DNA from: Arcticibacter svalbardensis MN12-7
Lineage (GTDB): Bacteria > Bacteroidota > Bacteroidia > Sphingobacteriales > Sphingobacteriaceae
Direction of reading: 5' to 3'
Length of the DNA: 64,000 nt
NCBI RefSeq assembly: GCF_000403135.1
Contig: NZ_AQPN01000141.1
Span: 62,001 to 126,000, forward strand
The notes under the pieces are model-generated. The model worked only from the letters and a program-made list of their open reading frames with translations. It made no database searches and was not told the origin of the DNA. The position numbers and the translations under genes are program-made. The stretch's first letter is position 1. Each line of letters starts with the position of its first letter. Of this stretch, positions 1-64,000 are shown piece after piece.

Positions 1-322
1 GGGGTTTATTTAAAAATCCCTTGATGTTTTTATAGGTTCCAGCTCTGGTGATATCTTCAGGATTGATAGATGAGGAAAGAATAACAACATCTATGCTTAT
101 AGAAGACTCTTCCAGATTATCTAGAAAGTCCCATGCATTCATCACAGGCATATTGATATCCAATAAAACAAGCTTGTTTTCAGGTGCGCTTTTAACGTAA
201 ATTAATCCAAGTGTAGGGTCGTTAAAAATCGACAATTGTAAGGCTGTATTTGCCGATTTAAGCAGCATAGAGTGGATTTTATTGATTAAAGGTTCGTCAT
301 CCACTAATATTATTTCTCTCAC
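1..322 (-). CDS. Response regulator receiver protein (3' end cut by window edge)
   Basis: A CheY-like receiver read on the minus strand from a GTG codon; 107 codons are visible before the window ends. It shows the acidic pair at residues 8-9 (LVDDEP), the phosphoacceptor Asp55 in LLDINMP, the Ser switch region (LSSS) and the conserved Lys in FLNKP. That covers nearly a full receiver, so it may be a stand-alone CheY-type protein or carry an output domain beyond the edge. No ATG lies close upstream in frame, so GTG is the best start. No sensor kinase is adjacent in the visible part, so its partner is unknown. Confidence 0.85.
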   Translation of the reverse strand, partial: MREIILVDDEPLINKIHSMLLKSANTALQLSIFNDPTLGLIYVKSAPENKLVLLDINMPVMNAWDFLDNLEESSISIDVVILSSSINPEDITRAGTYKNIKGFLNKP

Positions 323-405
323 GTCAATATTTTCAAAGTATGTTTAGGATTTCTTTAAACGTCGGGTAAGATAATGATATTGTTAAAATATAAAAAAATA
401 AATTA

Positions 406-1359
406 TTAAAGCCAGTTTTTCTTTTTAAAGTAGATTAAAGTAAACAACGAGGAGGCAATCATAAGTAAAACGGCCGCTGCATATCCCCATTCCCAGTTTA
501 ATTCCGGCATTATTTTGAAATTCATACCGTATATGCTGGCTATCAGGGTAGGTGGCATAAAAGCGACTGTAGCTACAGTAAAAATCTTTATGATTCTATT
601 CTGTTCAATGTTTACAAATCCCATAAAGGTATCCTGTAGATATTCCAGCCTTTCAAAAGCAAATTTATTATGCTCCAGGATAGAATTGATATCCTTAATC
701 ATGATCCGTAAAAAAGCCATATATTCTTCAGGGAAGCTATTGCTTTTCATTAAAGCGGATATTAAACGTTGCTTGTCTATTATGTTTTCCCTTAATGACA
801 TGGTTTCATTTTGAAAGGAAGAGATCTGAATCAGCACTTCTTCATCTGAACGCTTCTGACGAAGAATAATATCCTGGTTAAGCTTTGCGATTTTCCTCGC
901 TAATGCTTCTATTAAATCGGCATCCAGATCAATGGATGTTTCCAATAAAGTCATTAATACCTGGTAGCCATTAACGAAGGATGCCGGACTAGCTCGTATT
1001 TTTTTGACTGATTCACTAAATGTTTTGAGGTCATTGGACCTGTAGGTAAATAAAATTCCCTTTTCTACAATAATAGATACAGGACAATATTCAAAACCCT
1101 CCGGGGTTATGGATAAGAAATTACTATTTATAATTAATTCGTCTTCAAATTCACTAAAACGAGATGAACTTTCAATTTCTTGTGATTCTTCTTCCGAAGA
1201 GTACTTAATATCAAAATAGGTTTCAACGGTCACCTTCTCCTTTATAGTAGAGTTTTGAAGGTCTACCCAAACCATACTGCTCATTGCTATATCCCGGAGA
1301 TCTTCGAGATCAGTTTCTTTAATAAGTCGTCTGTCTTTTTTATAGTAAATACGAAGCAT
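406..1359 (-). CDS. corA: CorA-family divalent metal ion channel
   Basis: A 317-residue inner-membrane protein of the CorA Mg2+/Co2+ channel family. A long acidic, helical cytoplasmic part (about 1-255) is followed by two transmembrane helices. The family signature GMN sits at about 278-280 at the end of the first helix, and the C-terminus is basic (KKKNWL). Family members form pentamers that gate on cytoplasmic Mg2+. The frame can be extended to a TTG at 1365, but the ATG at 1359 fits better. A TAnnTTTG promoter element lies only 3 bases upstream. It is divergent from the radical SAM gene with 39 bases between starts. Substrate (Mg2+, Co2+ or Zn2+) cannot be told from the sequence. Confidence 0.9.
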   Translation of the reverse strand: MLRIYYKKDRRLIKETDLEDLRDIAMSSMVWVDLQNSTIKEKVTVETYFDIKYSSEEESQEIESSSRFSEFEDELIINSNFLSITPEGFEYCPVSIIVEKGILFTYRSNDLKTFSESVKKIRASPASFVNGYQVLMTLLETSIDLDADLIEALARKIAKLNQDIILRQKRSDEEVLIQISSFQNETMSLRENIIDKQRLISALMKSNSFPEEYMAFLRIMIKDINSILEHNKFAFERLEYLQDTFMGFVNIEQNRIIKIFTVATVAFMPPTLIASIYGMNFKIMPELNWEWGYAAAVLLMIASSLFTLIYFKKKNWL

Positions 1360-1362
1360 TTT

Positions 1363-1370
1363 CAAAGTTA
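1363..1370 (-). promoter_or_regulatory. Bacteroidota -7 promoter element for corA
   Basis: On the minus strand this reads TAACTTTG, matching the Bacteroidota -7 consensus TAnnTTTG. It ends 3 bases before the ATG at 1359, which implies a leaderless or nearly leaderless mRNA. It faces the element of the divergent gene in a very short intergenic space. Confidence 0.5.
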
Positions 1371-1385
1371 CAACATCATATTGAT

Positions 1386-1393
1386 TATCTTTG
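1386..1393 (+). promoter_or_regulatory. Bacteroidota -7 promoter element for the radical SAM gene
   Basis: TATCTTTG matches the TAnnTTTG consensus and lies 5 bases before the ATG at 1399. This supports that ATG as the true start rather than the in-frame codon at 1255, which lies inside corA. Confidence 0.55.
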
Positions 1394-1398
1394 TGTTA

Positions 1399-2361
1399 AT
1401 GGAGAAGTTGAAGACGGTTGATAATGGATATAAAAATTATAATTCATACGGGGCCTATCTTAAAAAAAAGTATGAGGGGCAACGTGTCTTCAAAATTATT
1501 GTAGACGGTGGTTTCACTTGCCCAAATCGTGATGGCAGTAAAGGCTACGGTGGCTGTACCTATTGCAATGTGGATTCCTTTACGCCAGAACTTACCCGTC
1601 AGACTTCCAATATCCGCGAACAGATAGAAAATGGGATTGAGCGTGCTGTAAATGGCTATAAAGCGGATAAGTTTATTATTTACTTTCAACCCAATACAAA
1701 TACCTACGCTCCGGCTCATTACCTGAAAATGATGTATGACGAGGCGTTAAATGCATGCCCACCTGATAAAGTAGTGGGTCTTTCTATTGGAACCCGTCCT
1801 GATTGTATAGATGCGGAGAAAATAGCACTTCTTGAAGGGTATGCGCATAGGGGACTTGATGTTGATCTTGAAATGGGTATGGAATCCATTTATAATGAAA
1901 CACTCAGCCGGATTAACAGAGGATGTACCCACGAAGAGCTAGTGCATACTTTAAATTTGCTGGAAAACTCCACTCTTGATGTTTGTCTTCATACCGTATT
2001 TGGTTTCCCATGGGAAAGCACTGAAATGATGTTGCGTTATGCAGCTGAAATTAATCGGTTTCCGCAGATCAAGTTTGTTAAACTTCATCAGTTATATGTA
2101 GTGCAGGGCTCCATCATGGGTGTTCAGTACAAACGCGAGCCATTTAAGTTGTTTTCAATGGAAGAGTATGCTACTTTTCTTGCCCAATTTATTCCTCTTC
2201 TTCGTCCGGATATAGTGATTCAGCGCCTGTTTGGAATTTCTGATCTTGATTTGTTAATCGCGCCTAACTGGGGACTTAAAAAGTCAGGTATTCAAACCTA
2301 TCTGGATAAATACCTGGAAAAACAAAATGTAGTGCAGGGTTCGTCTTATATCTCTTTATAA
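1399..2361 (+). CDS. TIGR01212-family radical SAM protein (YhcC-like)
   Basis: A 320-residue radical SAM enzyme. Three cysteines at 41, 53 and 56 (C-x11-C-x2-C, in CPNRDG and CTYCN) have the wide spacing typical of the TIGR01212/YhcC family and should hold the 4Fe-4S cluster. Later motifs include GLSIGTRPDC, a SAM-domain strand, and the LEMGMES region. The cellular substrate of this family is not firmly established to my knowledge. The frame is open upstream to 1255, but that part overlaps corA and the promoter; the ATG at 1399 matches the family N-terminus. Its 3' end overlaps the convergent SRPBCC gene by 16 bases. Confidence 0.9.
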   Translation: MEKLKTVDNGYKNYNSYGAYLKKKYEGQRVFKIIVDGGFTCPNRDGSKGYGGCTYCNVDSFTPELTRQTSNIREQIENGIERAVNGYKADKFIIYFQPNTNTYAPAHYLKMMYDEALNACPPDKVVGLSIGTRPDCIDAEKIALLEGYAHRGLDVDLEMGMESIYNETLSRINRGCTHEELVHTLNLLENSTLDVCLHTVFGFPWESTEMMLRYAAEINRFPQIKFVKLHQLYVVQGSIMGVQYKREPFKLFSMEEYATFLAQFIPLLRPDIVIQRLFGISDLDLLIAPNWGLKKSGIQTYLDKYLEKQNVVQGSSYISL

Positions 2362-2819
2362 ACGCCAAAGAGTTCATCAATTTTCTTCTCTCTAAAAGTA
2401 AATATCTTTTGAATTTTGCTTTTTACAGTAATTCCATTAGCCATTCGGCCCACATAGCCATAAGGTATCGCATAGGTAAGAATATCTTTCATTTCAATTC
2501 CATTGTCTATTTCTTTAAAATGATGTTGATGATGCCATAAGGCAAACGGCCCGAAGCGTTGTTCATCTATGAAATATTCATGTTCAGAAACATGGGTTAT
2601 TTCCGTCAACCAATTCATTTTTATTCCCAGTAATGGAGCTACGGTATAGGCTATCAATATTCCCGGGTACATCTTTTGATCGGTTTTTAAGTCGCTTACA
2701 ATTTTGAAGCCCAGGGACGGGGTTATGCGCGCAAGGTTAAAAGGAGAGGAGAAAAAATCCCATGCGGTTTCCATATTCACAGGGATTTTCTGTTCAAAGC
2801 GAAAGGTATAGATCTTCAT
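2346..2819 (-). CDS. SRPBCC (START-like) family protein
   Basis: A 157-residue cytosolic protein with the helix-grip pattern of the SRPBCC superfamily. It opens with the strand MKIYTFRFEQKIPV, then the typical first helix (METAWDFFSSPFNLARITP), later strands including FIDEQRFGPFALWHHQHHF, and a long C-terminal helix. These folds bind hydrophobic ligands; the ligand here is unknown. It is transcribed alone, convergent with and overlapping the end of the radical SAM gene. Related Bacteroidota proteins are often annotated only as ligand-binding SRPBCC proteins, and I cannot go further. Confidence 0.8.
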   Translation of the reverse strand: MKIYTFRFEQKIPVNMETAWDFFSSPFNLARITPSLGFKIVSDLKTDQKMYPGILIAYTVAPLLGIKMNWLTEITHVSEHEYFIDEQRFGPFALWHHQHHFKEIDNGIEMKDILTYAIPYGYVGRMANGITVKSKIQKIFTFREKKIDELFGVYKEI

Positions 2820-3232
2820 AGTTTGTTAACAGTATTTCAATCTAAAAGTTCCATTTGGAGATATGTTGAAGAAAAGTTTTTTTAAGCAGGTCAATTTCAT
2901 GATAAATGACAAAAGTTTAATTTAATGTCGTTTTTTTCTTTAATTATTTGATCAAATTGATTAAAGCTCTAAAATATATTTGTTTTTTATTTTTTTTTAA
3001 TATCTGTAATGAATACATGTAAAATATCGCTTTACAATCATTTATGGCCAATTTATGTCTTGTGTTATGATGATAAATCAATATTTTATTGCAATTAAGT
3101 TGAAAAAAACATAAAAATAATTATGAATTATCTAAAAAATACCTATTTTTATTTAAAAATCAACACAATAAAACTCTAAAGATTGACTAATACCAACAAA
3201 TCTTTAATTAACAACACTAAATACCAACAATT
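2820..3232 (+). promoter_or_regulatory. 413-base intergenic region upstream of the ammonium transporter
   Basis: Very AT-rich and without a credible ORF. It holds a perfect 12-base palindrome at 2946-2957 (ATTTGATCAAAT) inside a longer imperfect inverted repeat, and a TATATTTG -7-like element at 2975-2982. If that element is used, amt has a leader of roughly 240 bases. No riboswitch fold was recognised. Promoter assignment is tentative. Confidence 0.35.
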
Positions 3233-4633
3233 ATGAGTAAAAGTTTAGCTAAACAAACTATCCCATTCATTCTGCTATTATTGGCAGCAATAGGATCAGT
3301 TTTCATTCCCTCCATGCCTAATTTTGATGACGGTGGAAAAATTTACAATGGTGCAGACATTGCCTGGATCATGACAGCAACAGCATTAGTGTTTTTAATG
3401 ACGCCAGGACTTGCTTTCTTTTACGGAGGAATGGTTCATCGTAAGAATGTGCTATCTACTATGATAAAAAGTGTAGTAGCAGCAGGGATCGTTACCGTAT
3501 TATGGGTAGTGGTAGGATTTAGTTTATGCTTTGGTGATTCCATTAATGGAATCATAGGAAATCCTTTAACATTCCTGTTTTTTAAAGGAGTAAGTTCAGG
3601 TGCTCCATGGGCAGGTGCCCCAACTATTCCTCTGACCCTATTTTCTATATTTCAATTGATGTTTGCGATCATCACACCAGGACTGGTAGTAGGTGCAGTA
3701 GCCGGAAGAATCCGCTTTACTTCCTATATTACATTTATCGCCTTATTTATGCTTTTCGTATATGCCCCATTGGCACATTGGAGCTGGCATCCCGGAGGTT
3801 TTCTTTTTAAAATGGGAGCCTTGGATTTTGCAGGAGGTACTGTAGTACATATTTCTGCTGGATGTGCAGCTCTTGCTGGTGCATTGGTTTTAAAACGTCG
3901 TAGAGCTCATCTTGAAAATACAGAAGTTCCACCTGCAAACATTCCTTACGTACTTATTGGTACTGGTTTATTATGGTTTGGATGGTTTGGCTTTAATGCA
4001 GGATCTGCATTAGGAGCAAATTCACTTGCTGTTTCTGCTTTTATGACTACTAATGTTGCAGCTGGTGCTGCTGGACTAGCCTGGATGTTCTTTGATGTCA
4101 TCCGAGGAAAGAAACCTTCGGTTCTTGGCTTCTGTATCGGTGCTGTAGTAGGTTTAGTAGCTATTACTCCAGGTGCCGGTTTTGTAGCCATACCACAAAG
4201 TATCTTTATCGGATTTATCGCTGCCATTATATCTAATATAGTTGCACATAAAATGACAAACTCCAGAATTGACGATACTCTTGATGTATTTGCTTGTCAT
4301 GGTGTAGGTGGTATGGTAGGGATGCTTTTAACTGGTATTTTTGCGACTAAAACAGTCAACAGTGCTGGCGCTGATGGGTTATTCTATGGAAATCCGGAAT
4401 TCTTTATTACACAGTTAAAAGCAATGACCGTTGCGGTTGTGTATAGTTTCACTGTTTCATTCCTGATCTTCAAACTTATTAATCTGATTCAACCAATACG
4501 GGTTAGCACAGAAGAAGAAGAAATTGGACTGGATGCTTCTCAACATAATGAGAAATATATGCAGGGAACTCTTCTTGTTACCCAAAATGGTGTGACTACG
4601 GAAGAAGATGTAGAAGAGATTGAACTTCATTAA
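3233..4633 (+). CDS. amt: Ammonium transporter
   Basis: A 466-residue Amt/Mep/Rh family channel with about 11-12 transmembrane helices. Signatures include FYGGMVHRKN, the pore twin histidines (about 182 in LAHWSWHPGG and about 355 in DVFACHGVGG), and WFGWFGFNAGSA. The first hydrophobic segment may be a cleaved signal or an extra helix. The charged C-terminal tail (TTEEDVEEIELH) is cytoplasmic. It brings ammonium into the cell under nitrogen limitation. A porin gene follows 111 bases downstream, a likely outer-membrane partner. Unlike many amt loci, no glnK/glnB PII gene is adjacent. Confidence 0.95.
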   Translation: MSKSLAKQTIPFILLLLAAIGSVFIPSMPNFDDGGKIYNGADIAWIMTATALVFLMTPGLAFFYGGMVHRKNVLSTMIKSVVAAGIVTVLWVVVGFSLCFGDSINGIIGNPLTFLFFKGVSSGAPWAGAPTIPLTLFSIFQLMFAIITPGLVVGAVAGRIRFTSYITFIALFMLFVYAPLAHWSWHPGGFLFKMGALDFAGGTVVHISAGCAALAGALVLKRRRAHLENTEVPPANIPYVLIGTGLLWFGWFGFNAGSALGANSLAVSAFMTTNVAAGAAGLAWMFFDVIRGKKPSVLGFCIGAVVGLVAITPGAGFVAIPQSIFIGFIAAIISNIVAHKMTNSRIDDTLDVFACHGVGGMVGMLLTGIFATKTVNSAGADGLFYGNPEFFITQLKAMTVAVVYSFTVSFLIFKLINLIQPIRVSTEEEEIGLDASQHNEKYMQGTLLVTQNGVTTEEDVEEIELH

Positions 4634-4664
4634 TATAATTTAAAACCTTAAAAATAATAAAATG

Positions 4665-4700
4665 ATTTGCAGGGCATTGAGGCCTCATCGCTCTGCAAAT
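4665..4700 (+). terminator. Hairpin between amt and porin
   Basis: ATTTGCAG at 4665-4672 pairs with CTGCAAAT at 4693-4700, with a further GAGGCCTC palindrome in the loop, followed by a short T run. It may be a partial terminator or processing site that lowers expression of one gene of the pair relative to the other. Confidence 0.45.
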
Positions 4701-4744
4701 TTTGTACCTCAAAGCAACCTTAAACTATTAAATTAATTATCAAC

Positions 4745-5824
4745 ATGCTAAAAAGATTTATTACTGCGATGTCAATCGCTGCTGTGGCAACATCTGCCTA
4801 CGCTCAAGACAGTTCGAGTGTGTCACCACTGGAGATTTCCGGTTCTGTTGATGCCTATTACAAGTATGATTTCGCTAACCTTAAAGGTGGAACCGGCAAC
4901 ATCGGGACTTCATTCGCCAGTGATAACAATTCACTTTCCCTGGGAATGATTGATGTGATGCTGAAGAAAAGTACCGGAAAGGCTTCATTTGTTGGCGAGA
5001 TCTCCTTTGGCCCTAGAGGTCAATATCAATCTATTCCTAACGGTGATGGAGTAGATGGGAATAGCTTTCATATCCAGAATTTGTATATGACCTACGCATT
5101 CAATGAAAAAGTGTCGGTAACAGGTGGTTATATGGGTACATTCATTGGATATGAAGTGATCTCTCCAGTAGGCAATTTTAACTATTCTACTTCGTATTTG
5201 TTTACTAATGGTCCTTTTCAAAATGCAGGTATCAAGGCTAACTTTACGCTGAGCGATCAGGTAGGATTAATGATTGGTGTATTTAATGATTGGAATGCCT
5301 ATAAAGACCTCAATGGGGTATCTCATTTCGGAGCACAATTGTCTTTATCACCAGTTGAAGGATGGACTGCTTATTTAAATGTGCTGACAGGCCGTTCTGC
5401 TGCTATTGGTGAAACACCATCATCTGAAGTATTAGGCTCAGGGACAATCCTTGACTTAACTACTGCATATCAGATCACACCTGCATTCAAGCTAGGCTTA
5501 AACGCAGCTGATTATAGCATGCCAAATGATAACGCTGGTGGTCTTGGTTATAGCGGTATTGCCTTGTATCCTCAATATGCAGTTTCTGATAACTTCATTT
5601 TAGGTGTAAGAGGTGAATATTTTAAATCTAAAGATGTTGCAGATGTTTCCGGAACTGATGTGAAATCATTCACTTTAACTGCAAATGTTAAAGCCGGTGG
5701 ATTAACTTTCATTCCTGAACTAAGATTAGATAGCAGGTCAGAAGCAGATACATTCCTTAAGAAAAATGGTGATTTCACTAAAAGTGCATCTCAATTTTCT
5801 GTGGCTGCAGTATATGCATTCTAA
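4745..5824 (+). CDS. Outer-membrane beta-barrel porin (OmpL-like, BBP2 type)
   Basis: A 359-residue exported protein. The N-terminus is a classic signal peptide (MLKRFITAMSIAAVATSAYA, cleavage before QDSS). The mature part is all beta, with alternating hydrophobic strands such as LEISGSVDAYYKYDF and GYMGTFIGYEVISP, and ends in VAAVYAF, with a terminal Phe as in outer-membrane barrels. Features match the putative beta-barrel porin-2 family of Bacteroidota. Position behind amt suggests it admits ammonium or small nitrogen compounds across the outer membrane, but this is inferred from neighbourhood only. Confidence 0.85.
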   Translation: MLKRFITAMSIAAVATSAYAQDSSSVSPLEISGSVDAYYKYDFANLKGGTGNIGTSFASDNNSLSLGMIDVMLKKSTGKASFVGEISFGPRGQYQSIPNGDGVDGNSFHIQNLYMTYAFNEKVSVTGGYMGTFIGYEVISPVGNFNYSTSYLFTNGPFQNAGIKANFTLSDQVGLMIGVFNDWNAYKDLNGVSHFGAQLSLSPVEGWTAYLNVLTGRSAAIGETPSSEVLGSGTILDLTTAYQITPAFKLGLNAADYSMPNDNAGGLGYSGIALYPQYAVSDNFILGVRGEYFKSKDVADVSGTDVKSFTLTANVKAGGLTFIPELRLDSRSEADTFLKKNGDFTKSASQFSVAAVYAF

Positions 5825-5910
5825 TTAATAAATACTCAGCAATACATTATTATATAGAAAAAAATCTACTATCAAACAATAAAGGTTTTATGTTGGTTTA
5901 GTGTTGTTAG

Positions 5911-5945
5911 AGAGGGATAAGCTGAATGCTTTCCCTCTTTTTATT
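5911..5945 (+). terminator. Rho-independent terminator after the porin gene
   Basis: An 11-bp stem with one bulged T (AGAGGGATAAGC at 5911-5922 with GCTTTCCCTCT at 5928-5938) and a 5-base loop is followed by a T-rich run. It ends the amt-porin unit and lies just before the promoter of the next gene. Confidence 0.75.
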
Positions 5946-5949
5946 TTTC

Positions 5950-5957
5950 TAAATTTG
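5950..5957 (+). promoter_or_regulatory. Bacteroidota -7 promoter element for the CpsB-like gene
   Basis: TAAATTTG, an exact TAnnTTTG match, sits 5 bases before the ATG at 5963, directly after the upstream terminator. Implies a very short or absent 5' leader. Confidence 0.55.
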
Positions 5958-5962
5958 CATCT

Positions 5963-6709
5963 ATGTTCTCATCATTTAATTTTTTCTCCAAAAAACCAAC
6001 TAATGTTACATTAGAATGGATGGGCGTAGATATACACTCACATATATTGCCTGGGATAGACGATGGATCAAGAGATATGACCAGCTCTATATCCTACATC
6101 AAGGGCCTTTCTGAATTAGGAATCAAGAAGTTTATCTGTACACCGCATATTTTTACTGAAGTGTATCCAAATAGCGTGGATACCATTACCCCAGTACTTG
6201 AGTCCTTGAGAAAAGAACTTATTATTCAACATATCGATGTCGAGGTGAACGCGGCAGCCGAGTACATGATGGATCTTGACTTTTTAGATCTTCTGAAAAA
6301 TGATCAGATATTATGCTTAAAAGGAAAGTATGTTCTAGTTGAGATGTCCTATCAAGTTGAAACCCGTAATATAGATCAGTTTATCTTCGATATAAACATT
6401 AAAGGCTATTTGCCCGTACTGGCTCATCCTGAACGGTATATTTATTACCATAATAACTTTGAACAATTGCGACGCATGAAAGAACAGGGCTGCCTCTTTC
6501 AGCTTAATCTGCTTTCCCTGGCTGGATATTACGGAAAAGTAGTTAAGCAAATAGCTTTAACGCTAATCAAAGAAAACATGATTGACGTGGTAGGGTCTGA
6601 TCTTCATCATGATAAACATCTGGAATATGTAAAGAAATTTGTGAAGAGTGGGGAGGCTGCCAAATATCTGGCCAATTACCCCATCCGGAATAAGGAGTTG
6701 TTTTTATAG
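5963..6709 (+). CDS. CpsB/CapC (YwqE)-family tyrosine-protein phosphatase, PHP fold
   Basis: A 248-residue metal-dependent PHP-fold phosphatase. Metal-binding motifs appear in order: DIHSHILPGIDDG (about 22-34), CTPH, HPER and SDLHH near the C-terminus. Family members (Streptococcus CpsB, Bacillus YwqE) remove phosphate from the tyrosine-rich tail of bacterial tyrosine autokinases that control capsule export. A matching kinase of the Wzc type is encoded about 38 kb away at 43789, so this is its probable phosphatase. In other genomes the two are usually neighbours; here the gene stands alone behind its own promoter. Confidence 0.88.
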   Translation: MFSSFNFFSKKPTNVTLEWMGVDIHSHILPGIDDGSRDMTSSISYIKGLSELGIKKFICTPHIFTEVYPNSVDTITPVLESLRKELIIQHIDVEVNAAAEYMMDLDFLDLLKNDQILCLKGKYVLVEMSYQVETRNIDQFIFDINIKGYLPVLAHPERYIYYHNNFEQLRRMKEQGCLFQLNLLSLAGYYGKVVKQIALTLIKENMIDVVGSDLHHDKHLEYVKKFVKSGEAAKYLANYPIRNKELFL

Positions 6710-7030
6710 AAAAAGCAATGCTCTATTTGATAAGTCAGTTCTGTTTTTAAATAATTAAACGTGGTCAGGAAATACAAAATAGGTGTCTAGGCATCAAAAA
6801 ATGCGTTTTTTTGCTATTAAAGTGACATTTAACATTTTTTATAAGCGTTTTTTTGAAATTAAGAAGGTTAATATATCTTGCTTATCTTAACAAAAATTAA
6901 TGTAAATCACCGAATTGGAATTGAAAATTCAATGGAAATAAATAAAGCTTAACATTTTCTTAAAAGTTATTTAATAGGAAGTTAGTAACAAAATTTCTCG
7001 TTTATTTACATAGAACAAAGAAGGAAAGAA
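6710..7030. other. 321-base AT-rich intergenic region
   Basis: No credible gene. Contains a small GCAT...ATGC hairpin with a T run near 6797-6818, which could end the CpsB-like transcript, and further downstream a purine-rich stretch (AAAGAAGGAAAG, just before 7031) that looks like a ribosome site for the small ORF that follows. No TAnnTTTG element seen close to that ORF. Confidence 0.3.
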
Positions 7031-7168
7031 ATGAAAGCGAAAGAATTTATTGAAGAACCAGCAGAGATTAGCAAGATTACAATTTTAGCATTCATAATAG
7101 GTAATGCAGTTGCCGTAGTGGCATTTATCACTCCCTTCGCTTTATATATTTTAGCAAAGGAAATTTAA
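7031..7168 (+). CDS. Small single-pass membrane protein, unknown function
   Basis: A 45-codon frame from ATG to TAA. A charged N-terminus (MKAKEFIEEPAEISK) leads into one hydrophobic helix at about residues 17-42 (TILAFIIGNAVAVVAF), ending LAKEI. An unusually purine-rich stretch just upstream would serve as a ribosome site, which is rare in this genome, and an inverted repeat follows the stop. These features favour a real small membrane protein. I recognise no family, and it could still be chance. Confidence 0.5.
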   Translation: MKAKEFIEEPAEISKITILAFIIGNAVAVVAFITPFALYILAKEI

Positions 7169-7184
7169 TTGTAAAAGTGTCTTT

Positions 7185-7232
7185 CGTTTAAAGAACAGAT
7201 TGTCGTTTATACCACATTCTGTTCTTTAAACG
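7185..7232. terminator. 15-bp perfect inverted repeat between convergent genes
   Basis: CGTTTAAAGAACAGA at 7185-7199 is exactly complementary to 7218-7232, with an 18-base loop, followed by GAGAATTTTT. It lies between the small plus-strand ORF and the convergent 76-residue gene and probably terminates one or both. Confidence 0.6.
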
Positions 7233-7269
7233 GAGAATTTTTCATTCCCAGACCTATTTTTAAAAAGTA

Positions 7270-7500
7270 CTATTCCCAGCCGGAACCCTTAGTCGCTACA
7301 CCAGATTTAACATGTTCTTCAGCTTTAACCTTACCAAGGATGGCGGCCATCTTGTTTCCTTCGCTATCTTTACCAGTAGCAATATATCTTCCTGACTTGA
7401 TGTCGATCACTGGATCAATCATCGGAACATTTTTGGTTTTTGTTTTAACAGAGTAAGCGGTAATTCCCTCTGCTTCTTCGGTTTTCTTTTTAGTTGTCAT
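7270..7500 (-). CDS. Small lysine-rich hypothetical protein
   Basis: A 76-residue soluble protein starting MTTKKKTEEAEG with a strand-rich centre (VPMIDPVIDIKSGRYIATG) and a Gly/Ser-rich tail (VATKGSGWE). No signal peptide or membrane helix. I do not recognise the family. A frame of this length with a clean ATG, no overlap and an inverted repeat just past its stop is probably a real gene. The basic composition would allow nucleic-acid or surface interaction, but that is speculation. Confidence 0.6.
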   Translation of the reverse strand: MTTKKKTEEAEGITAYSVKTKTKNVPMIDPVIDIKSGRYIATGKDSEGNKMAAILGKVKAEEHVKSGVATKGSGWE

Positions 7501-7692
7501 ACGTGTCAGATTAAGCTTTTAATCTTTCAATAAGGTTCTGTAAAGCAAATTGTTTTCATTTAAACGCTATTTCTGTTAGAAAACTTAGAAAAAAGAGATT
7601 TATTTATAAAGTATGATGATGATCATTTTTTAAATAAGCATGTGATTGTATGTTTGTCGTAGAAACATTCTTAATGAGTTGAAAGGAAAATT

Positions 7693-7716
7693 AGTCCGAA
7701 CCTCCTGGTCCGGACT
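7693..7716. terminator. Hairpin with flanking T/A runs, probably bidirectional terminator
   Basis: AGTCCGAACC (7693-7702) pairs with GGTCCGGACT (7707-7716) around a TCCT tetraloop. The single A-C mismatch on the plus strand becomes a G-U pair on the minus strand, so the minus-strand stem is complete, fitting termination of the aldo/keto reductase gene. The T run on the plus side (7716-7725) also suits plus-strand termination although no plus-strand gene precedes it. Confidence 0.65.
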
Positions 7717-7719
7717 TTT

Positions 7720-8622
7720 TTATTTTAGATATATATCCTCTCTGGACGTAGCATAAAGCTCATACCAATCCTGATGATCCAGATCAATGTCAAAAGCCTT
7801 TACAATATTTCTTATTCTCTGCTCTTCTCTGGTACCTATTAAAGGAAGTGCCCCAAGTTTTATCAACCAGGCTACCGCTACTGATTCGATATCTACGTCA
7901 TATTTCGCAGCAATTTTCTGCAACTTCATCCTGACTTTAATTGCCAGATCGTCCTTACCGTGGGCAATCCTTCCATCTGCCAGTGGAGCAGATGCTAAAG
8001 GTTTCATATACCTTTGTTTGATATAATCAATCTGACCATTGTCCAGAGCTGATGTATTCAACAAATTCAGTTCGATATGATTCGTTACTATTGGGGCATT
8101 CAGGAACGAGGCAAGCAGCTGATGCTGAAATACCGAAAAGTTAGTGATTCCAATATTTTTTATTTTGCCTGAATTTTTAAGTTGTGTTAATGTTAGAGCC
8201 GTTTCTTCTATATTAGAAATCGGATCGAGATGATTCAGTAAAAAGATATCAATATAATCGGTACGTAGCTTTCGTAATGAGTTTTCTACTGATGCTAGAA
8301 TATGCTTGCTGGAGGTATCGTAGTGTTTAATGCGAACGCCAGGCTGACTGCTATGCGGAACTCTTAATCCACACTTTGTAAATATGACAAGATCATCTCT
8401 TTTAAAAGATTTTTGGCTGATAGCCTGACCAAATAATTCTTCACACTGATAGGAGCCATACGAATCGCCATGGTCAAAGGTATTAATGCCTAATTCAAGA
8501 CACAGGTTAACAATTCGTTCCATGTCGGCCGCAACATTACTTGCTTCATCATTCCAGCGATAAAATCCATATATCGCCGATGATACTTTTGGTCCTGAGT
8601 CACTTAAATAGGTTTTTTCCAT
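7720..8622 (-). CDS. Aldo/keto reductase (YdhF-like)
   Basis: A 300-residue NAD(P)H-dependent oxidoreductase of the AKR superfamily, cytosolic, with the (beta/alpha)8 pattern. The catalytic tetrad is recognisable: Asp in NTFDHGDSYG, the Tyr following it, Lys in VIFTKCGLR and His in FLLNHLDP. The C-terminal LIGTREEQRIRNIVKAF motif is where these enzymes hold the cofactor phosphate. Closest in feel to the YdhF group, which reduces carbonyl compounds of uncertain identity. It is monocistronic, ends at a strong hairpin, and gives no contextual hint of substrate. Confidence 0.9.
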   Translation of the reverse strand: MEKTYLSDSGPKVSSAIYGFYRWNDEASNVAADMERIVNLCLELGINTFDHGDSYGSYQCEELFGQAISQKSFKRDDLVIFTKCGLRVPHSSQPGVRIKHYDTSSKHILASVENSLRKLRTDYIDIFLLNHLDPISNIEETALTLTQLKNSGKIKNIGITNFSVFQHQLLASFLNAPIVTNHIELNLLNTSALDNGQIDYIKQRYMKPLASAPLADGRIAHGKDDLAIKVRMKLQKIAAKYDVDIESVAVAWLIKLGALPLIGTREEQRIRNIVKAFDIDLDHQDWYELYATSREDIYLK

Positions 8623-8823
8623 AGTTGTGTCTTAAAATACAATTATATCTAAATTATAAATTCATAAAGAAAAATTTTAAACGAATTCTATGCATTAGGA
8701 CTATTTGTAACAAGGTTTAATCACGGGCAGAAAAATACCATGCAAAATCTGATTTTATAAGTAAGAGAACAGAACATATCTTCAATGAATCACTAGCTTT
8801 ACAGTGCTAATTAAAAAATATGA

Positions 8824-9633
8824 ATGAGTGGTAGCTTAAATAAAGAAAATCCGGAAGTAAGGCTAAGAGCATTCCGGGCAGTAGATGAACCGGAAACCTG
8901 CGAACTCTTTATTGAAGGACATACACACGTTTTAACAAGTATAGGCGTAACCAAAGTTACTTCATCTAAGAATGAATGGATGTTTAATCCGGCGACATTT
9001 GTGATTGTTGTAGAGTCGTTGGATCGTAAAAAAGTATATGGAGGTGCGCGGGTACAGGTGGCAGGAGGCACTGAGCCATTGCCTATTGAACAGGCTACGG
9101 GAGCTATAGATCCGCAGATATTTAAATTGGTTTGGGAGTTTGCACAAAAAGGTACTGGCGAGTTATGTGGATTATGGAATTCGCGCGAGATCTCGGGATA
9201 TGGCATTGGCTGTATTTTTCTAATCCGTGCTGCGGTTGCTATTTCCACTCAAATAGGTATCGAGTCGCTCTTTGCGCTGTGTGCTCCATATACAATAAAA
9301 CCGGTTGAAGCAATAGGCATGGAGCTGGAAGAAAGTATTGGTAACAATGGGACTTTTTATTACCCTAAACTCGATCTTCTGGCTACGACGATGTTATTAA
9401 AGGATGTGTCTACTATCAAAAGAGCCTATCCTGAAGACAAGGATGCTATTTTTAAAATCAGGGAAACTTTAAATATTATCCGTCTGGAGGAATTAAGGCG
9501 GAAAACCATCAAGATCCATTATGAAACTGAGATTCCTTTTATCGATAAATGGGATCTGGGAAATACAATTAAAAATGCAAAAATGAACTTTTTAAAAGGT
9601 CAAATCGATGAAGACGATTTAAGTATCTTTTAA
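8824..9633 (+). CDS. GNAT-fold acyltransferase-like protein (acyl-homoserine-lactone/N-acyl amino acid synthase-like)
   Basis: A 269-residue soluble protein and first gene of a four-gene operon. The middle part (about 95-180) resembles the GNAT/autoinducer-synthase fold: a strand-loop block (GELCGLWNSREISGYGIG), a long helix (RAAVAISTQIG), a strand (LFALCAPYT) and the terminal IGMELEESIG...FYYPK block. The last 90 residues are charged and helical. The fold assignment rests on pattern recognition, and acyl donor and acceptor are unknown. The ATG at 8820 is out of frame and stops at once, so 8824 is the start. The next gene follows after 26 bases, which ties it to the E1-nitroreductase fusion. 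Confidence 0.65.
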   Translation: MSGSLNKENPEVRLRAFRAVDEPETCELFIEGHTHVLTSIGVTKVTSSKNEWMFNPATFVIVVESLDRKKVYGGARVQVAGGTEPLPIEQATGAIDPQIFKLVWEFAQKGTGELCGLWNSREISGYGIGCIFLIRAAVAISTQIGIESLFALCAPYTIKPVEAIGMELEESIGNNGTFYYPKLDLLATTMLLKDVSTIKRAYPEDKDAIFKIRETLNIIRLEELRRKTIKIHYETEIPFIDKWDLGNTIKNAKMNFLKGQIDEDDLSIF

Positions 9634-9659
9634 TTCAATTATCCGTATAACATATATTC

Positions 9660-11951
9660 ATGGAGATAAATCAAAATTATACCCCAACATTATTAAGAAT
9701 CACTAATCCTGCTGATAAAAAAACGTTCGATGCTTTAATTGACGATAAAAAAATTATGTTCTTTCATGACGAAATTTATGGTCAGTTACAGGAACTAATT
9801 AAATCTGAGCATCCTGCTGTAAAGATCAAAAAAGAAGATTATGCGGCATTGATTGATCAGCACCTTGCTGGTACTGATATTCGGGACTATGGGGTATGGG
9901 TTTATTACCCCTGGAGTTTACGTATGGTACATCTGCTGGATGAAGCAGAGTTTGTGGAGGTGCGAACCAACAGAAACCGCTATAAAATTACCAGAGAAGA
10001 GCAAAATGCGCTTCGCGAAAAGAAGATTGGTATTGTGGGCCTGTCAGTAGGACAGTCTATTGCTTTAACCTTAGCGATGGAACGCACCTGTGGGGAGCTG
10101 CGCTTAGCAGACTTTGATACCGCTGAATTGAGCAATCTAAATAGGATTAGGACCGGTGTACAGAACCTGGGTGTCAATAAAGCGATTATTGCCGCCAGGG
10201 AAATTCTGGAGATTGATCCTTTTATAAAGGTTCGTTTATACATGGACGGCCTTCAGGAGGACAATATGAATCATTTCTTTACTGCCAATGGAAAGCTTGA
10301 TCTGTTTATTGAAGTATGCGACGGACTGGATATTAAAATAGAGAGTCGTTATAAGGCAAAGGAATTTGGAATTCCGGTAGTGATGGATACAAATGATCGG
10401 GGAATGCTTGACGTGGAGCGTTTTGACCTTGAGCCTGATCGCCCTGTTTTGCATGGTCTAACTGAAGGATTGGATCCAAAAAGTATAAGAGGGCTGAGCA
10501 ATGAAGATAAAGTGCCCTATATTTTGCGGATGATAGGTGCAGATACGATATCTACCAGGATGAAGGCCTCTATGCTTGAAGTGGAACAATCTATCAATAC
10601 CTGGCCTCAACTGGCATCATCGGTAACTTTAGGGGGTGCGCTTACCACTGACGTGTGCAGAAGGATTTTATTGGACCAATATCATGAATCAGGCCGGTAT
10701 TACATTGATCTGGAAGATTTGGTAAAGGATGAGAAAATAGTACATACGGAGAAAGAGGTTAAAGAAGTAAATCCATATTTGCCTATTGAAAGGTCTGATA
10801 TAAAGGCCCAGGTTGATCAGTATTTTCAAAATAAGGAAGGTTCGGCGTTTGGAGTTACTGAAAGTCAGCTTAATCGTTTGATTGATGCCGCTATAATTGC
10901 TCCATCTGCAGGGAATAATCAACCCTGGAAATGGTTCTATAGTCATAACGTGTTGTTTTTATTTCATGATAAATTTCAGTCCTGGTCATGGGGCGATTAT
11001 TATGAAATGGGATCTCATTTGTCGCTTGGTGGCGCTTTGGAAAACGTGCATATCCAAGCTCAGGCATTAGGTTTAAATGATCATATCGAATTGTTTCCTG
11101 TGAAAGATAGGCCGATGATGATTGCTGCTATTCGTTTTAGTGCTTCAAATGAAGAGGTTACAGCGGATGCGGTTGAACTGGCGAAATATATTTATATTCG
11201 TAATACGAACCGAAAACTGGCGGAAAGAACAGTGTTAGGATCTGATTTTTATCATAGGATGGAGAATGTGGTCCATCAGATCGATCATGTAAACCTCCAC
11301 TATACGGAAGATGAATTGGCGTTGGCTGAATTAGCTGATATAATTGCTGAATGTGATAAGGTTAGGTTACTGAACCAAATGGGTCATGAGGAGTTCTTTC
11401 ATGAAATAAGATGGAACAAAGAAGAGGCTGGCAAGACTAAAAATGGTGTTGAAATTGATGCGGTTGATATAACCCCAAGTGAAAAGGCCGGTTTTAGGGT
11501 TGCTCAGGATTGGAATGCAGTAAAATTACTGGCGCAATGGGACAAAGGCAATGCGTTTAAGAAAATGTCGCTGGATGGTATAAAGTGTGCTTCTGGCATT
11601 GTGGTATTAAGTGTACCTGAATTTACACATGAGGCATTGATTGAGGCGGGAAGGGCAGCACAAAAGGCCTGGATTTTTGCCTGTCAGCAACATGTTGCCG
11701 TACATCCAATGCTTTCTACTGCTTTCTTTTTTAATCGCCTGATGCATGGAAAAGGAAAAGAATTGCCGGCGCATGTGGCGGATAAATTGTCTTTATTGAG
11801 ACAACGTTTTTTAAAGGTGTTCGCATTGGAGGATGTAAATGCTGGTAATCCGGTTCAAAAGGAGGTATTCCTGATGAAAGTTTCGATTGCTCCGGATGCA
11901 GATAGTACATCCTTAAGGAAGGATAAAACAGAACTATTTGATTGGGAATAA
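9660..11951 (+). CDS. ThiF/E1-like adenylating domain fused to a nitroreductase domain (Rv1355c-like)
   Basis: A 763-residue fusion. Residues about 1-105 are a helical N-terminus. Residues 105-300 form a ThiF/MoeB/E1-type Rossmann domain: IGIVGLSVGQ replaces the usual GxGxxG loop, followed by LADFDTAELSNLNR with the Asp and Arg typical of ATP binding. Residues about 395-740 are an FMN nitroreductase domain (LIDAAIIAPSAGNNQPWKWF, later GRAAQKAWIFA). The order matches the Rv1355c family, whose function is unknown to me. E1 domains adenylate carboxylates; nitroreductase-like domains can oxidise cyclised peptides or reduce quinones. It lies 26 bases behind the acyltransferase gene and 14 before the kinase gene, so they are probably co-transcribed. 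Confidence 0.85.
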   Translation: MEINQNYTPTLLRITNPADKKTFDALIDDKKIMFFHDEIYGQLQELIKSEHPAVKIKKEDYAALIDQHLAGTDIRDYGVWVYYPWSLRMVHLLDEAEFVEVRTNRNRYKITREEQNALREKKIGIVGLSVGQSIALTLAMERTCGELRLADFDTAELSNLNRIRTGVQNLGVNKAIIAAREILEIDPFIKVRLYMDGLQEDNMNHFFTANGKLDLFIEVCDGLDIKIESRYKAKEFGIPVVMDTNDRGMLDVERFDLEPDRPVLHGLTEGLDPKSIRGLSNEDKVPYILRMIGADTISTRMKASMLEVEQSINTWPQLASSVTLGGALTTDVCRRILLDQYHESGRYYIDLEDLVKDEKIVHTEKEVKEVNPYLPIERSDIKAQVDQYFQNKEGSAFGVTESQLNRLIDAAIIAPSAGNNQPWKWFYSHNVLFLFHDKFQSWSWGDYYEMGSHLSLGGALENVHIQAQALGLNDHIELFPVKDRPMMIAAIRFSASNEEVTADAVELAKYIYIRNTNRKLAERTVLGSDFYHRMENVVHQIDHVNLHYTEDELALAELADIIAECDKVRLLNQMGHEEFFHEIRWNKEEAGKTKNGVEIDAVDITPSEKAGFRVAQDWNAVKLLAQWDKGNAFKKMSLDGIKCASGIVVLSVPEFTHEALIEAGRAAQKAWIFACQQHVAVHPMLSTAFFFNRLMHGKGKELPAHVADKLSLLRQRFLKVFALEDVNAGNPVQKEVFLMKVSIAPDADSTSLRKDKTELFDWE

Positions 11952-11965
11952 AGGACATATACAAT

Positions 11966-14134
11966 ATGATTAACCGAATTAGTGCAGTGTTTCTATTTTT
12001 ATTTTTCACTTTAAATGCTTCATTTGCTCAGCAGGTGTTGACGTTTAAGGGTGAGCTAGCACCTATTGGTGATCGGGTAGAGATATTGACGGATAGTAAT
12101 TCTACGATGTCGCTACGATCAGCTTTGTCTTCAAAGGAGTTTAAAAGATCATCGGGTAGTCAGTTCCCTAATCTGGGGACAACCCCTTACTCGTATTGGA
12201 TCAGGTTTACATTGAAGAATGAGAGTAATTCGAAGGCCATGGGAATCCAGCTGACGCAATCCATGATGGATTATGTAGATTTTTACCAGGTACAAGGAGA
12301 TTCGGTTACGCGTACAAATTTTACCGGGCACAGAAGGCCTTTTAATAATCGGTTCGTTAAACATCAAACCTACATTTATCAAGTACCGATTATAAAAGGC
12401 GAGAGTCAGACAATTTATCTGAAGGTGAAAAGTGGGAAGCAACTTACGCTGCCTATTTACGTCGGTTCGATAGAAGAGGTAGTGGAAAATGCCATGATTA
12501 TTGATTTGCTGTTTGGCATTTATCTCGGGATAATAATGGTTATGCTGCTTTATAACCTGTTTATTTATTTTTCGATAAGAGACATTACCTATTTATATTA
12601 TGTGTCTTATTTGGGCATTGTAATGCTTACGCAGGCATCTATGCAGGGTTATATCTTCCGGTTTATTCTTCCTGCCTATCCGGAAATAGCTGATATGTTC
12701 ATCTATATCAGTACTTCGCTTATTGGTATTGCGGCCATTGAATTTTCAAAGCACTTTCTTTCTTCTAAACAATATACGCCATTACTACACCGGATATCCT
12801 ACATTTTTTGGGCTTTATATGGCATCCAGATTTCTTTGGCTATAGCTGGATTTCACAATTTTAGTTATACCATGATGTTGGCTTTGGCCATGGTTAGTGC
12901 AGTGTATGTGTTGTATATGGCTGTAGTGATCATGCTGAAGGGATTTCGCCCTGCAAAGTTCTTCCTGATAGCCTGGACCGGTTTTATCTTTTGTGTGATC
13001 ATTTATGTACTGAAAGATTTTGACCTTATTTTCCATTACAACAACATTACCAACTTTACCTTACTGATTGGATCTGCTTTCGAAGCGATTATGCTATCAT
13101 TTGCATTAGCTGATAAGATAAATATTCTTAAAGTGGAAAAGGAGCAGTCGCAGCTGGAAACTTTAAAGGCATTGCAAGAGAATGAGCGGATCATAAAAGA
13201 GCAAAATGTTGTTCTGGAAGCAAGAGTGATTGAACGTACATCGGAATTGCATGAAGCCAATGAGGAGCTTAATAGTACGTTAGAAAATCTGAAACAAACA
13301 CAATCTCAGCTTGTTGAATCAGAAAAGATGGCTTCATTAGGTCAGCTCACTGCAGGTATAGCACATGAAATAAATAATCCTATAAATTTTGTCACTTCCA
13401 ATATTAATCCATTAAAGCGGGATATTGATATTTTACTTGCTGCACTGGATGAAATTGAAATTGTTGGTTTGTCTGATAGCACTATTTCTGCAAAACAGCT
13501 GCGTATTAAAGAATATAAGGAAGAGCTTGATTTTGACTATCTTAAGGTAGAAATTAATCAGCTGGTTAAAGGGATCAATGAAGGAGCATCGCGCACTGCA
13601 GAAATAGTAAAGGGACTTCGGGTTTTTTCGCGGTTGGATGAAGATGACCTAAAGAAGGCGGACATTAATCAGTGCCTTGATTCGACCATGATTATTGCTA
13701 ATAATCAATTGAATAACAATATTAAGGTAATAATGGAGTATGGTGAATTGCCTTTAGTTGAATGTTATGCCGGAAAGCTAAACCAGGTTTTTCTGAATAT
13801 TATTATTAACGGTATACATGCTATCCATACAAAATTTGGTAGTACTTCGGGTGGAGAGTTGAAAATTGCGACTTATGCTGATGAAGAAAATGTGTTTATA
13901 AATATTTATGATAATGGAATAGGAATGGGACCTGAAACGCAGAAAAAAATATTTGAGCCGTTCTTTACTACTAAAGATGTGGGTGAGGGTACCGGTTTGG
14001 GTATGTCAATTGCATACAATACGATCAAAAAACATAAGGGTCAGATAAGTGTTATGTCTTCACCAGGTGAAGGCTCGCAGTTTAGTCTTCAAATACCCAT
14101 TCATAATAATCAATCATTATCTCATCTGAATTAA
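11966..14134 (+). CDS. 7TMR-DISM histidine kinase
   Basis: A 722-residue membrane sensor kinase. It has a signal peptide (residues 1-22), a periplasmic 7TMR-DISMED2-like beta domain (about 25-175, with SYWIRFTLKNES), seven transmembrane helices (about 180-385), a coiled coil (about 390-450), a HisKA domain with His467 in GIAHEINNP, and a HATPase domain (NQVFLNIIINGIHAI, DNGIGM, FEPFFTTKDVGEGTGLG). DISMED2 domains are thought to bind carbohydrates or other small ligands. The frame extends to a TTG at 11942 inside the previous gene, but the ATG at 11966 gives the signal peptide. Receiver proteins encoded next door are likely phosphorylation partners. Confidence 0.92.
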   Translation: MINRISAVFLFLFFTLNASFAQQVLTFKGELAPIGDRVEILTDSNSTMSLRSALSSKEFKRSSGSQFPNLGTTPYSYWIRFTLKNESNSKAMGIQLTQSMMDYVDFYQVQGDSVTRTNFTGHRRPFNNRFVKHQTYIYQVPIIKGESQTIYLKVKSGKQLTLPIYVGSIEEVVENAMIIDLLFGIYLGIIMVMLLYNLFIYFSIRDITYLYYVSYLGIVMLTQASMQGYIFRFILPAYPEIADMFIYISTSLIGIAAIEFSKHFLSSKQYTPLLHRISYIFWALYGIQISLAIAGFHNFSYTMMLALAMVSAVYVLYMAVVIMLKGFRPAKFFLIAWTGFIFCVIIYVLKDFDLIFHYNNITNFTLLIGSAFEAIMLSFALADKINILKVEKEQSQLETLKALQENERIIKEQNVVLEARVIERTSELHEANEELNSTLENLKQTQSQLVESEKMASLGQLTAGIAHEINNPINFVTSNINPLKRDIDILLAALDEIEIVGLSDSTISAKQLRIKEYKEELDFDYLKVEINQLVKGINEGASRTAEIVKGLRVFSRLDEDDLKKADINQCLDSTMIIANNQLNNNIKVIMEYGELPLVECYAGKLNQVFLNIIINGIHAIHTKFGSTSGGELKIATYADEENVFINIYDNGIGMGPETQKKIFEPFFTTKDVGEGTGLGMSIAYNTIKKHKGQISVMSSPGEGSQFSLQIPIHNNQSLSHLN

Positions 14135-14158
14135 GTTGTTCGCATAAAATAGAACCCA

Positions 14159-15244
14159 ATGGCAGAAAAGATAAAAATTTTATACATTGATGATGAGCCT
14201 GATAATTTAATAGGTTTCAAAGCATCCTTTCGCTTTGATTATCAGGTTTATATTGCGGAAAATGTAGCAGAAGCCTACTTGCATCTGGAAAAAAATTCTG
14301 ATATAAGGATTGTATTTTGTGATCAACGGATGCCTGATCAGACAGGAGTTGAGTTTTTTGATGACCTTAGATCTCAATATCCATCTGTAGTTAGGATACT
14401 GCTAACGGCTTATACCGATGTGGAGTCTATTATTGATGCAATCAACAAGGGGAATATTTTCAGGTTTGTTAAAAAGCCATGGGCGGAGATTGACATTATT
14501 TCAGCAATTGAAGAGGCCAATAAATTTTTTATCAGCAATTATATGCTTGCTGTTAAGCACGATGAATTGCAGAAAGCATATAGCGAACTGGATAAGTTTG
14601 CCTATAGTGTGAGTCATGATATCCGTGGTCCGCTTTCTGGTATTCTGGGTGCAATCAATGTAGCCAGGGTAACTGATGATGTTGAAGGTATGAAAGAAGT
14701 GTTGGGCATGATGGAGAAATCGTTGGAAAACCTCGATAATTACATTGTGAATATGCATGAATACCATAGTTTGCAAAGAGGAGAACTGAAGATTAAAGAA
14801 ATTGATTTCAAGGAGATAGCATCAGGTTTAAAAAATATTTATCAGGTAATTGCAGAAACAAGGAACATCTCTTTTATTTTAAAGATTGATCAGTCGGAAC
14901 CTTTCTATAATGATGAGGCGCCAATACAGCTTATTCTGAATAATCTTTTATCCAATGCGTTCAAATATCAGGAAAAGGGAAAGTCGGATAAAGTTGTTGA
15001 ACTCAGTATTGAGGTGAACAAAGAACAGGCAACTTTTCAAATAAGTGACAATGGAATTGGGATTCTGAGAAATCATATCAATGAGATTTTTAATCTGTTT
15101 TACAGGGCTACATCTCAATCTACAGGATCGGGTTTTGGTCTTTATAATGTGAAGAGTGCAATATTAAAGCTAAACGGACATATAGAGGTTAGCTCCGTGT
15201 TGAATAAGGGAACTACTTTTAAAGTGATTATTCCGAGTAAGTAA
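14159..15244 (+). CDS. Receiver domain-histidine kinase protein
   Basis: A 361-residue cytosolic protein with an N-terminal receiver (about 6-120; DDEP acidic pair, phosphoacceptor Asp55 in FCDQRMP, Thr in LLTAYTD, Lys in VKKPW) joined by a short helix to a kinase core: His153 in YSVSHDIRGPLS, then a HATPase domain with NNLLSNAFKY, DNGIGI and GSGFGLYNV. It starts 24 bases after the membrane kinase gene, so it probably acts downstream of it in a phosphorelay. It has no DNA-binding domain, so its output must pass to another protein, possibly the lone receiver encoded convergently. Confidence 0.92.
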   Translation: MAEKIKILYIDDEPDNLIGFKASFRFDYQVYIAENVAEAYLHLEKNSDIRIVFCDQRMPDQTGVEFFDDLRSQYPSVVRILLTAYTDVESIIDAINKGNIFRFVKKPWAEIDIISAIEEANKFFISNYMLAVKHDELQKAYSELDKFAYSVSHDIRGPLSGILGAINVARVTDDVEGMKEVLGMMEKSLENLDNYIVNMHEYHSLQRGELKIKEIDFKEIASGLKNIYQVIAETRNISFILKIDQSEPFYNDEAPIQLILNNLLSNAFKYQEKGKSDKVVELSIEVNKEQATFQISDNGIGILRNHINEIFNLFYRATSQSTGSGFGLYNVKSAILKLNGHIEVSSVLNKGTTFKVIIPSK

Positions 15245-15257
15245 GCTTTGATGGTGT

Positions 15258-15722
15258 TTAATCGAGTAACTTTTGCCTTAATATAAATTCAAGCTGATCA
15301 TTAGAGGTGGCTAATTTTTCATTCATGATTTTCACTTCTTCGTGTTCCTTATATACCTCGTATGCACGCTTAATTGTCATATCAAGTTCTTCTTCATTCC
15401 ATGGCTTACTCAGGTAATGGAATATTTTCCCCTTGTTTACGGCGTCTACTACGGCTGCCATATCAGCATAACCAGTTAATAGGATGCGGATAGGATCGGG
15501 AAATTCCTCAATCACTTTTTCTAAAAATTCGACGCCTGTCATATTGGGCATTCTTTGATCCGTGATGATAATGTGGACTTGATTGGAGCGCATTAATTTA
15601 AGGGCCTCATCTCCACTGTTAGCAATCAGAACTTTATATTTTATGCGGAAAACAGCCTTAAAGGAAAACAGGTTATTTTCTTCATCATCAACATAAAGAA
15701 TTTTGATTTTTTTATCTGGCAT
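15258..15722 (-). CDS. Single-domain response regulator with C-terminal helix
   Basis: A 154-residue protein: a receiver at 6-122 (VDDEE, phosphoacceptor Asp55 in ITDQRMPN, LLTGYAD, LSKPWN) followed by a charged helix that looks like a short coiled coil (VYKEHEEVKIMNEKL). The receiver is clearly related to that of the neighbouring receiver-kinase, down to the DQRMP and KPW motifs and Asp position. It is convergent with that gene, 13 bases apart, on the opposite strand. With no effector domain it may shuttle phosphate or bind another protein. Confidence 0.88.
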   Translation of the reverse strand: MPDKKIKILYVDDEENNLFSFKAVFRIKYKVLIANSGDEALKLMRSNQVHIIITDQRMPNMTGVEFLEKVIEEFPDPIRILLTGYADMAAVVDAVNKGKIFHYLSKPWNEEELDMTIKRAYEVYKEHEEVKIMNEKLATSNDQLEFILRQKLLD

Positions 15723-15770
15723 ATGTGAAGCTTTATCAGAGTGGTAAAGTTACTGATTTGTTATTTGATA

Positions 15771-16865
15771 CTATTTGCTTGAAGTGCTCAATGATAAGTC
15801 AGTATATACAGGATAGTGATCGGAAGCTTTTTCTGCCACAATAATATGTGAAAGAACGCTCCATCCGGGTGAAGTTAGAATATGATCAATTTGATAGCGT
15901 AAAAAACCTTTGTGCAGGGTTACCGCGTATAGGCCACTTCCTTTTTCTTTATATGTGCTTTGCATTCCTTTTGCCATTTGATTGAAAGCGTAGGAAGAGG
16001 GTGGGTCATTGAAGTCGCCACAAATAAGATAAGGATAGGGACTTGTAGCAGCATGTGCACGCACCAGATCGACCTGATGGGCACGTTCAAGAAAGGCTCT
16101 TCTTAGCTGTCCGCCAATCTTTTTAGAGGGTCTTAGCTTTTGTGTTTTACCCTTAATGAATTTACTCATATAATTGAGCTGATATTGCTGGAGGCGAATA
16201 GACTCGAGGTGAACGGCATAAATCCTGAATGTGTGCCCATTCTTTAATAAGTCGACATAAATACATTGATTGCCATCATGATCCTCTGAAAAGGGAATTA
16301 TTCCCTTTGCTACAATAGGATATTTAGCGAAAATAGCCATTCCTGAACCTTGCTTGCTAAAGTCTACATAGTGGAAGTTAGTAGTGTGGAGGATTCTTTT
16401 TAAGGAATCTACGGAATTTAGCTTATTAGGCCTGGTATCGCTATAAAATTCCTGAAAACAGGCTACATCGGGCTGAATGCGATTGATTATGCTGAACACA
16501 CCTAGGCTGTTTTCAGGGTCCTGAGTGGCTTCATTAAAAAAATGAACGTTGTACGTCATCACTCTGATTGCGGAGGAATCGGCCAATGCACTTTTAGGTT
16601 CCATTAATGCTCTTTTATGCAAGCTGAACGAGTTTGTCAGGTTAGACCATCCCAATAAAATACAGCAAAGCGGCACTAGTGCAAACCAGGATCGTTGTAA
16701 GGTTAATATAAACAGGAAGAGGAAGGTAATGAGCAATACGGGCACGTAAGCCAGGCTGATGAACGCTAATGGCCAAAATGACCGGGGATCTATGTGGCCA
16801 GCCAGATAGGTTAATAGCAGTACAATACAGGATAAAACAGTGAAAAGGCGAAGGATTTTGTTCAT
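15771..16865 (-). CDS. Membrane-anchored endonuclease/exonuclease/phosphatase (EEP) family protein
   Basis: A 364-residue protein with three N-terminal hydrophobic helices (about 5-80) and a C-terminal EEP domain. Catalytic motifs are in order: VMTYNVHFF, FQEFYSD (metal-binding Glu), ICGDFNDPP (catalytic Asp and Asn), QIDHILTS and SDHYPVYTDL (catalytic His). EEP enzymes cut phosphodiester or phosphate bonds in nucleic acids, lipids or inositol phosphates. The membrane-anchored version in Bacteroidota has no defined substrate that I know of. It lies 10 bases downstream of the TRIC-like channel gene, probably in one operon. Confidence 0.9.
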   Translation of the reverse strand: MNKILRLFTVLSCIVLLLTYLAGHIDPRSFWPLAFISLAYVPVLLITFLFLFILTLQRSWFALVPLCCILLGWSNLTNSFSLHKRALMEPKSALADSSAIRVMTYNVHFFNEATQDPENSLGVFSIINRIQPDVACFQEFYSDTRPNKLNSVDSLKRILHTTNFHYVDFSKQGSGMAIFAKYPIVAKGIIPFSEDHDGNQCIYVDLLKNGHTFRIYAVHLESIRLQQYQLNYMSKFIKGKTQKLRPSKKIGGQLRRAFLERAHQVDLVRAHAATSPYPYLICGDFNDPPSSYAFNQMAKGMQSTYKEKGSGLYAVTLHKGFLRYQIDHILTSPGWSVLSHIIVAEKASDHYPVYTDLSLSTSSK

Positions 16866-16875
16866 ACTTTTTTCG

Positions 16876-17478
16876 TCAATACATTCTTGGCAAACTCATT
16901 TTATATTTTACCGCCACAATTCGTATGATGCAGATCACAATAATTGAAGTAAATCGGGTGATATTAATATCGATTCCTACTTTTATCAATGTAATATACA
17001 CCAATCCTCCAGCAATACATGCAGTAGCATATATTTCTTTTCGAAATAGTAATGGGATATTATTCAGTAATATATCTCTGGTAATACCTCCAAAACATCC
17101 GGTTATGGTACCTAAAGCAACACATATTTCCGGTTTTAATCCTGCATTAAGACCTTTTTGTACACCTAGGATGGTAAACAAACCAAGACCAATGGTATCA
17201 AATAGAAATAAAGGTAGCTTAAAAGCTTTTAGACGCTTCCAGAAGATTAATGTTGCAATGGTTGAAAAAAAAGTTACACCAGCATAAAATTTATCCAGCA
17301 TCCAGCTTACCGGTAACTCACCCATGAGTATATCGCGAACCGTTCCTCCTCCAATAGAGGTAACAAAAGCAACTGTTAGGACACCGAAGATATCGAGCCT
17401 TTTTTGGATCCCGGCGAACGTTCCGGAGATAGCAAAGGAAATACATCCCAGAAGTTCTAGTGCATAGCTTATCGTCAT
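16876..17478 (-). CDS. Trimeric intracellular cation (TRIC/UPF0126) channel-family protein
   Basis: A 200-residue inner-membrane protein with about seven helices arranged as two repeats. Each repeat carries the glycine-rich signature: SIGGGTVRDILMG in the first and CFGGITRDILLN in the second. Bacterial homologues (YadS/YicG group) are structurally characterised TRIC-like channels, and some have been linked to glycine uptake; the substrate here is unknown. The start ATG at 17478 sits 7 bases behind a TAnnTTTG promoter element. Followed by the EEP gene. Confidence 0.88.
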   Translation of the reverse strand: MTISYALELLGCISFAISGTFAGIQKRLDIFGVLTVAFVTSIGGGTVRDILMGELPVSWMLDKFYAGVTFFSTIATLIFWKRLKAFKLPLFLFDTIGLGLFTILGVQKGLNAGLKPEICVALGTITGCFGGITRDILLNNIPLLFRKEIYATACIAGGLVYITLIKVGIDINITRFTSIIVICIIRIVAVKYKMSLPRMY

Positions 17479-17485
17479 TATTTGA

Positions 17486-17493
17486 CAAATATA
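17486..17493 (-). promoter_or_regulatory. Bacteroidota -7 promoter element for the TRIC-EEP operon
   Basis: Reads TATATTTG on the minus strand, an exact TAnnTTTG match, 7 bases before the ATG at 17478. A weaker facing element, TAACTTTA at 17495-17502, precedes the divergent gene starting at 17507, so both promoters share 28 bases. Confidence 0.55.
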
Positions 17494-17506
17494 TTAACTT
17501 TACCCT

Positions 17507-18805
17507 ATGGATTCTATTGGACATACATATCGGGCTAAAAATGCACGGATTGCGGTTATTGGTCTCGGATATGTAGGATTGCCTCTTGCTATCGAATTTG
17601 CTAAAAAATACCCTGTATTGGGTTTCGATATCAATCAGGGGCGTGTAAAGGAACTGTCGGAAGGACGAGACCGTACACAGGAAGCTGATATTGATGATTT
17701 ACAACTGGTTATGGTTAGCAAAGGTCTTTGCTTTTCATGGAACAAGGAGGATTTATCTGCTTATAATACCTTTATAGTTACTGTGCCTACTCCAATAGAT
17801 GAGTTTAAATCGCCCGACCTTCAACCTTTGATAAAGGCTTCCGAAATGCTGGGTTCGGTATTAAAAGCAGGTGATGTGGTCATTTATGAGTCTACAGTTT
17901 ATCCGGGTTGTACAGAGGAGGTATGTATTCCTGTACTGGAAAAAGTATCTGGTTTAGTATTTAATAAAGATTTTTTTGCGGGATATTCGCCTGAACGTAT
18001 AAATCCCGGAGATAAAATTAATACGCTCACTAAAATTAAAAAAGTAACCAGTGGCTCAACGCCTTTCATTGCTGATGAAGTGGATGCCTTATATGGTTCT
18101 ATTATTTTAGCCGGAACGCATAAAGCACCTAGTATAAAGGTTGCGGAAGCATCGAAAGCGATCGAGAATGCGCAGCGTGATGTAAATATCTCTTTTGTGA
18201 ATGAACTCTCGCTCATTTTTGACCGGATTGGAATTGATACAAATGATGTTATTGAAGCTGCAGGTACCAAATGGAATTTTTTAAAATATAAACCAGGACT
18301 AGTTGGAGGGCATTGTATAGGGGTCGATCCTTATTATCTGGCTTATAAAGCGCAGTCGCTGGGGTATCATCCACAGGTTATTTTATCAGGCAGAAGGGTA
18401 AATGATGCCATGGGGGCTTTCGTAGCTGATAAAGTGGTTAAACTTATGATTCAAAAAGATCAACGTATTAAAGGCTCTAAGGCGTTGATTTTAGGGGTTA
18501 CTTTCAAGGAGAATTGTCCTGATGTACGCAACACCCGTGTGGTTGATATTTATCATGAATTAATGGATTTTGGAGTAGAAGTGGTTATTTATGATCCATG
18601 GGCAGATAAAGAAGAAGTTAAACGGGAATATAAGGTGGATATATTAAATACATTAGATATGAGTATTCGCTATAATGCCATAATAGTTGCGGTAGCTCAT
18701 AAAGAGTTCTTAGGTTTAGATTATGAGGCCTTAAAGATGGAAGATGGAGTAATATTTGATACTAAAGCATGTTTAAGACGGGAAATAGTAGATGCCAGGT
18801 TATAA
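17507..18805 (+). CDS. Nucleotide-sugar dehydrogenase (TviB/WbpO-like, UDP-HexNAc dehydrogenase)
   Basis: A 432-residue enzyme of the UDP-glucose/GDP-mannose dehydrogenase family, which oxidises a UDP-sugar at C6 to the uronic acid with two NAD+. It shows the N-terminal Rossmann loop (AVIGLGYVGLPLA), the TVPTPIDE motif, YSPERINPGD, and the catalytic Cys270 in GGHCIGVDPYYL. The C-terminal domain starts near LILGVTFKENCPD. Length and motif spelling fit the UDP-N-acetylhexosamine group (TviB, WbpO) better than UDP-glucose dehydrogenase. First gene of the polysaccharide locus, divergent from the TRIC-like gene and ending well before a strong terminator. Confidence 0.9.
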   Translation: MDSIGHTYRAKNARIAVIGLGYVGLPLAIEFAKKYPVLGFDINQGRVKELSEGRDRTQEADIDDLQLVMVSKGLCFSWNKEDLSAYNTFIVTVPTPIDEFKSPDLQPLIKASEMLGSVLKAGDVVIYESTVYPGCTEEVCIPVLEKVSGLVFNKDFFAGYSPERINPGDKINTLTKIKKVTSGSTPFIADEVDALYGSIILAGTHKAPSIKVAEASKAIENAQRDVNISFVNELSLIFDRIGIDTNDVIEAAGTKWNFLKYKPGLVGGHCIGVDPYYLAYKAQSLGYHPQVILSGRRVNDAMGAFVADKVVKLMIQKDQRIKGSKALILGVTFKENCPDVRNTRVVDIYHELMDFGVEVVIYDPWADKEEVKREYKVDILNTLDMSIRYNAIIVAVAHKEFLGLDYEALKMEDGVIFDTKACLRREIVDARL

Positions 18806-19109
18806 TTGGTCTTATAAAGTCGAAAATGTGGAATAATAGATAAAATAATAGAGCGGAAGTTTAGAGATTAAATATATTTTTGTTTTGGTTTTAAATCTTA
18901 TCAATTAATTTTTAACAAAAAGAACATGATATATAAATGTTGTTTAATAGTAAAGACATATAATTTCCTAAATTCCTTACTAATAGTCCGAAAGAGTATA
19001 AATACAATAAGTTCATAATTGTATTTATACTCTTTTTTTTATTTAAAAATATAAAAACTCTTTATTTTTATTTGCGTATAAATACCTTATTATATACGTA
19101 TATTTACTT
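18806..19109. other. 304-base intergenic region with terminator and leader of the next gene
   Basis: AT-rich, no ORF. Its main content is the 16-bp perfect hairpin described separately. The 70 bases between the hairpin and the ATG at 19110 are almost pure A/T and should hold the promoter of that gene, but I see no exact TAnnTTTG box. Confidence 0.4.
18993..19040 (+). terminator. Strong Rho-independent terminator inside the polysaccharide locus
   Basis: A perfect 16-bp stem (18993-19008 with 19018-19033), a 9-base loop and a run of eight T. It lies between the sugar dehydrogenase and the next plus-strand gene, so it would stop transcription early in the locus unless an antiterminator acts. 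A UpxY/NusG-type factor is encoded 0.9 kb downstream. Confidence 0.85.
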
Positions 19110-19421
19110 ATGGCACAGATGGTAATAGAAAAATCGATAAGCTTTCATGATCAGCCAATGCTGAAAATGAATGGAACTGATTATGTAGTCAACATTGAGG
19201 AGATCGAGGCATTCATTGAGCAGTGTGGAAAATTTATGCCTTTGGACAATGTGGCACAATTTGAGGTGCTTACTCAAGAAATTTCGGACACGTTAATTGA
19301 CTCTGCACGCGGAGATTTAACCATTGAACAAATAAGACCACATCTCCTCTTTTTAAGAGAAATTGGTTTCTTATTAAAAACAATGTTAAGTCCCGTGCAA
19401 GAAAACAATCTACCTATCTAA
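19110..19421 (+). CDS. Hypothetical protein in the polysaccharide locus
   Basis: A 103-residue soluble protein, acidic, predicted mostly helical after a short beta-like start (MAQMVIEKSISFHDQPMLKM). The central part (IEEIEAFIEQCGKFMPLDN) and tail (RPHLLFLREIGFLLKTML) are amphipathic helices. No signal, membrane helix or known motif. I do not recognise a family. It sits between the strong terminator and the convergent HTH gene and may be a small regulator, since it lies in the regulatory corner of the locus, but that is only position-based. Confidence 0.65.
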   Translation: MAQMVIEKSISFHDQPMLKMNGTDYVVNIEEIEAFIEQCGKFMPLDNVAQFEVLTQEISDTLIDSARGDLTIEQIRPHLLFLREIGFLLKTMLSPVQENNLPI

Positions 19422-19433
19422 TTTAATGGGTTA

Positions 19434-19450
19434 CCCCCTGATTATGGGGG
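19434..19450. terminator. GC hairpin between convergent genes
   Basis: CCCCC at 19434-19438 pairs with GGGGG at 19446-19450 around a 7-base loop, followed by ATTATTAT. It lies 12 bases past the stop of the 103-residue gene and just before the end of the convergent HTH gene. Short stem, so moderate support. Confidence 0.4.
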
Positions 19451-19468
19451 ATTATTATCGCCGATCTT

Positions 19469-19861
19469 TTATAGATAAAGCGAATTCTTTTCAACGTAGG
19501 CTAGTAGTAGCTGGTTATGTTTTTCCAACAAGTCAATATATTTGTCTTTCCAATATTGCTCGTTTCGTGTTCTTCCGTCAAATTCCTCCTCAACATATAC
19601 GGCTTCATCAGGCGTGTTAGGGAGGCTTCGTTGGTCGGTTTTCATAAATAACTCAGGAAACTCATTTGAGAAGTCATGTTTAAGAGCTACACCAATTTTA
19701 TGAATAATTGCAGGTTTTAGATATTTTTGGTTAAACCAATTATATACTGAGCGGCGATTAACATCCGTCAAGCGTGCAAGTTCACTGATGCTGTACCCAT
19801 TTCTCCTAATTACCTTCTCAATAATTTGTCCATAGTGCTGATCTTTGAAATTTTCATTCAT
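19469..19861 (-). CDS. Small HTH regulator, copy A
   Basis: A 130-residue protein with an N-terminal helix-turn-helix (about 11-50: GQIIEKVIRRNGYSISELAR followed by LTDVNRRSVYNWFNQ), typical of Cro/Fis-like or MerR-like small binders. A variable middle is followed by a conserved C-terminal helix (YWKDKYIDLLEKHNQLLL) that probably makes a coiled-coil dimer. A clear paralogue lies at 23538-23900 on the same strand. It follows the UpxY gene by 12 bases and is probably translated from the same mRNA. Target sites are unknown; control of the polysaccharide genes is inferred from position. Confidence 0.82.
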   Translation of the reverse strand: MNENFKDQHYGQIIEKVIRRNGYSISELARLTDVNRRSVYNWFNQKYLKPAIIHKIGVALKHDFSNEFPELFMKTDQRSLPNTPDEAVYVEEEFDGRTRNEQYWKDKYIDLLEKHNQLLLAYVEKNSLYL

Positions 19862-19873
19862 GTTTTTTTTTAG

Positions 19874-20497
19874 TTAAGCCTGTGCAGCCAATGCTGAACC
19901 AGCAATAGAATTTGCAAATATGATATTTTGATTAACGGATACTTTTGCGATCAATACGCAATCTAATTGTTGGATACTTATTAAAACTGATTTGCCTTTA
20001 ACCTCCATAATTTCCCCCTCACAATTAATGAAAGCTCCTTGTGTTATCTTGATTCGATCTCCAGGAGAAAAATCTCGTATGCTTAAAGTTTCAATATCTT
20101 TGTATGTATCTACTATTTGTCTTATTTTTTCAATATCAGCATCATTTACTATTGCCGGTTTACCGCAGTAATAAATAAAATTGATGATTCCCATTGTTTC
20201 TCTTACTTTATTTTGTTCCAGTGAATTAATACGAACAAATAAATAAGAACTAAACAAAGGCATTTCTACAGTTGTGTTTCGGTCTGCCCATTTACGACTA
20301 GTTTTTACCAGAGGGCAAAAACATTCTATATCTTTTTCCTTTAATAAGCGATCAACTTTCTTTTCCCATTTTGAACGTGTATAGATCACCATCCATGTCT
20401 TTTTTAAACCTTCATTTTTTGTAAGTAAAGTTCCGTTCATATCCCTGATTTCTGACCTTGTATAACTTGTATTAATCTTGTTATTATAACTTAACAT
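19874..20497 (-). CDS. UpxY-family transcription antiterminator (NusG paralogue)
   Basis: A 207-residue NusG-like protein. The NGN domain starts at about residue 33 (KKTWMVIYTRSKWEKKVDRL), with CFCPLVKTSRKWADR and the strand PLFSSYLFVRI; the KOW-type part is at about 145-190 (FSPGDRIKITQGAFINCEGE). Bacteroides UpxY proteins bind elongating polymerase and allow read-through of long capsule operons. Here the gene points away from the glycosyltransferase genes and is followed by an HTH gene rather than a UpxZ gene. A second in-frame ATG at 20440 would give 188 residues and cannot be excluded as the start. Confidence 0.9.
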   Translation of the reverse strand: MLSYNNKINTSYTRSEIRDMNGTLLTKNEGLKKTWMVIYTRSKWEKKVDRLLKEKDIECFCPLVKTSRKWADRNTTVEMPLFSSYLFVRINSLEQNKVRETMGIINFIYYCGKPAIVNDADIEKIRQIVDTYKDIETLSIRDFSPGDRIKITQGAFINCEGEIMEVKGKSVLISIQQLDCVLIAKVSVNQNIIFANSIAGSALAAQA

Positions 20498-20956
20498 TAA
20501 TACGAAATTAATTAAAAACCTTCTCGAAAATCTGATACTTTCTCACCATGTATAACACTTTGTAGATAAGTGTGAAAACTTATGAAACATATTGAAATAT
20601 TGAACTGGTTACTATTATTTACAATAGTTCACACATATAATTAATTGGTAGCCAGTGTTTCTCATTAATTCCCGCGTTTTGCTACATATACTAGATTTAT
20701 TCCTATAATCAGAATAACGACGTTACTTTTATGATAATAATTAAAGGCATATTCAAATAGAGATTAATTTTTTTAATGACTTAATAGCACTTTATTTATG
20801 TTTTATTAAGTGATGTAAAGAATACTTAATATGGATTGCTGTTAAATATTTTTTCACTCTTGTTATTCAAATATGAGGTGTGATTTTATAATACTCAGTT
20901 TGCCAGATCAATTTAATATTTCAACAATTAAATAGCTATATCTAATCTATCAATAA
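20498..20956. promoter_or_regulatory. 459-base divergent regulatory region (upxY / double glycosyltransferase)
   Basis: AT-rich, no ORF. It must hold promoters for both the UpxY unit (minus) and the glycosyltransferase gene (plus), yet no exact TAnnTTTG box is present near either start. Two overlapping short stems (20555-20560 with 20568-20573, and 20566-20571 with 20578-20583) share bases and are mutually exclusive. They would lie in the UpxY leader on the minus strand. Confidence 0.4.
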
Positions 20957-23527
20957 ATGAAAGTACTGCATGTTGTTCCTTCAGTGAATCCTAATTTTGG
21001 CGGAGTGTCTCAAGCTGTAAGGACACTTATTATTGGCTTGTATGATGAAGGAATTCAAAATGAAGTTGTTTGTCTTGATGATCCTCTAAGTGATTATATC
21101 AAGAGTAGTGCTATCAAGATTCATGCTGTTGGACAAGGAACAGGTCCATGGCATTATCATAAATCTTTTTATCCTTGGTTAATACAGAATCTTAAGCTAT
21201 ATGACAATGTTATTCTTCATGGTTTATGGCAATATCCTGGATATGCATTGTATAAAGCACTAAAAGTAATTGCAGAAAATCGGCCTAAATTATATATCAT
21301 GACTCATGGTATGCTTGATCCATATTTTCAAAAAGCGGAGGGAAGAAAGTTAAAAGCGATACGGAACATTATTTATTGGAAATTAGTGGAGCAAAAGCTT
21401 GTTAATTTTGCAGATGGCATTTTATTTACATGCGATGAGGAAAAAAGATTAGCACAAATGACCTTTCTGCCATTTCACCCTAAAAGCGAATTGGTAGTAG
21501 GACTTGGTGTTGAAGAACCTCCTGTAAAAAACGCAGTGATGATGGCGGATTTCTATGCGCGTTTTCCGGAACTTGAAAATCAGCGATATCTACTTTTTCT
21601 TGGTCGAATAGATGAGAAAAAGGGAATAGCGATGTTGATTCAGGCCTATAAGCAATTTACTCATTCGCTTTTAGAAAAAGATCCTTTGCAGGTACTACCT
21701 AAATTGCTTTTAGCCGGACCAGGGTTAGAGAGCCTGCATGGAAAGCAGTTAATGGAACTGGCTGAATCTATTTCGTCTAGTAGCAATCACATCATTTTCC
21801 CTGGAATGTTGTCTGGTAATTTGAAATGGGGTGCATATTATGGGTGTGATGCATTCGTTTTGCCCAGTCATCAGGAGAATTTTGGTATCGCAGTAGTTGA
21901 AGCTTTGGCTTGCAGTAAACCGGTGCTGATATCAAATCAGGTGAACATATGGAATGATATTGCTAATGAAGGTGCGGGATTAGTTGCTGATGATACCTTA
22001 TACGGTACAGGAACTCTTCTTCAATTTTGGCATAACTTATCTTCTAATGATAAAATAGTTATGGGAGAGCATGCCAGGCAGGCTTTTGAGAGTCGTTTCG
22101 CTCTTGCAATTGTGATGAAACAGTACGTGGAAAAATTGAATCTAGGGAGAGTAGTTAAAAAACAGCATGAGCCAAAAGAGGTATCTGTTTCCCCTATTCA
22201 TGAAGAGGAACATAAGTTTAAAGCTAAAAATAGGAAGGTCTGTACTCCTCATAAAAAAAAGGTGTTAATTCTGGGAATCAATTTTGCTCCCGAATTAACC
22301 GGAATAGGAAAATATACAGGTGAAATGGTGGACTGGCTTGTAGATGATGACTACCAGGTTACCATGGTTACATCTTTTCCTTATTATCCTAACTGGAGTA
22401 TTCATAAACCATATTCGGGCAAATGGTTTAAAAAGGAAACAGAGAAGGAAGGGAAGCTTACTGTTTTTCGTTGTCCTATGTACATACCTTTAGTTCCTTC
22501 CGGTTTAAAGAGAGTTTTGCAAGAGCTTACTTTTTTTATAAGTTCATTTTTTATAATATTCTTTTTGCTGTTCAAGAAAAAACATGATCAGATTTTTGTA
22601 ATGGCACCTCCTTTCCATTTAGGTTTTCTTAGTCTGTTTTATCGTTTTTTTAAAGGTGGTAAGATAGATTATCATGTGCATGATATGCAAATTGAGTCTG
22701 CCAAACAGTTAAGAATAATTAAGGGTGACATTGCTTTCAGGATTTTATTCATGCTCGAAAAATATATACTGAATAGTGTGGATTATGTAAGTACTATTTC
22801 AGGAGGAATGAAAGCGAATATTCAAAAGAAGGTTCAGCGTGATATTATTATGTTTCCTAATTGGGTCGATACTCAAAAGCTTTTTCCTATTACTGATCGG
22901 CAATCATTAAAAAAAGCCTGGGGATTTAACGTAGAGGATAAAATTATTCTTTATTCAGGAAGTATTGGTGAAAAACAGGGTTTGCAAAGCCTGGTTCCTA
23001 TTGCTAAAAGCTTGCAGGCTTATGGATTTATTAAATTTGTGATCTGTGGAATTGGACCATATAAAGAGCACTTGATTAAATTAGTTAACAAGGAGCGGTT
23101 AAGCAATATCTTTTTCTTGCCACTTCAACCTCTAGAACAGTTTAATAGCTTGTTAAATATGGCCGATGTGCATCTTGTTCTACAAAAGAAAAATGCAGCA
23201 GATCTAATGTTGCCATCAAAATTAACAGGAATATTATCATCAGGAGGTTTGGCTCTAGTAACAGCCGATCCGGGCACTTCTTTATATAAAGTTATAATGG
23301 ATCATGAAATGGGAATTGTGATTCCAAGCGAGGATGATAATGCTTTAAAAGAAGCGATTCTGGATTGCTGTGTATCAGACCATACCAGCGAAACCGTAAA
23401 TGGTCGCTGGTATGCTGAAAAGTATCTGAATAAAAATAATATAATTAGCAATGTGATGCTATATCTTACAGAACCTTCATTAGTAAATAAAAGTACCTTA
23501 GAATATCTTGATCTAAGGCATGCATAA
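20957..23527 (+). CDS. Double glycosyltransferase: GT4 domain fused to a WcaI-like GT4 domain
   Basis: An 856-residue fusion of two GT-B enzymes. The first (about 1-400) opens with VLHVVPSVNPNFGGVSQA and has LFLGRIDEKKGI and the EX7E motif in HQENFGIAVVEAL. A charged linker (about 400-432) leads to a second enzyme from about 434 (KVLILGINFAPELTGIGKYT), which matches the WcaI colanic-acid transferase type: TSFPYYPNW, YHVHDMQIESA, FPNWVDT, LYSGSIGEKQGLQ, LPSKLTGIL. The second half has two hydrophobic segments near 530-550 that may touch the membrane. It likely adds two consecutive sugars to a lipid-linked repeat unit. The frame is unbroken, so this is a true fusion. Convergent with HTH copy B. 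Confidence 0.88.
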   Translation: MKVLHVVPSVNPNFGGVSQAVRTLIIGLYDEGIQNEVVCLDDPLSDYIKSSAIKIHAVGQGTGPWHYHKSFYPWLIQNLKLYDNVILHGLWQYPGYALYKALKVIAENRPKLYIMTHGMLDPYFQKAEGRKLKAIRNIIYWKLVEQKLVNFADGILFTCDEEKRLAQMTFLPFHPKSELVVGLGVEEPPVKNAVMMADFYARFPELENQRYLLFLGRIDEKKGIAMLIQAYKQFTHSLLEKDPLQVLPKLLLAGPGLESLHGKQLMELAESISSSSNHIIFPGMLSGNLKWGAYYGCDAFVLPSHQENFGIAVVEALACSKPVLISNQVNIWNDIANEGAGLVADDTLYGTGTLLQFWHNLSSNDKIVMGEHARQAFESRFALAIVMKQYVEKLNLGRVVKKQHEPKEVSVSPIHEEEHKFKAKNRKVCTPHKKKVLILGINFAPELTGIGKYTGEMVDWLVDDDYQVTMVTSFPYYPNWSIHKPYSGKWFKKETEKEGKLTVFRCPMYIPLVPSGLKRVLQELTFFISSFFIIFFLLFKKKHDQIFVMAPPFHLGFLSLFYRFFKGGKIDYHVHDMQIESAKQLRIIKGDIAFRILFMLEKYILNSVDYVSTISGGMKANIQKKVQRDIIMFPNWVDTQKLFPITDRQSLKKAWGFNVEDKIILYSGSIGEKQGLQSLVPIAKSLQAYGFIKFVICGIGPYKEHLIKLVNKERLSNIFFLPLQPLEQFNSLLNMADVHLVLQKKNAADLMLPSKLTGILSSGGLALVTADPGTSLYKVIMDHEMGIVIPSEDDNALKEAILDCCVSDHTSETVNGRWYAEKYLNKNNIISNVMLYLTEPSLVNKSTLEYLDLRHA

Positions 23528-23537
23528 ATTAAAATAG

Positions 23538-23900
23538 TTACGCCACCGATACCTTGTGTAAAAGCAAGGTGTTGTAGCGTTCCAGTAAATCAATGTATTT
23601 ATCTTTCCAATAATGTTTATTGTAAAGATCCTCAGGTTGATCCGTACTATTATTTAAGAATGAAGTTTTTCTAAATCCTTTTTGAAAATCTTCAGATGTG
23701 AAGAGCTGCGGTAGCTCTACAGAAAAATCATGATTGATGACACATCCAATCCTATAAATAATTTCAGGCTTAAGTTGTTGTTGATTAAACCAGTTATAGA
23801 CTGAGCGTCTGTTTACATTCGTTAAGCGTGCAACGTCACTTATTGAGTGCCCATTTCTTCTTACTACTTTTTCGATAATTTGTCCGTGATGAATTAGCAT
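23538..23900 (-). CDS. Small HTH regulator, copy B
   Basis: A 120-residue paralogue of the protein at 19469-19861. Shared blocks are HGQIIEKVVRRNGHSIS, RLTNVNRRSVYNWFNQ, and the C-terminal YWKDKYIDLLERYNTLLL; the middle differs. The N-terminal half is an HTH DNA-binding domain and the last helix probably dimerises. It is transcribed alone, convergent with the double glycosyltransferase gene and divergent from rfbB. A CRP-like palindrome lies about 140 bases upstream of its start. Likely a local regulator of the polysaccharide locus, by position. Confidence 0.82.
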   Translation of the reverse strand: MLIHHGQIIEKVVRRNGHSISDVARLTNVNRRSVYNWFNQQQLKPEIIYRIGCVINHDFSVELPQLFTSEDFQKGFRKTSFLNNSTDQPEDLYNKHYWKDKYIDLLERYNTLLLHKVSVA

Positions 23901-24042
23901 GTTTTGAGAGTTAGTTAATTTAAAACTAGTGTTACCAAGTGTTTTTTTTGTTTATATATACACGATCTGTGTATTTATTTCCTCATGTGTGGAATTTTTT
24001 GCTCGTTATTTATCTCATTTATATAAATTTACAATAATAAAA

Positions 24043-24056
24043 GTGACCTGCGTCAC
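24043..24056. promoter_or_regulatory. CRP/FNR-type operator candidate
   Basis: GTGA-CCTGCG-TCAC matches the palindromic core GTGA-N6-TCAC used by CRP-family regulators, with a flanking A on each side. It is 143 bases upstream of the HTH copy B start and about 330 upstream of rfbB. No CRP-family gene is in the window. Confidence 0.45.
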
Positions 24057-24334
24057 ATAACTTAATCAGATATTCTCGCATCTTCTGTTCAATAAACAAT
24101 ATCTGTACCGATATTGAGACTCCAAAAAACATTAATATACATATATGCTCATTATCTATGTACGGAAAGAAGATTAGTTTGGATGTTTATCTTTTATTTT
24201 TTTTATAAACTAAACGCTAGATATAATTCAGATTTGCAATTTCTTATGTTGTTTGAAGTTAAACTTTAGAAAAACTTTGTTTTTTAATAATTAGTAACGA
24301 GAGCATCTTGAATACTTGTTTCATACTGTACTGA

Positions 24335-24363
24335 TTTGATTTCGTTTAAAGTGTGTAGATTTG
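24335..24363 (+). promoter_or_regulatory. Promoter of the rfbBCDA operon
   Basis: TTTG at 24335-24338 (-33 type) and TAGATTTG at 24356-24363 (-7 type), 17 bases apart, match the two-part Bacteroidota promoter. Transcription would start about 20 bases before the rfbB ATG. Confidence 0.55.
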
Positions 24364-24388
24364 TTCATATTTGCTAGTAAGATAATTT

Positions 24389-25441
24389 ATGAAGAAAATA
24401 CTCATCACAGGGGGAGCCGGTTTTATCGGATCACATGTAGTCAGAAGATTTGTTACTACCTATCCCGAATACCAGATCATAAACCTGGATAAATTGACTT
24501 ATGCGGGTAACCTGGCCAATTTAAAAGATATAGAAGATCAGCCTAATTACCGTTTCGTAAAAGGCGATATCGTGGATGCCGCCTTTATTGATGACCTTTT
24601 TGAAAAAGAGTCATTTGATTCGGTGATCCACCTGGCCGCAGAGAGCCATGTAGACCGCTCTATTTTCAATCCTTTAGAGTTTGTGATGACTAATGTGCTG
24701 GGCACGGTCAACCTCCTTAACGCAGCGCGCAAGTACTGGAAGAACGCATATCCTGCACATCGTTTCTATCATGTCTCCACCGATGAGGTATACGGAACAC
24801 TGGGTGAAGAAGGCCTGTTTACAGAAGAAACCGGATATGATCCTCATAGTCCTTATTCCGCATCGAAGGCCAGTTCCGACCATTTCGTACGGGCCTATGC
24901 CGACACGTATGGAATGAATACAGTGATCTCCAACTGTTCGAACAATTACGGATCGTTTCATTTCCCTGAAAAGCTGATTCCGCTTGCCATCAACAACATC
25001 AAGAACAACAAACCCGTACCGGTATATGGTAAGGGAGATAATATACGCGACTGGTTATGGGTGGAAGATCATGCCCGTGCGATCGATGTCCTGTTCCATG
25101 GTGCAGAAGCGGGACAGACCTACAATATCGGTGGTCATAATGAATGGAAGAACATTGACCTGATTCATGAGTTGTGCCGGATTATGGACAGCAAACTGGG
25201 CCGCGAGCCAGGAACATCAGCCAAACTGATCACCTTTGTGACAGACCGTGCAGGCCATGACCTGCGTTATGCGATCGATTCATCCAAATTACAGCGGGAA
25301 CTGAACTGGACCCCAAGCCTTCAGTTTGAAGAAGGACTGGAGAAAACGGTAGACTGGTACCTGCAGAATGAAGAGTGGCTTGAAAACGTCACCTCGGGCA
25401 ATTACCAGTCCTATTATCAGGGGCAATATAACGCACGCTAA
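24389..25441 (+). CDS. rfbB: dTDP-glucose 4,6-dehydratase
   Basis: A 350-residue extended-SDR enzyme, second step of dTDP-L-rhamnose synthesis: dTDP-glucose to dTDP-4-keto-6-deoxyglucose, with bound NAD+. Motifs: GGAGFIGSHVVR at the N-terminus, HLAAESHVDRS, catalytic HVSTDEVYGTLG and YSASKASSDH. First of a tight rfbB-C-D-A operon behind its own promoter. The DNA of this operon is visibly richer in G+C than its neighbours, which may reflect transfer or strong codon selection. Confidence 0.96.
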   Translation: MKKILITGGAGFIGSHVVRRFVTTYPEYQIINLDKLTYAGNLANLKDIEDQPNYRFVKGDIVDAAFIDDLFEKESFDSVIHLAAESHVDRSIFNPLEFVMTNVLGTVNLLNAARKYWKNAYPAHRFYHVSTDEVYGTLGEEGLFTEETGYDPHSPYSASKASSDHFVRAYADTYGMNTVISNCSNNYGSFHFPEKLIPLAINNIKNNKPVPVYGKGDNIRDWLWVEDHARAIDVLFHGAEAGQTYNIGGHNEWKNIDLIHELCRIMDSKLGREPGTSAKLITFVTDRAGHDLRYAIDSSKLQRELNWTPSLQFEEGLEKTVDWYLQNEEWLENVTSGNYQSYYQGQYNAR

Positions 25442-25481
25442 TTCCATTACCAATTCCATCACCCCAGCATAAAAGAATTAC

Positions 25482-26039
25482 ATGAATATCATCCCTACAC
25501 AACTCGAAGGCTGTTTCATCATCGAGCCGGCCGTCTACCCCGATTCAAGGGGTTACTTCTTTGAGAGTTTCAATGAAGCGGGTTTTAATGAAAAGACCGG
25601 ACTGGATGTACATTTTGTACAGGATAACCAGTCGCTGTCCACCTATGGAGTACTGCGTGGCCTGCACTTCCAACAGGGAAGCTATGCACAGGCTAAACTG
25701 GTGCGTGCCATTAAAGGCACGGTACTGGATGTAGCCGTAGACTTGCGTGCAGGTTCAACTACGTTCGGTCAGCATGTCAGCGTGCTGCTGAGTGCTGAAA
25801 ACAAAAGACAGCTATTTGTTCCACGCGGTTTTGCCCATGGCTTTGCCGTGCTGAGCCCTGAAGCGGAGTTTTTTTATAAATGCGATAACTATTACAATAA
25901 AGCCTCCGAAGGGTCATTGCTTTATAGTGATGCCGATCTGGCCATAGACTGGCAGCTTCCCGCAGGGGATATCCTGGTATCAGAAAAAGACCAGGTCAAT
26001 GCTACATTTCAAACCTTTAAAGAAAGATTAACACGATGA
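25482..26039 (+). CDS. rfbC: dTDP-4-dehydrorhamnose 3,5-epimerase
   Basis: A 185-residue cupin-fold epimerase, third step of dTDP-L-rhamnose synthesis. Typical motifs are DSRGYFFESFNE, the catalytic His in GVLRGLHFQ, LVRAIKGTVLDVAVDLR and PRGFAHGFAVLS. Length is normal for the family. It starts 40 bases after rfbB and its end overlaps the start of rfbD by 4 bases (ATGA), a sign of translational coupling. Confidence 0.96.
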   Translation: MNIIPTQLEGCFIIEPAVYPDSRGYFFESFNEAGFNEKTGLDVHFVQDNQSLSTYGVLRGLHFQQGSYAQAKLVRAIKGTVLDVAVDLRAGSTTFGQHVSVLLSAENKRQLFVPRGFAHGFAVLSPEAEFFYKCDNYYNKASEGSLLYSDADLAIDWQLPAGDILVSEKDQVNATFQTFKERLTR

Positions 26040-26899
26040 GCAAGATCCTGGTAATGGGGGCATCCGGACAACTGGGCAGCTGCCTGAAAAAGGTCTCGGC
26101 CGAAAGATCAATACAAGATATCGTTTTTCCGGGAGAAGATAAGGGCAATATCCTGAATATGGCAACCCTTGAAATTCTGTTTGAAAGCGAGAAACCACAC
26201 TATGTGATCAACTGCGCGGCGTATACAGCCGTCGATAAAGCCGAAGATGAAGTTGATCTTGCCCGAAGGATAAACAGCGAAGGGGCAGAAAACCTGGCCC
26301 GTCTTTGCCGTGTTCATGATGCCATTCTGGTACAGGTCTCCACCGACTTCGTCTTTGAAGGCAACGTTCCGCATCTGCTGACCGAAAGCGAGGAAACCCA
26401 TCCGCTGAATGTGTACGGGCTGACTAAACTCGAGGGAGAGCAGGCAGTGATCGCGGCGACGGCAAAACATTACATCATCCGCACCAGCTGGCTGTATTCC
26501 GAATATGGGAACAACTTTGTCAAGACGATGCTCAAGCTTGGGGCAGACCGTGATGAACTGAGCATCATAGCCGATCAGGTAGGTACCCCAACGTATGGGA
26601 TTGACCTGGCAGATGCGATCCTGACGATCATTGAATCCAAAAACGAATCCTACGGGATCTATCATTACAGCAATGAAGGGGTGACTTCCTGGTACGATTT
26701 TGCCAAGGCCATCTTTGATATCAGCGAAACACAGGTACAGGTTCATCCGGTAACCACAGCGGAGTACCCGACAAAATCAGTACGTCCGGCCTTTTCGGTC
26801 ATGAACAAAGCAAAGATCAAAAGCACCTTCGGATTAAAAATCCCCTATTGGAGAGATAGTTTAATTACGTGTATCACCAAATTAAAACAACAAGCATGA
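26036..26899 (+). CDS. rfbD: dTDP-4-dehydrorhamnose reductase
   Basis: A 287-residue extended-SDR reductase, last step of dTDP-L-rhamnose synthesis, using NAD(P)H. It has the nucleotide loop [10 protein letters not shown], the [13 protein letters not shown] block, VSTDFVFEG, and the catalytic YGLTKLEGE motif. It overlaps rfbC upstream and rfbA downstream by 4 bases each. A 212-codon antisense frame within this gene is a by-product of its higher G+C content. Confidence 0.96.
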
Positions 26900-27753
26900 A
26901 AGGAATAATACTTGCAGGAGGCTCAGGCACCAGGCTTCACCCTCTGACCCTGGCAACCAGTAAACAAATGATGCCGGTATACGATAAACCGATGATCTAT
27001 TATCCGCTGTCGATATTGATGCTGGCCGGGATCAAAGAAATTCTGATCATCTCGACCCCGCATGATTTGCCAGGCTTTGAAAAGCTGTTGGGTGACGGAA
27101 GCAGGCTAGGCTGTACCTTCTCGTATGCGGTACAGGCAGAGCCCAATGGGCTGGCCCAGGCTTTTGTAATCGGTGCAGACTTTGTGGGAACAGATAGTGT
27201 GGCTTTGATTTTAGGCGACAATATCTTCTATGGCGATGGCCTTTCACATTTGTTGCAGGAACTGAGCGAACCCAAAGGAGGAATCGTATTCGCCTACCAG
27301 GTATCCGATCCGGAGCGTTATGGGGTAGTGGAATTTGACGCCAATAAAAAGGCGATCTCGATAGAAGAGAAACCCGAACACCCTAAATCCAACTATGCAG
27401 TACCGGGATTATATTTCTACGATAATTCGGTGATTGAGATAGCCAAAAATATTAAACCCTCTCCACGCGGAGAATATGAGATCACGGATGTGAACAAAGT
27501 GTATCTGGAACAAGGCAGACTGAAGGTAGGGGTATTGAGCCGTGGCACAGCCTGGCTGGATACAGGAACCTTTGAATCTCTGATGCAGGCAGGTCAGTTC
27601 GTACAGGTCATAGAAGACCGCCAGGGACTGAAGATTGGCTGTATCGAAGAAGTGGCTTACCGGATGGGTTTTATCAATGCAGCGCAGCTTAAAGAGGTTG
27701 CTACACCACTTATTAAAAGTGGATACGGACAGTATCTAATGAAATTGATTTAG
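26896..27753 (+). CDS. rfbA: Glucose-1-phosphate thymidylyltransferase
   Basis: A 285-residue nucleotidyltransferase, first step of dTDP-L-rhamnose synthesis: glucose-1-phosphate plus dTTP to dTDP-glucose. It opens with the signature [18 protein letters not shown] and carries [19 protein letters not shown], and [19 protein letters not shown]. The frame extends 9 codons further upstream, but the ATG at 26896 gives the family N-terminus and an ATGA overlap with rfbD. An AT-rich hairpin follows. Confidence 0.96.
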
Positions 27754-27808
27754 GATATCGAGCTGATATAAATATTTATATGAGTCCAAAAAAGGTATAA
27801 CCGTAATG

Positions 27809-27844
27809 AAATTTACAATAAAGCATTAAATCTATTGTAAATTT
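27809..27844 (+). terminator. Hairpin after rfbA
   Basis: A perfect 12-bp inverted repeat, AAATTTACAATA at 27809-27820 with its complement at 27833-27844. All-A/T stem ends and only a short T run, so a weak terminator or processing site about 55 bases past the rfbA stop. Confidence 0.5.
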
Positions 27845-27989
27845 TGAATTATCAACTTATATTTACTACCAAAGAGAAATGGTTATTTAGTATTAGGTAA
27901 CATATGGGTTAGCAATTAGCAAATTGTGTAAATTGCCTAATCTGTAATATCATAATATTTCAAAACAGATAAGAATTAAAAAATTACAA

Positions 27990-29105
27990 ATGAGAAAAAA
28001 GGCTTTAGTAACAGGTATTACAGGTCAGGACGGTGCATATCTTGCCGAATTATTATTATCCAAAGGATATGAAGTACATGGTATAAAACGCAGAAGTTCC
28101 ATGTTCAATACCGATCGTATTGATCATTTATATCAGGATCCTCATGACGAAGATGTTCGTTTCTTTTTACATTATGGCGATCTTTCCGATTCCACTAACC
28201 TGATCCGTATCATTCAGCAGGTACAACCTGATGAAATCTATAACCTTGGAGCCATGAGCCATGTGAAGGTAAGTTTTGATACCCCGGAATATACGGCAAA
28301 TGCAGATGGTATCGGCACCCTTCGTTTGCTTGAGGCCATTCGTATTTTAGGCTTAACTAAAAAGACGAAGATCTATCAGGCCTCCACATCCGAATTATAT
28401 GGATTGGTACAGGCAGTTCCACAATCAGAAACCACACCTTTTTATCCGCGTTCTCCTTATGCTGTGGCTAAAATGTATGCATACTGGATCACAGTCAACT
28501 ACCGTGAGGCGTATGGCATCTTTGCCTGTAACGGAATCCTGTTTAATCATGAAAGCCCATTACGCGGAGAAACATTTGTAACGCGTAAAATCACTAGAGG
28601 GGTATCCAAGATTGCCCTGGGAATGCAGAGTAGCCTATACCTTGGAAACCTGGATGCCAAAAGAGATTGGGGACATGCCAAGGATTACGTAGAAGCTATG
28701 TGGTTGATTCTGCAACAGGAAGTTCCTGAAGACTTTGTCATTGCTACAGGTGTTACCACTACCGTTCGTGATTTCATCCGGATGGCTTTCTCTGAAGTAG
28801 GAATTCATATCGAATTCAAAGGCGAAGGAATAGATGAAAAAGGATTCGTTATTTCCTGCTCTAATCCTGAATACCAGGTTGAAGCAGGCACTCAGGTGGT
28901 TGCAGTCGATCCCCGTTATTTCCGTCCAACAGAAGTTGAACTTTTGATCGGTGATCCAACTAAATCTAACACTAAGCTGGGATGGATTCCTAAATATGAT
29001 TTACCGGCACTGGTTAAAGACATGATGACTTCAGATGTAGAGCTGTTCCGCAAAGAACGTACGCTTAAAGAACTGGGGTATACCGTTAAAAATCAATATG
29101 AATAA
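27990..29105 (+). CDS. gmd: GDP-mannose 4,6-dehydratase
   Basis: A 371-residue extended-SDR enzyme that turns GDP-D-mannose into GDP-4-keto-6-deoxymannose, the first step to GDP-L-fucose. It shows [19 protein letters not shown], the GIKRRSS motif that reads [15 protein letters not shown], and [15 protein letters not shown]. Length and motifs are normal. A G+C level closer to the surroundings sets it apart from the rfb genes just upstream. A hairpin lies between it and the GDP-fucose synthase gene. Confidence 0.96.
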
Positions 29106-29117
29106 TTAATTCATTTA

Positions 29118-29162
29118 AACTAATGCGGCTTAGAGATAATATGCTCTTATTTCGCATTAGTT
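29118..29162 (+). terminator. Hairpin between gmd and GDP-fucose synthase gene
   Basis: AACTAATGCG (29118-29127) is complementary to CGCATTAGTT (29153-29162), followed by a T-rich run. It looks like a terminator, yet the partner gene of the same pathway begins 19 bases later, so read-through or attenuation is likely. Confidence 0.6.
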
Positions 29163-29180
29163 TTTATATAAAATAACCTT

Positions 29181-30122
29181 TTGAAAAAGACGAGTAAAAT
29201 ATATATTGCCGGCCATAATGGAATGGTTGGGTCAGCAATAACACGAAAACTAAAGGCCGAAGGATTTACAAACCTTTTAACACGTGGCTCTAAAGAACTT
29301 GATCTTCGTGATCAGGCCGCTGTTACTGAATTTTTTAAAAAAGAAAAGCCTGATTATGTTTTTCTTGCCGCAGCAAAAGTAGGAGGGATTGTCGCTAATA
29401 GTACCTACAGGGCCGATTTCTTGTATGAAAACTTATGTATACAGAATAATATTATACATAATTCTTACCTTAATGGGGTTACCAAATTAATGTTTCTGGG
29501 TTCTTCCTGTATTTATCCTAAAATGGCGCCTCAGCCTTTAAAGGAAGAATACTTGTTAACCGGTCCCCTCGAATATACCAATGAGCCTTATGCTCTTGCG
29601 AAAATTGCAGGAATAAAGATGTGCGATGCCTACCGGGATCAATATGGATGTAATTACATATCTGTGATGCCTACCAATCTGTATGGCTTAAATGATAACT
29701 ACCATCCACAAAACTCACATGTTTTACCTGCCATGATCAGACGCTTTCATGAAGCAAAACAAAGTGGAGCTGAAGAAGTAGTGATATGGGGCACAGGAAC
29801 ACCAATGAGGGAGTTCTTATACGCTGATGACCTTGCAGAAGCCTGTTATTATCTGATGCAGCACTATAATGAACCCGGATTGGTAAATATAGGAACTGGT
29901 ACAGATGTGACCATTAAAGAGTTGGCTGTATTGGTTAAGGATGCTATAGGTTTTGAAGGCCGTATTGAGTTTGATACCAGCAAACCTGATGGCACTCCAC
30001 GTAAATTAATGGATGTCTCCAAACTCCATGGTTACGGTTGGAAACATACCATTGAGCTACCTGAAGGAATTCAATTAGCTTATCAGGATTTCTTAAGCAA
30101 ACATCAAAACGTTCTTTCATAG
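29181..30122 (+). CDS. fcl: GDP-L-fucose synthase
   Basis: A 313-residue bifunctional 3,5-epimerase/4-reductase that completes GDP-L-fucose synthesis with NADPH. Motifs: [42 protein letters not shown]-type block, and catalytic [11 protein letters not shown]. The only start that includes the nucleotide-binding strand is a TTG at 29181, giving [11 protein letters not shown]-like sequence read as Met; no upstream ATG is in frame. A rare start codon right after a hairpin suggests low or controlled expression. Confidence 0.95.
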
Positions 30123-30161
30123 AGAACTAATTGAATTGTAATTCATTTCTAAAACGAATAC

Positions 30162-30210
30162 ATATTTAAAAAGGGCAATTTTCCATAAGGAAATTGCCCT
30201 TTTTAAATAT
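30162..30210. terminator. Bidirectional terminator, 20-bp perfect stem
   Basis: 30162-30181 is perfectly complementary to 30191-30210, with an A run before and a T run after the GC core (AAGGGCAAT). It serves the end of the fucose gene (plus) and the convergent flavin oxidoreductase gene (minus). Confidence 0.85.
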
Positions 30211-30220
30211 GAAAAATATT

Positions 30221-30258
30221 GAAGAATAAGTCTTTCAAAGAAGAATAAGCCTTTCAAA
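30221..30258. repeat. Tandem duplication of a 19-base unit
   Basis: Two adjacent copies, 30221-30239 and 30240-30258, of GAAGAATAAGTCTTTCAAA differing at one base (T to C at position 11). Intergenic; probably a slipped-strand duplication. Confidence 0.75.
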
Positions 30259-30330
30259 GATTGACTGGCAGCTTTACAGGCTAAAAAGATTTTAATAATC
30301 CTCTTTCCAAAATAATAAGATTTATCAAAA

Positions 30331-31437
30331 TTACTCTAAAACCAGTTCAGCAAGTGCTTCTTTAGTAAATCCCTTCAAATCTTTAGTATCCTTCTCTCTT
30401 ATTTTTCTAACCCAATTTGGATCAGATAATAAAGGTCTGCCTACCGCAACAAGGTCAAAGTCGCCTCTATCCATACGACGGATCAGTTCATCTAATGAAC
30501 TAGGTTGAGAGCTCTCTCCTGCAAAAGCAGCCAAAAATTCTCCCGTTAACCCTACCGAACCAACTGTAATAGTTGCTTTTCCGGTTAATTTTTTAGCCCA
30601 TCCAGCGAAGTTTAAGTCTGAACCATCAAACTCAGGCTCCCAGAAACGACGTTGTGAACAATGAAAGATGTCCACTCCAGCATCTGCCAACGGATTAAGC
30701 CACGCTTCCATTTCCTGGGGTGTTTTGGCTAACTTGTACGTATAATCTGCAGGTTTCCATTGAGATAAACGAATAATTATCGCAAAATCCTCACCCACCT
30801 GTTTTCTCACTTCCTTAATTACCTCAATCGCGAACTTGCTTCTTTCCGGCAATGTTTTACCACCCCAAATGTCTGTACGTTTATTAGTTTCTGACCAAAA
30901 GAACTGATCGATCAGGTAATCATGTGCTCCATGAAGTTCCAGACAATCAAACCCTAGTCTTTTTGCATCGGCAGCAGCCTTACCAAAAGCAACGATGGTA
31001 TCCGCAATATCGCTTTCAGTCATCGTTCTGCCATTACTAAAACCGGGTCTGTTTAAACCAGAAGGACCTTCAAATGGTTCAGAAGGCAACCATCCTGAAT
31101 GATGATTATCCATAATACCCATATGCCATATCTGGGGACCCATTTCTCCACCTACCTGATGTACGCCATCAATCACATTCTTCCATCCTGCTAATGCCTG
31201 CTCGCCATGAAAATGGGGGATATTGGCATCATTAGAAGAAGAAATACGGTCAATAACTGTTCCTTCTGAAAGGATTAGCCCAACTTCACCTTCTGCTCTT
31301 TTACGGTAATAAGCCGCAACCTTTGCAGTGGGAACACCATCTGGTGAAAATGAACGCGTCATAGGCGCCATCACAATTCTGTTTTTAATATTTAATGATT
31401 TCAGCTGAAAAGGTCTGAACAAACTGTCATTATTCAT
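30331..31437 (-). CDS. Old Yellow Enzyme-family NADH:flavin oxidoreductase
   Basis: A 368-residue FMN-dependent ene-reductase with a TIM-barrel pattern: NRIVMAPMTRSFSPDGVP, GLILSEGTVI, the catalytic His-rich LELHGAHDYLIDQFFW region, and VGRPLLSDPNWVRK near the C-terminus. Such enzymes reduce electrophilic alkenes and nitro compounds with NAD(P)H and often answer to electrophile stress. It lies 16 bases behind an ArsR-type repressor gene and is likely controlled by it through the operator at 31765-31784. Confidence 0.93.
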   Translation of the reverse strand: MNNDSLFRPFQLKSLNIKNRIVMAPMTRSFSPDGVPTAKVAAYYRKRAEGEVGLILSEGTVIDRISSSNDANIPHFHGEQALAGWKNVIDGVHQVGGEMGPQIWHMGIMDNHHSGWLPSEPFEGPSGLNRPGFSNGRTMTESDIADTIVAFGKAAADAKRLGFDCLELHGAHDYLIDQFFWSETNKRTDIWGGKTLPERSKFAIEVIKEVRKQVGEDFAIIIRLSQWKPADYTYKLAKTPQEMEAWLNPLADAGVDIFHCSQRRFWEPEFDGSDLNFAGWAKKLTGKATITVGSVGLTGEFLAAFAGESSQPSSLDELIRRMDRGDFDLVAVGRPLLSDPNWVRKIREKDTKDLKGFTKEALAELVLE

Positions 31438-31453
31438 ATCGAAATTAATTTAA

Positions 31454-31753
31454 TTATAGTTCTGATTGTATGATCTGGCTTAAAGTAGAAAACGCTTCCT
31501 CGTTCCTTTTGTAATAGGTCCACTGACCCACACGGGTAGATTTAACCAAACCAGCACGCTGAAGAGTGGATAAATATTCGGATACAGTAGATTGGGTGAG
31601 TCCTGCCTTTTTTTGAATCTGACCCACACAAACTCCTTCTTCAAATCCATTATCCAGCTGTTCCGGAAAGTTAACTTCCGGCTCTTTAAGCCAATTCAAA
31701 ATCTGTAATCTGGTTTTATTTGAAAGTGCTTTAAATATCTCTACCTGATTCAT
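31454..31753 (-). CDS. ArsR-family transcriptional repressor
   Basis: A 99-residue winged-helix protein. ALSNKTRLQILNWL, GQIQKKAGLTQSTVSEYL (recognition helix) and VGQWTYYKRNE (wing) are textbook ArsR motifs. The central cysteine in FEEGVCVGQIQ is the only candidate thiol, so it may sense an electrophile or redox change rather than arsenic. First gene of an operon with the Old Yellow Enzyme gene; a 7+7 palindrome overlaps its promoter, suggesting autorepression. Confidence 0.92.
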   Translation of the reverse strand: MNQVEIFKALSNKTRLQILNWLKEPEVNFPEQLDNGFEEGVCVGQIQKKAGLTQSTVSEYLSTLQRAGLVKSTRVGQWTYYKRNEEAFSTLSQIIQSEL

Positions 31754-31757
31754 GATA

Positions 31758-31765
31758 CAAAGATA
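31758..31765 (-). promoter_or_regulatory. Bacteroidota -7 promoter element for the ArsR operon
   Basis: TATCTTTG on the minus strand, exact TAnnTTTG match, 4 bases before the ATG at 31753. Its upstream edge touches the operator palindrome. Confidence 0.6.
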
Positions 31766-31784
31766 TATCGGATTTTCCCGATAT
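31765..31784. promoter_or_regulatory. ArsR-type operator palindrome
   Basis: ATATCGG-ATTTTC-CCGATAT: perfect 7-base arms with a 6-base spacer, placed in the space between the -33 and -7 promoter regions of the ArsR gene. Binding here would block polymerase, giving autorepression. Confidence 0.6.
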
Positions 31785-31828
31785 CCCTATACGTGTTCAA
31801 GAGATGACCCACTAATGATATTTCGAAA

Positions 31829-34753
31829 CTACACTTTGTAGCCAATTTTGACCATTGCGCGTACCTCAACAGCATATACGCCAAAATCTTCCATAACCTT
31901 ACCAGTCATCTTGTAGAATCCGTTACCTAAAAATGGAAACTTTACTAAAGAGTTGGGCCAATGAACCGTATCCAGCCAATTACCTTGCGCATCAAGAAAA
32001 GTCCCGAACATCATATGTTCATTTCTTTTCGTCCAGGAATCTTTAGTCGTAACCAGCCGTCCCGTTACCGTCACCTCTTTTCCTACATGAGCCGGGAGCT
32101 CAGTAGCCAAAGTAATCCCTGCATGATTGGTATCTGCCAGACTAAATAAATCCCCTAAAGAAAACCCCAGGATCTCAATTTCATCAATGGCCTCTTCCAA
32201 AGGATTACTATACAGTTCCGGAAGTTGAAATTCCACTTCTTCCTCCTGAAATAAGACTGCTACTACAGTTTGATCCTTAGCCCTTTTCTGCATGAAATTG
32301 GCCCGCCATAACAGGTCTTTTTTATTTATACCGGTAAAGCGCAGGGCATTAATCCGGATTAAAATATTAAGTAGCTCCAATCCAGGCTGCACCCTTTCAA
32401 TAAAGTCTTTTAAGCTCAGGAACAGACCATGGTGATTTCTTTCAAAAAGGATTCTCTCTTTCAGACTATCATTTAATTTTTCAATATGAATTAAACCCAC
32501 ATACACCTCATCGCCAATAATAGAAGTAAACAACTCACTGTTATTCACACAAGGGGCGTGCACTTTGGCACCCGCACGTTTAAGCTCATGGAAATAAAAC
32601 TCAGTCCTATAAAAACCACCGAAGTTATTGATTACACCAACCATAAATTCCATCGGATAATACGTCTTCAGGTAGAGGCTCTGATAACTTTCTATCGCAA
32701 AACTGGCAGAATGTGCTTTACTAAAAGAGTAACCCGCAAAACTTGCAATCTGGCGCCATACCTCCAGACTAATCTGTGCAGGATAACCCCGTTCCTCACA
32801 ATTAACAAAAAACTTTTGTTGCAGCCGATCCATCTCTTTTGTGCCGCGATACTTACCAGACATAGCTCTACGCAAAATATCCGATTCAGCCATATCCAGA
32901 CCCCCAAAGTGATGGGCAACTTTAATTACATCCTCCTGATATACCATTACCCCATAAGTCTCCTGAAGCAAATCCTCCATTTTAGGATGCAGATATTTTA
33001 CCTGATCGGGGTGATGGTAATTGTGAATATAAGTCTTCATCATACCAGATTGCGACACCCCCGGGCGAATGATAGAACTCGCAGCAACCAGTGTCAGGTA
33101 ATCATCACATTTTAACTTCAATAACAATTGACGCATGGCGGGACTTTCAATATAAAAGCAACCAATCGTATCCGCTTTTCTAATCTGTGCAGCCACTTTT
33201 TCATCCTGCATAAAATCATCCACACGATTAATATCGATGGTAATACCCTTGTTTTTCTTAACCAGGCTTATCGTGTCTTTTATATGTCCCAGTCCACGCT
33301 GGCTTAAAATATCCAGCTTAAACAAGCCGATTGTTTCCACCAGGATCATATCCATTTGCGAAGTAGCAAAGCCCTTAGGGGGCATTTCCTGAGCAGAGTA
33401 AGTATAGATAGGCTTTTCGGAGATCAGCATCCCACCGGCATGAATGCTATGATGATTAGGGAACTTCAGCAACAAACTCCCAAACTGCTCAATCTTGCGT
33501 TGCCAACTGTCTTCAGGCAATCGAACCTGCTGGTTTCTCACCAGTCTGTCTATTTCCGCCTTAGGTAAACCCATTACTTTACCTAATTCACGGATGATTG
33601 CACGCCGCTTAAACGTGCTGTACATGCCTAGTAAAGCGATATGATCTTCTCCATAACGATCAAAAATATAGCTAATCACAGCATCCCGATCCTTATGGCT
33701 AAAGTCAATGTCAAAGTCGGGAGGCGACGTCCTAAATTCATTCAGGAAACGCTCAAAATAAAGATCAAGCTTAATGGGATCAACATTTGTAATTTCCAGC
33801 AGGTAGGCTACAATGGAATTAGCTCCACTACCACGACCAACATAAAAGAAATTTGACGCCTGAGCAAACTTGATCACATCCCACACCATGAGGTAATAGG
33901 CATTAAAGTTTAACTTGTCAATTACCTTCAGCTCTTTATTAATGCGATCTTCAATTTCCTGAGTCGTGTTTTTATACCGCTTTGTAATTCCTTCTAAGGC
34001 AAGCTTTTTTAAAAGGTCACGATCATCCTGCAGAGAACCAGTATAACATTTTTTATTCTTATCCGTCTTAAGTGTTGTCTCAATTCCACATTCTTCAATG
34101 AGTAAATTGGTTCTCGCAAGAATAGTAGGGTGTTCTTCAAAGGTGGAAATGATCTCCGATTCCAATTTAAACGTTTCATCTTTTCCGGCTAAATCTTCCG
34201 GGTTCAGTTTCGTATATAAGGTATTCAGATCTATCGCCCGCAAGAGACGGTGTAAGCTAAAGTAACGCGTATTTTGAAATGTAACAGGCTGCCGCACCAC
34301 AAACTTGTCCGGATATAACGCCACCGGTACCCGGTAAAGCTTATTGATCTCAGCAGGTTTAACACCAATTAATTCGTTGGCTCTTAGTGCAGCAGGATCA
34401 AATTTATTTAGCTCATAAATGATATAAACGTCATCACTTAACGATGGACGATCAGGAAACAATGTTTTATCCCTTTTATGAAGCGATAGAAACCGATTAA
34501 TAACCGTTAATCCAACTTCATTTTTAGCAAGCAGGATATAACTAAAGCGGTGGTCATTCCTTATTTCGCAACCCACAAGAGGCTTAATATTGCCTTCCCG
34601 GCAAAGCTTTACAAACTCCCAAACGTCAGGAGTACCGTTAATATTAGTTAAGGCCAAAGCGCGGACCTGCTGACTCAAGGCCTGCTTAACCAGTTCTTCC
34701 GTACTATATGTACCGTAGTGGTAACTAAAATAAGTCTTGCAGTTTAAGTACAT
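31829..34753 (-). CDS. Short DnaE-type DNA polymerase III alpha subunit (DnaE2/mutasome type)
   Basis: A 974-residue C-family polymerase, shorter than the replicative DnaE (about 1160). Order: PHP domain (1-200), polymerase core with the catalytic aspartates in PPDFDIDFSHKD, YVGRGSGANS and the helix-rich fingers, then a C-terminal OB-like part (VTVTGRLVTTKDSW). The PHP metal ligands are degraded: the usual HSxYS and TDH motifs read YFSYHYGTYS and LTNIN, so no proofreading is expected. It overlaps the dinB gene by 10 bases; such Y-family/DnaE2 pairs do damage-tolerant, error-prone synthesis. No imuA-like third gene is present. Confidence 0.9.
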   Translation of the reverse strand: MYLNCKTYFSYHYGTYSTEELVKQALSQQVRALALTNINGTPDVWEFVKLCREGNIKPLVGCEIRNDHRFSYILLAKNEVGLTVINRFLSLHKRDKTLFPDRPSLSDDVYIIYELNKFDPAALRANELIGVKPAEINKLYRVPVALYPDKFVVRQPVTFQNTRYFSLHRLLRAIDLNTLYTKLNPEDLAGKDETFKLESEIISTFEEHPTILARTNLLIEECGIETTLKTDKNKKCYTGSLQDDRDLLKKLALEGITKRYKNTTQEIEDRINKELKVIDKLNFNAYYLMVWDVIKFAQASNFFYVGRGSGANSIVAYLLEITNVDPIKLDLYFERFLNEFRTSPPDFDIDFSHKDRDAVISYIFDRYGEDHIALLGMYSTFKRRAIIRELGKVMGLPKAEIDRLVRNQQVRLPEDSWQRKIEQFGSLLLKFPNHHSIHAGGMLISEKPIYTYSAQEMPPKGFATSQMDMILVETIGLFKLDILSQRGLGHIKDTISLVKKNKGITIDINRVDDFMQDEKVAAQIRKADTIGCFYIESPAMRQLLLKLKCDDYLTLVAASSIIRPGVSQSGMMKTYIHNYHHPDQVKYLHPKMEDLLQETYGVMVYQEDVIKVAHHFGGLDMAESDILRRAMSGKYRGTKEMDRLQQKFFVNCEERGYPAQISLEVWRQIASFAGYSFSKAHSASFAIESYQSLYLKTYYPMEFMVGVINNFGGFYRTEFYFHELKRAGAKVHAPCVNNSELFTSIIGDEVYVGLIHIEKLNDSLKERILFERNHHGLFLSLKDFIERVQPGLELLNILIRINALRFTGINKKDLLWRANFMQKRAKDQTVVAVLFQEEEVEFQLPELYSNPLEEAIDEIEILGFSLGDLFSLADTNHAGITLATELPAHVGKEVTVTGRLVTTKDSWTKRNEHMMFGTFLDAQGNWLDTVHWPNSLVKFPFLGNGFYKMTGKVMEDFGVYAVEVRAMVKIGYKV

Positions 34754-35922
34754 TTTGGATTTCTTAAATGCTTTGCAGTCCCCCTGAATATAGCTTCCTC
34801 CCCGAACCGTGTACGGATATGATCCAATGCCTGGTAAAGCCGCACACTTTCTTCTGTCTCCGTAAATAAGTCAATCTGATGCTGCCCATAAACCAGGTCA
34901 CTTAGTCGCACGCCAATCAGCCTCACCAGCATCCGTTTATCATACAACCGCTTGAACAATTCCTTTGCCGTCTGCAGGATCACATCATCCGAAGCCGTAT
35001 AAGAGATACTCGCCTGCCGGGTATAGGTGTCAAAATTAGAATAGCGCAGCTTAACCGTAACACATCCACATAGCTTATGCTGTTGCCGAAGCTGAAAAGC
35101 AATGTTTTCCGTCATCCGAACCAGTTCACTATGAAGGAACTGCATGTCGATCGTATCATTCTCAAAAGTATCCTCTTTCCCAATACTCTTTTGTTCCGAG
35201 AAAGGCACCACAGGCGAAAAATCAATGCCATTTGCTTTTCGGGACAGATCAATCCCATTTTTCCCAAATCGGCTTTCCATCAACCGAAGTGGAATTTCAC
35301 TAAGCGTCCGGATCGTATCGATCCCCATCTGTCGAAGTAGCTTGGATGTTTTATCACCAATTCCAGGCATCTTCTCAATCTTCAGTGGTGCCAGATAAGG
35401 TTTCTCCTGCCCATAATCAATCTCGATCTGCCCATTAGGTTTCGCTTCATTGGTGGCCACTTTAGAAATTAGTTTATTAGAAGCAAGGGCGTATGAAATA
35501 GGGAGGCCGGTCTCCTTCATGATTTTATGCTTCAGTTCCCCGGTAAATTTGCTGCACCCGAAAAACTTATCCATCCCTGTTAAATCGAGATAGAACTCAT
35601 CAATACTCGCTTTTTCTAAAACAGGAACCTCTTGTCTGATAATATCCGTTACCATCCGGGAATAGTGGCTGTAATTATCATGATCTCCCCGAACTACGTG
35701 TGCATCCGGACATAAACGAAGGGCCAGTTTCATAGGCATGGCGCTGTGCACACCAAAAGCCCGCGTTTCATAACTGCATGCCGCAACAACCCCTCTATCA
35801 CTCAATCCACCTACAATAACAGGCTTGTTAACCAGGCTGCTGTTCTTTAGCCGTTCCACACTGACAAAAAAAGTATCAAGATCAAAATGCGCTATGTTCC
35901 GATGATTAGAGATTATGGCCAT
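34744..35922 (-). CDS. dinB: DNA polymerase IV (Y-family, DinB)
   Basis: A 392-residue Y-family translesion polymerase. Catalytic motifs are FDLDTFFVSVERL and KASIDEFYLDLTG, followed by a helix-hairpin-helix (KMPGIGDKTSKLLRQMG) and the little-finger domain. First gene of a two-gene operon with the DnaE-type polymerase, whose start overlaps its end by 10 bases. The upstream inverted repeat at 35938-35970 surrounds a likely -7 element and may be a damage-response operator. Whether it acts as a true polymerase or as an ImuB-like adaptor is open, but the catalytic residues are intact. Confidence 0.92.
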   Translation of the reverse strand: MAIISNHRNIAHFDLDTFFVSVERLKNSSLVNKPVIVGGLSDRGVVAACSYETRAFGVHSAMPMKLALRLCPDAHVVRGDHDNYSHYSRMVTDIIRQEVPVLEKASIDEFYLDLTGMDKFFGCSKFTGELKHKIMKETGLPISYALASNKLISKVATNEAKPNGQIEIDYGQEKPYLAPLKIEKMPGIGDKTSKLLRQMGIDTIRTLSEIPLRLMESRFGKNGIDLSRKANGIDFSPVVPFSEQKSIGKEDTFENDTIDMQFLHSELVRMTENIAFQLRQQHKLCGCVTVKLRYSNFDTYTRQASISYTASDDVILQTAKELFKRLYDKRMLVRLIGVRLSDLVYGQHQIDLFTETEESVRLYQALDHIRTRFGEEAIFRGTAKHLRNPKCT

Positions 35923-35937
35923 ATTGTTCTGATTACG

Positions 35938-35970
35938 GGATTGCTAAAATACTAAATATATTAGCAATCC
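35938..35970. promoter_or_regulatory. Inverted-repeat operator upstream of dinB-dnaE
   Basis: GGATTGCTAA (35938-35947) is perfectly complementary to TTAGCAATCC (35961-35970), spacer 13. The spacer contains TATATTTA on the minus strand, one base off the TAnnTTTG consensus, about 30 bases before the dinB ATG. An operator straddling the promoter is the simplest reading. Confidence 0.5.
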
Positions 35971-36119
35971 AATCTTTAATTTTTCCACAATTCTTAATTC
36001 AGCTCCAGTAGGTTTCAAAAAAGGAAAATCTGCTCTTCATTCCGCATCAATACATAAAACATTAAAATCTCTATCCAAAAGTAAATCAGTTGTACACCTT
36101 TTAAAACGGCTACAATTAC

Positions 36120-36127
36120 TACTTTTG
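36120..36127 (+). promoter_or_regulatory. Bacteroidota -7 promoter element for the GNAT gene
   Basis: TACTTTTG fits TAnnTTTG. A start site just downstream would fall almost on the ATG at 36141, which favours the second ATG at 36168 as the translation start. Confidence 0.45.
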
Positions 36128-36167
36128 CAGTAGAAAGCAAATGCTTTTTCCAAACGATAATCCTTTT

Positions 36168-36671
36168 ATGTCAGTTTTAAAGTATAGAGATGCAGTTCAG
36201 GAAGACCTGAAAAAAGTAGTTGAGATCTACAATTCAACCGTATCGTCCCGAATGGTCACTGCAGATACCGAACCCGTCTCCCTTGAAAGTAAACAAAAGT
36301 GGTTCGAAGAACATACTCCCAATAAAAGACCCCTTTGGATAATAGAAGATTCCGAACACAATAACATAGGTTGGGTGAGCTTTCAATCCTTTTACGGCCG
36401 TCCCGCCTATCAAGCTACTGTGGAGATCAGTATATATCTCGATGCCATACATAGAGGTAAAGGTTTGGGCAAAGATATTTTAAAATACTGTATCGATACC
36501 ACCCCTCAGTTTGGCATAAAAACCCTTCTCGGCTATATTTTCGCACATAACGAGCCTAGTTTAAAGTTATTCAGGAACTTTGGATTCGAAGACTGGGCAA
36601 CATTACCCAATGTAGCAGACCTTGACGGGCAGGAGAGGGGACTTAAAATTCTAGGAAAGCGTATCGCTTAA
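36168..36671 (+). CDS. GNAT acetyltransferase (phosphinothricin acetyltransferase-like)
   Basis: A 167-residue GNAT enzyme. Motif A, the acetyl-CoA loop, is in YLDAIHRGKGLGKDILKY; NEPSLKLFRNFGFEDWA is the typical C-terminal block; WVSFQSFYGRPAYQATVE and ISIYLD match the Pat/Bar-type family that acetylates amino-acid-like toxins or amino groups. An ATG 9 codons upstream (36141) is also possible. Its stop overlaps the stop of the convergent hflC gene by 4 bases. Substrate not determinable here. Confidence 0.85.
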   Translation: MSVLKYRDAVQEDLKKVVEIYNSTVSSRMVTADTEPVSLESKQKWFEEHTPNKRPLWIIEDSEHNNIGWVSFQSFYGRPAYQATVEISIYLDAIHRGKGLGKDILKYCIDTTPQFGIKTLLGYIFAHNEPSLKLFRNFGFEDWATLPNVADLDGQERGLKILGKRIA

Positions 36672-37606
36672 TCCGATTTTTTTAAATACTTATAAATCTC
36701 ACTATTCGTAGAAAGCACGACTGATGTTTTCTCTGTAAAGGTTTTTTCCAGTGTCTCCATAGATTTTAAAAAACTATATAAATTTTTAGATTGTGCAGAT
36801 TGATTATAGGCCGCAGCGTAAATGGAAGCCGCACTAGCATCCGCTTTACCTTTAATCTCTTCCGCAGTTTTAAAAGCAGTGGACTGAATATTTTTCAATT
36901 CTCTGTCTTTTTCCCCATTAATACGGGAAGCTTCCCCCTGACCTTCAGATCGAAACTTATCAGCAATCCGATACCGTTCACTTTTCATCCGTTCATAAAC
37001 CTGGGTCTGAACCTCTTTTACGTAATTAATTCTTTTAAATCTAAAATCTAAAATCGTTATCCCCAGTTCTTTAGCCTGTTTATTTGCAGAAGCAAGAATC
37101 ATATTTTGCATCTTATCACGACCAACATAAACCTTGGTTAAAGAATCTCCTAAAACTTCGCTGATAGAATCCTGTTCCGGTTTTCTATTACTTGTACGCA
37201 CAATTTCTTCAATATTATTCTTGGCCACAACATTACGGGTTTCCCCATCTAAAATATCATCTAATCTGGATTGCGCCCCGCGCTCATTCGTCAGCCTTTT
37301 AAAAAACTGCAATGGATCCGTAATCTGCCAGCGCGAATAGGTATCCACAAAAATGAACTTTTTATCCTTTGTAGGCACCTGATTAGGATCCCCATTCCAT
37401 TCCATATATCTTTTTTCAAAAACGTTGGCGGTTTGAATAAAGGGTATCTTCATATAAATTCCAGGAGCAGTAATTGCTTTACCAATTGGTCGCCCAAACT
37501 GTGTAATCACCACCTGTTCATATTCCTTAACGGTATATACACTTAACAATAGCCCCAGTAGTACTAAAAAACCTATAACACCTATAATTATCCGATTACT
37601 TTTCAT
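36668..37606 (-). CDS. hflC: HflC, SPFH-domain protease modulator
   Basis: A 312-residue membrane protein with one N-terminal helix (IIIGVIGFLVLLGLLLSVYT) and an SPFH/band-7 domain (EQVVITQFGRPIGKAITAPG), then a long charged coiled coil and a C-terminal cap region. With HflK it forms the large membrane vault around FtsH and tunes its proteolysis. The frame extends upstream into hflK, but the ATG at 37606, overlapping the hflK end by 11 bases, gives the normal N-terminus. Confidence 0.92.
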   Translation of the reverse strand: MKSNRIIIGVIGFLVLLGLLLSVYTVKEYEQVVITQFGRPIGKAITAPGIYMKIPFIQTANVFEKRYMEWNGDPNQVPTKDKKFIFVDTYSRWQITDPLQFFKRLTNERGAQSRLDDILDGETRNVVAKNNIEEIVRTSNRKPEQDSISEVLGDSLTKVYVGRDKMQNMILASANKQAKELGITILDFRFKRINYVKEVQTQVYERMKSERYRIADKFRSEGQGEASRINGEKDRELKNIQSTAFKTAEEIKGKADASAASIYAAAYNQSAQSKNLYSFLKSMETLEKTFTEKTSVVLSTNSEIYKYLKKSD

Positions 37607-38600
37607 TTTTCTCTGCTTTAAGGGTTTCTTTATTAAATTGCATTTGTAGCAAAGGCAGCACGTTTGCCCCACTCTGATCTGTTACCAATACATTTCCAGC
37701 CTTAGAAAGTATTTGAGATAGATTTTCTAAATACAGTCGTTTTTTAGTCACTTCAGGAGCTTTCACATATTGGCTATATAAATCATTAAATCTAGCCGCT
37801 TCCCCCTGTGCGTTATTCACACGTTCAATCGAATACCCCTCTGCTTTCTGAATGGTAGCTTCAGCTTCACCACTAGCTTTGGGAATCACTTTATTATATT
37901 CCGATTTCGCCTGATTAATCAGCGTTTCCTTTTCCTGCTGAGCCTCATTAACGGCATTAAAAGCGGCTTTTACAGGATCAGGTGGATTTACATCCTGCAA
38001 TACAACCTGTTCGATTTTAATCCCCATACTGTACTCATTGCATATGTCCTGAATAAGCTCCTGGATTTTTACTGTGATTTCTGATCGTCCAATGGTCAAA
38101 ACCTCGTTTACTGTTCGGTCGCCAACAATCTGCCGCGTTGCCGCTTCAGAAATATTTCTTAACGTACTTTCAGGATCACGAACCTTAAAAAGATATTTAT
38201 AAGCGTCATTGATTCGGAACTGAACCACCCATTCCACATCAGCAAGATTCAGATCGCCGGTAAGCATCAATGATTCATCACTTACTGCATCTTTCGTATA
38301 TTCCGTTTTGCCGTCGCCATTATTCATACTTCGAAAGCCGAATTCCAGTTTTTGCTGACGTTCCACAGGCACTTTAAAAACCTGCTCACCAAAAGGCATC
38401 TTTATATTTAAACCGGGTTCCAACGTACGGTTGTATCTCCCAAATCTGGTAATTACACCTACTTCCTCGGTGCCAACCTGGAAAATGCTGCTCCATAATA
38501 GAATGATTGTAACAATTACAACCACTATTTTTCGCAAGTTGGGCAAGAGATAGTTTTGAATCGTTTCGACGTTTATTTGTTGATTATAATTATTGTCCAT
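37596..38600 (-). CDS. hflK: HflK, SPFH-domain protease modulator
   Basis: A 334-residue partner of HflC. A short polar N-terminus is followed by a membrane helix (IVVVIVTIILLWSSIFQVG) and the SPFH domain (EEVGVITRFGRYNRTLEPGLN), EAATRQIVGDRTVNEVLT, and a coiled-coil tail (NNAQGEAARFNDLYSQY). First gene of hflK-hflC. A TAnnTTTG element on the minus strand at 38688-38695 is its likely promoter. Confidence 0.93.
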   Translation of the reverse strand: MDNNYNQQINVETIQNYLLPNLRKIVVVIVTIILLWSSIFQVGTEEVGVITRFGRYNRTLEPGLNIKMPFGEQVFKVPVERQQKLEFGFRSMNNGDGKTEYTKDAVSDESLMLTGDLNLADVEWVVQFRINDAYKYLFKVRDPESTLRNISEAATRQIVGDRTVNEVLTIGRSEITVKIQELIQDICNEYSMGIKIEQVVLQDVNPPDPVKAAFNAVNEAQQEKETLINQAKSEYNKVIPKASGEAEATIQKAEGYSIERVNNAQGEAARFNDLYSQYVKAPEVTKKRLYLENLSQILSKAGNVLVTDQSGANVLPLLQMQFNKETLKAEKNEK

Positions 38601-38915
38601 AATGCTTTTTGAATTTGGTTATTTTACTTGTATGAATTAATAAACCATTGATGTGTAGTGCTTTGTATTGATTCGGTAATAGTGAATCAAATATAAATTA
38701 GGCGTATTTATAAAAGTAAACTAGTAGTGTCCACTGCTTAAAGTAATAAATTTAAACTTGAAAGCAAAATAAGCGGGTAGCATTTAGCAATGCAAGACAG
38801 TTAATCGATAGTATTCTTTTTGGAAATCAACCTTATTCCTTCTGAATTAAATAAAATGAATTAATAAGTTTGTTTTACCGGAGTACTATCGGTGTTATCA
38901 TCATCTATACCCATT
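38601..38915. promoter_or_regulatory. 315-base divergent promoter region (hflKC / helicase)
   Basis: No ORF. On the minus strand TATATTTG (38695-38688) would drive hflK with an 80-base leader; on the plus strand TAAGTTTG (38865-38872) would drive the helicase gene. Nothing else stands out. Confidence 0.5.
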
Positions 38916-41900
38916 ATGGCTCAATTTGAGCTCGGATTATACGAGCAACTAATAAACCAGCTTATAAATAATAAGCTGAAAGAAATTGAAGAAGATCAGT
39001 TCTTTATAAAAAAGACAATATTAGATAAAGCAGAAGCTGCCCGTTACCTAAGCCAGTATTTAGCAGAGACCATCAAATTTGCTTTAAATGGACTTCCCGA
39101 AAAAGACAAGCTGCTACAACAGGTGGTTCTTTCCAATAAAATCATTCAGCTTCTTATTCAAGAGCTTCCTGCCGTTATTCTTTCTAGCAATCTTTTGGAT
39201 AATGATGGAAAAATTTTACAAGCTGTTTTTTCTAAGCTTGATTCGCCATATCCCGATTTTAATGAAAGACTAAAACAGATTAGTCCTTATACACGCTTTA
39301 GTCAGAGTGAATTATTTACCGGTAACAATGTAGGCCTTTCGTTAGAAAGTGAGATCCGTAAAGAAATTCTTTCATCTGATGAAATTTATTGGCTGGTCTC
39401 TTTTATTAAATTCTCAGGAATTCGAATTTTTAAGGCCGAATTGGAGGAATTTACGAATAGCGGTCGCAAATTGAAAATTATTACAACCTCTTATATGGGG
39501 GCCACAGATGTTAAATCAGTTGAATTTTTAGCTGGATTAAAAAATACCGAAGTTAAAATTTCTTATAACTCCGAACATGAGCGTTTACATGCTAAAGCAT
39601 ATCTGTTTTTACGTAACACCGGTTTCAATACCGGTTATATTGGTTCATCTAATCTTTCACGTTCTGCCTTAACTACAGGCCTCGAGTGGAACCTAAAAGT
39701 GACCACAAAGGAAATTGGCCACATCATCGACAAGTTCAAAAAAACTTTTGAAACCTACTGGCTGGATAAAGACTTTGAATATTACAAACCAGGCGAGGAT
39801 AGAGAGAAGTTAAATAAGGCATTGAAAATCCAGCGATCGAAAGATCAAAAAGGAATCACTACTTACTTTGATTTGATACCCCATCCTTATCAGGAAGAGA
39901 TATTAAGTAACCTGGAATCAGAACGTTTAATTCATCATCGATATAAAAACTTAATAGTAGCAGCAACAGGAACAGGAAAAACTGTCATTTCAGGCTTTGA
40001 CTATAAACGCTTTAAAGACAAAAATGCAAGAGCCAGACTTTTGTACGTAGCCCATAGAAAAGAAATTTTAGAACAGGCACAGGAAACCTTCAGGCATATA
40101 TTAAAGGATGCAAACTTTGGGGAGCTATGGGTAGATGGCGAAGAACCTATTAATTATGAACATGTTTTTGTGTCCGTCCAAACGTTAAGAAATCGAATAA
40201 ATGAATTATTCCTTTCTCCAGATTTTTATGATTTTATAATTATCGATGAAGTTCATCATATAGCAGCATCCAGTTATCGACCAATATTAGATAAATTTAA
40301 TTCAACTATCCTTTTAGGTTTGACTGCGACACCTGAAAGGATGGATGGTGAGGATATTTTGAAAGATTTTTGTAATACGATTGCCGCCGAGATCCGCTTA
40401 CCTGAAGCACTGAACCGAAAACTTCTCTCACCATTTCAATATTTCGCTGTTTCTGATTCTGTTGACCTTTCTAAATTGTCATGGAAAAATGGAAGATATG
40501 AACCAGCTGAACTTACTAAAGTATATACGGAAAATGATAGAAGAGTAGGGGAGATCATCTCAAATTGTGAAAAGTATTTAACGGATATAACTGAGGTTAG
40601 GGCTTTGGGATTTTGTGTGAGTCAAGATCACGCAAAATACATGGCGGAGAAATTTACACTGGCCGGATTAAAAGCTGATTACTTAGTCAGTGAAAATTCC
40701 AATACCAGAGAAGAAGTCAGAAGCCGTTTACGGAGTAAGGATATTAACTACTTATTTGTTCGTGATATCTTTAATGAAGGAGTCGATATACCAGAAATTG
40801 ATACCGTTTTGTTTTTACGGCCTACAGAAAGTTTAACCATATTCTTACAACAATTAGGAAGAGGGTTACGTCTGGCATCAAACAAGGAATGTCTCACCGT
40901 ATTGGATTTTGTGGGGAATGCTCGTCCTGAATATGATTTCGAAAACAAGTATCGTGCATTAATTGGTAAAACCCATTCCTCTATTTTAACAGAAATAGAA
41001 AATGAGTTTCCTCATTTACCATTAGGTTGTTCCATTATATTAGAAAAAAAGGCACAGGATATTATATTGCGCAACATAAAAGGAGCCATTGGTTTTAATA
41101 GAAATCAGCTACTGGCAAAAATAAGGAACTTTAAGTTCAACACCACCTTACCTTTAACACTTCAAAATTTCATCACCTTTAATCACATTGATATAAACCT
41201 TATTTACAAAAAAGGAAGTTGGAAACGGCTTTGTGCAGATGCAGGAGTGATACCAGATTTTAAAGAGCCAAATGAAATAGAACTTACCCGGCTGGTTAAG
41301 AAACTTCTACAGTGTAATTCATTTAGCTATCTGAGCTATATTAAAGAGCTGGCTCTTGCTCAATTCAAGTGCCCTTGTGCTACCAAGAGCCAAAGCTTAA
41401 TGTTGTTAATGCTTCATTATGATGTATGGCAGAATGGAGGTAAAAAAACTGAATTTAAAACTTTAGCGGATAGTTTGTTTCAGTTATTAAAAAACCCAGT
41501 TATGCTATCTGAGCTTAATGAATTGATTGATTATATCCTGGGTAAAATTGATTTCATGGAGAAGGATATTCAGTTAGATTTTCCTTTCCCGCTAAAAGTA
41601 CATAGTAGATATAACAGAGATGAGATACTAGCGGCCATAGGTCTTCATACTTTTAGTACAATATCTTCCAACCGTGAGGGGGTAGCTCTGAATAAGGAAC
41701 TAAATGTAGAATCATTATTTATCACGCTTAAGAAATCAGAAAAGGAATATTCCCCCACTACACTGTATGATGATTATGCCATAAATGAATATCTTTTCCA
41801 TTGGCAATCTCAAAATGCCACGGCTCCGGAATCTCCCAAAGGGCAATCTTATATTGAACATTTAAAAAAGAAGAAGACCATTCTTCTATTCGTTCGCGAA

Positions 41901-42062
41901 CAAAATAAAGATGAGTATACGGCTACTATGTCTTATGTTTTCCTGGGTAAAGCAGATTTTATAAATTCTACAGGAGCAAGACCAATGAATATAGAATGGA
42001 GGTTAAAAGAGGCAATGCCAGCTTATATCTGGAAAGAGAGTGGTAAGTTAGCCGTAGGTTGA
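38916..42062 (+). CDS. PLD-nuclease/SF2 helicase protein with DUF3427-type C-terminus
   Basis: A 1048-residue multidomain protein. Residues about 120-270 hold a phospholipase-D/HKD nuclease-like domain with HAKAYLFLRNTGFNTGYIGSSN near 224. Residues about 330-690 are a superfamily-2 helicase: Walker A AATGTGKT (about 350), DEVHH (about 443), GLTATPERMDG, and motif VI QQLGRGLRLA. The remainder matches the DUF3427-type extension (LFVREQNKDEY near the end). Such proteins occur in DNA repair and phage-defence islands; the role is not settled. A GTG 8 codons upstream (38892) is an alternative start. It stands alone, between hflKC and the export operon. Confidence 0.88.
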   Translation: MAQFELGLYEQLINQLINNKLKEIEEDQFFIKKTILDKAEAARYLSQYLAETIKFALNGLPEKDKLLQQVVLSNKIIQLLIQELPAVILSSNLLDNDGKILQAVFSKLDSPYPDFNERLKQISPYTRFSQSELFTGNNVGLSLESEIRKEILSSDEIYWLVSFIKFSGIRIFKAELEEFTNSGRKLKIITTSYMGATDVKSVEFLAGLKNTEVKISYNSEHERLHAKAYLFLRNTGFNTGYIGSSNLSRSALTTGLEWNLKVTTKEIGHIIDKFKKTFETYWLDKDFEYYKPGEDREKLNKALKIQRSKDQKGITTYFDLIPHPYQEEILSNLESERLIHHRYKNLIVAATGTGKTVISGFDYKRFKDKNARARLLYVAHRKEILEQAQETFRHILKDANFGELWVDGEEPINYEHVFVSVQTLRNRINELFLSPDFYDFIIIDEVHHIAASSYRPILDKFNSTILLGLTATPERMDGEDILKDFCNTIAAEIRLPEALNRKLLSPFQYFAVSDSVDLSKLSWKNGRYEPAELTKVYTENDRRVGEIISNCEKYLTDITEVRALGFCVSQDHAKYMAEKFTLAGLKADYLVSENSNTREEVRSRLRSKDINYLFVRDIFNEGVDIPEIDTVLFLRPTESLTIFLQQLGRGLRLASNKECLTVLDFVGNARPEYDFENKYRALIGKTHSSILTEIENEFPHLPLGCSIILEKKAQDIILRNIKGAIGFNRNQLLAKIRNFKFNTTLPLTLQNFITFNHIDINLIYKKGSWKRLCADAGVIPDFKEPNEIELTRLVKKLLQCNSFSYLSYIKELALAQFKCPCATKSQSLMLLMLHYDVWQNGGKKTEFKTLADSLFQLLKNPVMLSELNELIDYILGKIDFMEKDIQLDFPFPLKVHSRYNRDEILAAIGLHTFSTISSNREGVALNKELNVESLFITLKKSEKEYSPTTLYDDYAINEYLFHWQSQNATAPESPKGQSYIEHLKKKKTILLFVREQNKDEYTATMSYVFLGKADFINSTGARPMNIEWRLKEAMPAYIWKESGKLAVG

Positions 42063-42112
42063 TCCTATTGTTTTTCTTGTCCGATTATCTTCCATCCTAT
42101 AATGAATCTATA

Positions 42113-42170
42113 AAAAGTCCATGTTGAGTCCGTGTTTATGCATAAAAACATGGACTCAACATGGACTTTT
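42113..42170. terminator. 25-bp hairpin, probable terminator after the helicase gene
   Basis: 42113-42137 pairs with 42146-42170 across 25 positions with only one G-U pair; the loop is 8 bases. A run precedes and T run follows the stem, so it could act in both directions. It begins 50 bases past the helicase stop. Confidence 0.75.
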
Positions 42171-42329
42171 CATAGACTATTTACAGATACATGAAGTAAA
42201 AGATAGCATTTAGGTTCCTGCAGATCCTTTATGCAATTGCCGACAATGTGCATCACCTCATGTAACTACATCAACGTCTCCAGGATGCTTCTTAAACCAT
42301 TCCGGATTAAAGCGCACGATATCACCCGC

Positions 42330-42360
42330 TTAATAAATCGTTGTAGCAACGATTTATTAA
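42330..42360. repeat. 14-bp perfect hairpin with 3-base loop
   Basis: TTAATAAATCGTTG (42330-42343) and its exact complement (42347-42360) flank TAG. No T run follows, so it is not an ordinary terminator. It lies beside the possible gene remnant and could be a mobile-element end or protein-binding site. Confidence 0.5.
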
Positions 42361-43053
42361 TAGCTGTTTGAAAGTTTGTTGATGGTCTGATATTTTGCAT
42401 ATAGTTTTTGCCAATTTCTTTTAATAAAGTATTCTACAGGCCTTTTTTTATAAAAATTACAAGTATTTTAATTTAGCGGATAATTTTGATTTACATATTG
42501 AAAGTGGTATAAAAATTATCACGTTTGTGCAGTTTAATTGGATTTAAAAATGCATGGGTCTGATCTGTATATTTTATCGATTAAGAACTTGGTTTAGGTT
42601 CATTTTTGTACTGATATATACTAGAAGTGCGGAATGTTCCGCTTTTTAACGGTTCTGTTTGTCCATATAGACTTTATGACTTTCCAGTTTTATCCTGTTT
42701 TCTCTAAATTTTGGTTCAATAATAGTCAATTCACCACAACAAATTTCCCACAATTACACGCTACAATATCCACAAGTCAAAATGAGTAATTAGTGTTGGT
42801 TTTAGTCTTTACCTTTAAAAAACATTATTACACGTATTTATATCATAATCACTTTATTTAATAGTATCTGATAATTTTTATTCTCTAAACTGAAAAACAG
42901 TTGCTGTAAGCGAAGTGGCGAAGCTTTATACAAGTGTTTATGATTATCACCGGGTTAGCGAATAAATTTTAATTAGAAGGGATTAAATGTGTAAAAAAAA
43001 TGAGGTAATAATGGAAATATTAATTAATTCAATCACATACATAACGTAGTCCT

Positions 43054-43782
43054 ATGAGTAAATTTTTCATTTTTCAGGCATTTCTTTTAATTGTACTCTT
43101 CTCCTCCTGTAATTCATATAAAAAGATTCCCTACTTCCAGAATTTGAACCGATCGGGAACTTTACAGGAGAACGTGGAGAATTTTTCTCCGCTTACTATT
43201 CAGTCTGAGGACATTTTGGGCATAAATGTGACCAGCTTAAATCCTGGAGCATGGCAGGATTCAACTAATAAAGCGGAGTACCTCGTCAACCAGGATGGTG
43301 AAATTCAACTCCCGCTTATTGGTGCAATAAAAGTATCCGGATTAACCGCTACTGTTGCTCAAAAGCAGATTCAGGCAAAATTGTTAGCGTTTTTAAAAAT
43401 GCCAAGTGTCAATGTCAGGATCATCAATTTTAAAGTTTCTGTATTAGGAGATGTGGCGCATCCAGACGTTTTTAAGGTTTCAAATACCAGGATTACGCTT
43501 TTAGAGGCATTAAGTCTGGCTGGCGACTTAAATATAACGGCCAAACGTACTGATGTTCTACTGATTAGGGAAGTGAATGGCAAAAGGGAGTATCAAAACA
43601 TCGATTTGACTTCTGCAAGTACATTTAAGTCCTCCTCTTATTATCTTAAAAACAATGATGTAATCTATGTACAGCCTGATAAAACAAAGTATGCTTCAGT
43701 TGACAATAGCTATAGGACAGTAAGCATTTTACTCTCGGCACTTTCAGTAGTTGCCATTGTAGTTACCAGCATTTTAAACTAA
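43054..43782 (+). CDS. Wza-like polysaccharide export lipoprotein
   Basis: A 242-residue outer-membrane auxiliary lipoprotein. The signal ends in the lipobox LFSSC (Cys19). A poly-export (PES) domain follows (LTIQSEDILGINVTSLNP, VNQDGEIQLPLIGAIKVSGLT), then a SLBB-type strand block (VSVLGDVAHPDVFKVSN) and a C-terminal hydrophobic helix (SILLSALSVVAIVVTSILN), as in Bacteroidota members of the family. It should form the export channel for the surface polymer. The kinase gene follows 6 bases later. Confidence 0.93.
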   Translation: MSKFFIFQAFLLIVLFSSCNSYKKIPYFQNLNRSGTLQENVENFSPLTIQSEDILGINVTSLNPGAWQDSTNKAEYLVNQDGEIQLPLIGAIKVSGLTATVAQKQIQAKLLAFLKMPSVNVRIINFKVSVLGDVAHPDVFKVSNTRITLLEALSLAGDLNITAKRTDVLLIREVNGKREYQNIDLTSASTFKSSSYYLKNNDVIYVQPDKTKYASVDNSYRTVSILLSALSVVAIVVTSILN

Positions 43783-43788
43783 TTATCT

Positions 43789-46146
43789 ATGAAATACAAA
43801 CAGCTTCCTTACACATCTTTTGGCGACAATAACGTAGAAAACCCGAATAAAGTGGTCAGAGAGTCATTAAATAAATACCTGTACCATTGGCCGCTTTTCT
43901 TTTTGAGTATATTGATTTGCGTATCAGCCGCTATTCTTTACATAAAAAATGATATACCTGTCTATAGTATTCAGGCTAAGTTATCCATTAAAGACGACCA
44001 AAAATCATCTTCCACAGCTAAAGCTGCTCTTCAGGAACTTGATATCTTAAAGTCGCCAAAAATTATAGAAAATGAGGTTGCTATTATTAAGTCGCGTCCA
44101 CTAATGGAGCAAGTGGTGAACCAATTGCATCTTTGGGTGAACTATAAAACACGTATTAATTACTCTTACAGAGATTTATATGAGGAATCACCGGTTCAAT
44201 TTGAATTACTAACACCTGTAAAAAAGATTAAGACCAGAACCTTTGACATCACAATTAAAGACGCGAGCAACTTTATTTTAAAAAATGAAGATGGCAGTAG
44301 TGTGAGTTACGCATTTAATACGCCATTAAAGAATGAATTGGGAACATGGATATTGAAACCTACTGCTGAGATTGAGAAATATATAGGAAAAGAAGTACAA
44401 ATTAATATAGAAAAGCCGGAAAAAGTTGTTACCGCCTATCAGCAACTTATTACCGTTACTTTAGATAAAACGGCTCCTATAGTTGGATTACAAATGAGTG
44501 ATGAGGTGCCTGAGCGTGGTTTAGCCATACTGAATGCATTGATAAGTGCGTACCAGGTTTCGAATATTAAAGACAAAAATAAGGAAACGCAAAGTACTTT
44601 AAAATTCATCGATAACCGGCTTGCTTCTCTTACCGGAGAGTTAACGGATGTAGAGAAAGACGTTGAAAATTATAAGAGCAGTATCGGGTTAACGGATATC
44701 TCATCGCAATCGCAGCTTTATTTAGATAACGTGCAAACAAATGAGAGCAAATTAAACGAGGTTAATATTCAGCTAAATGTAATCAACGGCATTGAAAGGT
44801 ATGTGAATTCTTCTAACTCCAGTACGGCACCGGCAACGCTGGGAATTGCAGATCCAGGATTAGTGAGTCTGGTTGAACAATTAACCCGTCTTCAGTTGCA
44901 ACGAAATAGATTGTTGGCAACCACTCCTGAAGAGAATCCCATATTTGCGCCTATCAATAGCCAGATCCATAGTACAAAAGAGGCAATTAAGAGTAAAGTT
45001 GATGGGATTAAATCGTCATACTTAACGACCAGAAAACAATTGCAATCTTTCAATTCGGGTATTGAGTCGTCTATAAAACATATACCGGGACAGGAAAGAC
45101 AGTACGTCAGCATCAAAAGACAACAAGGGATTAAGGAAAACCTTTATGTGTATTTATTACAAAAAAGGGAAGAAGTAGCGCTTAGCTATGCCTCCACACT
45201 AACAGATGCCCGTACGGTAGAAGAGCCTTACTATGATGAACCAAAATCGAATAAAAAGTATCCGATAGCATTGGCTTTATTGGGTGGATTGTTGCTTCCA
45301 ATAGGACTGATAGCAGGGAGGAACACGATAAAGAATGTGGTACTGACCAAAAATGAGTTAGAAATGGCAACCGGTGTTCCTGTGATCTGTGAGTTAAGCC
45401 ATTCAGAAAGCAAGGCTCCTATTGTAGTTTTAAACCGTGCGTCTTATGCAATTGGGGAACAAATGAGAGCATTAAGGACTAACCTGCTACAAGTAAACAA
45501 CAGGAAAGGTAAGGCTAAAGTAACCTTATTTACTTCGAGCATAGCAGGTGAAGGCAAAAGTTTTGTTACCAGCAACATTGGTGCTTCATTAGCCGCATCA
45601 GGTAAGAAAACAATTATTTTGGAACTGGATCTGCGGAAACCTAAAATTACCGGAATCTTTAATCTGGATAATGAACAGCCAGGTTTAAGTGATTTGCTGA
45701 ATGGCGAGGCTACAAAAGAAGAGGTTATTCAACCATCTGGGGTTCATCCTAATCTTTTTGTGATGAAGTCGGGACCTATTCCATTCAATCCTTCGGAATT
45801 ATTGGAAAGTACTGAAATGGAAGTCCTGCTTAATGAGCTTCGTTTTGAGTTTGATAATATTTTGATTGACAGTCCACCATTGCGCCTGGTAACAGATGCC
45901 TTGATATTGGCACCGTTATGCGATATCTGTTTGTATATGGTGCGTCACAATTATACTTCCAAGTCGGAATTAGATTTTATTCAGGAGGTATACCGGGCAA
46001 AGAAATTGCCAAATATGCATCTGGTATTCAATGGGGTACACATGGACCAGCGATATGGCTATAGTGTTGATTATGGATATTTCGCTGATAGCGATAAACC
46101 GTCAATTGTTTCTAGTTTATTTAAGAATTTCGGTACACGGTTTTAA
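43789..46146 (+). CDS. Wzc-like polysaccharide co-polymerase and tyrosine autokinase
   Basis: A 785-residue inner-membrane protein. A Wzz-type chain-length domain spans two membrane helices (about 33-55 and 490-510) with a long periplasmic coiled coil between. The cytoplasmic BY-kinase domain has Walker A SSIAGEGKSF (about 586), Walker A' ELDLRKPKI and Walker B ILIDSPPLR. The tail carries a tyrosine cluster (RYGYSVDYGYF) that is normally autophosphorylated. It controls polymer length and export with the Wza-like protein. The CpsB-type phosphatase at 5963 is the probable counter-enzyme. Confidence 0.94.
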   Translation: MKYKQLPYTSFGDNNVENPNKVVRESLNKYLYHWPLFFLSILICVSAAILYIKNDIPVYSIQAKLSIKDDQKSSSTAKAALQELDILKSPKIIENEVAIIKSRPLMEQVVNQLHLWVNYKTRINYSYRDLYEESPVQFELLTPVKKIKTRTFDITIKDASNFILKNEDGSSVSYAFNTPLKNELGTWILKPTAEIEKYIGKEVQINIEKPEKVVTAYQQLITVTLDKTAPIVGLQMSDEVPERGLAILNALISAYQVSNIKDKNKETQSTLKFIDNRLASLTGELTDVEKDVENYKSSIGLTDISSQSQLYLDNVQTNESKLNEVNIQLNVINGIERYVNSSNSSTAPATLGIADPGLVSLVEQLTRLQLQRNRLLATTPEENPIFAPINSQIHSTKEAIKSKVDGIKSSYLTTRKQLQSFNSGIESSIKHIPGQERQYVSIKRQQGIKENLYVYLLQKREEVALSYASTLTDARTVEEPYYDEPKSNKKYPIALALLGGLLLPIGLIAGRNTIKNVVLTKNELEMATGVPVICELSHSESKAPIVVLNRASYAIGEQMRALRTNLLQVNNRKGKAKVTLFTSSIAGEGKSFVTSNIGASLAASGKKTIILELDLRKPKITGIFNLDNEQPGLSDLLNGEATKEEVIQPSGVHPNLFVMKSGPIPFNPSELLESTEMEVLLNELRFEFDNILIDSPPLRLVTDALILAPLCDICLYMVRHNYTSKSELDFIQEVYRAKKLPNMHLVFNGVHMDQRYGYSVDYGYFADSDKPSIVSSLFKNFGTRF

Positions 46147-46162
46147 ATGATTTTTTAATTTT

Positions 46163-47173
46163 ATGGTTGCAAATACTAAAATTATTGTCCTCACTCCTGT
46201 TAAAAATGAAGATTGGATTCTGGAGCAGTTTCTTGAAGTCACGAGTCTGTTTGCTGATTGTATCATTATTGCTGATCAACAATCAACAGATAACAGTAGG
46301 TCTATTTGTTCCAAATTTCCAAAAGTTCATTTAATAAATAATAATAATGATGGTTTTTGCGAAGACGAGAGGCAGATTTTATTAATTGAAACGGCAAGAA
46401 AGTTATTTCCACAGGAAAAGAGAATTCTACTTGGTTTAGATGCAGATGAATTGATTTCTGCCGATAGTATGCTTTATCAACAAACCTGGGCTACGATAAG
46501 GGAATTGGACCCAGGGACTTCGTTGTATTTTGAAAGGTCAGATCTACTAAATGATAAAAAAAAATGCATAAGAGGCAATAGTCACGAATTGTATTATCCT
46601 ATTGGTTATGTAGATGATGGCATTAGTCATAAGCCTACAAAGATACATTCCAGACGTGTACCTGATAACCCAGCTGGTAAGGATAAATATATTGATGATA
46701 TTAAAATTATGCATTTTATATTTTCCCGAATGAAGGTGAGTTATTCGAAAATGAGATATTACTCGGTGCTGGAAAACGTAAAAAAGACTAGTGGTTTTTA
46801 TATCAGGAGATATGCTTATAACCCAACTAAGTTGAATTTTAATATCAATCGAATTGAAAATACTCCACAAGAATGGTTAGCGGGCTGGGAAAATAGAAAT
46901 ATCAATTTGAAAGTATTTAAGGAACCTAAATTTTCATATCAGGATTTTGAAGTACTCAAGTATTTTAAGGAGTATGGGTATAGTAAATTTCATGTAGACA
47001 ATATATGGGATTTTGATTGGGAGGCTTGTTGGCATGCAGCTAATAAAAGCGGGAATGAAGTGCCAGATCTGCCTATTGCAAAACCAAATAAAATAGTTAT
47101 CGCTTTTTTAAAGCTCGTTGATAGCATGTATATATTGAGCAGAAGACTCAGGTTTCTTCAAAGCAATTATTAA
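46163..47173 (+). CDS. Glycosyltransferase family 2 protein
   Basis: A 336-residue GT-A enzyme. It opens with IIVLTPVKNEDWILEQFLE, has the metal/nucleotide-binding acidic block LLGLDADELIS, and an acceptor part rich in aromatics. No membrane helix except a weak C-terminal segment. It should add one sugar to the lipid-linked repeat unit on the cytoplasmic face. It sits 16 bases after the kinase gene and 8 before the flippase gene. Sugar specificity is unknown. Confidence 0.88.
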   Translation: MVANTKIIVLTPVKNEDWILEQFLEVTSLFADCIIIADQQSTDNSRSICSKFPKVHLINNNNDGFCEDERQILLIETARKLFPQEKRILLGLDADELISADSMLYQQTWATIRELDPGTSLYFERSDLLNDKKKCIRGNSHELYYPIGYVDDGISHKPTKIHSRRVPDNPAGKDKYIDDIKIMHFIFSRMKVSYSKMRYYSVLENVKKTSGFYIRRYAYNPTKLNFNINRIENTPQEWLAGWENRNINLKVFKEPKFSYQDFEVLKYFKEYGYSKFHVDNIWDFDWEACWHAANKSGNEVPDLPIAKPNKIVIAFLKLVDSMYILSRRLRFLQSNY

Positions 47174-47181
47174 TAATTCTT

Positions 47182-48729
47182 ATGTCTGTATCATCAAGAT
47201 TAATATCTGGGACTGCTGCTGCATGGGTGCAAATAGGTATAAATCTGTTGACCCAACTAGCACTTGTACCTATATATCTTACTTATTGGAGGGTTGAAAC
47301 GTATGGCCTATGGCTTGCTATCTTATCTTTTGCTTCTATCCTTAACTCATTAGATTTAGGCTTTCAGGAATATTTAGCGTATGAGTTTTTGAAGATTGGA
47401 AAGGAAAATCTTTCGAAAATAAGTAATTATTTGTGTTCAAGTATCCTCATTGGTGTTTTATTGGGCATCATACAGATTATTATAGTGACGGGAGTTATTT
47501 ATTGGGGAGTATTACCTCATCTTTTGGGCGAAAGTCTAATAGGGATAGGAAATACGAATACGATACATGAGGCAGGAATTGTTCTTCTATTACAAGGTGG
47601 AGCATGGCTTGTTTGCGGTAGTATTGGAGGATTATTGACTCGCGTATTATCTACTTTCGGATACTATCCAAGAATGGCTTGGTGGGGTGTTTTTGCTTCG
47701 GTGCTGATGAATATTACACCAGCTGTCGCCGTAATGAACGGAGCCGGATTATTATTTACAGGTATAATTTTAGCCGTTGTCAGAGTATTATCCGATGCTC
47801 CGATATACGTAGATATGCTCCGTTTACTTCGGAAAGAAGGGGTTAAGATTGTGTATCCTTCTTTAACGTTGGGATGGCAAATTTTTGTTCGTTCATCAGT
47901 TATATCAGTAACCAATCTATTTGAAAACTTTCGTCAGCAGGGTGCAAGATTGTTTTTGACTCCATTTGTTGGAGCTACTGGTCTGGCCGCTTTTGCAACT
48001 ATGCGAACTGGTGCAAACGTCGCCATGCAGGGATTACATACGATCACTAATCCATTAATGCCTGATCTAATGCGGTTTTTGCACCAAAGGGATCAAGTGC
48101 GTAGTAATATTGCCTTTAGTACAGTATGGGTAGTAGCTATTGCACTTATGGCTCCTGCATTGATAGTTCTACAAGCTGTTTTTGAACCTCTTTACAGAGC
48201 GTGGACACGTGGTCAGATTCCTTTTAATCACTGGCTTTTCGCTCTTCTCTCTCTTGGGGTGTTGGTATATGCTATAGCGCAGCCTGCAATATCAGTTGTA
48301 AGGGGTAATAATTTACTTAAGCAACAAATTACTATTTCTTCGTTAACAGCCGCAGTTGTCATTCTGGGTATAGTCATTTTAGTGCCTTTATTAGGAATCG
48401 TCGGAGCTGGAATGGCCATACTTCTGGCTGAGATTATAGCTTGTGTTGCATACAGTATTGTTGCGAAACAATGGTTATCCCTACATGAGCTGATATGGCC
48501 TCAAAGATCATTTAACATAGCACTCATTTCGGTATGGATTACGGCAATTTCCATGGGTGGTATGATTGGGTTGCCTCAGTACAAATGGATTATTGTATGC
48601 GTTTCTATGCTGGCTTTGTTTTGGAACTTCTGGAAGTACTGGCATACTTTGCCTGTACTGGCTACTCAACATGCCATGCGCTTAGTAATTAATTTGCCAG
48701 GAGTTAAATTTCTTTTTTCGAATAATTGA
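47182..48729 (+). CDS. Flippase of the Wzx/MATE-like polysaccharide transporter family
   Basis: A 515-residue inner-membrane protein with 12-14 hydrophobic helices. The start (SSRLISGTAAAWVQIGINLL), the GLWLAILSFASILNSLDLG motif at the second helix, and polar residues within helices are typical of Wzx-type translocases. It should flip the undecaprenyl-linked repeat unit to the periplasm. Lies between a glycosyltransferase and the polymerase candidate in the same operon. Confidence 0.88.
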   Translation: MSVSSRLISGTAAAWVQIGINLLTQLALVPIYLTYWRVETYGLWLAILSFASILNSLDLGFQEYLAYEFLKIGKENLSKISNYLCSSILIGVLLGIIQIIIVTGVIYWGVLPHLLGESLIGIGNTNTIHEAGIVLLLQGGAWLVCGSIGGLLTRVLSTFGYYPRMAWWGVFASVLMNITPAVAVMNGAGLLFTGIILAVVRVLSDAPIYVDMLRLLRKEGVKIVYPSLTLGWQIFVRSSVISVTNLFENFRQQGARLFLTPFVGATGLAAFATMRTGANVAMQGLHTITNPLMPDLMRFLHQRDQVRSNIAFSTVWVVAIALMAPALIVLQAVFEPLYRAWTRGQIPFNHWLFALLSLGVLVYAIAQPAISVVRGNNLLKQQITISSLTAAVVILGIVILVPLLGIVGAGMAILLAEIIACVAYSIVAKQWLSLHELIWPQRSFNIALISVWITAISMGGMIGLPQYKWIIVCVSMLALFWNFWKYWHTLPVLATQHAMRLVINLPGVKFLFSNN

Positions 48730-48778
48730 GGCTTAATCTCACTTTGGAAACAATATTTACCTGATAATAGTAAAAATT

Positions 48779-50443
48779 ATGAATAATGTGATTGATCGGG
48801 TTGTCGCTCGGAGATTAAGGACAGAAAGGAGAAGGGCTGAAATAAAGGTTGCCGAAAAGAACACATTCGTCATAAAGCTTGTAAAATGGTCATGGGTAGT
48901 CCTTCTGGTTGCTGCTTTTTTACAAGCACTTATTTTTTCTACATATGCGAATTTTATTGCTATTGCTTGTGTATTAACTGCCTGGACAATTACTTCTAAA
49001 GTGTTCTTACAGCGTGATGCATTGAAAAACTATCCTTTATCTTCTTTTTTAGTGATTGGTTTCACATCTACACAGTTTTATTTTCCATTACTTTTTACTC
49101 TTTTAGAAGGGAAGCCTGTTGTGTATAATTTAGAACTCCCTTTGCAAGTATTTTTTCATTCGACAGCAGCGCTTGTTGTATTAGTAACTGCTCATTATGT
49201 TTATCGTTTATTACCAGTAAACACCTATAGAGGGAATAATTCGCTATTAAGCAGGGCAGGCTTTTTTCAGCCTCCAAGCGAATCGCAGTTGTGGACCATG
49301 GCCGCTATAGGATTGGCCGCAAATATTTACGTTTACCTTTTTTCGCCAACTACAGCTACAGAAGTGTCTGGTAATGTATTTGATAAGGCAGTCTTTGCTC
49401 TACTGCCGTTTGCTTACGCACCTTACTTTATTCCATTTGCTTCTTTGTTTGGAAGTAAGAAAGCGTTAACAAAAAACATAGTCACTTTCTTGGTAGTCTA
49501 CTCAATCATGCTTCTTATCATTGGCATGGCACGTAATACTCGGGGTGCCTTTATGGTAGGCTTTACTGCAGTTGGATTATCTTATTTGCTTGGCTTGCTT
49601 AATGGAGTATTTAAAACACCTGTGATCTCTTATAAAATTATACTTCTTGCAGGATTTGGATTATGGCTACTTACAGGTCCCTTGGCAGATTTAGGTACTG
49701 CTATGGTGATTGTCAGATCACAACGGGCAGACCTCTCCAAGGCAGAACTAGTTGACATGACTCTGGATGCCTTTAGCGACAAGAAAGCTATTTCGTTGCG
49801 TAGGTTAAATGATAACGAAGCACAGGGTGACTGGGATGAAAGATACCTGGATAATATATTTACTGCTCGTTTCGCGAATATTAAGTTTAATGATGCCAGT
49901 TTGGTTCAAGCCAATAAAATTGGTAGCAATAATCCAGCAATGAGAAAATTTTCTATCGACTACTTATGGGGCGCTCTTCCATCTCCAGTGTTAAAGGTGC
50001 TTCACCCATCCCTAAATAAGGATAATATTTATTCACTTTCATTTGGTGATTATATATATAGTTTGGCTGGTGCCGGAACAGTTGTTTATGGAGGCTTTAG
50101 GTCAGGACATTTTGCCGGTACAGGAATGGCTGCCTTTGGATTGTGGTATTTATTGATATTAGGTATAGGTATAATCCCTATCTACCTGCTCTTTGATAAA
50201 CTGGTTTTTGTAAGAAATGATTACGGGCAATCTTCGTCAAGTCTTCAGCATCCTAAACTTTGTTTCAGTGTTTGTGGCTTATTAGTGCTTACTTCTATAT
50301 TCCAATTTCTTCCAACTGAAAGTGTTATTGGATTAGGAACCTTTCTTTTACGAGGCTGGTTTCAAATGGTCCTACTTTATTTTGTCATCTATCATTTTAC
50401 ACGTTTGTTGTGTAAATATGTGCCTGCATTATTGTCCAGTTAA
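48779..50443 (+). CDS. O-antigen/EPS polymerase-like membrane protein (Wzy candidate)
   Basis: A 554-residue membrane protein with a very basic N-terminus (RRLRTERRRAEIK) and roughly 10-12 hydrophobic helices, interrupted by a large polar loop at about 320-430 (RSQRADLSKAELVDM, RRLNDNEAQGDWDERY). That shape, and its place between flippase and glycosyltransferases, fits a Wzy-type polymerase that joins repeat units in the periplasm. Wzy proteins share little sequence, so the call depends on topology and context. Confidence 0.75.
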   Translation: MNNVIDRVVARRLRTERRRAEIKVAEKNTFVIKLVKWSWVVLLVAAFLQALIFSTYANFIAIACVLTAWTITSKVFLQRDALKNYPLSSFLVIGFTSTQFYFPLLFTLLEGKPVVYNLELPLQVFFHSTAALVVLVTAHYVYRLLPVNTYRGNNSLLSRAGFFQPPSESQLWTMAAIGLAANIYVYLFSPTTATEVSGNVFDKAVFALLPFAYAPYFIPFASLFGSKKALTKNIVTFLVVYSIMLLIIGMARNTRGAFMVGFTAVGLSYLLGLLNGVFKTPVISYKIILLAGFGLWLLTGPLADLGTAMVIVRSQRADLSKAELVDMTLDAFSDKKAISLRRLNDNEAQGDWDERYLDNIFTARFANIKFNDASLVQANKIGSNNPAMRKFSIDYLWGALPSPVLKVLHPSLNKDNIYSLSFGDYIYSLAGAGTVVYGGFRSGHFAGTGMAAFGLWYLLILGIGIIPIYLLFDKLVFVRNDYGQSSSSLQHPKLCFSVCGLLVLTSIFQFLPTESVIGLGTFLLRGWFQMVLLYFVIYHFTRLLCKYVPALLSS

Positions 50444-50463
50444 AATCTATAGAAAATATAAAT

Positions 50464-51513
50464 ATGGCTCACATACTCTACATAGGAGATTGCAATCCGA
50501 ATACAACATCTGCACATCGCGCTAATGCCTTGGAACGGCTGGGAAATGTAATTATTCGAAGAGATCCCTATCAGATTTTTAGTAGTCGGAGATTCGAATT
50601 TGTACATTTTCGAACTGGTTATCATCTGAAGCAAAGCGCTATAAATAAATGGGCAACAGATATTGTAAACACTATACAAAAGCCCGATTTAGTATGGGTA
50701 GGCAGTGGGGAATTACTCGGGCCCAAAAGTATAAAGATTTTAAAGACTTTTAACGTCCCTATAGTAGTGTACAATAACGACGATCCAACAGGTAAAAGAG
50801 ATGGACATAAATTTGATTCATTAATTAAGGCACTGCCGCTATACGATTTGGTGGTAGTTGTTAGAAATGAGACAAAAGAGGGTTGTCTTAAGGCTGGCGC
50901 GAAGCGTGTTATGCGGGTTTTTATGAGTTACGATGAAATAGCTCATCACCCTTATCGGAATCCGGCTGAAATACCTAACGACTTTAAGTCTGAAGTAGCT
51001 TTTATAGGTACCTGGATGCGCCATGAGAAAAGAGATGAGTTTTTTATGGAACTTTTGAAACGTAATATTCCGTTACGTATTTGGGGTGATCGTTGGGAAA
51101 AGTCACCCTATTGGAACACTTTAAAATCTGTACATAGCGGTGGTGGATTAGGCGGTCGTAACTATGTAGCTGCGATACAAGGTGCGAAAATATGTTTAGG
51201 TCTTCTTTCTAAAGGAAATAGAGATTTACACACGCAAAGATCCTTAGAAATTCCGTATGCAGGAGGACTTTTATGTGCTGAACGCACGACAGAGCATTTG
51301 GAGATGTATAAAGAAGGTGTGGAAGCTGTTTTTTGGGCTGATGCCAAAGAATGTGCAGCAGTTTGCAGTGAACTTTTGGCTAATGATGTTAAGCGTGAAA
51401 GTATTCGTCAGGCCGGTATGAAGAGGATAAGAGCAAACTCTATTGGCAATGAAGACGTCTGCCAAAGCATTCTGGATGAAATGAATAAGTTAACCGAGTT
51501 AATTACTAGCTGA
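50464..51513 (+). CDS. CgeB-like glycosyltransferase
   Basis: A 349-residue GT-B type protein. The start ILYIGDCNPNTTSAHRANAL and the C-terminal block RSLEIPYAGGLLCAERTTEHLEMYKEG...FWADAKEC match the CgeB/Glyco_trans_1_2 type of glycosyltransferase from spore-coat and surface-polysaccharide clusters. No signal or membrane segment. Sugar unknown. Separated by 20 and 6 bases from its neighbours in the operon. Confidence 0.85.
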   Translation: MAHILYIGDCNPNTTSAHRANALERLGNVIIRRDPYQIFSSRRFEFVHFRTGYHLKQSAINKWATDIVNTIQKPDLVWVGSGELLGPKSIKILKTFNVPIVVYNNDDPTGKRDGHKFDSLIKALPLYDLVVVVRNETKEGCLKAGAKRVMRVFMSYDEIAHHPYRNPAEIPNDFKSEVAFIGTWMRHEKRDEFFMELLKRNIPLRIWGDRWEKSPYWNTLKSVHSGGGLGGRNYVAAIQGAKICLGLLSKGNRDLHTQRSLEIPYAGGLLCAERTTEHLEMYKEGVEAVFWADAKECAAVCSELLANDVKRESIRQAGMKRIRANSIGNEDVCQSILDEMNKLTELITS

Positions 51514-51519
51514 TCTCAT

Positions 51520-52716
51520 ATGAATATTGTTGTATTTTCAAATCCTGATTTTTTTGGTGATCAAATTAGACCAAAGTTCTCGAGTATGCCTCGATTTACA
51601 AAGATGATGGCCGATGGAATGGAGGAGCGAGGTCATCAAGTTCAAGTATGGGCTCCCAAGTCTAGTTTTTTTAATCTTCCATTAAAAGGAAGTATGAAAA
51701 AATGGATGGGTTATATCGATCAATATATTGTATTTCCTGCACAGGTCAATAAATGGTTAAAAGGATGTTCTGCTGATACACTTTTTGTTTTTACAGATCA
51801 GGCGCAGGGACCCTGGGTTCCTTTAGTGGCAAACAGGCATCATGTTGTACATTGTCACGATTTTTTGGCACAAGCCTCAGCATCTGGTAAAATAGCTGAA
51901 ATTAAGATCAGTTGGACCGGAAGGCAATATCAAAACTTAATCCGGAAAGGTCTTAATAAAGGAAAACACTTTATCTCTGGTTCAAAAAAAACACAAGAGG
52001 AACTGCTTAAATTTCTTCCTGAATATCCATTATCTTCTGATGTGGTTTATAACGGTATAGTTAAAACATTTGCTCCTTTTGATTTATTTGAAGCAAGAGT
52101 TATACTGGGGAAGAAAGTGAGTCTGGACTTAATGCCTGGGTACCTGTTGCATGTTGGGAATAACCAGTGGTACAAAAATCGTTCGGGAGTTATAGAAATA
52201 TACAATGCATGGCGAACTAAAAGCAAGGCTAAATTGCCGCTGTTACTAGTAGGTGAAGGCCTTTCTCCTCAATTGGCAAAGACACTTGAGCAATCTCCTT
52301 TCAAAAATGATATCCATATCATCTGCAAGTTAGGCGATGAGGATGTCCGTTTAGCATATGCTGGTGCTACTGTATTTATATTTCCATCACTTGCAGAAGG
52401 ATTTGGATGGCCTATTGCTGAAGCAATGGCTAGCGGCTGTTTGGTAATTACTACCGATGAGGCTCCAATGTCTGAAGTGGCTGGTGATGCAGGATTCCTT
52501 ATTCCTCTTCGTCCGGATCATTCGCCCGCAATTCAGGAATGGGCTGTTGAAGCTGCAAAAGTTGTAAGCAAGGTTATTGATCTATCAGATGAAGAGCGCC
52601 AAATTGCTGTAAAGGCCGCTATCAATAATGCAAAAAGATTTGATCATGATCTTGCAATGAACAGCATTGAGGTTATTTATCAAAATATTGCTAACGGTCA
52701 TACTATCAGTGTTTAA
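51520..52716 (+). CDS. Glycosyltransferase family 4 protein
   Basis: A 398-residue retaining GT-B enzyme. C-terminal nucleotide-sugar domain: LLHVGNNQWYKNRSG, LLLVGEGLS, and the EX7E motif in SLAEGFGWPIAEAMASG. The N-terminal acceptor domain starts IVVFSNPDFFGDQ. Cytosolic, likely associated with the inner membrane. Starts 6 bases after the CgeB-like gene. Sugar unknown. Confidence 0.9.
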   Translation: MNIVVFSNPDFFGDQIRPKFSSMPRFTKMMADGMEERGHQVQVWAPKSSFFNLPLKGSMKKWMGYIDQYIVFPAQVNKWLKGCSADTLFVFTDQAQGPWVPLVANRHHVVHCHDFLAQASASGKIAEIKISWTGRQYQNLIRKGLNKGKHFISGSKKTQEELLKFLPEYPLSSDVVYNGIVKTFAPFDLFEARVILGKKVSLDLMPGYLLHVGNNQWYKNRSGVIEIYNAWRTKSKAKLPLLLVGEGLSPQLAKTLEQSPFKNDIHIICKLGDEDVRLAYAGATVFIFPSLAEGFGWPIAEAMASGCLVITTDEAPMSEVAGDAGFLIPLRPDHSPAIQEWAVEAAKVVSKVIDLSDEERQIAVKAAINNAKRFDHDLAMNSIEVIYQNIANGHTISV

Positions 52717-52744
52717 TTTTTGATCATACTTATATACTTAATTC

Positions 52745-53797
52745 ATGATAACATTAATCACTTCTAGAATCCGCAATAATAGTCCTGATTTGGTTTTGTT
52801 AGGAGATTTTGAACAATTTTGTGCTCAAAATAGTAATTGGGATATAAAAAAGGGGATTGTGCTTTTTGCACCAAGCAAAATATCCACCCGAATGTATACT
52901 TGGATACACAGGTTTTTAAGCCCTGTATTAAAGCGGTTTAAAATACCTGGTGCTGTAATAAGTTTAGGTCTCCCTTATGCTTATTATTTACACTCAAAGT
53001 CATTCCCCTATTATAGCTACGATTGTGATTTACGGGTATTATGGACGTATGATGTTTGGGAACCTAGATTTAAAGAAGTTGAGCAGCTGGTGCGTAAAAG
53101 TAAGATTCAATTGCTTTTATTATCCAGTTACCAGGCAACTGAACATTTTAGAAAGCTTCATATACCAAATTGTGAAGTGCAGTGGGTACCGGAAACTATC
53201 AATCCTGATAATTTCAAAGTTAAACCCTGGGAACAGCGCAGTGTAAATATTCTTTCTTTTGGACGCTCTTATATGAAATATCATAATGTAATTGAAAAGG
53301 GCTGTAAGCAAAACCACATCCGTTATATGTATCAGGAAAGAAACGATAAAACGGATGTTGCAGTGCAAGGACTGAAGCAGAATTTACAATTCCCTACTCA
53401 GGAAAGCTTTATTGATGGTTTAGCAAATGCACAAATATGTATTTGTTTTCCACGCTCGCTTACTCATCCTGATCTTGCCGGTAATGTATCTACTTTAACC
53501 ATTCGCTATTTGCAAGCTATGGCTTCAAAGTGTTTGATCATTGGTTCTGCTCCTCAAGAAGTGCAATACCTTTTGGATTACAATCCGGTAATTGAGGTTG
53601 ATTGGAACAACCCAGTTGAACAAATTAAAAGCATACTTAAAAATCCTTCTGATTACAAGGCACTGATTGAGAAAAACTACGCTGCTGTATGTACTCTGTT
53701 TCATAATAAAAAAGCAATAGAAACAATTGATGAATTGGTTAATAAGCAATTAAAGGAAATGAAAATAATAGAAAAAGTAGTTGAGTTAGTTGAATAG
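52745..53797 (+). CDS. Glycosyltransferase, GT4-like
   Basis: A 350-residue protein with a GT-B outline: ending with ATLTIRYLQAMASKCLIIGSA-type block (seen as VSTLTIRYLQAMASKCLIIG) and a strand-loop ILSFGRSYMKYH where GT4 enzymes bind the nucleotide. The N-terminal half is less typical (LWTYDVWEPRFKEVEQL). An EX7E motif is not obvious, so it is more divergent than its neighbour. Context in the operon supports the role. Confidence 0.75.
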   Translation: MITLITSRIRNNSPDLVLLGDFEQFCAQNSNWDIKKGIVLFAPSKISTRMYTWIHRFLSPVLKRFKIPGAVISLGLPYAYYLHSKSFPYYSYDCDLRVLWTYDVWEPRFKEVEQLVRKSKIQLLLLSSYQATEHFRKLHIPNCEVQWVPETINPDNFKVKPWEQRSVNILSFGRSYMKYHNVIEKGCKQNHIRYMYQERNDKTDVAVQGLKQNLQFPTQESFIDGLANAQICICFPRSLTHPDLAGNVSTLTIRYLQAMASKCLIIGSAPQEVQYLLDYNPVIEVDWNNPVEQIKSILKNPSDYKALIEKNYAAVCTLFHNKKAIETIDELVNKQLKEMKIIEKVVELVE

Positions 53798-53842
53798 CAT
53801 TAAAAGTTTAATTCTTTGTCAGTTGATTGAAAATAATTATTT

Positions 53843-54856
53843 ATGATGGAAAAACCTACAATCTCTATTCTTACTCCTGTATGGAATGGACTTCCTTATA
53901 TAAAAGAGTGTATTGAATCTGTATTGATACAAGATTTTACAGACTGGGAGCTCTTGGTCAGCGATAATGGATCAACTGATGGAACAAGAGATTATCTGGA
54001 TAGTTTGAATGATCCACGTATAAGAATCTTTAAACAAGAGGAAAATGTGGGTATTATGGGAAATATAAATTTCCTGTTTATACAAGCGAACGCTTCAATA
54101 AGTCAGATTTTGTGTGCTGATGATTATTTTACAAGCTCAACCTCTCTTTATACTATTGTTAAGTATTGGGAACATGCATCGCCCGAAATAGGCTTTGTGA
54201 GATTTAATCATACAGAAACAAAGAATTCTATATGTCGCATTATAGACTTAGAAAATAGGATCGTACCTCCGATACTAGAATCTGGTACTGCAACCCTTTG
54301 GCTTTTTGTTTTTGGAAATATTCCTGGTAATCTCTCTAATGTGAGTTTGCGTACTCAGCTTGTTGCTGATATTGGCTACTTTAATCAGAATTTGCCTGCT
54401 GCAGGTGATTTTGAATTTTGGAGTCGTGCAATAAGTAAAGTTTCTATGGGAATACAAAATGAATCTACGGTTTATATCAGACGGCATGATAACGTAGCTT
54501 CTAATTATCTAAGTCAAAAAGGTGAATTCTATCTTCAGCATATTATAATTTATAAATATCTCATAAAGGAATTAGAGTCGCATTATGACCGAAAAAAACT
54601 TATCGCTTACTTCAATTATGAGATTTGTTCTTATCACTATCGCAATGCAATTAAATCAGCTTTGCATGGCCGTTTCGGGTATTTGAAAACGATGTTAGAA
54701 ACGAAGTCATCTATTACCTGGTCTAAGTGGTTGCAAGTTACTGCCTGTTTACCATTCGCACTTTTTAATGGTCACCAAAAATTGACTATCCATATGGCTG
54801 AAATGTTAATCAACCATCAACAGAAGCAATTGGGAGTGTCGGAGCATTTGAATTGA
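53843..54856 (+). CDS. Glycosyltransferase family 2 protein
   Basis: A 337-residue GT-A enzyme of the GT2 family. It opens with ISILTPVWNGLPYIKECIES, has WELLVSDNGSTDGT and the metal-binding region ILCADDYF, and a later LPAAGDFEFWSRA block, typical for acceptor-side ED motifs. The Met at 53846 could equally be the start. Sugar unknown. Confidence 0.92.
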   Translation: MMEKPTISILTPVWNGLPYIKECIESVLIQDFTDWELLVSDNGSTDGTRDYLDSLNDPRIRIFKQEENVGIMGNINFLFIQANASISQILCADDYFTSSTSLYTIVKYWEHASPEIGFVRFNHTETKNSICRIIDLENRIVPPILESGTATLWLFVFGNIPGNLSNVSLRTQLVADIGYFNQNLPAAGDFEFWSRAISKVSMGIQNESTVYIRRHDNVASNYLSQKGEFYLQHIIIYKYLIKELESHYDRKKLIAYFNYEICSYHYRNAIKSALHGRFGYLKTMLETKSSITWSKWLQVTACLPFALFNGHQKLTIHMAEMLINHQQKQLGVSEHLN

Positions 54857-54933
54857 CATATAAGTAAGGGTTATTTCATTTTGATTGAACAAAAAAGATA
54901 AGCAGTAAATTGGGTTTTAATATTTTTACTTAA

Positions 54934-56181
54934 ATGGTGAACCAAAAGCAATTAAATAGTCATTTGAACTTTCTGGATAGTATTAGGGCTTTAGCAGCTG
55001 TTTTGGTGGTTTTACACCATGGAATATTATACTATAGCGGTAATATGAATACCCTTTTAGGTATTGAAAAAATATTAATTAAATTTCTAATAGTAGGAGG
55101 TCATTATGCAGTTAATATGTTCATTGTTCTTTCTGGATTTAGTTTAATGTTAGCAGTGATTAAGAATAATTATGTTTTAAAAGATGGAATGAAAATATTC
55201 TTTAAACGTCGATTCATAAGAATAGTACCTCCATATTATCTTGCCATGCTAATCTCAATTTTATTAATTTGGTTATGTATAGGAGATAAGACTGGTTCAC
55301 ATTGGGATTCCAGTATACCCGTTAGTAGTTCTGGTATTTTTAGACATGTTTTTTTTATTCATGATTTTTTTGAAAACTCGTTCAATAGTATAAATTATTC
55401 ATTTTGGTCTGTTGCTGTAGAATTTCGCATTTATTTATTCTTTCCATTTTTAATATGGATCTGGAGGAAAACAGGCCCTCTTTCAACTTTACTTGTTTCA
55501 TTTCTTATCGCCTTCATTGGATCTATACTTAATATATACATTCATCACTACTACTCAACTATTGATTCTTTATTCACTGGTATTAGTCCCTATATTGTTT
55601 TATTTACGCTTGGGATGTTAGCAGCTGAAATGTCTTTTTCTCAGAATGGTAAGGCTATAAAAATGAGGTTGTTATATCAAGGTGCATCATCGTATTACAA
55701 AATGTTATATTTATTTATCTTTTTAATGATTTTTGTGCTTGTTAAATTATTAACAAAAGAGAGTCTCACTCTCGGCAATGAAATTTTTATTTCTTCTAGA
55801 ATTATCGATATCTTAACTGGTTGTTTATTCGCATACATTTTGTTTATTTATTCTACATCAACAGAAAAGAATTCTCATACCTATTGGATGGTAAAATTGT
55901 TATCTTGGAAGCCTTTAGTTTTTATTGGCACGTTTTCATACAGTATCTATTTAATTCATGCACCTCTGTTACAAATCCTATTTCAATATATAATAACACC
56001 ACTAAGCTTAAGTATGCCAATATCTGTATATGTATTACTATTATTGGGAACACCTGCAGTTATTGTATTGTCATACTTGTTTTTTCTGTTATGTGAACGT
56101 CCTTTCCTAATGCTTAGAAAAAAACGTAACACATTATCAACTACTGACGCTATTTCGAATCCATCAATTATTGCAACATAA
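54934..56181 (+). CDS. Acyltransferase family 3 membrane protein
   Basis: A 415-residue integral membrane protein with about 10 helices. Family signatures: LDSIRALAAVLVVLHHG (catalytic His pair), FFKRRFIRIVPPYYLAM, NYSFWSVAVEFRIYLFFP and SYSIYLIHAPLL. These enzymes move acetyl or succinyl groups from cytoplasmic donors onto surface sugars. Here it likely O-acetylates the polymer. Two esterase-type genes later in the operon could remove or exchange such groups. Confidence 0.92.
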   Translation: MVNQKQLNSHLNFLDSIRALAAVLVVLHHGILYYSGNMNTLLGIEKILIKFLIVGGHYAVNMFIVLSGFSLMLAVIKNNYVLKDGMKIFFKRRFIRIVPPYYLAMLISILLIWLCIGDKTGSHWDSSIPVSSSGIFRHVFFIHDFFENSFNSINYSFWSVAVEFRIYLFFPFLIWIWRKTGPLSTLLVSFLIAFIGSILNIYIHHYYSTIDSLFTGISPYIVLFTLGMLAAEMSFSQNGKAIKMRLLYQGASSYYKMLYLFIFLMIFVLVKLLTKESLTLGNEIFISSRIIDILTGCLFAYILFIYSTSTEKNSHTYWMVKLLSWKPLVFIGTFSYSIYLIHAPLLQILFQYIITPLSLSMPISVYVLLLLGTPAVIVLSYLFFLLCERPFLMLRKKRNTLSTTDAISNPSIIAT

Positions 56182-56229
56182 CAACAAACTAATTTATCTA
56201 TCAGCTGTATTTCAATTAAAAATCTGTTA

Positions 56230-56940
56230 ATGGATTTCTCAGGAAAGAATATTTTAATTGTTGGTGGCAGTTCAGGAATAGGATTGTCTCTGGTCAAATT
56301 ACTATCAGCAAGTGGAGCTACTGTTTATAATGTATCCCGATCTGCCTCAGATAATTGGTCTAAAGGTGTAAAGCATCTGTCTTTAGATGTTTTAGAGGAT
56401 GTCAGCTCGCTGGCAACTTATCTTCCAGAACAAATACATGGTTTGGTTTACGCTGTTGGGAGTATCAATCTTAAACCATTCGGCCGTTTAACCGAAGATG
56501 ACTTTATACATGATTACCGGTTAAATGTTGTGGGTGCTGTAAAAGTTATTCAGCAAGCATTAAAATCATTGAAGAATGCCAAGGGGGCTTCCATTGTTTT
56601 AGTGAGTACAGTTGCTTCAAAAATAGGCATGGGTTTTCATACCAGTATAGCGGCTGCAAAAAGTGGAGTTGAAGGCTTAGCTATATCACTAGCAGCCGAA
56701 CTGGCTAATCAAAACATACGTGTTAATGTTATTGCTCCATCGCTTACAGACACTCCTTTAGCTAAAAATTTGTTGAATACACCAGAAAAAAGAAATGCCT
56801 CTGCTTTAAGACATCCACTAGGTAAAATTGGAGAACCTGATGATATAGCAAAAGCAATTAGGTTCCTTTTATCGACTGACAGTGCATGGATGACAGGTCA
56901 GGTTATAGGTGTTAATGGTGGATTAGGAAGCATTATTTAG
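56230..56940 (+). CDS. SDR-family protein with altered catalytic Tyr
   Basis: A 236-residue classical SDR by layout: nucleotide loop VGGSSGIGLSLV, VYAVGSINL, the serine in VLVSTVASKIG, and the C-terminal WMTGQVIGVNGGLG. The usual YxxxK catalytic motif reads IAAAK (within FHTSIAAAKSGVEGL), so Tyr is replaced by Ile. A small group of SDRs shares this HxSIAAAK spelling. It may have a shifted mechanism or a non-reductive role in making a modified sugar for the polymer. Confidence 0.85.
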   Translation: MDFSGKNILIVGGSSGIGLSLVKLLSASGATVYNVSRSASDNWSKGVKHLSLDVLEDVSSLATYLPEQIHGLVYAVGSINLKPFGRLTEDDFIHDYRLNVVGAVKVIQQALKSLKNAKGASIVLVSTVASKIGMGFHTSIAAAKSGVEGLAISLAAELANQNIRVNVIAPSLTDTPLAKNLLNTPEKRNASALRHPLGKIGEPDDIAKAIRFLLSTDSAWMTGQVIGVNGGLGSII

Positions 56941-57073
56941 CACTTGATATGCCTTCTGGGTTTTGCTGGTTCAACGGGAATTTAGATAATTATTTATCTG
57001 ATTTCAGATTTTGTAAACTATTTTACCTGATCTTTAATTAATAATAGAGCTTAGATAAAATAATAAACAGAAA

Positions 57074-57667
57074 ATGAATTGGTACGAGGATGAAGTGAAA
57101 GAACTGGAAAAAGTTCATTTAACTATTGAATATGAGCCTGAAACGCTTTTTTATGGCAGCTCGTCTATACGTATGTGGACTAGCCTATATGATGATTTTA
57201 AATATATTAAACCAGTAAACTTAGGATTTGGAGGCTCTACTTTGGCAGCCTGCGTATGGTTTTTTGAACGAATAATGCTTCCTTATCAACCTAAAAGACT
57301 AGTAATATACGCTGGCGATAATGATCTTGGGGATGGTAGAAATCCCGAAGAGGTACTTATTTTTTTTCAGCAACTGGTAGCAAAAGCAACTTTGCGTTTT
57401 GGCAACATTCCCTGCTATTTTGTTTCCATAAAACCAAGCCCTAGTCGATGGAATATTGTTAGTCATTTTAAAAGTGCTAATACTTTTATTGAAAATGAAA
57501 TTGCTAATCATGCCCTTAACTGGAAGTTTGTAAATGTTTTTGACCGCATGCTGGATGCTTCAGGCCTGCCTATAAAAGAATATTATGCAAGCGATGGACT
57601 CCATTTAACTGAAAAAGGATATGAATTATGGAAGGATGTAATTAGCAATAATATTACACGTAATTAG
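57074..57667 (+). CDS. SGNH/GDSL-family hydrolase
   Basis: A 197-residue esterase-fold protein. SGNH blocks are visible: nucleophile region LFYGSSSIRMW, Gly in VNLGFGGSTLA, Asn in YAGDNDLGDG, and the catalytic Asp/His pair in SDGLHLTEKGY. No signal peptide, so probably cytoplasmic. In polysaccharide operons such enzymes often act on acyl groups of sugars. 133 bases separate it from the SDR gene, the longest gap in the operon. Confidence 0.9.
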   Translation: MNWYEDEVKELEKVHLTIEYEPETLFYGSSSIRMWTSLYDDFKYIKPVNLGFGGSTLAACVWFFERIMLPYQPKRLVIYAGDNDLGDGRNPEEVLIFFQQLVAKATLRFGNIPCYFVSIKPSPSRWNIVSHFKSANTFIENEIANHALNWKFVNVFDRMLDASGLPIKEYYASDGLHLTEKGYELWKDVISNNITRN

Positions 57668-57731
57668 TAACCATTTTTTTATTTTTAGGTAACATTCAGT
57701 AGATATATTTCCATCTCTTGATCAGGATAGA

Positions 57732-58460
57732 ATGAACCGAGAATATCATAAGTGGTACAGCTCCAGTTTGCAACGGGATATGGAGCTTTTAGTTTTTGGC
57801 CACAGAGGCAGGGCTGTGCTGTTCTTTCCTACGCGAATGGCCCGGTTTTATGATTATGAGAATTGGGGGATTATAGATGCCTTAAAAGATCGTATTAATA
57901 ATGGAGAACTCCAGCTTTTTTGTGTAGACAGTGTTGATGTTGAAAGTTTTTATAATCAATATGAGCATCCCTCGCAACGTATTAACCGCCATTTGCAGTA
58001 TGAGCAATATATTTTACGTGAGGTTATTCCATTAATGCACAGTAAAAATAATGGAAATCGTCTTGAAGTGGCCGGATGCAGTATGGGGGCTTATCATGCA
58101 ATTAATCTGGCTATGAAATATCCTTATCTGTTTCATAAAGTAATAGGCATGAGTGGCAGATATGATCTCAGTCAAAACATCCAGTATTTTAAAGATCTTT
58201 TTGATGGTTATCATAACGAAAATATTTATTTCAATACGCCTGTTCAGTTCATTGCTAATATGCATGATGAACATATTTTAAATAACATTCGAAATATGGA
58301 GATTGTTATGGCCATCGGGCAAACTGATTCTTTCTTATCCGGTAACCAGGAATTCAGTCGCGTGCTGTGGTCAAAAGGTATAGCTCATCATCTGTATGTT
58401 TGGGATAAAGATGCTCACCGGCCTCGTTACTGGAGGCGCATGGTACAGTTCTATTTATAA
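57732..58460 (+). CDS. Alpha/beta-hydrolase esterase-family protein
   Basis: A 242-residue protein of the putative-esterase (esterase D/Fes-like) group. The nucleophile elbow is VAGCSMGAYHAINLA (GxSxG), with later Asp and His in IGQTDSFLSG and DKDAHRPRYWRRM. No signal peptide. Last gene of the export operon, followed by a good terminator. May hydrolyse acyl esters on sugars or intermediates; substrate unknown. Confidence 0.85.
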   Translation: MNREYHKWYSSSLQRDMELLVFGHRGRAVLFFPTRMARFYDYENWGIIDALKDRINNGELQLFCVDSVDVESFYNQYEHPSQRINRHLQYEQYILREVIPLMHSKNNGNRLEVAGCSMGAYHAINLAMKYPYLFHKVIGMSGRYDLSQNIQYFKDLFDGYHNENIYFNTPVQFIANMHDEHILNNIRNMEIVMAIGQTDSFLSGNQEFSRVLWSKGIAHHLYVWDKDAHRPRYWRRMVQFYL

Positions 58461-58513
58461 AATGAACTCGAGTCATGGGTTATTAACCCATTTGTAGCTT
58501 AAATTTCTTGTTT

Positions 58514-58553
58514 GTCGCCGTAATATCGTTTAAGGTAATACGGCGGCTTTTTT
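58514..58553 (+). terminator. Rho-independent terminator of the export operon
   Basis: A 9-bp GC-rich stem (58514-58522 with 58539-58547, core CGCCGTA/TACGGCG, one wobble) is followed by six T. It lies 54 bases past the last gene of the 15-kb polysaccharide operon. Confidence 0.8.
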
Positions 58554-58682
58554 ATTTACTTTAATGAGTGATATATTTCAATGATTTTATTTCTGTTTCG
58601 TATTTTTCTTATTACATTTATATAAGTATCTGTAAATCCGCTATGTAACTCTCTAAATTAATTACAACATATTTGTATCACT

Positions 58683-59408
58683 ATGAATGCTCAACCCTTC
58701 GTTCAAACTGAGTTCCAGGAAACATTTGAAGCACAGCTTCTCTCCCTCGGTAAAAATGTCGCAAAGAACTTATTCCGGATTGAGGATATTGGCGATTATA
58801 TTCCTGGCAGTGTGATGGTGCAGGATTTAGGGGCAAATAAAAATACATATATGAACCAATTTGGCTGTGATTATTTAAGACATAGCAGTGAAGAATTGCA
58901 AGAAATGGGAGTTGAATATTTCGACCGTTTCTTTCCAAAAGAAGAAATTTCCATACTTAAACCTGAGTTAATGAAATTTGTCATGCAGGGTGATGAAAAC
59001 AAGGTTTATTCCTTTTTTCAGCGCGTCAGGTCCGATACAAATAGTGACTACAAATGGTATTTTACTACCTCAAAGTTATACCCTGCTGATATTCCTGGTC
59101 ATGCATTAAAATTAGTTCATATAGCCGTTCCTGCTGATATGTGTAATATAGCGGGGAAGAAATTTACAGATCTGATTGAAGATGATGCTTTTCTTCGTAA
59201 AAATTACCGCCGTTTTAACCTTTTGAGTGTACGGGAAAAAGAAATAATTCACCTGATTGTGGAAGGTAAAAGTAGTTTTGAAATAGCTGATCAACTATTT
59301 CTATCTATCCATACGATAAACAATCATAGAAAAAATATCTTGCGTAAGTTGGAAATCAATTCTTTATCACTGCTGATCAAGTTTGCTATTGCTTTTAATA
59401 TTGTTTAG
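58683..59408 (+). CDS. LuxR-family regulator with PAS-like N-terminal domain
   Basis: A 241-residue transcription factor. The first 130 residues form a PAS-like sensor (LGANKNTYMNQFGCDYLRHS, then strands YSFFQRVRSDTNSDYKWYFTT). The C-terminal LuxR-type HTH is clear: SVREKEIIHLIVEGKSSFEI, then SIHTINNHRKNILRKL. Bacteroidota often place PAS-LuxR regulators as orphan sensors of an unknown ligand. It is upstream of and convergent with a small envelope operon; its stop overlaps the convergent lipoprotein gene by 4 bases. Confidence 0.88.
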   Translation: MNAQPFVQTEFQETFEAQLLSLGKNVAKNLFRIEDIGDYIPGSVMVQDLGANKNTYMNQFGCDYLRHSSEELQEMGVEYFDRFFPKEEISILKPELMKFVMQGDENKVYSFFQRVRSDTNSDYKWYFTTSKLYPADIPGHALKLVHIAVPADMCNIAGKKFTDLIEDDAFLRKNYRRFNLLSVREKEIIHLIVEGKSSFEIADQLFLSIHTINNHRKNILRKLEINSLSLLIKFAIAFNIV

Positions 59409-59776
59409 TTCCTTGTAATTTCTACTTTTTTTCCATTTGATCCTGTTGCTTTAATTTTTAAAGAAGCACCTTCAATAAATTTGCCTGTGTATTTTATTCC
59501 TGTTTCGGGGCCACTTGAAAACGTATACTCTATATCGTGATTTTTAAAGCTGCCCTCAAGTTGATAAACATCATTACTATTGTCCTGGGGCTGTTCATTA
59601 CCGGTAAATGTACTTTCGCTCACATTGCTTTGCTCAGTTGTGAAAAAGAAAATACTGTTCCTGTCGCTTGTCCACTGATTCGAAACATTTGGAATAAATA
59701 AATCGTCAATACTAGCATCGTCATCTGTGCAAGCTGTTGCTAATAACATCAAACTTGCTAAAAAAATCTTTTTCAT
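59405..59776 (-). CDS. Small lipoprotein, unknown function
   Basis: A 123-residue exported lipoprotein: signal with lipobox (LMLLATAC, Cys16), an acidic Asp-rich spacer (TDDDASIDD), then a beta-rich domain (YQLEGSFKNHDIEYTFSSG) of about 90 residues. I do not recognise the family. Third gene of a minus-strand operon with two membrane or secreted proteins. Small lipoproteins of this shape often sit on the outer membrane. Confidence 0.75.
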   Translation of the reverse strand: MKKIFLASLMLLATACTDDDASIDDLFIPNVSNQWTSDRNSIFFFTTEQSNVSESTFTGNEQPQDNSNDVYQLEGSFKNHDIEYTFSSGPETGIKYTGKFIEGASLKIKATGSNGKKVEITRN

Positions 59777-59786
59777 ACTCTTAAAT

Positions 59787-60758
59787 TTAATCTTCTACTT
59801 TTTTATTATTATTTAACAGCGTATTCATGTTTGTTATCCTTTCGCCTAAACTGACCAGTCTTCTAGACATGGCAGAGGAGAGATCCCCCAACTGCAGCTT
59901 CAGCTCTTCCTGTTGTTTCTTTTTTTTGTTTTTATTTGTTTCCCTGTTGATCTCGTAAATCTTATTGATATAGGTATAATTCACTTCGAGAATATAAGGA
60001 CGGTGAAGGTCTTCCATTGCGAAATCTATCAGATTGGAGAATTTTAAAGATAATTCCTTGCTATTCCAGTAGGTGGCAATAGCTTGCTGATAGATGTCTT
60101 TATTGGCATTAACCAGATTGAAAATATCGTTATATGAATAAATGGCTGAATTTAACTGTTCATATGCCCCTTTGTTGTTCAAGGAATTGCTTAATGCTAA
60201 AACGGCATCGTTGAAATTTCTAGATTCATTGAGGTAGTTGTTGAGCGCTAATGATATCAAAGGGAAAAATTCTAGTCTGCCTTTTTCCAGCTGTGCTTCA
60301 TCCACATTTTTTGTGTTCAGCAGTTCCACAATACCGTTATACCCTTTCCTGCTTTCTTCTTCTAACTTCTTTATTATTTTAGTCTGAAAGGTGCTCTGCG
60401 AACTCGTAATCTCCGCTTTAATCTGTTTGAGTGGATCAGGTACAGGCTGTGCAACATAGATATCAACAAATGTTCCCGGATCTTTTGGTAAAACTGCCCT
60501 TCCTTCCTGAGGGTATTTGATCTCATATTTATTCAGTGCTGCCGACTCGATATTGACATAGTTAATTTCATTAGCACATTTAAAGCTAATGATTCCCTGT
60601 GGATCGGTACTTAAACGGTATCCACTAATTATAAATGTGCTGTTTGCTAAGGGGGAGTAATCGCCATACCTAACCCTGAACTTATAATTAATCCCTTGTG
60701 CAGATACGGTATGCAAAAGCAGGGACAGAAAAATAACTGCATAACCTCGGGTTCTCAT
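59787..60758 (-). CDS. Secreted protein with beta-sandwich and helical domains, unknown function
   Basis: A 323-residue protein with a signal peptide (VIFLSLLLHTVSA) followed by a beta domain at about 22-110 that looks like a carboxypeptidase-regulatory/PEGA-like fold (RLSTDPQGIISFKC, VNIESAALNKYEI). The rest is charged and helical (about 120-323), ending in a lysine-rich coiled-coil stretch (NRETNKNKKKKQQEELKLQL). Unrecognised family. Its start overlaps the end of the upstream gene by 4 bases, so the two are translationally coupled. Confidence 0.7.
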   Translation of the reverse strand: MRTRGYAVIFLSLLLHTVSAQGINYKFRVRYGDYSPLANSTFIISGYRLSTDPQGIISFKCANEINYVNIESAALNKYEIKYPQEGRAVLPKDPGTFVDIYVAQPVPDPLKQIKAEITSSQSTFQTKIIKKLEEESRKGYNGIVELLNTKNVDEAQLEKGRLEFFPLISLALNNYLNESRNFNDAVLALSNSLNNKGAYEQLNSAIYSYNDIFNLVNANKDIYQQAIATYWNSKELSLKFSNLIDFAMEDLHRPYILEVNYTYINKIYEINRETNKNKKKKQQEELKLQLGDLSSAMSRRLVSLGERITNMNTLLNNNKKVED

Positions 60759-61579
60759 TCCATTTCAGTTAAAGTCAGAAAATCATTTTGGTATATATTT
60801 CTTAAACTATTATACACCTCCTTGTTCCCTTTTAAAACAATGATCCTTAATTCAGTACCCGGTTTAATAGGCAAGGTTGCCGAGAAGTTCCCTAAGCTAT
60901 CCGTTTTAGCCACTTTTGATGTGCCTACAAAACGTATTTCAGCTCCTGAAATGCCAATTTTATCTGGTAAAGAAAACAATCGTCCCTGAAAGGATGTCTG
61001 CTCTACATTCTTTATCAGTTGTATCGACAGATTAGTGTGAGTCGATGAATCACTTAACAAGTAGCGCTGCTTTTGAGGGAGATGATATCCTGGTATATGA
61101 AGGGATAAATCAATCATTCGGCCCTGATACTCATTGTTAATTCCTGTAAAAAAGGCTATCCCTTGTTCATTTATATTTCGGGTCTGCTGAAATAAGTCTA
61201 CAATAATGCTGACTGATCCGTTTGTGATTTCATTCGTATCATCAGGTGTTGCAATTTTAACAGAAAGGGATAAGGGCTGTTTCTTTTCCTGAGGCCGATA
61301 TTGATAGCCTACATATAAAATGATGCAGAATACGACAACCGGACCGGCTAAATATAGATTTCCTTTAGGTGTGTTCGACTGGTAAGTGGCAACTGATTTC
61401 ATTGCTCCTGCAAGAAAACCTGTTGCAAGCAGGTCAATAAGTATAATCAAAAAGAAATATACAGGTGTGTCCAGTTCAATTTTCTGCTTGCTCAGCGTAA
61501 CTAAATAAAAGAATAGGGCAAACAAAATGAAGCCGGCCAAAGAAATGAAAATCCAGTTCAGTTGAGTAAGTTTTTTCAT
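60755..61579 (-). CDS. Membrane protein with C-terminal carboxypeptidase-regulatory-like domains
   Basis: A 274-residue protein, first gene of the operon. Three transmembrane helices fill residues about 7-110 (WIFISLAGFILFALFFYLV, YFFLIILIDLLATGFLAG, GPVVVFCIILYVGYQY). The outer part has two beta-sandwich segments, the second typical of carboxypeptidase-regulatory-like domains (GAEIRFVGTSKVAKTDSLGN). Likely an inner-membrane anchor presenting the domains outside. Not in a family I can name; the tight link to the secreted protein suggests a complex. Confidence 0.7.
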   Translation of the reverse strand: MKKLTQLNWIFISLAGFILFALFFYLVTLSKQKIELDTPVYFFLIILIDLLATGFLAGAMKSVATYQSNTPKGNLYLAGPVVVFCIILYVGYQYRPQEKKQPLSLSVKIATPDDTNEITNGSVSIIVDLFQQTRNINEQGIAFFTGINNEYQGRMIDLSLHIPGYHLPQKQRYLLSDSSTHTNLSIQLIKNVEQTSFQGRLFSLPDKIGISGAEIRFVGTSKVAKTDSLGNFSATLPIKPGTELRIIVLKGNKEVYNSLRNIYQNDFLTLTEME

Positions 61580-61781
61580 GTCAAGCTTATAAATTTACAT
61601 GAATGAGACTGGATTCTATATAGCTATTACTAGCTATTTTTATGTTTAAATGGGTTCTTTCCAAGTGAGATTTGATTCAAGAAAATAATAGCTTAGGATC
61701 TGATAAATCTTTATTTTCTCGAAACAAATGCATCTAGCAGAGGTTATTAGGAGATTAAATTTATCTATTAATTATCTTCTT

Positions 61782-62240
61782 ATGGAAACTATTGAAAATA
61801 CTGTTGAGGTTTTAAATGACCTATTGCAAATTAATAATGATCGTATTACAGGTTACGAACGTGCTATTGATGAATCCAAAGGTGGAGACCTGGATTTAAA
61901 AGCAATTTTTGAAACTTTAATTGCACAAAGTAAACTTTACAAAAGCAGTCTGGAGCAACAAGTGATTGCTTTAGGAGGTACTCCTGATAAAGGCACAACA
62001 AACAGTGGCAAGATTTACAGAGTTTGGATGGACGTGAAAGCAACATTCACAGGGCATGATCGTAAGTCAGTTTTAGAAAACTGTGAGTTTGGTGAAGATG
62101 CTGCTCAAAAAGCGTATAAAGAAGCACTATCTCCAGAAAATGATCTTCCACAGGATATCAGATCTTTACTTGTAGATCAGCAGACTGAGCTTAAAGTAGC
62201 ACATGATAAGATCAAAGGTCTTCGTGATGCACAAAGCTAA
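61782..62240 (+). CDS. PA2169/DUF2383-family four-helix-bundle protein
   Basis: A 152-residue cytosolic protein with the PA2169 family pattern: VEVLNDLLQINNDRITGYERAI, LKAIFETLIAQSKLYKSSLE, VWMDVKATFTGHDRKSVLENC-type helix and LPQDIRSLLVDQQTELKVAHDKI. It forms a ferritin-like helical bundle; metal ligands and function are not established, although the family is often stress-induced. A frame opening at 61728 gives 18 extra residues, but the ATG at 61782 matches the family start. Terminated by the hairpin at 62258. Confidence 0.88.
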   Translation: METIENTVEVLNDLLQINNDRITGYERAIDESKGGDLDLKAIFETLIAQSKLYKSSLEQQVIALGGTPDKGTTNSGKIYRVWMDVKATFTGHDRKSVLENCEFGEDAAQKAYKEALSPENDLPQDIRSLLVDQQTELKVAHDKIKGLRDAQS

Positions 62241-62547
62241 TTAGTATTTAACATTTAAAAAAAGGGCTTGCAATTTATTTTGTAAGCCCTTTTTTGATTT
62301 ATAGATTCTTTCCTTTTAATACTCTTGTAAAAACCAATATTATAATGCAGATCCAGCACAATAAACTATCCTGTTGGTGCCCTAGTGAATATTTCGGTTT
62401 AATTGGGCGCAAAAGGGTATTCCAGTAGAACATTGTGTTTGTATTAAAGGCTCAATTATAGGTTAGTTAATGCCGGTATGTACCTTTAATCATTCCAATA
62501 TTATTGCTATATTGTCTCAGCTAATCGTCTAAATTATATTCTTACAA
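62241..62547. other. 307-base intergenic region with terminator
   Basis: Begins with the terminator of the four-helix protein gene; the remaining 250 bases are AT-rich and should hold the promoter of the hybrid sensor gene. No exact TAnnTTTG box found. Confidence 0.4.
62258..62296 (+). terminator. Rho-independent terminator after the four-helix protein gene
   Basis: AAAAAAGGGCTTGCA (62258-62272) pairs with TGTAAGCCCTTTTTT (62281-62295) with one G-U pair and an 8-base loop. Good stem and T run. Confidence 0.85.
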
Positions 62548-64000
62548 ATGAGAAATTTGTCTGGGGTTTATATACTAATTATTATATGTTTTCTTTTTAA
62601 AATTACCGTTGCTTCTGAAATAAAAGTGCCTGATTATTTCTATTATCAACGATTTGATAATAGAAATGGATTGTCCAATAGTGCCGTTAACATTGTTTTT
62701 CAAGACAAGGATCAACTGGTTTGGGTTGGAACATGGGACGGATTAAATATGTATGATGGTACCGATTTTAGGGTTTTTAATTACACCAGTGAAAACCAGT
62801 CAGGCAGTATAGGTAATAATGTCATTCAGGATATTAAGGAAGATAAGAATGGCAATATCTGGATTAGTACAATTGGTGGAATTACCCGATTTGAGAAGTC
62901 AAGTGGTAAATTTTACACCTATTTCTATAATCTGGCAATTAAAACAAGCATAGCCGAAAAGGAGTATGAGTTGGCAATTGTTGATGATGAAACTGTATTT
63001 TGCAGTAGTAAAACATTTGGATTAAGTCGTTTCGATCCTAAAACTAATACATTCAAAAGTATCCCCCGGCTTTCAGGCAAAGGAACGACATCAAAAATGG
63101 AAAGTGGTAGAAAAGGGCTGATGTGGTTTTTACAAAGCGATGGAACGTTAATAGCATGTAAAGTCACACCAACAGGACTAATTCGTATCAAAACACTCAA
63201 ACTTAAAGATCAGATCAGTAACTTTTTTATAGCAAACGATCAAATCCTACTCACAGACACTAAGAATAATTTGCTTACACTGGATCCTCAATTTAAAGTA
63301 AAGCCAGTAGCTCATTTGGCCAATAGGATCAAGTTGATTAATTTTTATCAATCCAATTATGTAATTGCCTGGGATTCACAAGGCATCTCCACCTTCAACA
63401 CGAATTTTGAGCCAAGTTCATTTATGAAAGATGAAGTGAAACAACTGGCAAATAGTAAGGTGACCACTATAGCCTCAGCAAAAGATCAGGTTTTATGGAT
63501 TGGAACAGATGGCAATGGATTGATTAAAATTTACCCTAAAATAAACCACTTTGGCCTGGTAAACAGGAGTACAACCAATGACTTAAATAAACCCGTTCGC
63601 GCCTTTGAGGAGGTTGATGGTAACCTGTGGGTCGGGACAAAAGGCAAAGGCATTGTCATCTTAAATAATTTTTGGAATGAGCCCAAGCTACCCCAGTCCG
63701 AAAAAGATTTAACTAGTGCTAACGGACTTGATAATAATTCGGTTTATGTTATCAAAAAAGGCGTTTATCCTTACGTTTATATTGGTACAGATGGCAATGG
63801 AATTGGTGTTTATGATTTAAAACGAAAACAAAATATTCGCTGGTCTGAGATTTCAGGCAAGCTAAAATTGCCGGCCTTTGGTTCTGTATATGCTATCCTG
63901 CAGGATCCTGACCAGTCCTTATGGCTAGGAACCAGCGGAAGTGGCTTGATCCATTTGGATTTTATAAAGAACCCAAACGAGACCTTGAGTTTAAAGTACC
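62548..64000 (+). CDS. Hybrid two-component system sensor (HTCS type), 3' end cut by window edge
   Basis: An open frame of 484 codons with no stop before the window ends. It starts with a signal peptide (YILIIICFLFKITVASE) and carries the propeller repeats typical of Bacteroidota hybrid sensors: NGLSNSAVNIVFQDKDQ, WVGTWDGLNMYDG, IWISTIGGITRF, WIGTDGNGLIKIYP, WVGTKGKGIVIL, YIGTDGNGIGVY and WLGTSGSGLIHLD. In this family the periplasmic propeller is followed by a Y_Y_Y domain, kinase, receiver and AraC-type HTH; these would lie beyond the edge. Often senses carbohydrate fragments and activates a polysaccharide-utilisation locus. None is visible here. Confidence 0.93.
   Translation, partial: MRNLSGVYILIIICFLFKITVASEIKVPDYFYYQRFDNRNGLSNSAVNIVFQDKDQLVWVGTWDGLNMYDGTDFRVFNYTSENQSGSIGNNVIQDIKEDKNGNIWISTIGGITRFEKSSGKFYTYFYNLAIKTSIAEKEYELAIVDDETVFCSSKTFGLSRFDPKTNTFKSIPRLSGKGTTSKMESGRKGLMWFLQSDGTLIACKVTPTGLIRIKTLKLKDQISNFFIANDQILLTDTKNNLLTLDPQFKVKPVAHLANRIKLINFYQSNYVIAWDSQGISTFNTNFEPSSFMKDEVKQLANSKVTTIASAKDQVLWIGTDGNGLIKIYPKINHFGLVNRSTTNDLNKPVRAFEEVDGNLWVGTKGKGIVILNNFWNEPKLPQSEKDLTSANGLDNNSVYVIKKGVYPYVYIGTDGNGIGVYDLKRKQNIRWSEISGKLKLPAFGSVYAILQDPDQSLWLGTSGSGLIHLDFIKNPNETLSLKY

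Follow-up and report, generated by a model that had tools for sequence, protein, structure and literature searches.

Does a gene cluster that joins two biosynthetic enzymes to a membrane sensor kinase make the very compound that the kinase reads? This question is raised by five closely spaced ORFs on contig NZ_AQPN01000141.1 of Arcticibacter svalbardensis MN12-7, which is described as a soil and ice bacterium. The ORFs lie within the 64,000-nt stretch that was analysed, hereafter the window, in whose numbering all positions are given.

Locus organisation and recurrence

The genes, domains and boundary considered here are as follows.

8824 to 9633, plus strand: putative GNAT-fold N-acyl amino acid synthase, FeeM/TrzA-like, 269 aa (AlphaFold2 model and Foldseek; adjoins the kinase in its family)
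9660 to 11951, plus strand: predicted TrzS-type oxazolone synthase, 763 aa, ThiF cyclase plus FMN nitroreductase-fold desaturase (NF005901; Pfam ThiF and Nitroreductase)
9981 to 10382, plus strand: ThiF/E1 domain core of TrzS (PF00899, residues 108-241)
10815 to 11924, plus strand: FMN-dependent desaturase (FDO/nitroreductase) domain of TrzS (PF00881, residues 399-426; Rv3131/Acg family, residues 407-684)
11966 to 14134, plus strand: 7TMR-DISM sensor histidine kinase, 722 aa (Pfam; H, N and G boxes conserved)
12071 to 12463, plus strand: DISMED2 extracellular domain, in the exchangeable sensor block (PF07696, residues 36-166)
12503 to 13117, plus strand: 7TM membrane domain, in the exchangeable sensor block (PF07695, residues 180-384)
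13109 to 13292, plus strand: recombination boundary zone between the exchangeable sensor and the conserved kinase part (sliding windows; mosaic identity profiles)
14159 to 15244, plus strand: receiver-histidine kinase, REC-HisKA-HATPase, 361 aa (Pfam Response_reg, HisKA and HATPase)
15258 to 15722, minus strand: lone receiver, 154 aa, with a short C-terminal tail (Pfam Response_reg)

The ORF coordinates confirm the gene order and the gaps of 26, 14 and 24 bases between plus-strand genes that were given in the original prediction, and a further 13 bases lead to the convergent receiver gene. This five-gene unit is repeated in well over 100 genomes and is therefore not a chance arrangement. The GNAT gene marks the start of the conserved unit and the lone receiver its end. 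The downstream EEP-phosphatase and the upstream aldo-keto reductase were left out of the unit because they are kept in the closest relatives only. Many relatives carry a second small receiver of about 133 aa that is absent from the window locus; whether this downstream ORF might encode a novel enzyme or an HPt protein was considered, and both assignments were rejected, as it is a receiver. A Pfam search of the unit's proteins found no DNA-binding output, as had been predicted, and comparison of the loci of relatives found no conserved transporter or immunity gene.

The enzyme pair

The 269-aa protein had no match in Pfam or NCBIfam, and BLAST and HMM searches gave it no identity, so its structure was needed. 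The best Foldseek match of its AlphaFold2 model (pLDDT 83.6, pTM 0.85) was the N-acyl amino acid synthase FeeM (2g0b, E 3.6e-9), followed by the acyl-homoserine-lactone synthases MesI, BjaI, TofI, LasI and EsaI. The protein, proposed beforehand to have a GNAT fold, thus models as an N-acyl amino acid synthase of the FeeM type. Sequence similarity to FeeM and LuxI-type synthases is undetectable; the protein does not belong to the LuxI/AHL synthase family by sequence, and the likeness is structural only. The 260-aa protein encoded next to TrzS on a Rhodococcus plasmid gave no sequence match either.

The adjacent 763-aa protein falls into the Rv1355c family equivalog NF005901 of NCBIfam with 783 bits against a cut-off of 476, and its ThiF and Nitroreductase Pfam domains both score above cut-off. 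In the adenylation motif E-x-CD-x-x-D-x-K, residues C220, D221, D224 and K226 are invariant relative to the actinobacterial homologues, as are the ATP-binding/adenylation residues G-L-S-V-G, D-F-D and L-N-R; these numbers are those of the window protein, whereas the mutants in the TrzAS paper are D217, R540 and Q651. By sequence, this protein is an Rv1355c/TrzS-family ThiF-nitroreductase fusion and a predicted oxazolone synthase. With a FeeM fold encoded 26 bases upstream of TrzS, the locus has the adjacent N-acyl amino acid synthase that characterises TrzAS and OxzAB. The pair should yield an N-acyl oxazolone, a molecule of fatty acid and amino acid, whose exact identity we infer.

The original prediction was aware of no published system of this composition. 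This holds for the sensor coupling and fails for the enzymes, which are of a known kind (TrzAS/OxzAB; PMC12856293, PMC10404671), so the new part is the sensor coupling only. A search of the non-subscription literature returned no earlier description of oxazolone or N-acyl amino acid enzymes with DISM kinases.

Linkage of the enzymes to the kinase

The third gene, which starts at ATG 11966 (TTG 11942 is possible), encodes a signal peptide, 7TMR-DISMED2, the seven transmembrane helices of 7TMR-DISM_7TM, HisKA and HATPase, the Pfam content of a 7TMR-DISM histidine kinase. Among Sphingobacteriaceae, this kinase lies beside the enzymes in 81 of 83 TrzS loci. One of the other two (L108) is truncated where its contig stops, and one (L074) is a TrzS-GNAT pair with no DISM kinase. 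The kinase is also present in about 150 of the 151 GNAT genomes of this family, and in all nine GNAT loci found elsewhere in the phylum. The coupling idea had been staked on this linkage, and the enzymes are almost never separate from the kinase in Sphingobacteriaceae. Synthase and receptor genes are thus conserved together, as in a signalling system.

The receivers are also retained. The receiver-histidine kinase, with its phospho-acceptor Asp and H-box His conserved, adjoins the DISM kinase in 77 of the 83 TrzS loci. Genomes with the kinase but no TrzS were considered as cases of uncoupled kinases; this was rejected, as most of the retrieved loci have a methyltransferase in the TrzS slot. 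Sixteen are true solo kinases with no enzymes, and their sensors are distant from those of both enzyme types. The lone receiver is kept beside the kinase in 15 of these 16 loci, and such kinase-receiver pairs may be listeners that stay silent. Actinobacterial TrzS genes adjoin cyclic-di-GMP genes, not a DISM kinase (also PMC12856293). In the regions inspected, no plasmid-borne TrzS was found beside kinases.

Exchange of the last enzyme and the sensor half

The tailoring slot, occupied by TrzS in the window, holds various enzymes in relatives: ThiF-NTR fusions, ThiF alone (lacking the FMN-dependent desaturase domain), a class I methyltransferase, an ICMT-type carboxyl methyltransferase and, once, an FAD oxidase. 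The two methyltransferase families are unrelated to each other.

Enzyme type (ThiF versus methyltransferase) changes only once on the tree of the kinase sensor half, compared with 14 changes on that of its catalytic half, 12 on GNAT, 14 on the receiver-kinase and 15 on the receiver. Trees of the DISMED2 stretch require one or two changes and that of the 7TM domain one. In sliding windows over a 730-aa frame, the number climbs between residues 390 and 450, from 1-2 to 11-15, and this break coincides with the sensor/kinase junction. Methyltransferase-type sensors formed a single group in IQ-TREE (support 100), whereas such a grouping was rejected for the kinase part (p-AU 3e-6). Individual loci are mosaic. 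Loci L117 and L161 share 78-100% identity in GNAT (residues 1-180) and 60-100% in the kinase part, with mostly 12-30% in the sensor, while L076 and L132 are 92% identical in REC-HK, 93% in REC and 19% in the extracellular domain. Distances between last-step enzymes correlated with those of the TM domain at r 0.90 for both the NTR domain and the methyltransferase, versus 0.51-0.66 for the kinase or REC-HK; these values come from non-independent pairwise distances and are given without significance.

The receptor specificity region thus co-diversifies with the synthase, as in signalling systems, and the last enzyme moves with the sensor like a single allele, as in staphylococcal agr. Replacement of the sensor half together with the last enzyme was observed for the exchange between ThiF and class I methyltransferase.

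A probable make-and-sense operon and its alternatives

Gene content, fold, linkage and modular exchange make it likely that the unit is a chemical make-and-sense operon whose compounds are carboxyl-capped N-acyl amino acids and whose relay consists of receivers only. The GNAT would N-acylate an amino acid, after which TrzS would close the amino-acid carboxylate into an oxazolone ring and then desaturate that ring. The result would be an N-acyl oxazolone that is neutral and able to cross membranes. The extracellular and membrane half of the DISM kinase would recognise the finished product, and the kinase would phosphorylate both the lone receiver and the receiver-kinase. These would relay the signal onwards, the unit itself encoding no DNA-binding output. 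Where ThiF and class I methyltransferase are exchanged, the sensor half is replaced too and the kinase half and receivers stay; strains would therefore speak and hear different dialects. The original prediction of making and sensing is thus supported by linkage, the GNAT fold and the module swaps, and binding of the product by the kinase is the part that we infer. The kinase-less pair L074, the 16 enzyme-less solo kinases and the actinobacterial TrzS genes beside cyclic-di-GMP genes were counted against it.

Alternatively, the cue for the kinase may come from the environment or the envelope, and kinase and relay may control the synthesis of an oxazolone lipid that acts as part of the membrane or as a stress compound. 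In that case the product itself would not be the ligand. The absence of a DNA-binding output from the unit means that either direction of control is possible, and sensor genes often adjoin their targets. Oxazolones have also been tied to stress physiology, and tryptazolones remain mostly intracellular (PMC12856293). This alternative is nevertheless unlikely, as it leaves unexplained why the sensor half is replaced with the last enzyme when the kinase half, GNAT and receivers are not.

The main caveat is that conserved flanks could move the divergent block that they enclose even if its parts are not functionally matched. In most loci this block is uninterrupted, with GNAT and the kinase as well-conserved flanks between which the exchanges run. 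Because enzyme and sensor are adjacent between such flanks, homologous recombination there could shift both without any functional match. We consider such hitchhiking of a diverged sensor and tailoring gene slightly less probable still, since the break coincides with the functional join of sensor and kinase and the enzymes almost never occur without a DISM sensor. Moreover, even where the GNAT gene of ThiF-NTR loci separates TrzS from the kinase, the NTR domain tracks the TM domain best (r 0.88, versus 0.83 for GNAT and 0.46 for the kinase), and NTR-domain loss requires five changes on the TM domain, compared with ten on GNAT and 13 on the kinase.

Sensing of one's own antibiotic is common, and an antimicrobial product with the kinase as a self-immunity or producer-autoregulation sensor, in the style of lantibiotic clusters, is a third and highly improbable alternative, given the lack of a conserved transporter or immunity gene in the relatives' loci and the existence of enzyme-less solo sensors. 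In its favour, other bacteria can be inhibited by N-acyl tyrosines and stieleriacines, which were active as acids and inactive as methyl esters (PMC12479983); by these data, on the other side, carboxylate methylation would reduce activity.

Returning to the make-and-sense operon, the results suggest that Bacteroidota have a chemical language not described before. Somewhat less firmly, we favour the view that small-molecule languages in this phylum are based on carboxyl-capped N-acyl amino acids, use one conserved synthase and phosphorelay and gain many dialects by joint replacement of the last enzyme, oxazolone-forming or carboxyl-methylating, and the sensor half. The physiological role of N-acyl oxazolones has been called a major unresolved question (PMC12856293). 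If true, the dialect reading assigns them a signalling role in Bacteroidota and would give one clade of 7TMR-DISM receptors a cognate ligand class. As gene order and repeated module exchange tie oxazolones or related capped N-acyl amino acids to a specific receptor, the question of their role becomes addressable in genera that are non-pathogenic and live mostly in soil and water, namely Arcticibacter, Pedobacter and Mucilaginibacter.

Comparison with known systems

N-acyl oxazolone biosynthesis has been described for TrzAS (Rv1356c-Rv1355c) and TyzACB of Mycobacterium tuberculosis and OxzAB of Pseudoalteromonas rubra, of which TrzAS and TyzACB are biochemically demonstrated relatives of the window enzyme pair (PMC12856293, PMC10404671). 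All share with the window an N-acyl amino acid synthase adjoining a ThiF-desaturase fusion. The window unit differs in adding a 7TMR-DISM kinase and receivers in one operon, and its relatives in carrying ThiF-only and methyltransferase versions in the TrzS slot; the actinobacterial cases have cyclic-di-GMP genes as neighbours instead. In stieleriacine and related N-acyl tyrosine clusters, the N-acyl amino acid synthase is likewise accompanied by genes for ThiF, a nitroreductase and a UbiE-like methyltransferase, but a sensor kinase is not reported in the passages of their description that were considered (PMC12479983).

FeeM, the best solved match, and the LuxI-type AHL synthases have the same fold as the modelled window GNAT, which lacks sequence similarity to them and is paired with a sensor kinase, not a LuxR-type regulator. 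In CqsA/CqsS of Vibrio and LqsA/LqsS/LqsR of Legionella, the synthase gene adjoins a multi-TM sensor kinase and a receiver, and the signal is lipid-like. The window unit shares this synthase-kinase-receiver neighbourhood and would likewise use a lipid-like signal, but differs in its enzymes, sensor family and chemistry, and in the exchangeable last-enzyme slot of its kind. In agr of Staphylococcus and ComQXPA of Bacillus, conserved flanks surround a hypervariable middle of signal-making genes and kinase sensor half, which defines specificity groups for peptide signals. The window's kind likewise has a hypervariable block of enzyme and sensor half between conserved flanks, but would use small molecules and places wholly different tailoring enzymes in one slot. 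If confirmed, it would be an agr-like dialect system built from small molecules.

The cassette genes and their predicted product

The original prediction placed four plus-strand genes, separated by 26, 14 and 24 bases, and a convergent lone receiver at 8824-15722. An ORF check of the window found all five at those positions and with that spacing. Pfam and NCBIfam searches described them as follows.

269-aa GNAT protein: no family match in Pfam or NCBIfam
763-aa protein (TrzS): ThiF and nitroreductase domains
Sensor (DISM) kinase: DISMED2, 7TMR-DISM and histidine kinase domains
Receiver-kinase: receiver and histidine kinase domains
Lone receiver, convergent: receiver domain alone

The 763-aa protein widely exceeded the NCBIfam equivalog cut-off for the Rv1355c family, and its ThiF motif residues are invariant with those of actinobacterial homologues. 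The closest named genome is that of A. eurypsychrophilus MJ9-5, whose TrzS protein is 96% identical to the one in the window. Rv1355c was described in 2025 as TrzS, in which the ThiF domain with ATP cyclises, and the flavin domain with O2 then desaturates, an N-acyl tryptophan supplied by the neighbouring TrzA, yielding N-acyl tryptazolones; systems of this kind also include TyzACB, for tyrazolones, and OxzAB (PMC12856293, PMC10404671). On two Rhodococcus plasmids (L194, L198), Rv1355c-family genes adjoin a GGDEF gene and a gene for a divergent hypothetical protein of 260 aa.

The structure of the 269-aa protein was predicted together with eight relatives (pLDDT 83.6, pTM 0.85). Its best solved match was the N-acyl amino acid synthase FeeM (E-value of 3.6e-9), followed by the AHL synthases MesI, BjaI, TofI, LasI and EsaI, in line with the GNAT fold that had been proposed. 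Given this model and the family identity of TrzS, the most likely product of the pair is predicted to be an N-acyl oxazolone.

Linkage of the enzymes to the DISM kinase

Among 301 Sphingobacteriaceae genomes, TrzS was detected in 111 (E-value ≤ 1e-50), the GNAT in 151 (≤ 1e-15) and the DISM kinase in 167 (≤ 1e-60). All GNAT genomes of the family but one (G157) also have the kinase, within a few kilobases or less wherever both coordinates were given or the locus lay on an intact contig. We compared 129 family loci, including the window, picked through TrzS or kinase matches, so that type frequencies among them are not population frequencies. The 83 TrzS loci contained the GNAT in 82 cases, the DISM kinase in 81, and the receiver-kinase and the lone receiver in 77 each. 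Of the two kinase-less loci, L074 is a real exception and L108 lies at a contig end. Neighbouring genes of the cassette are separated by a median of 11 bases. Phylum-wide, the GNAT profile matched 13 of 396 genomes, and in all nine of these that lie outside the family the kinase adjoins the GNAT. The linkage to the kinase that a make-and-sense cassette was expected to show is found within the family and, for the GNAT, beyond it.

Other arrangements also occur. Two genomes with a full cassette carry a second kinase copy without enzymes (L150, G168:C33; L149, G048:C11), and at L150 the whole relay is kept beside it. In another class of the phylum (L214, G406), a receiver is followed by an apparent PAS domain and a HisKA_3-type kinase at the receiver-kinase position. 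In the window, polysaccharide genes near the cassette (17507-29105 and 43054-51513) encode a UDP-sugar dehydrogenase, a NusG-like protein, glycosyltransferases, a GDP-mannose dehydratase and Poly_export/SLBB proteins; this association is not kept in relatives. At 38892-42062 the window encodes a helicase of 1056 aa that carries PLD nuclease-like and DUF3427 domains and resembles defence-type restriction/helicase proteins.

Solo DISM kinases, with a divergent lone receiver only and no enzymes, are found in a Mucilaginibacter-type genus (g15, L178-L193; one locus is cut by a contig end). The receiver is retained at 15 of the 16 loci. Their neighbourhood, with a 491-aa gene reading as RpoN, a 338-aa PorP/SprF-like gene and a gene of ~1190 aa, is shared with full cassettes of another genus in the same chromosomal context, so loss or gain there affected the enzymes and the receiver-kinase together. 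Solo kinases are possibly listeners that do not speak, or may mark loci that have yet to acquire the enzymes or have already lost them.

An exchangeable last enzyme

We surveyed the tailoring slot, which TrzS occupies in the window, at the compared loci of family genomes that lack TrzS and have both GNAT and kinase. A class I SAM methyltransferase of ~254 aa fills it at 29 loci and an FAD-linked oxidase once (L131). About 25 further loci have a ThiF protein without the nitroreductase-fold (NTR) domain. At two loci from a different family, L212 and L213, the slot is taken by an ICMT-type membrane methyltransferase that is unrelated to the class I enzymes; among solved structures, isoprenylcysteine carboxyl methyltransferases come nearest to it. 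Published N-acyl tyrosine clusters bring a synthase of this type together with genes for ThiF, a nitroreductase and a UbiE-like methyltransferase (PMC12479983). Together, the slot enzymes suggest one chemical sense, removal of charge from an N-acyl amino acid carboxylate by ring closure or esterification. Biochemical precedent for such capping is limited to the ThiF-NTR route, and the FAD oxidase fits worst. The L131 oxidase (G044) is glycolate-oxidase-like; relative to its kinase sibling L081, the kinase core is 82% and the extracellular domain 37% identical, and the sensors differ.

The sensor half follows the last enzyme

Loci were labelled by enzyme as ThiF-type or as methyltransferase-type (class I). 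The sensor-half tree (extracellular domain and 7TM) required one label change, against 14 for the protein's kinase half; the GNAT, receiver-kinase and receiver trees required 12, 14 and 15. In 90-residue windows along the kinase, 1-2 changes were needed over residues 31 to 450 and 11-15 from 391 onward, compared with about 24 for shuffled labels. In IQ-TREE analyses of 53 loci, methyltransferase-type sensors all fell on one side of a branch with support 100, and the same grouping was rejected for the kinase half (p-AU 3e-6). Individual pairs show the same switch. Between L117 (ThiF) and L161 (methyltransferase), the GNATs are 78-100% identical to about residue 180, and the kinase protein falls to mostly 12-30% in the sensor before returning to 60-100% in the kinase part. 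L076 and L132, from one genus, share 92% identity in the receiver-kinase, 93% in the receiver and 19% in the extracellular domain. Pairwise distances, which are not independent, formed two blocks: GNAT, tailoring enzyme, extracellular domain and 7TM; and kinase core, receiver-kinase and receiver. Distances of the last-step domain (NTR or methyltransferase), likewise not independent, correlated at 0.90 with the 7TM and at 0.51-0.66 with kinase or receiver-kinase.

As the main rival explanation, the conserved flanks may recombine and carry the divergent block between them along in one piece, with no functional requirement behind it. However, the boundary of the exchanged block coincides with the sensor/kinase junction. 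Moreover, at loci with the GNAT placed between TrzS and the kinase, it is still the 7TM that the NTR domain follows most closely (0.88), and NTR loss is tracked better by the 7TM (5 changes) than by the GNAT (10) or the kinase (13). These three arguments make such hitchhiking less likely.

Proposed signalling and relation to known systems

The best explanation is that the DISM kinase would sense the finished product of the cassette enzymes. A phosphorelay through the cassette is plausible from its sequence, as the phospho-acceptor Asp is kept in the receivers and the H-box His in both kinases. The likeliest direct partner of the DISM kinase is the lone receiver, since at 15 of the 16 solo loci it is the only cassette component kept beside the kinase. 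As originally predicted, the cassette includes no DNA-binding output: DNA-binding domains are absent from both the receiver and the receiver-kinase, and outputs are therefore located elsewhere.

The enzymes and the sensor family are each already known, so the original view that no such system had been described does not hold for the enzymes, which are of the TrzA/TrzS kind. It stands for the enzyme-sensor coupling: in the literature searched, we found no earlier description of its fixed nature, of the exchangeable last enzyme or of co-exchange of the sensing half. We rate the cassette as a probable case of synthase-receptor signalling, a known kind of system, with unusual modularity. In agr, a hypervariable block lies between conserved flanks. 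The cassette is similar in that the signal-making enzyme and the sensing half form a hypervariable block with conserved flanks, a pattern that would be expected of synthase-receptor pairs with dialects.
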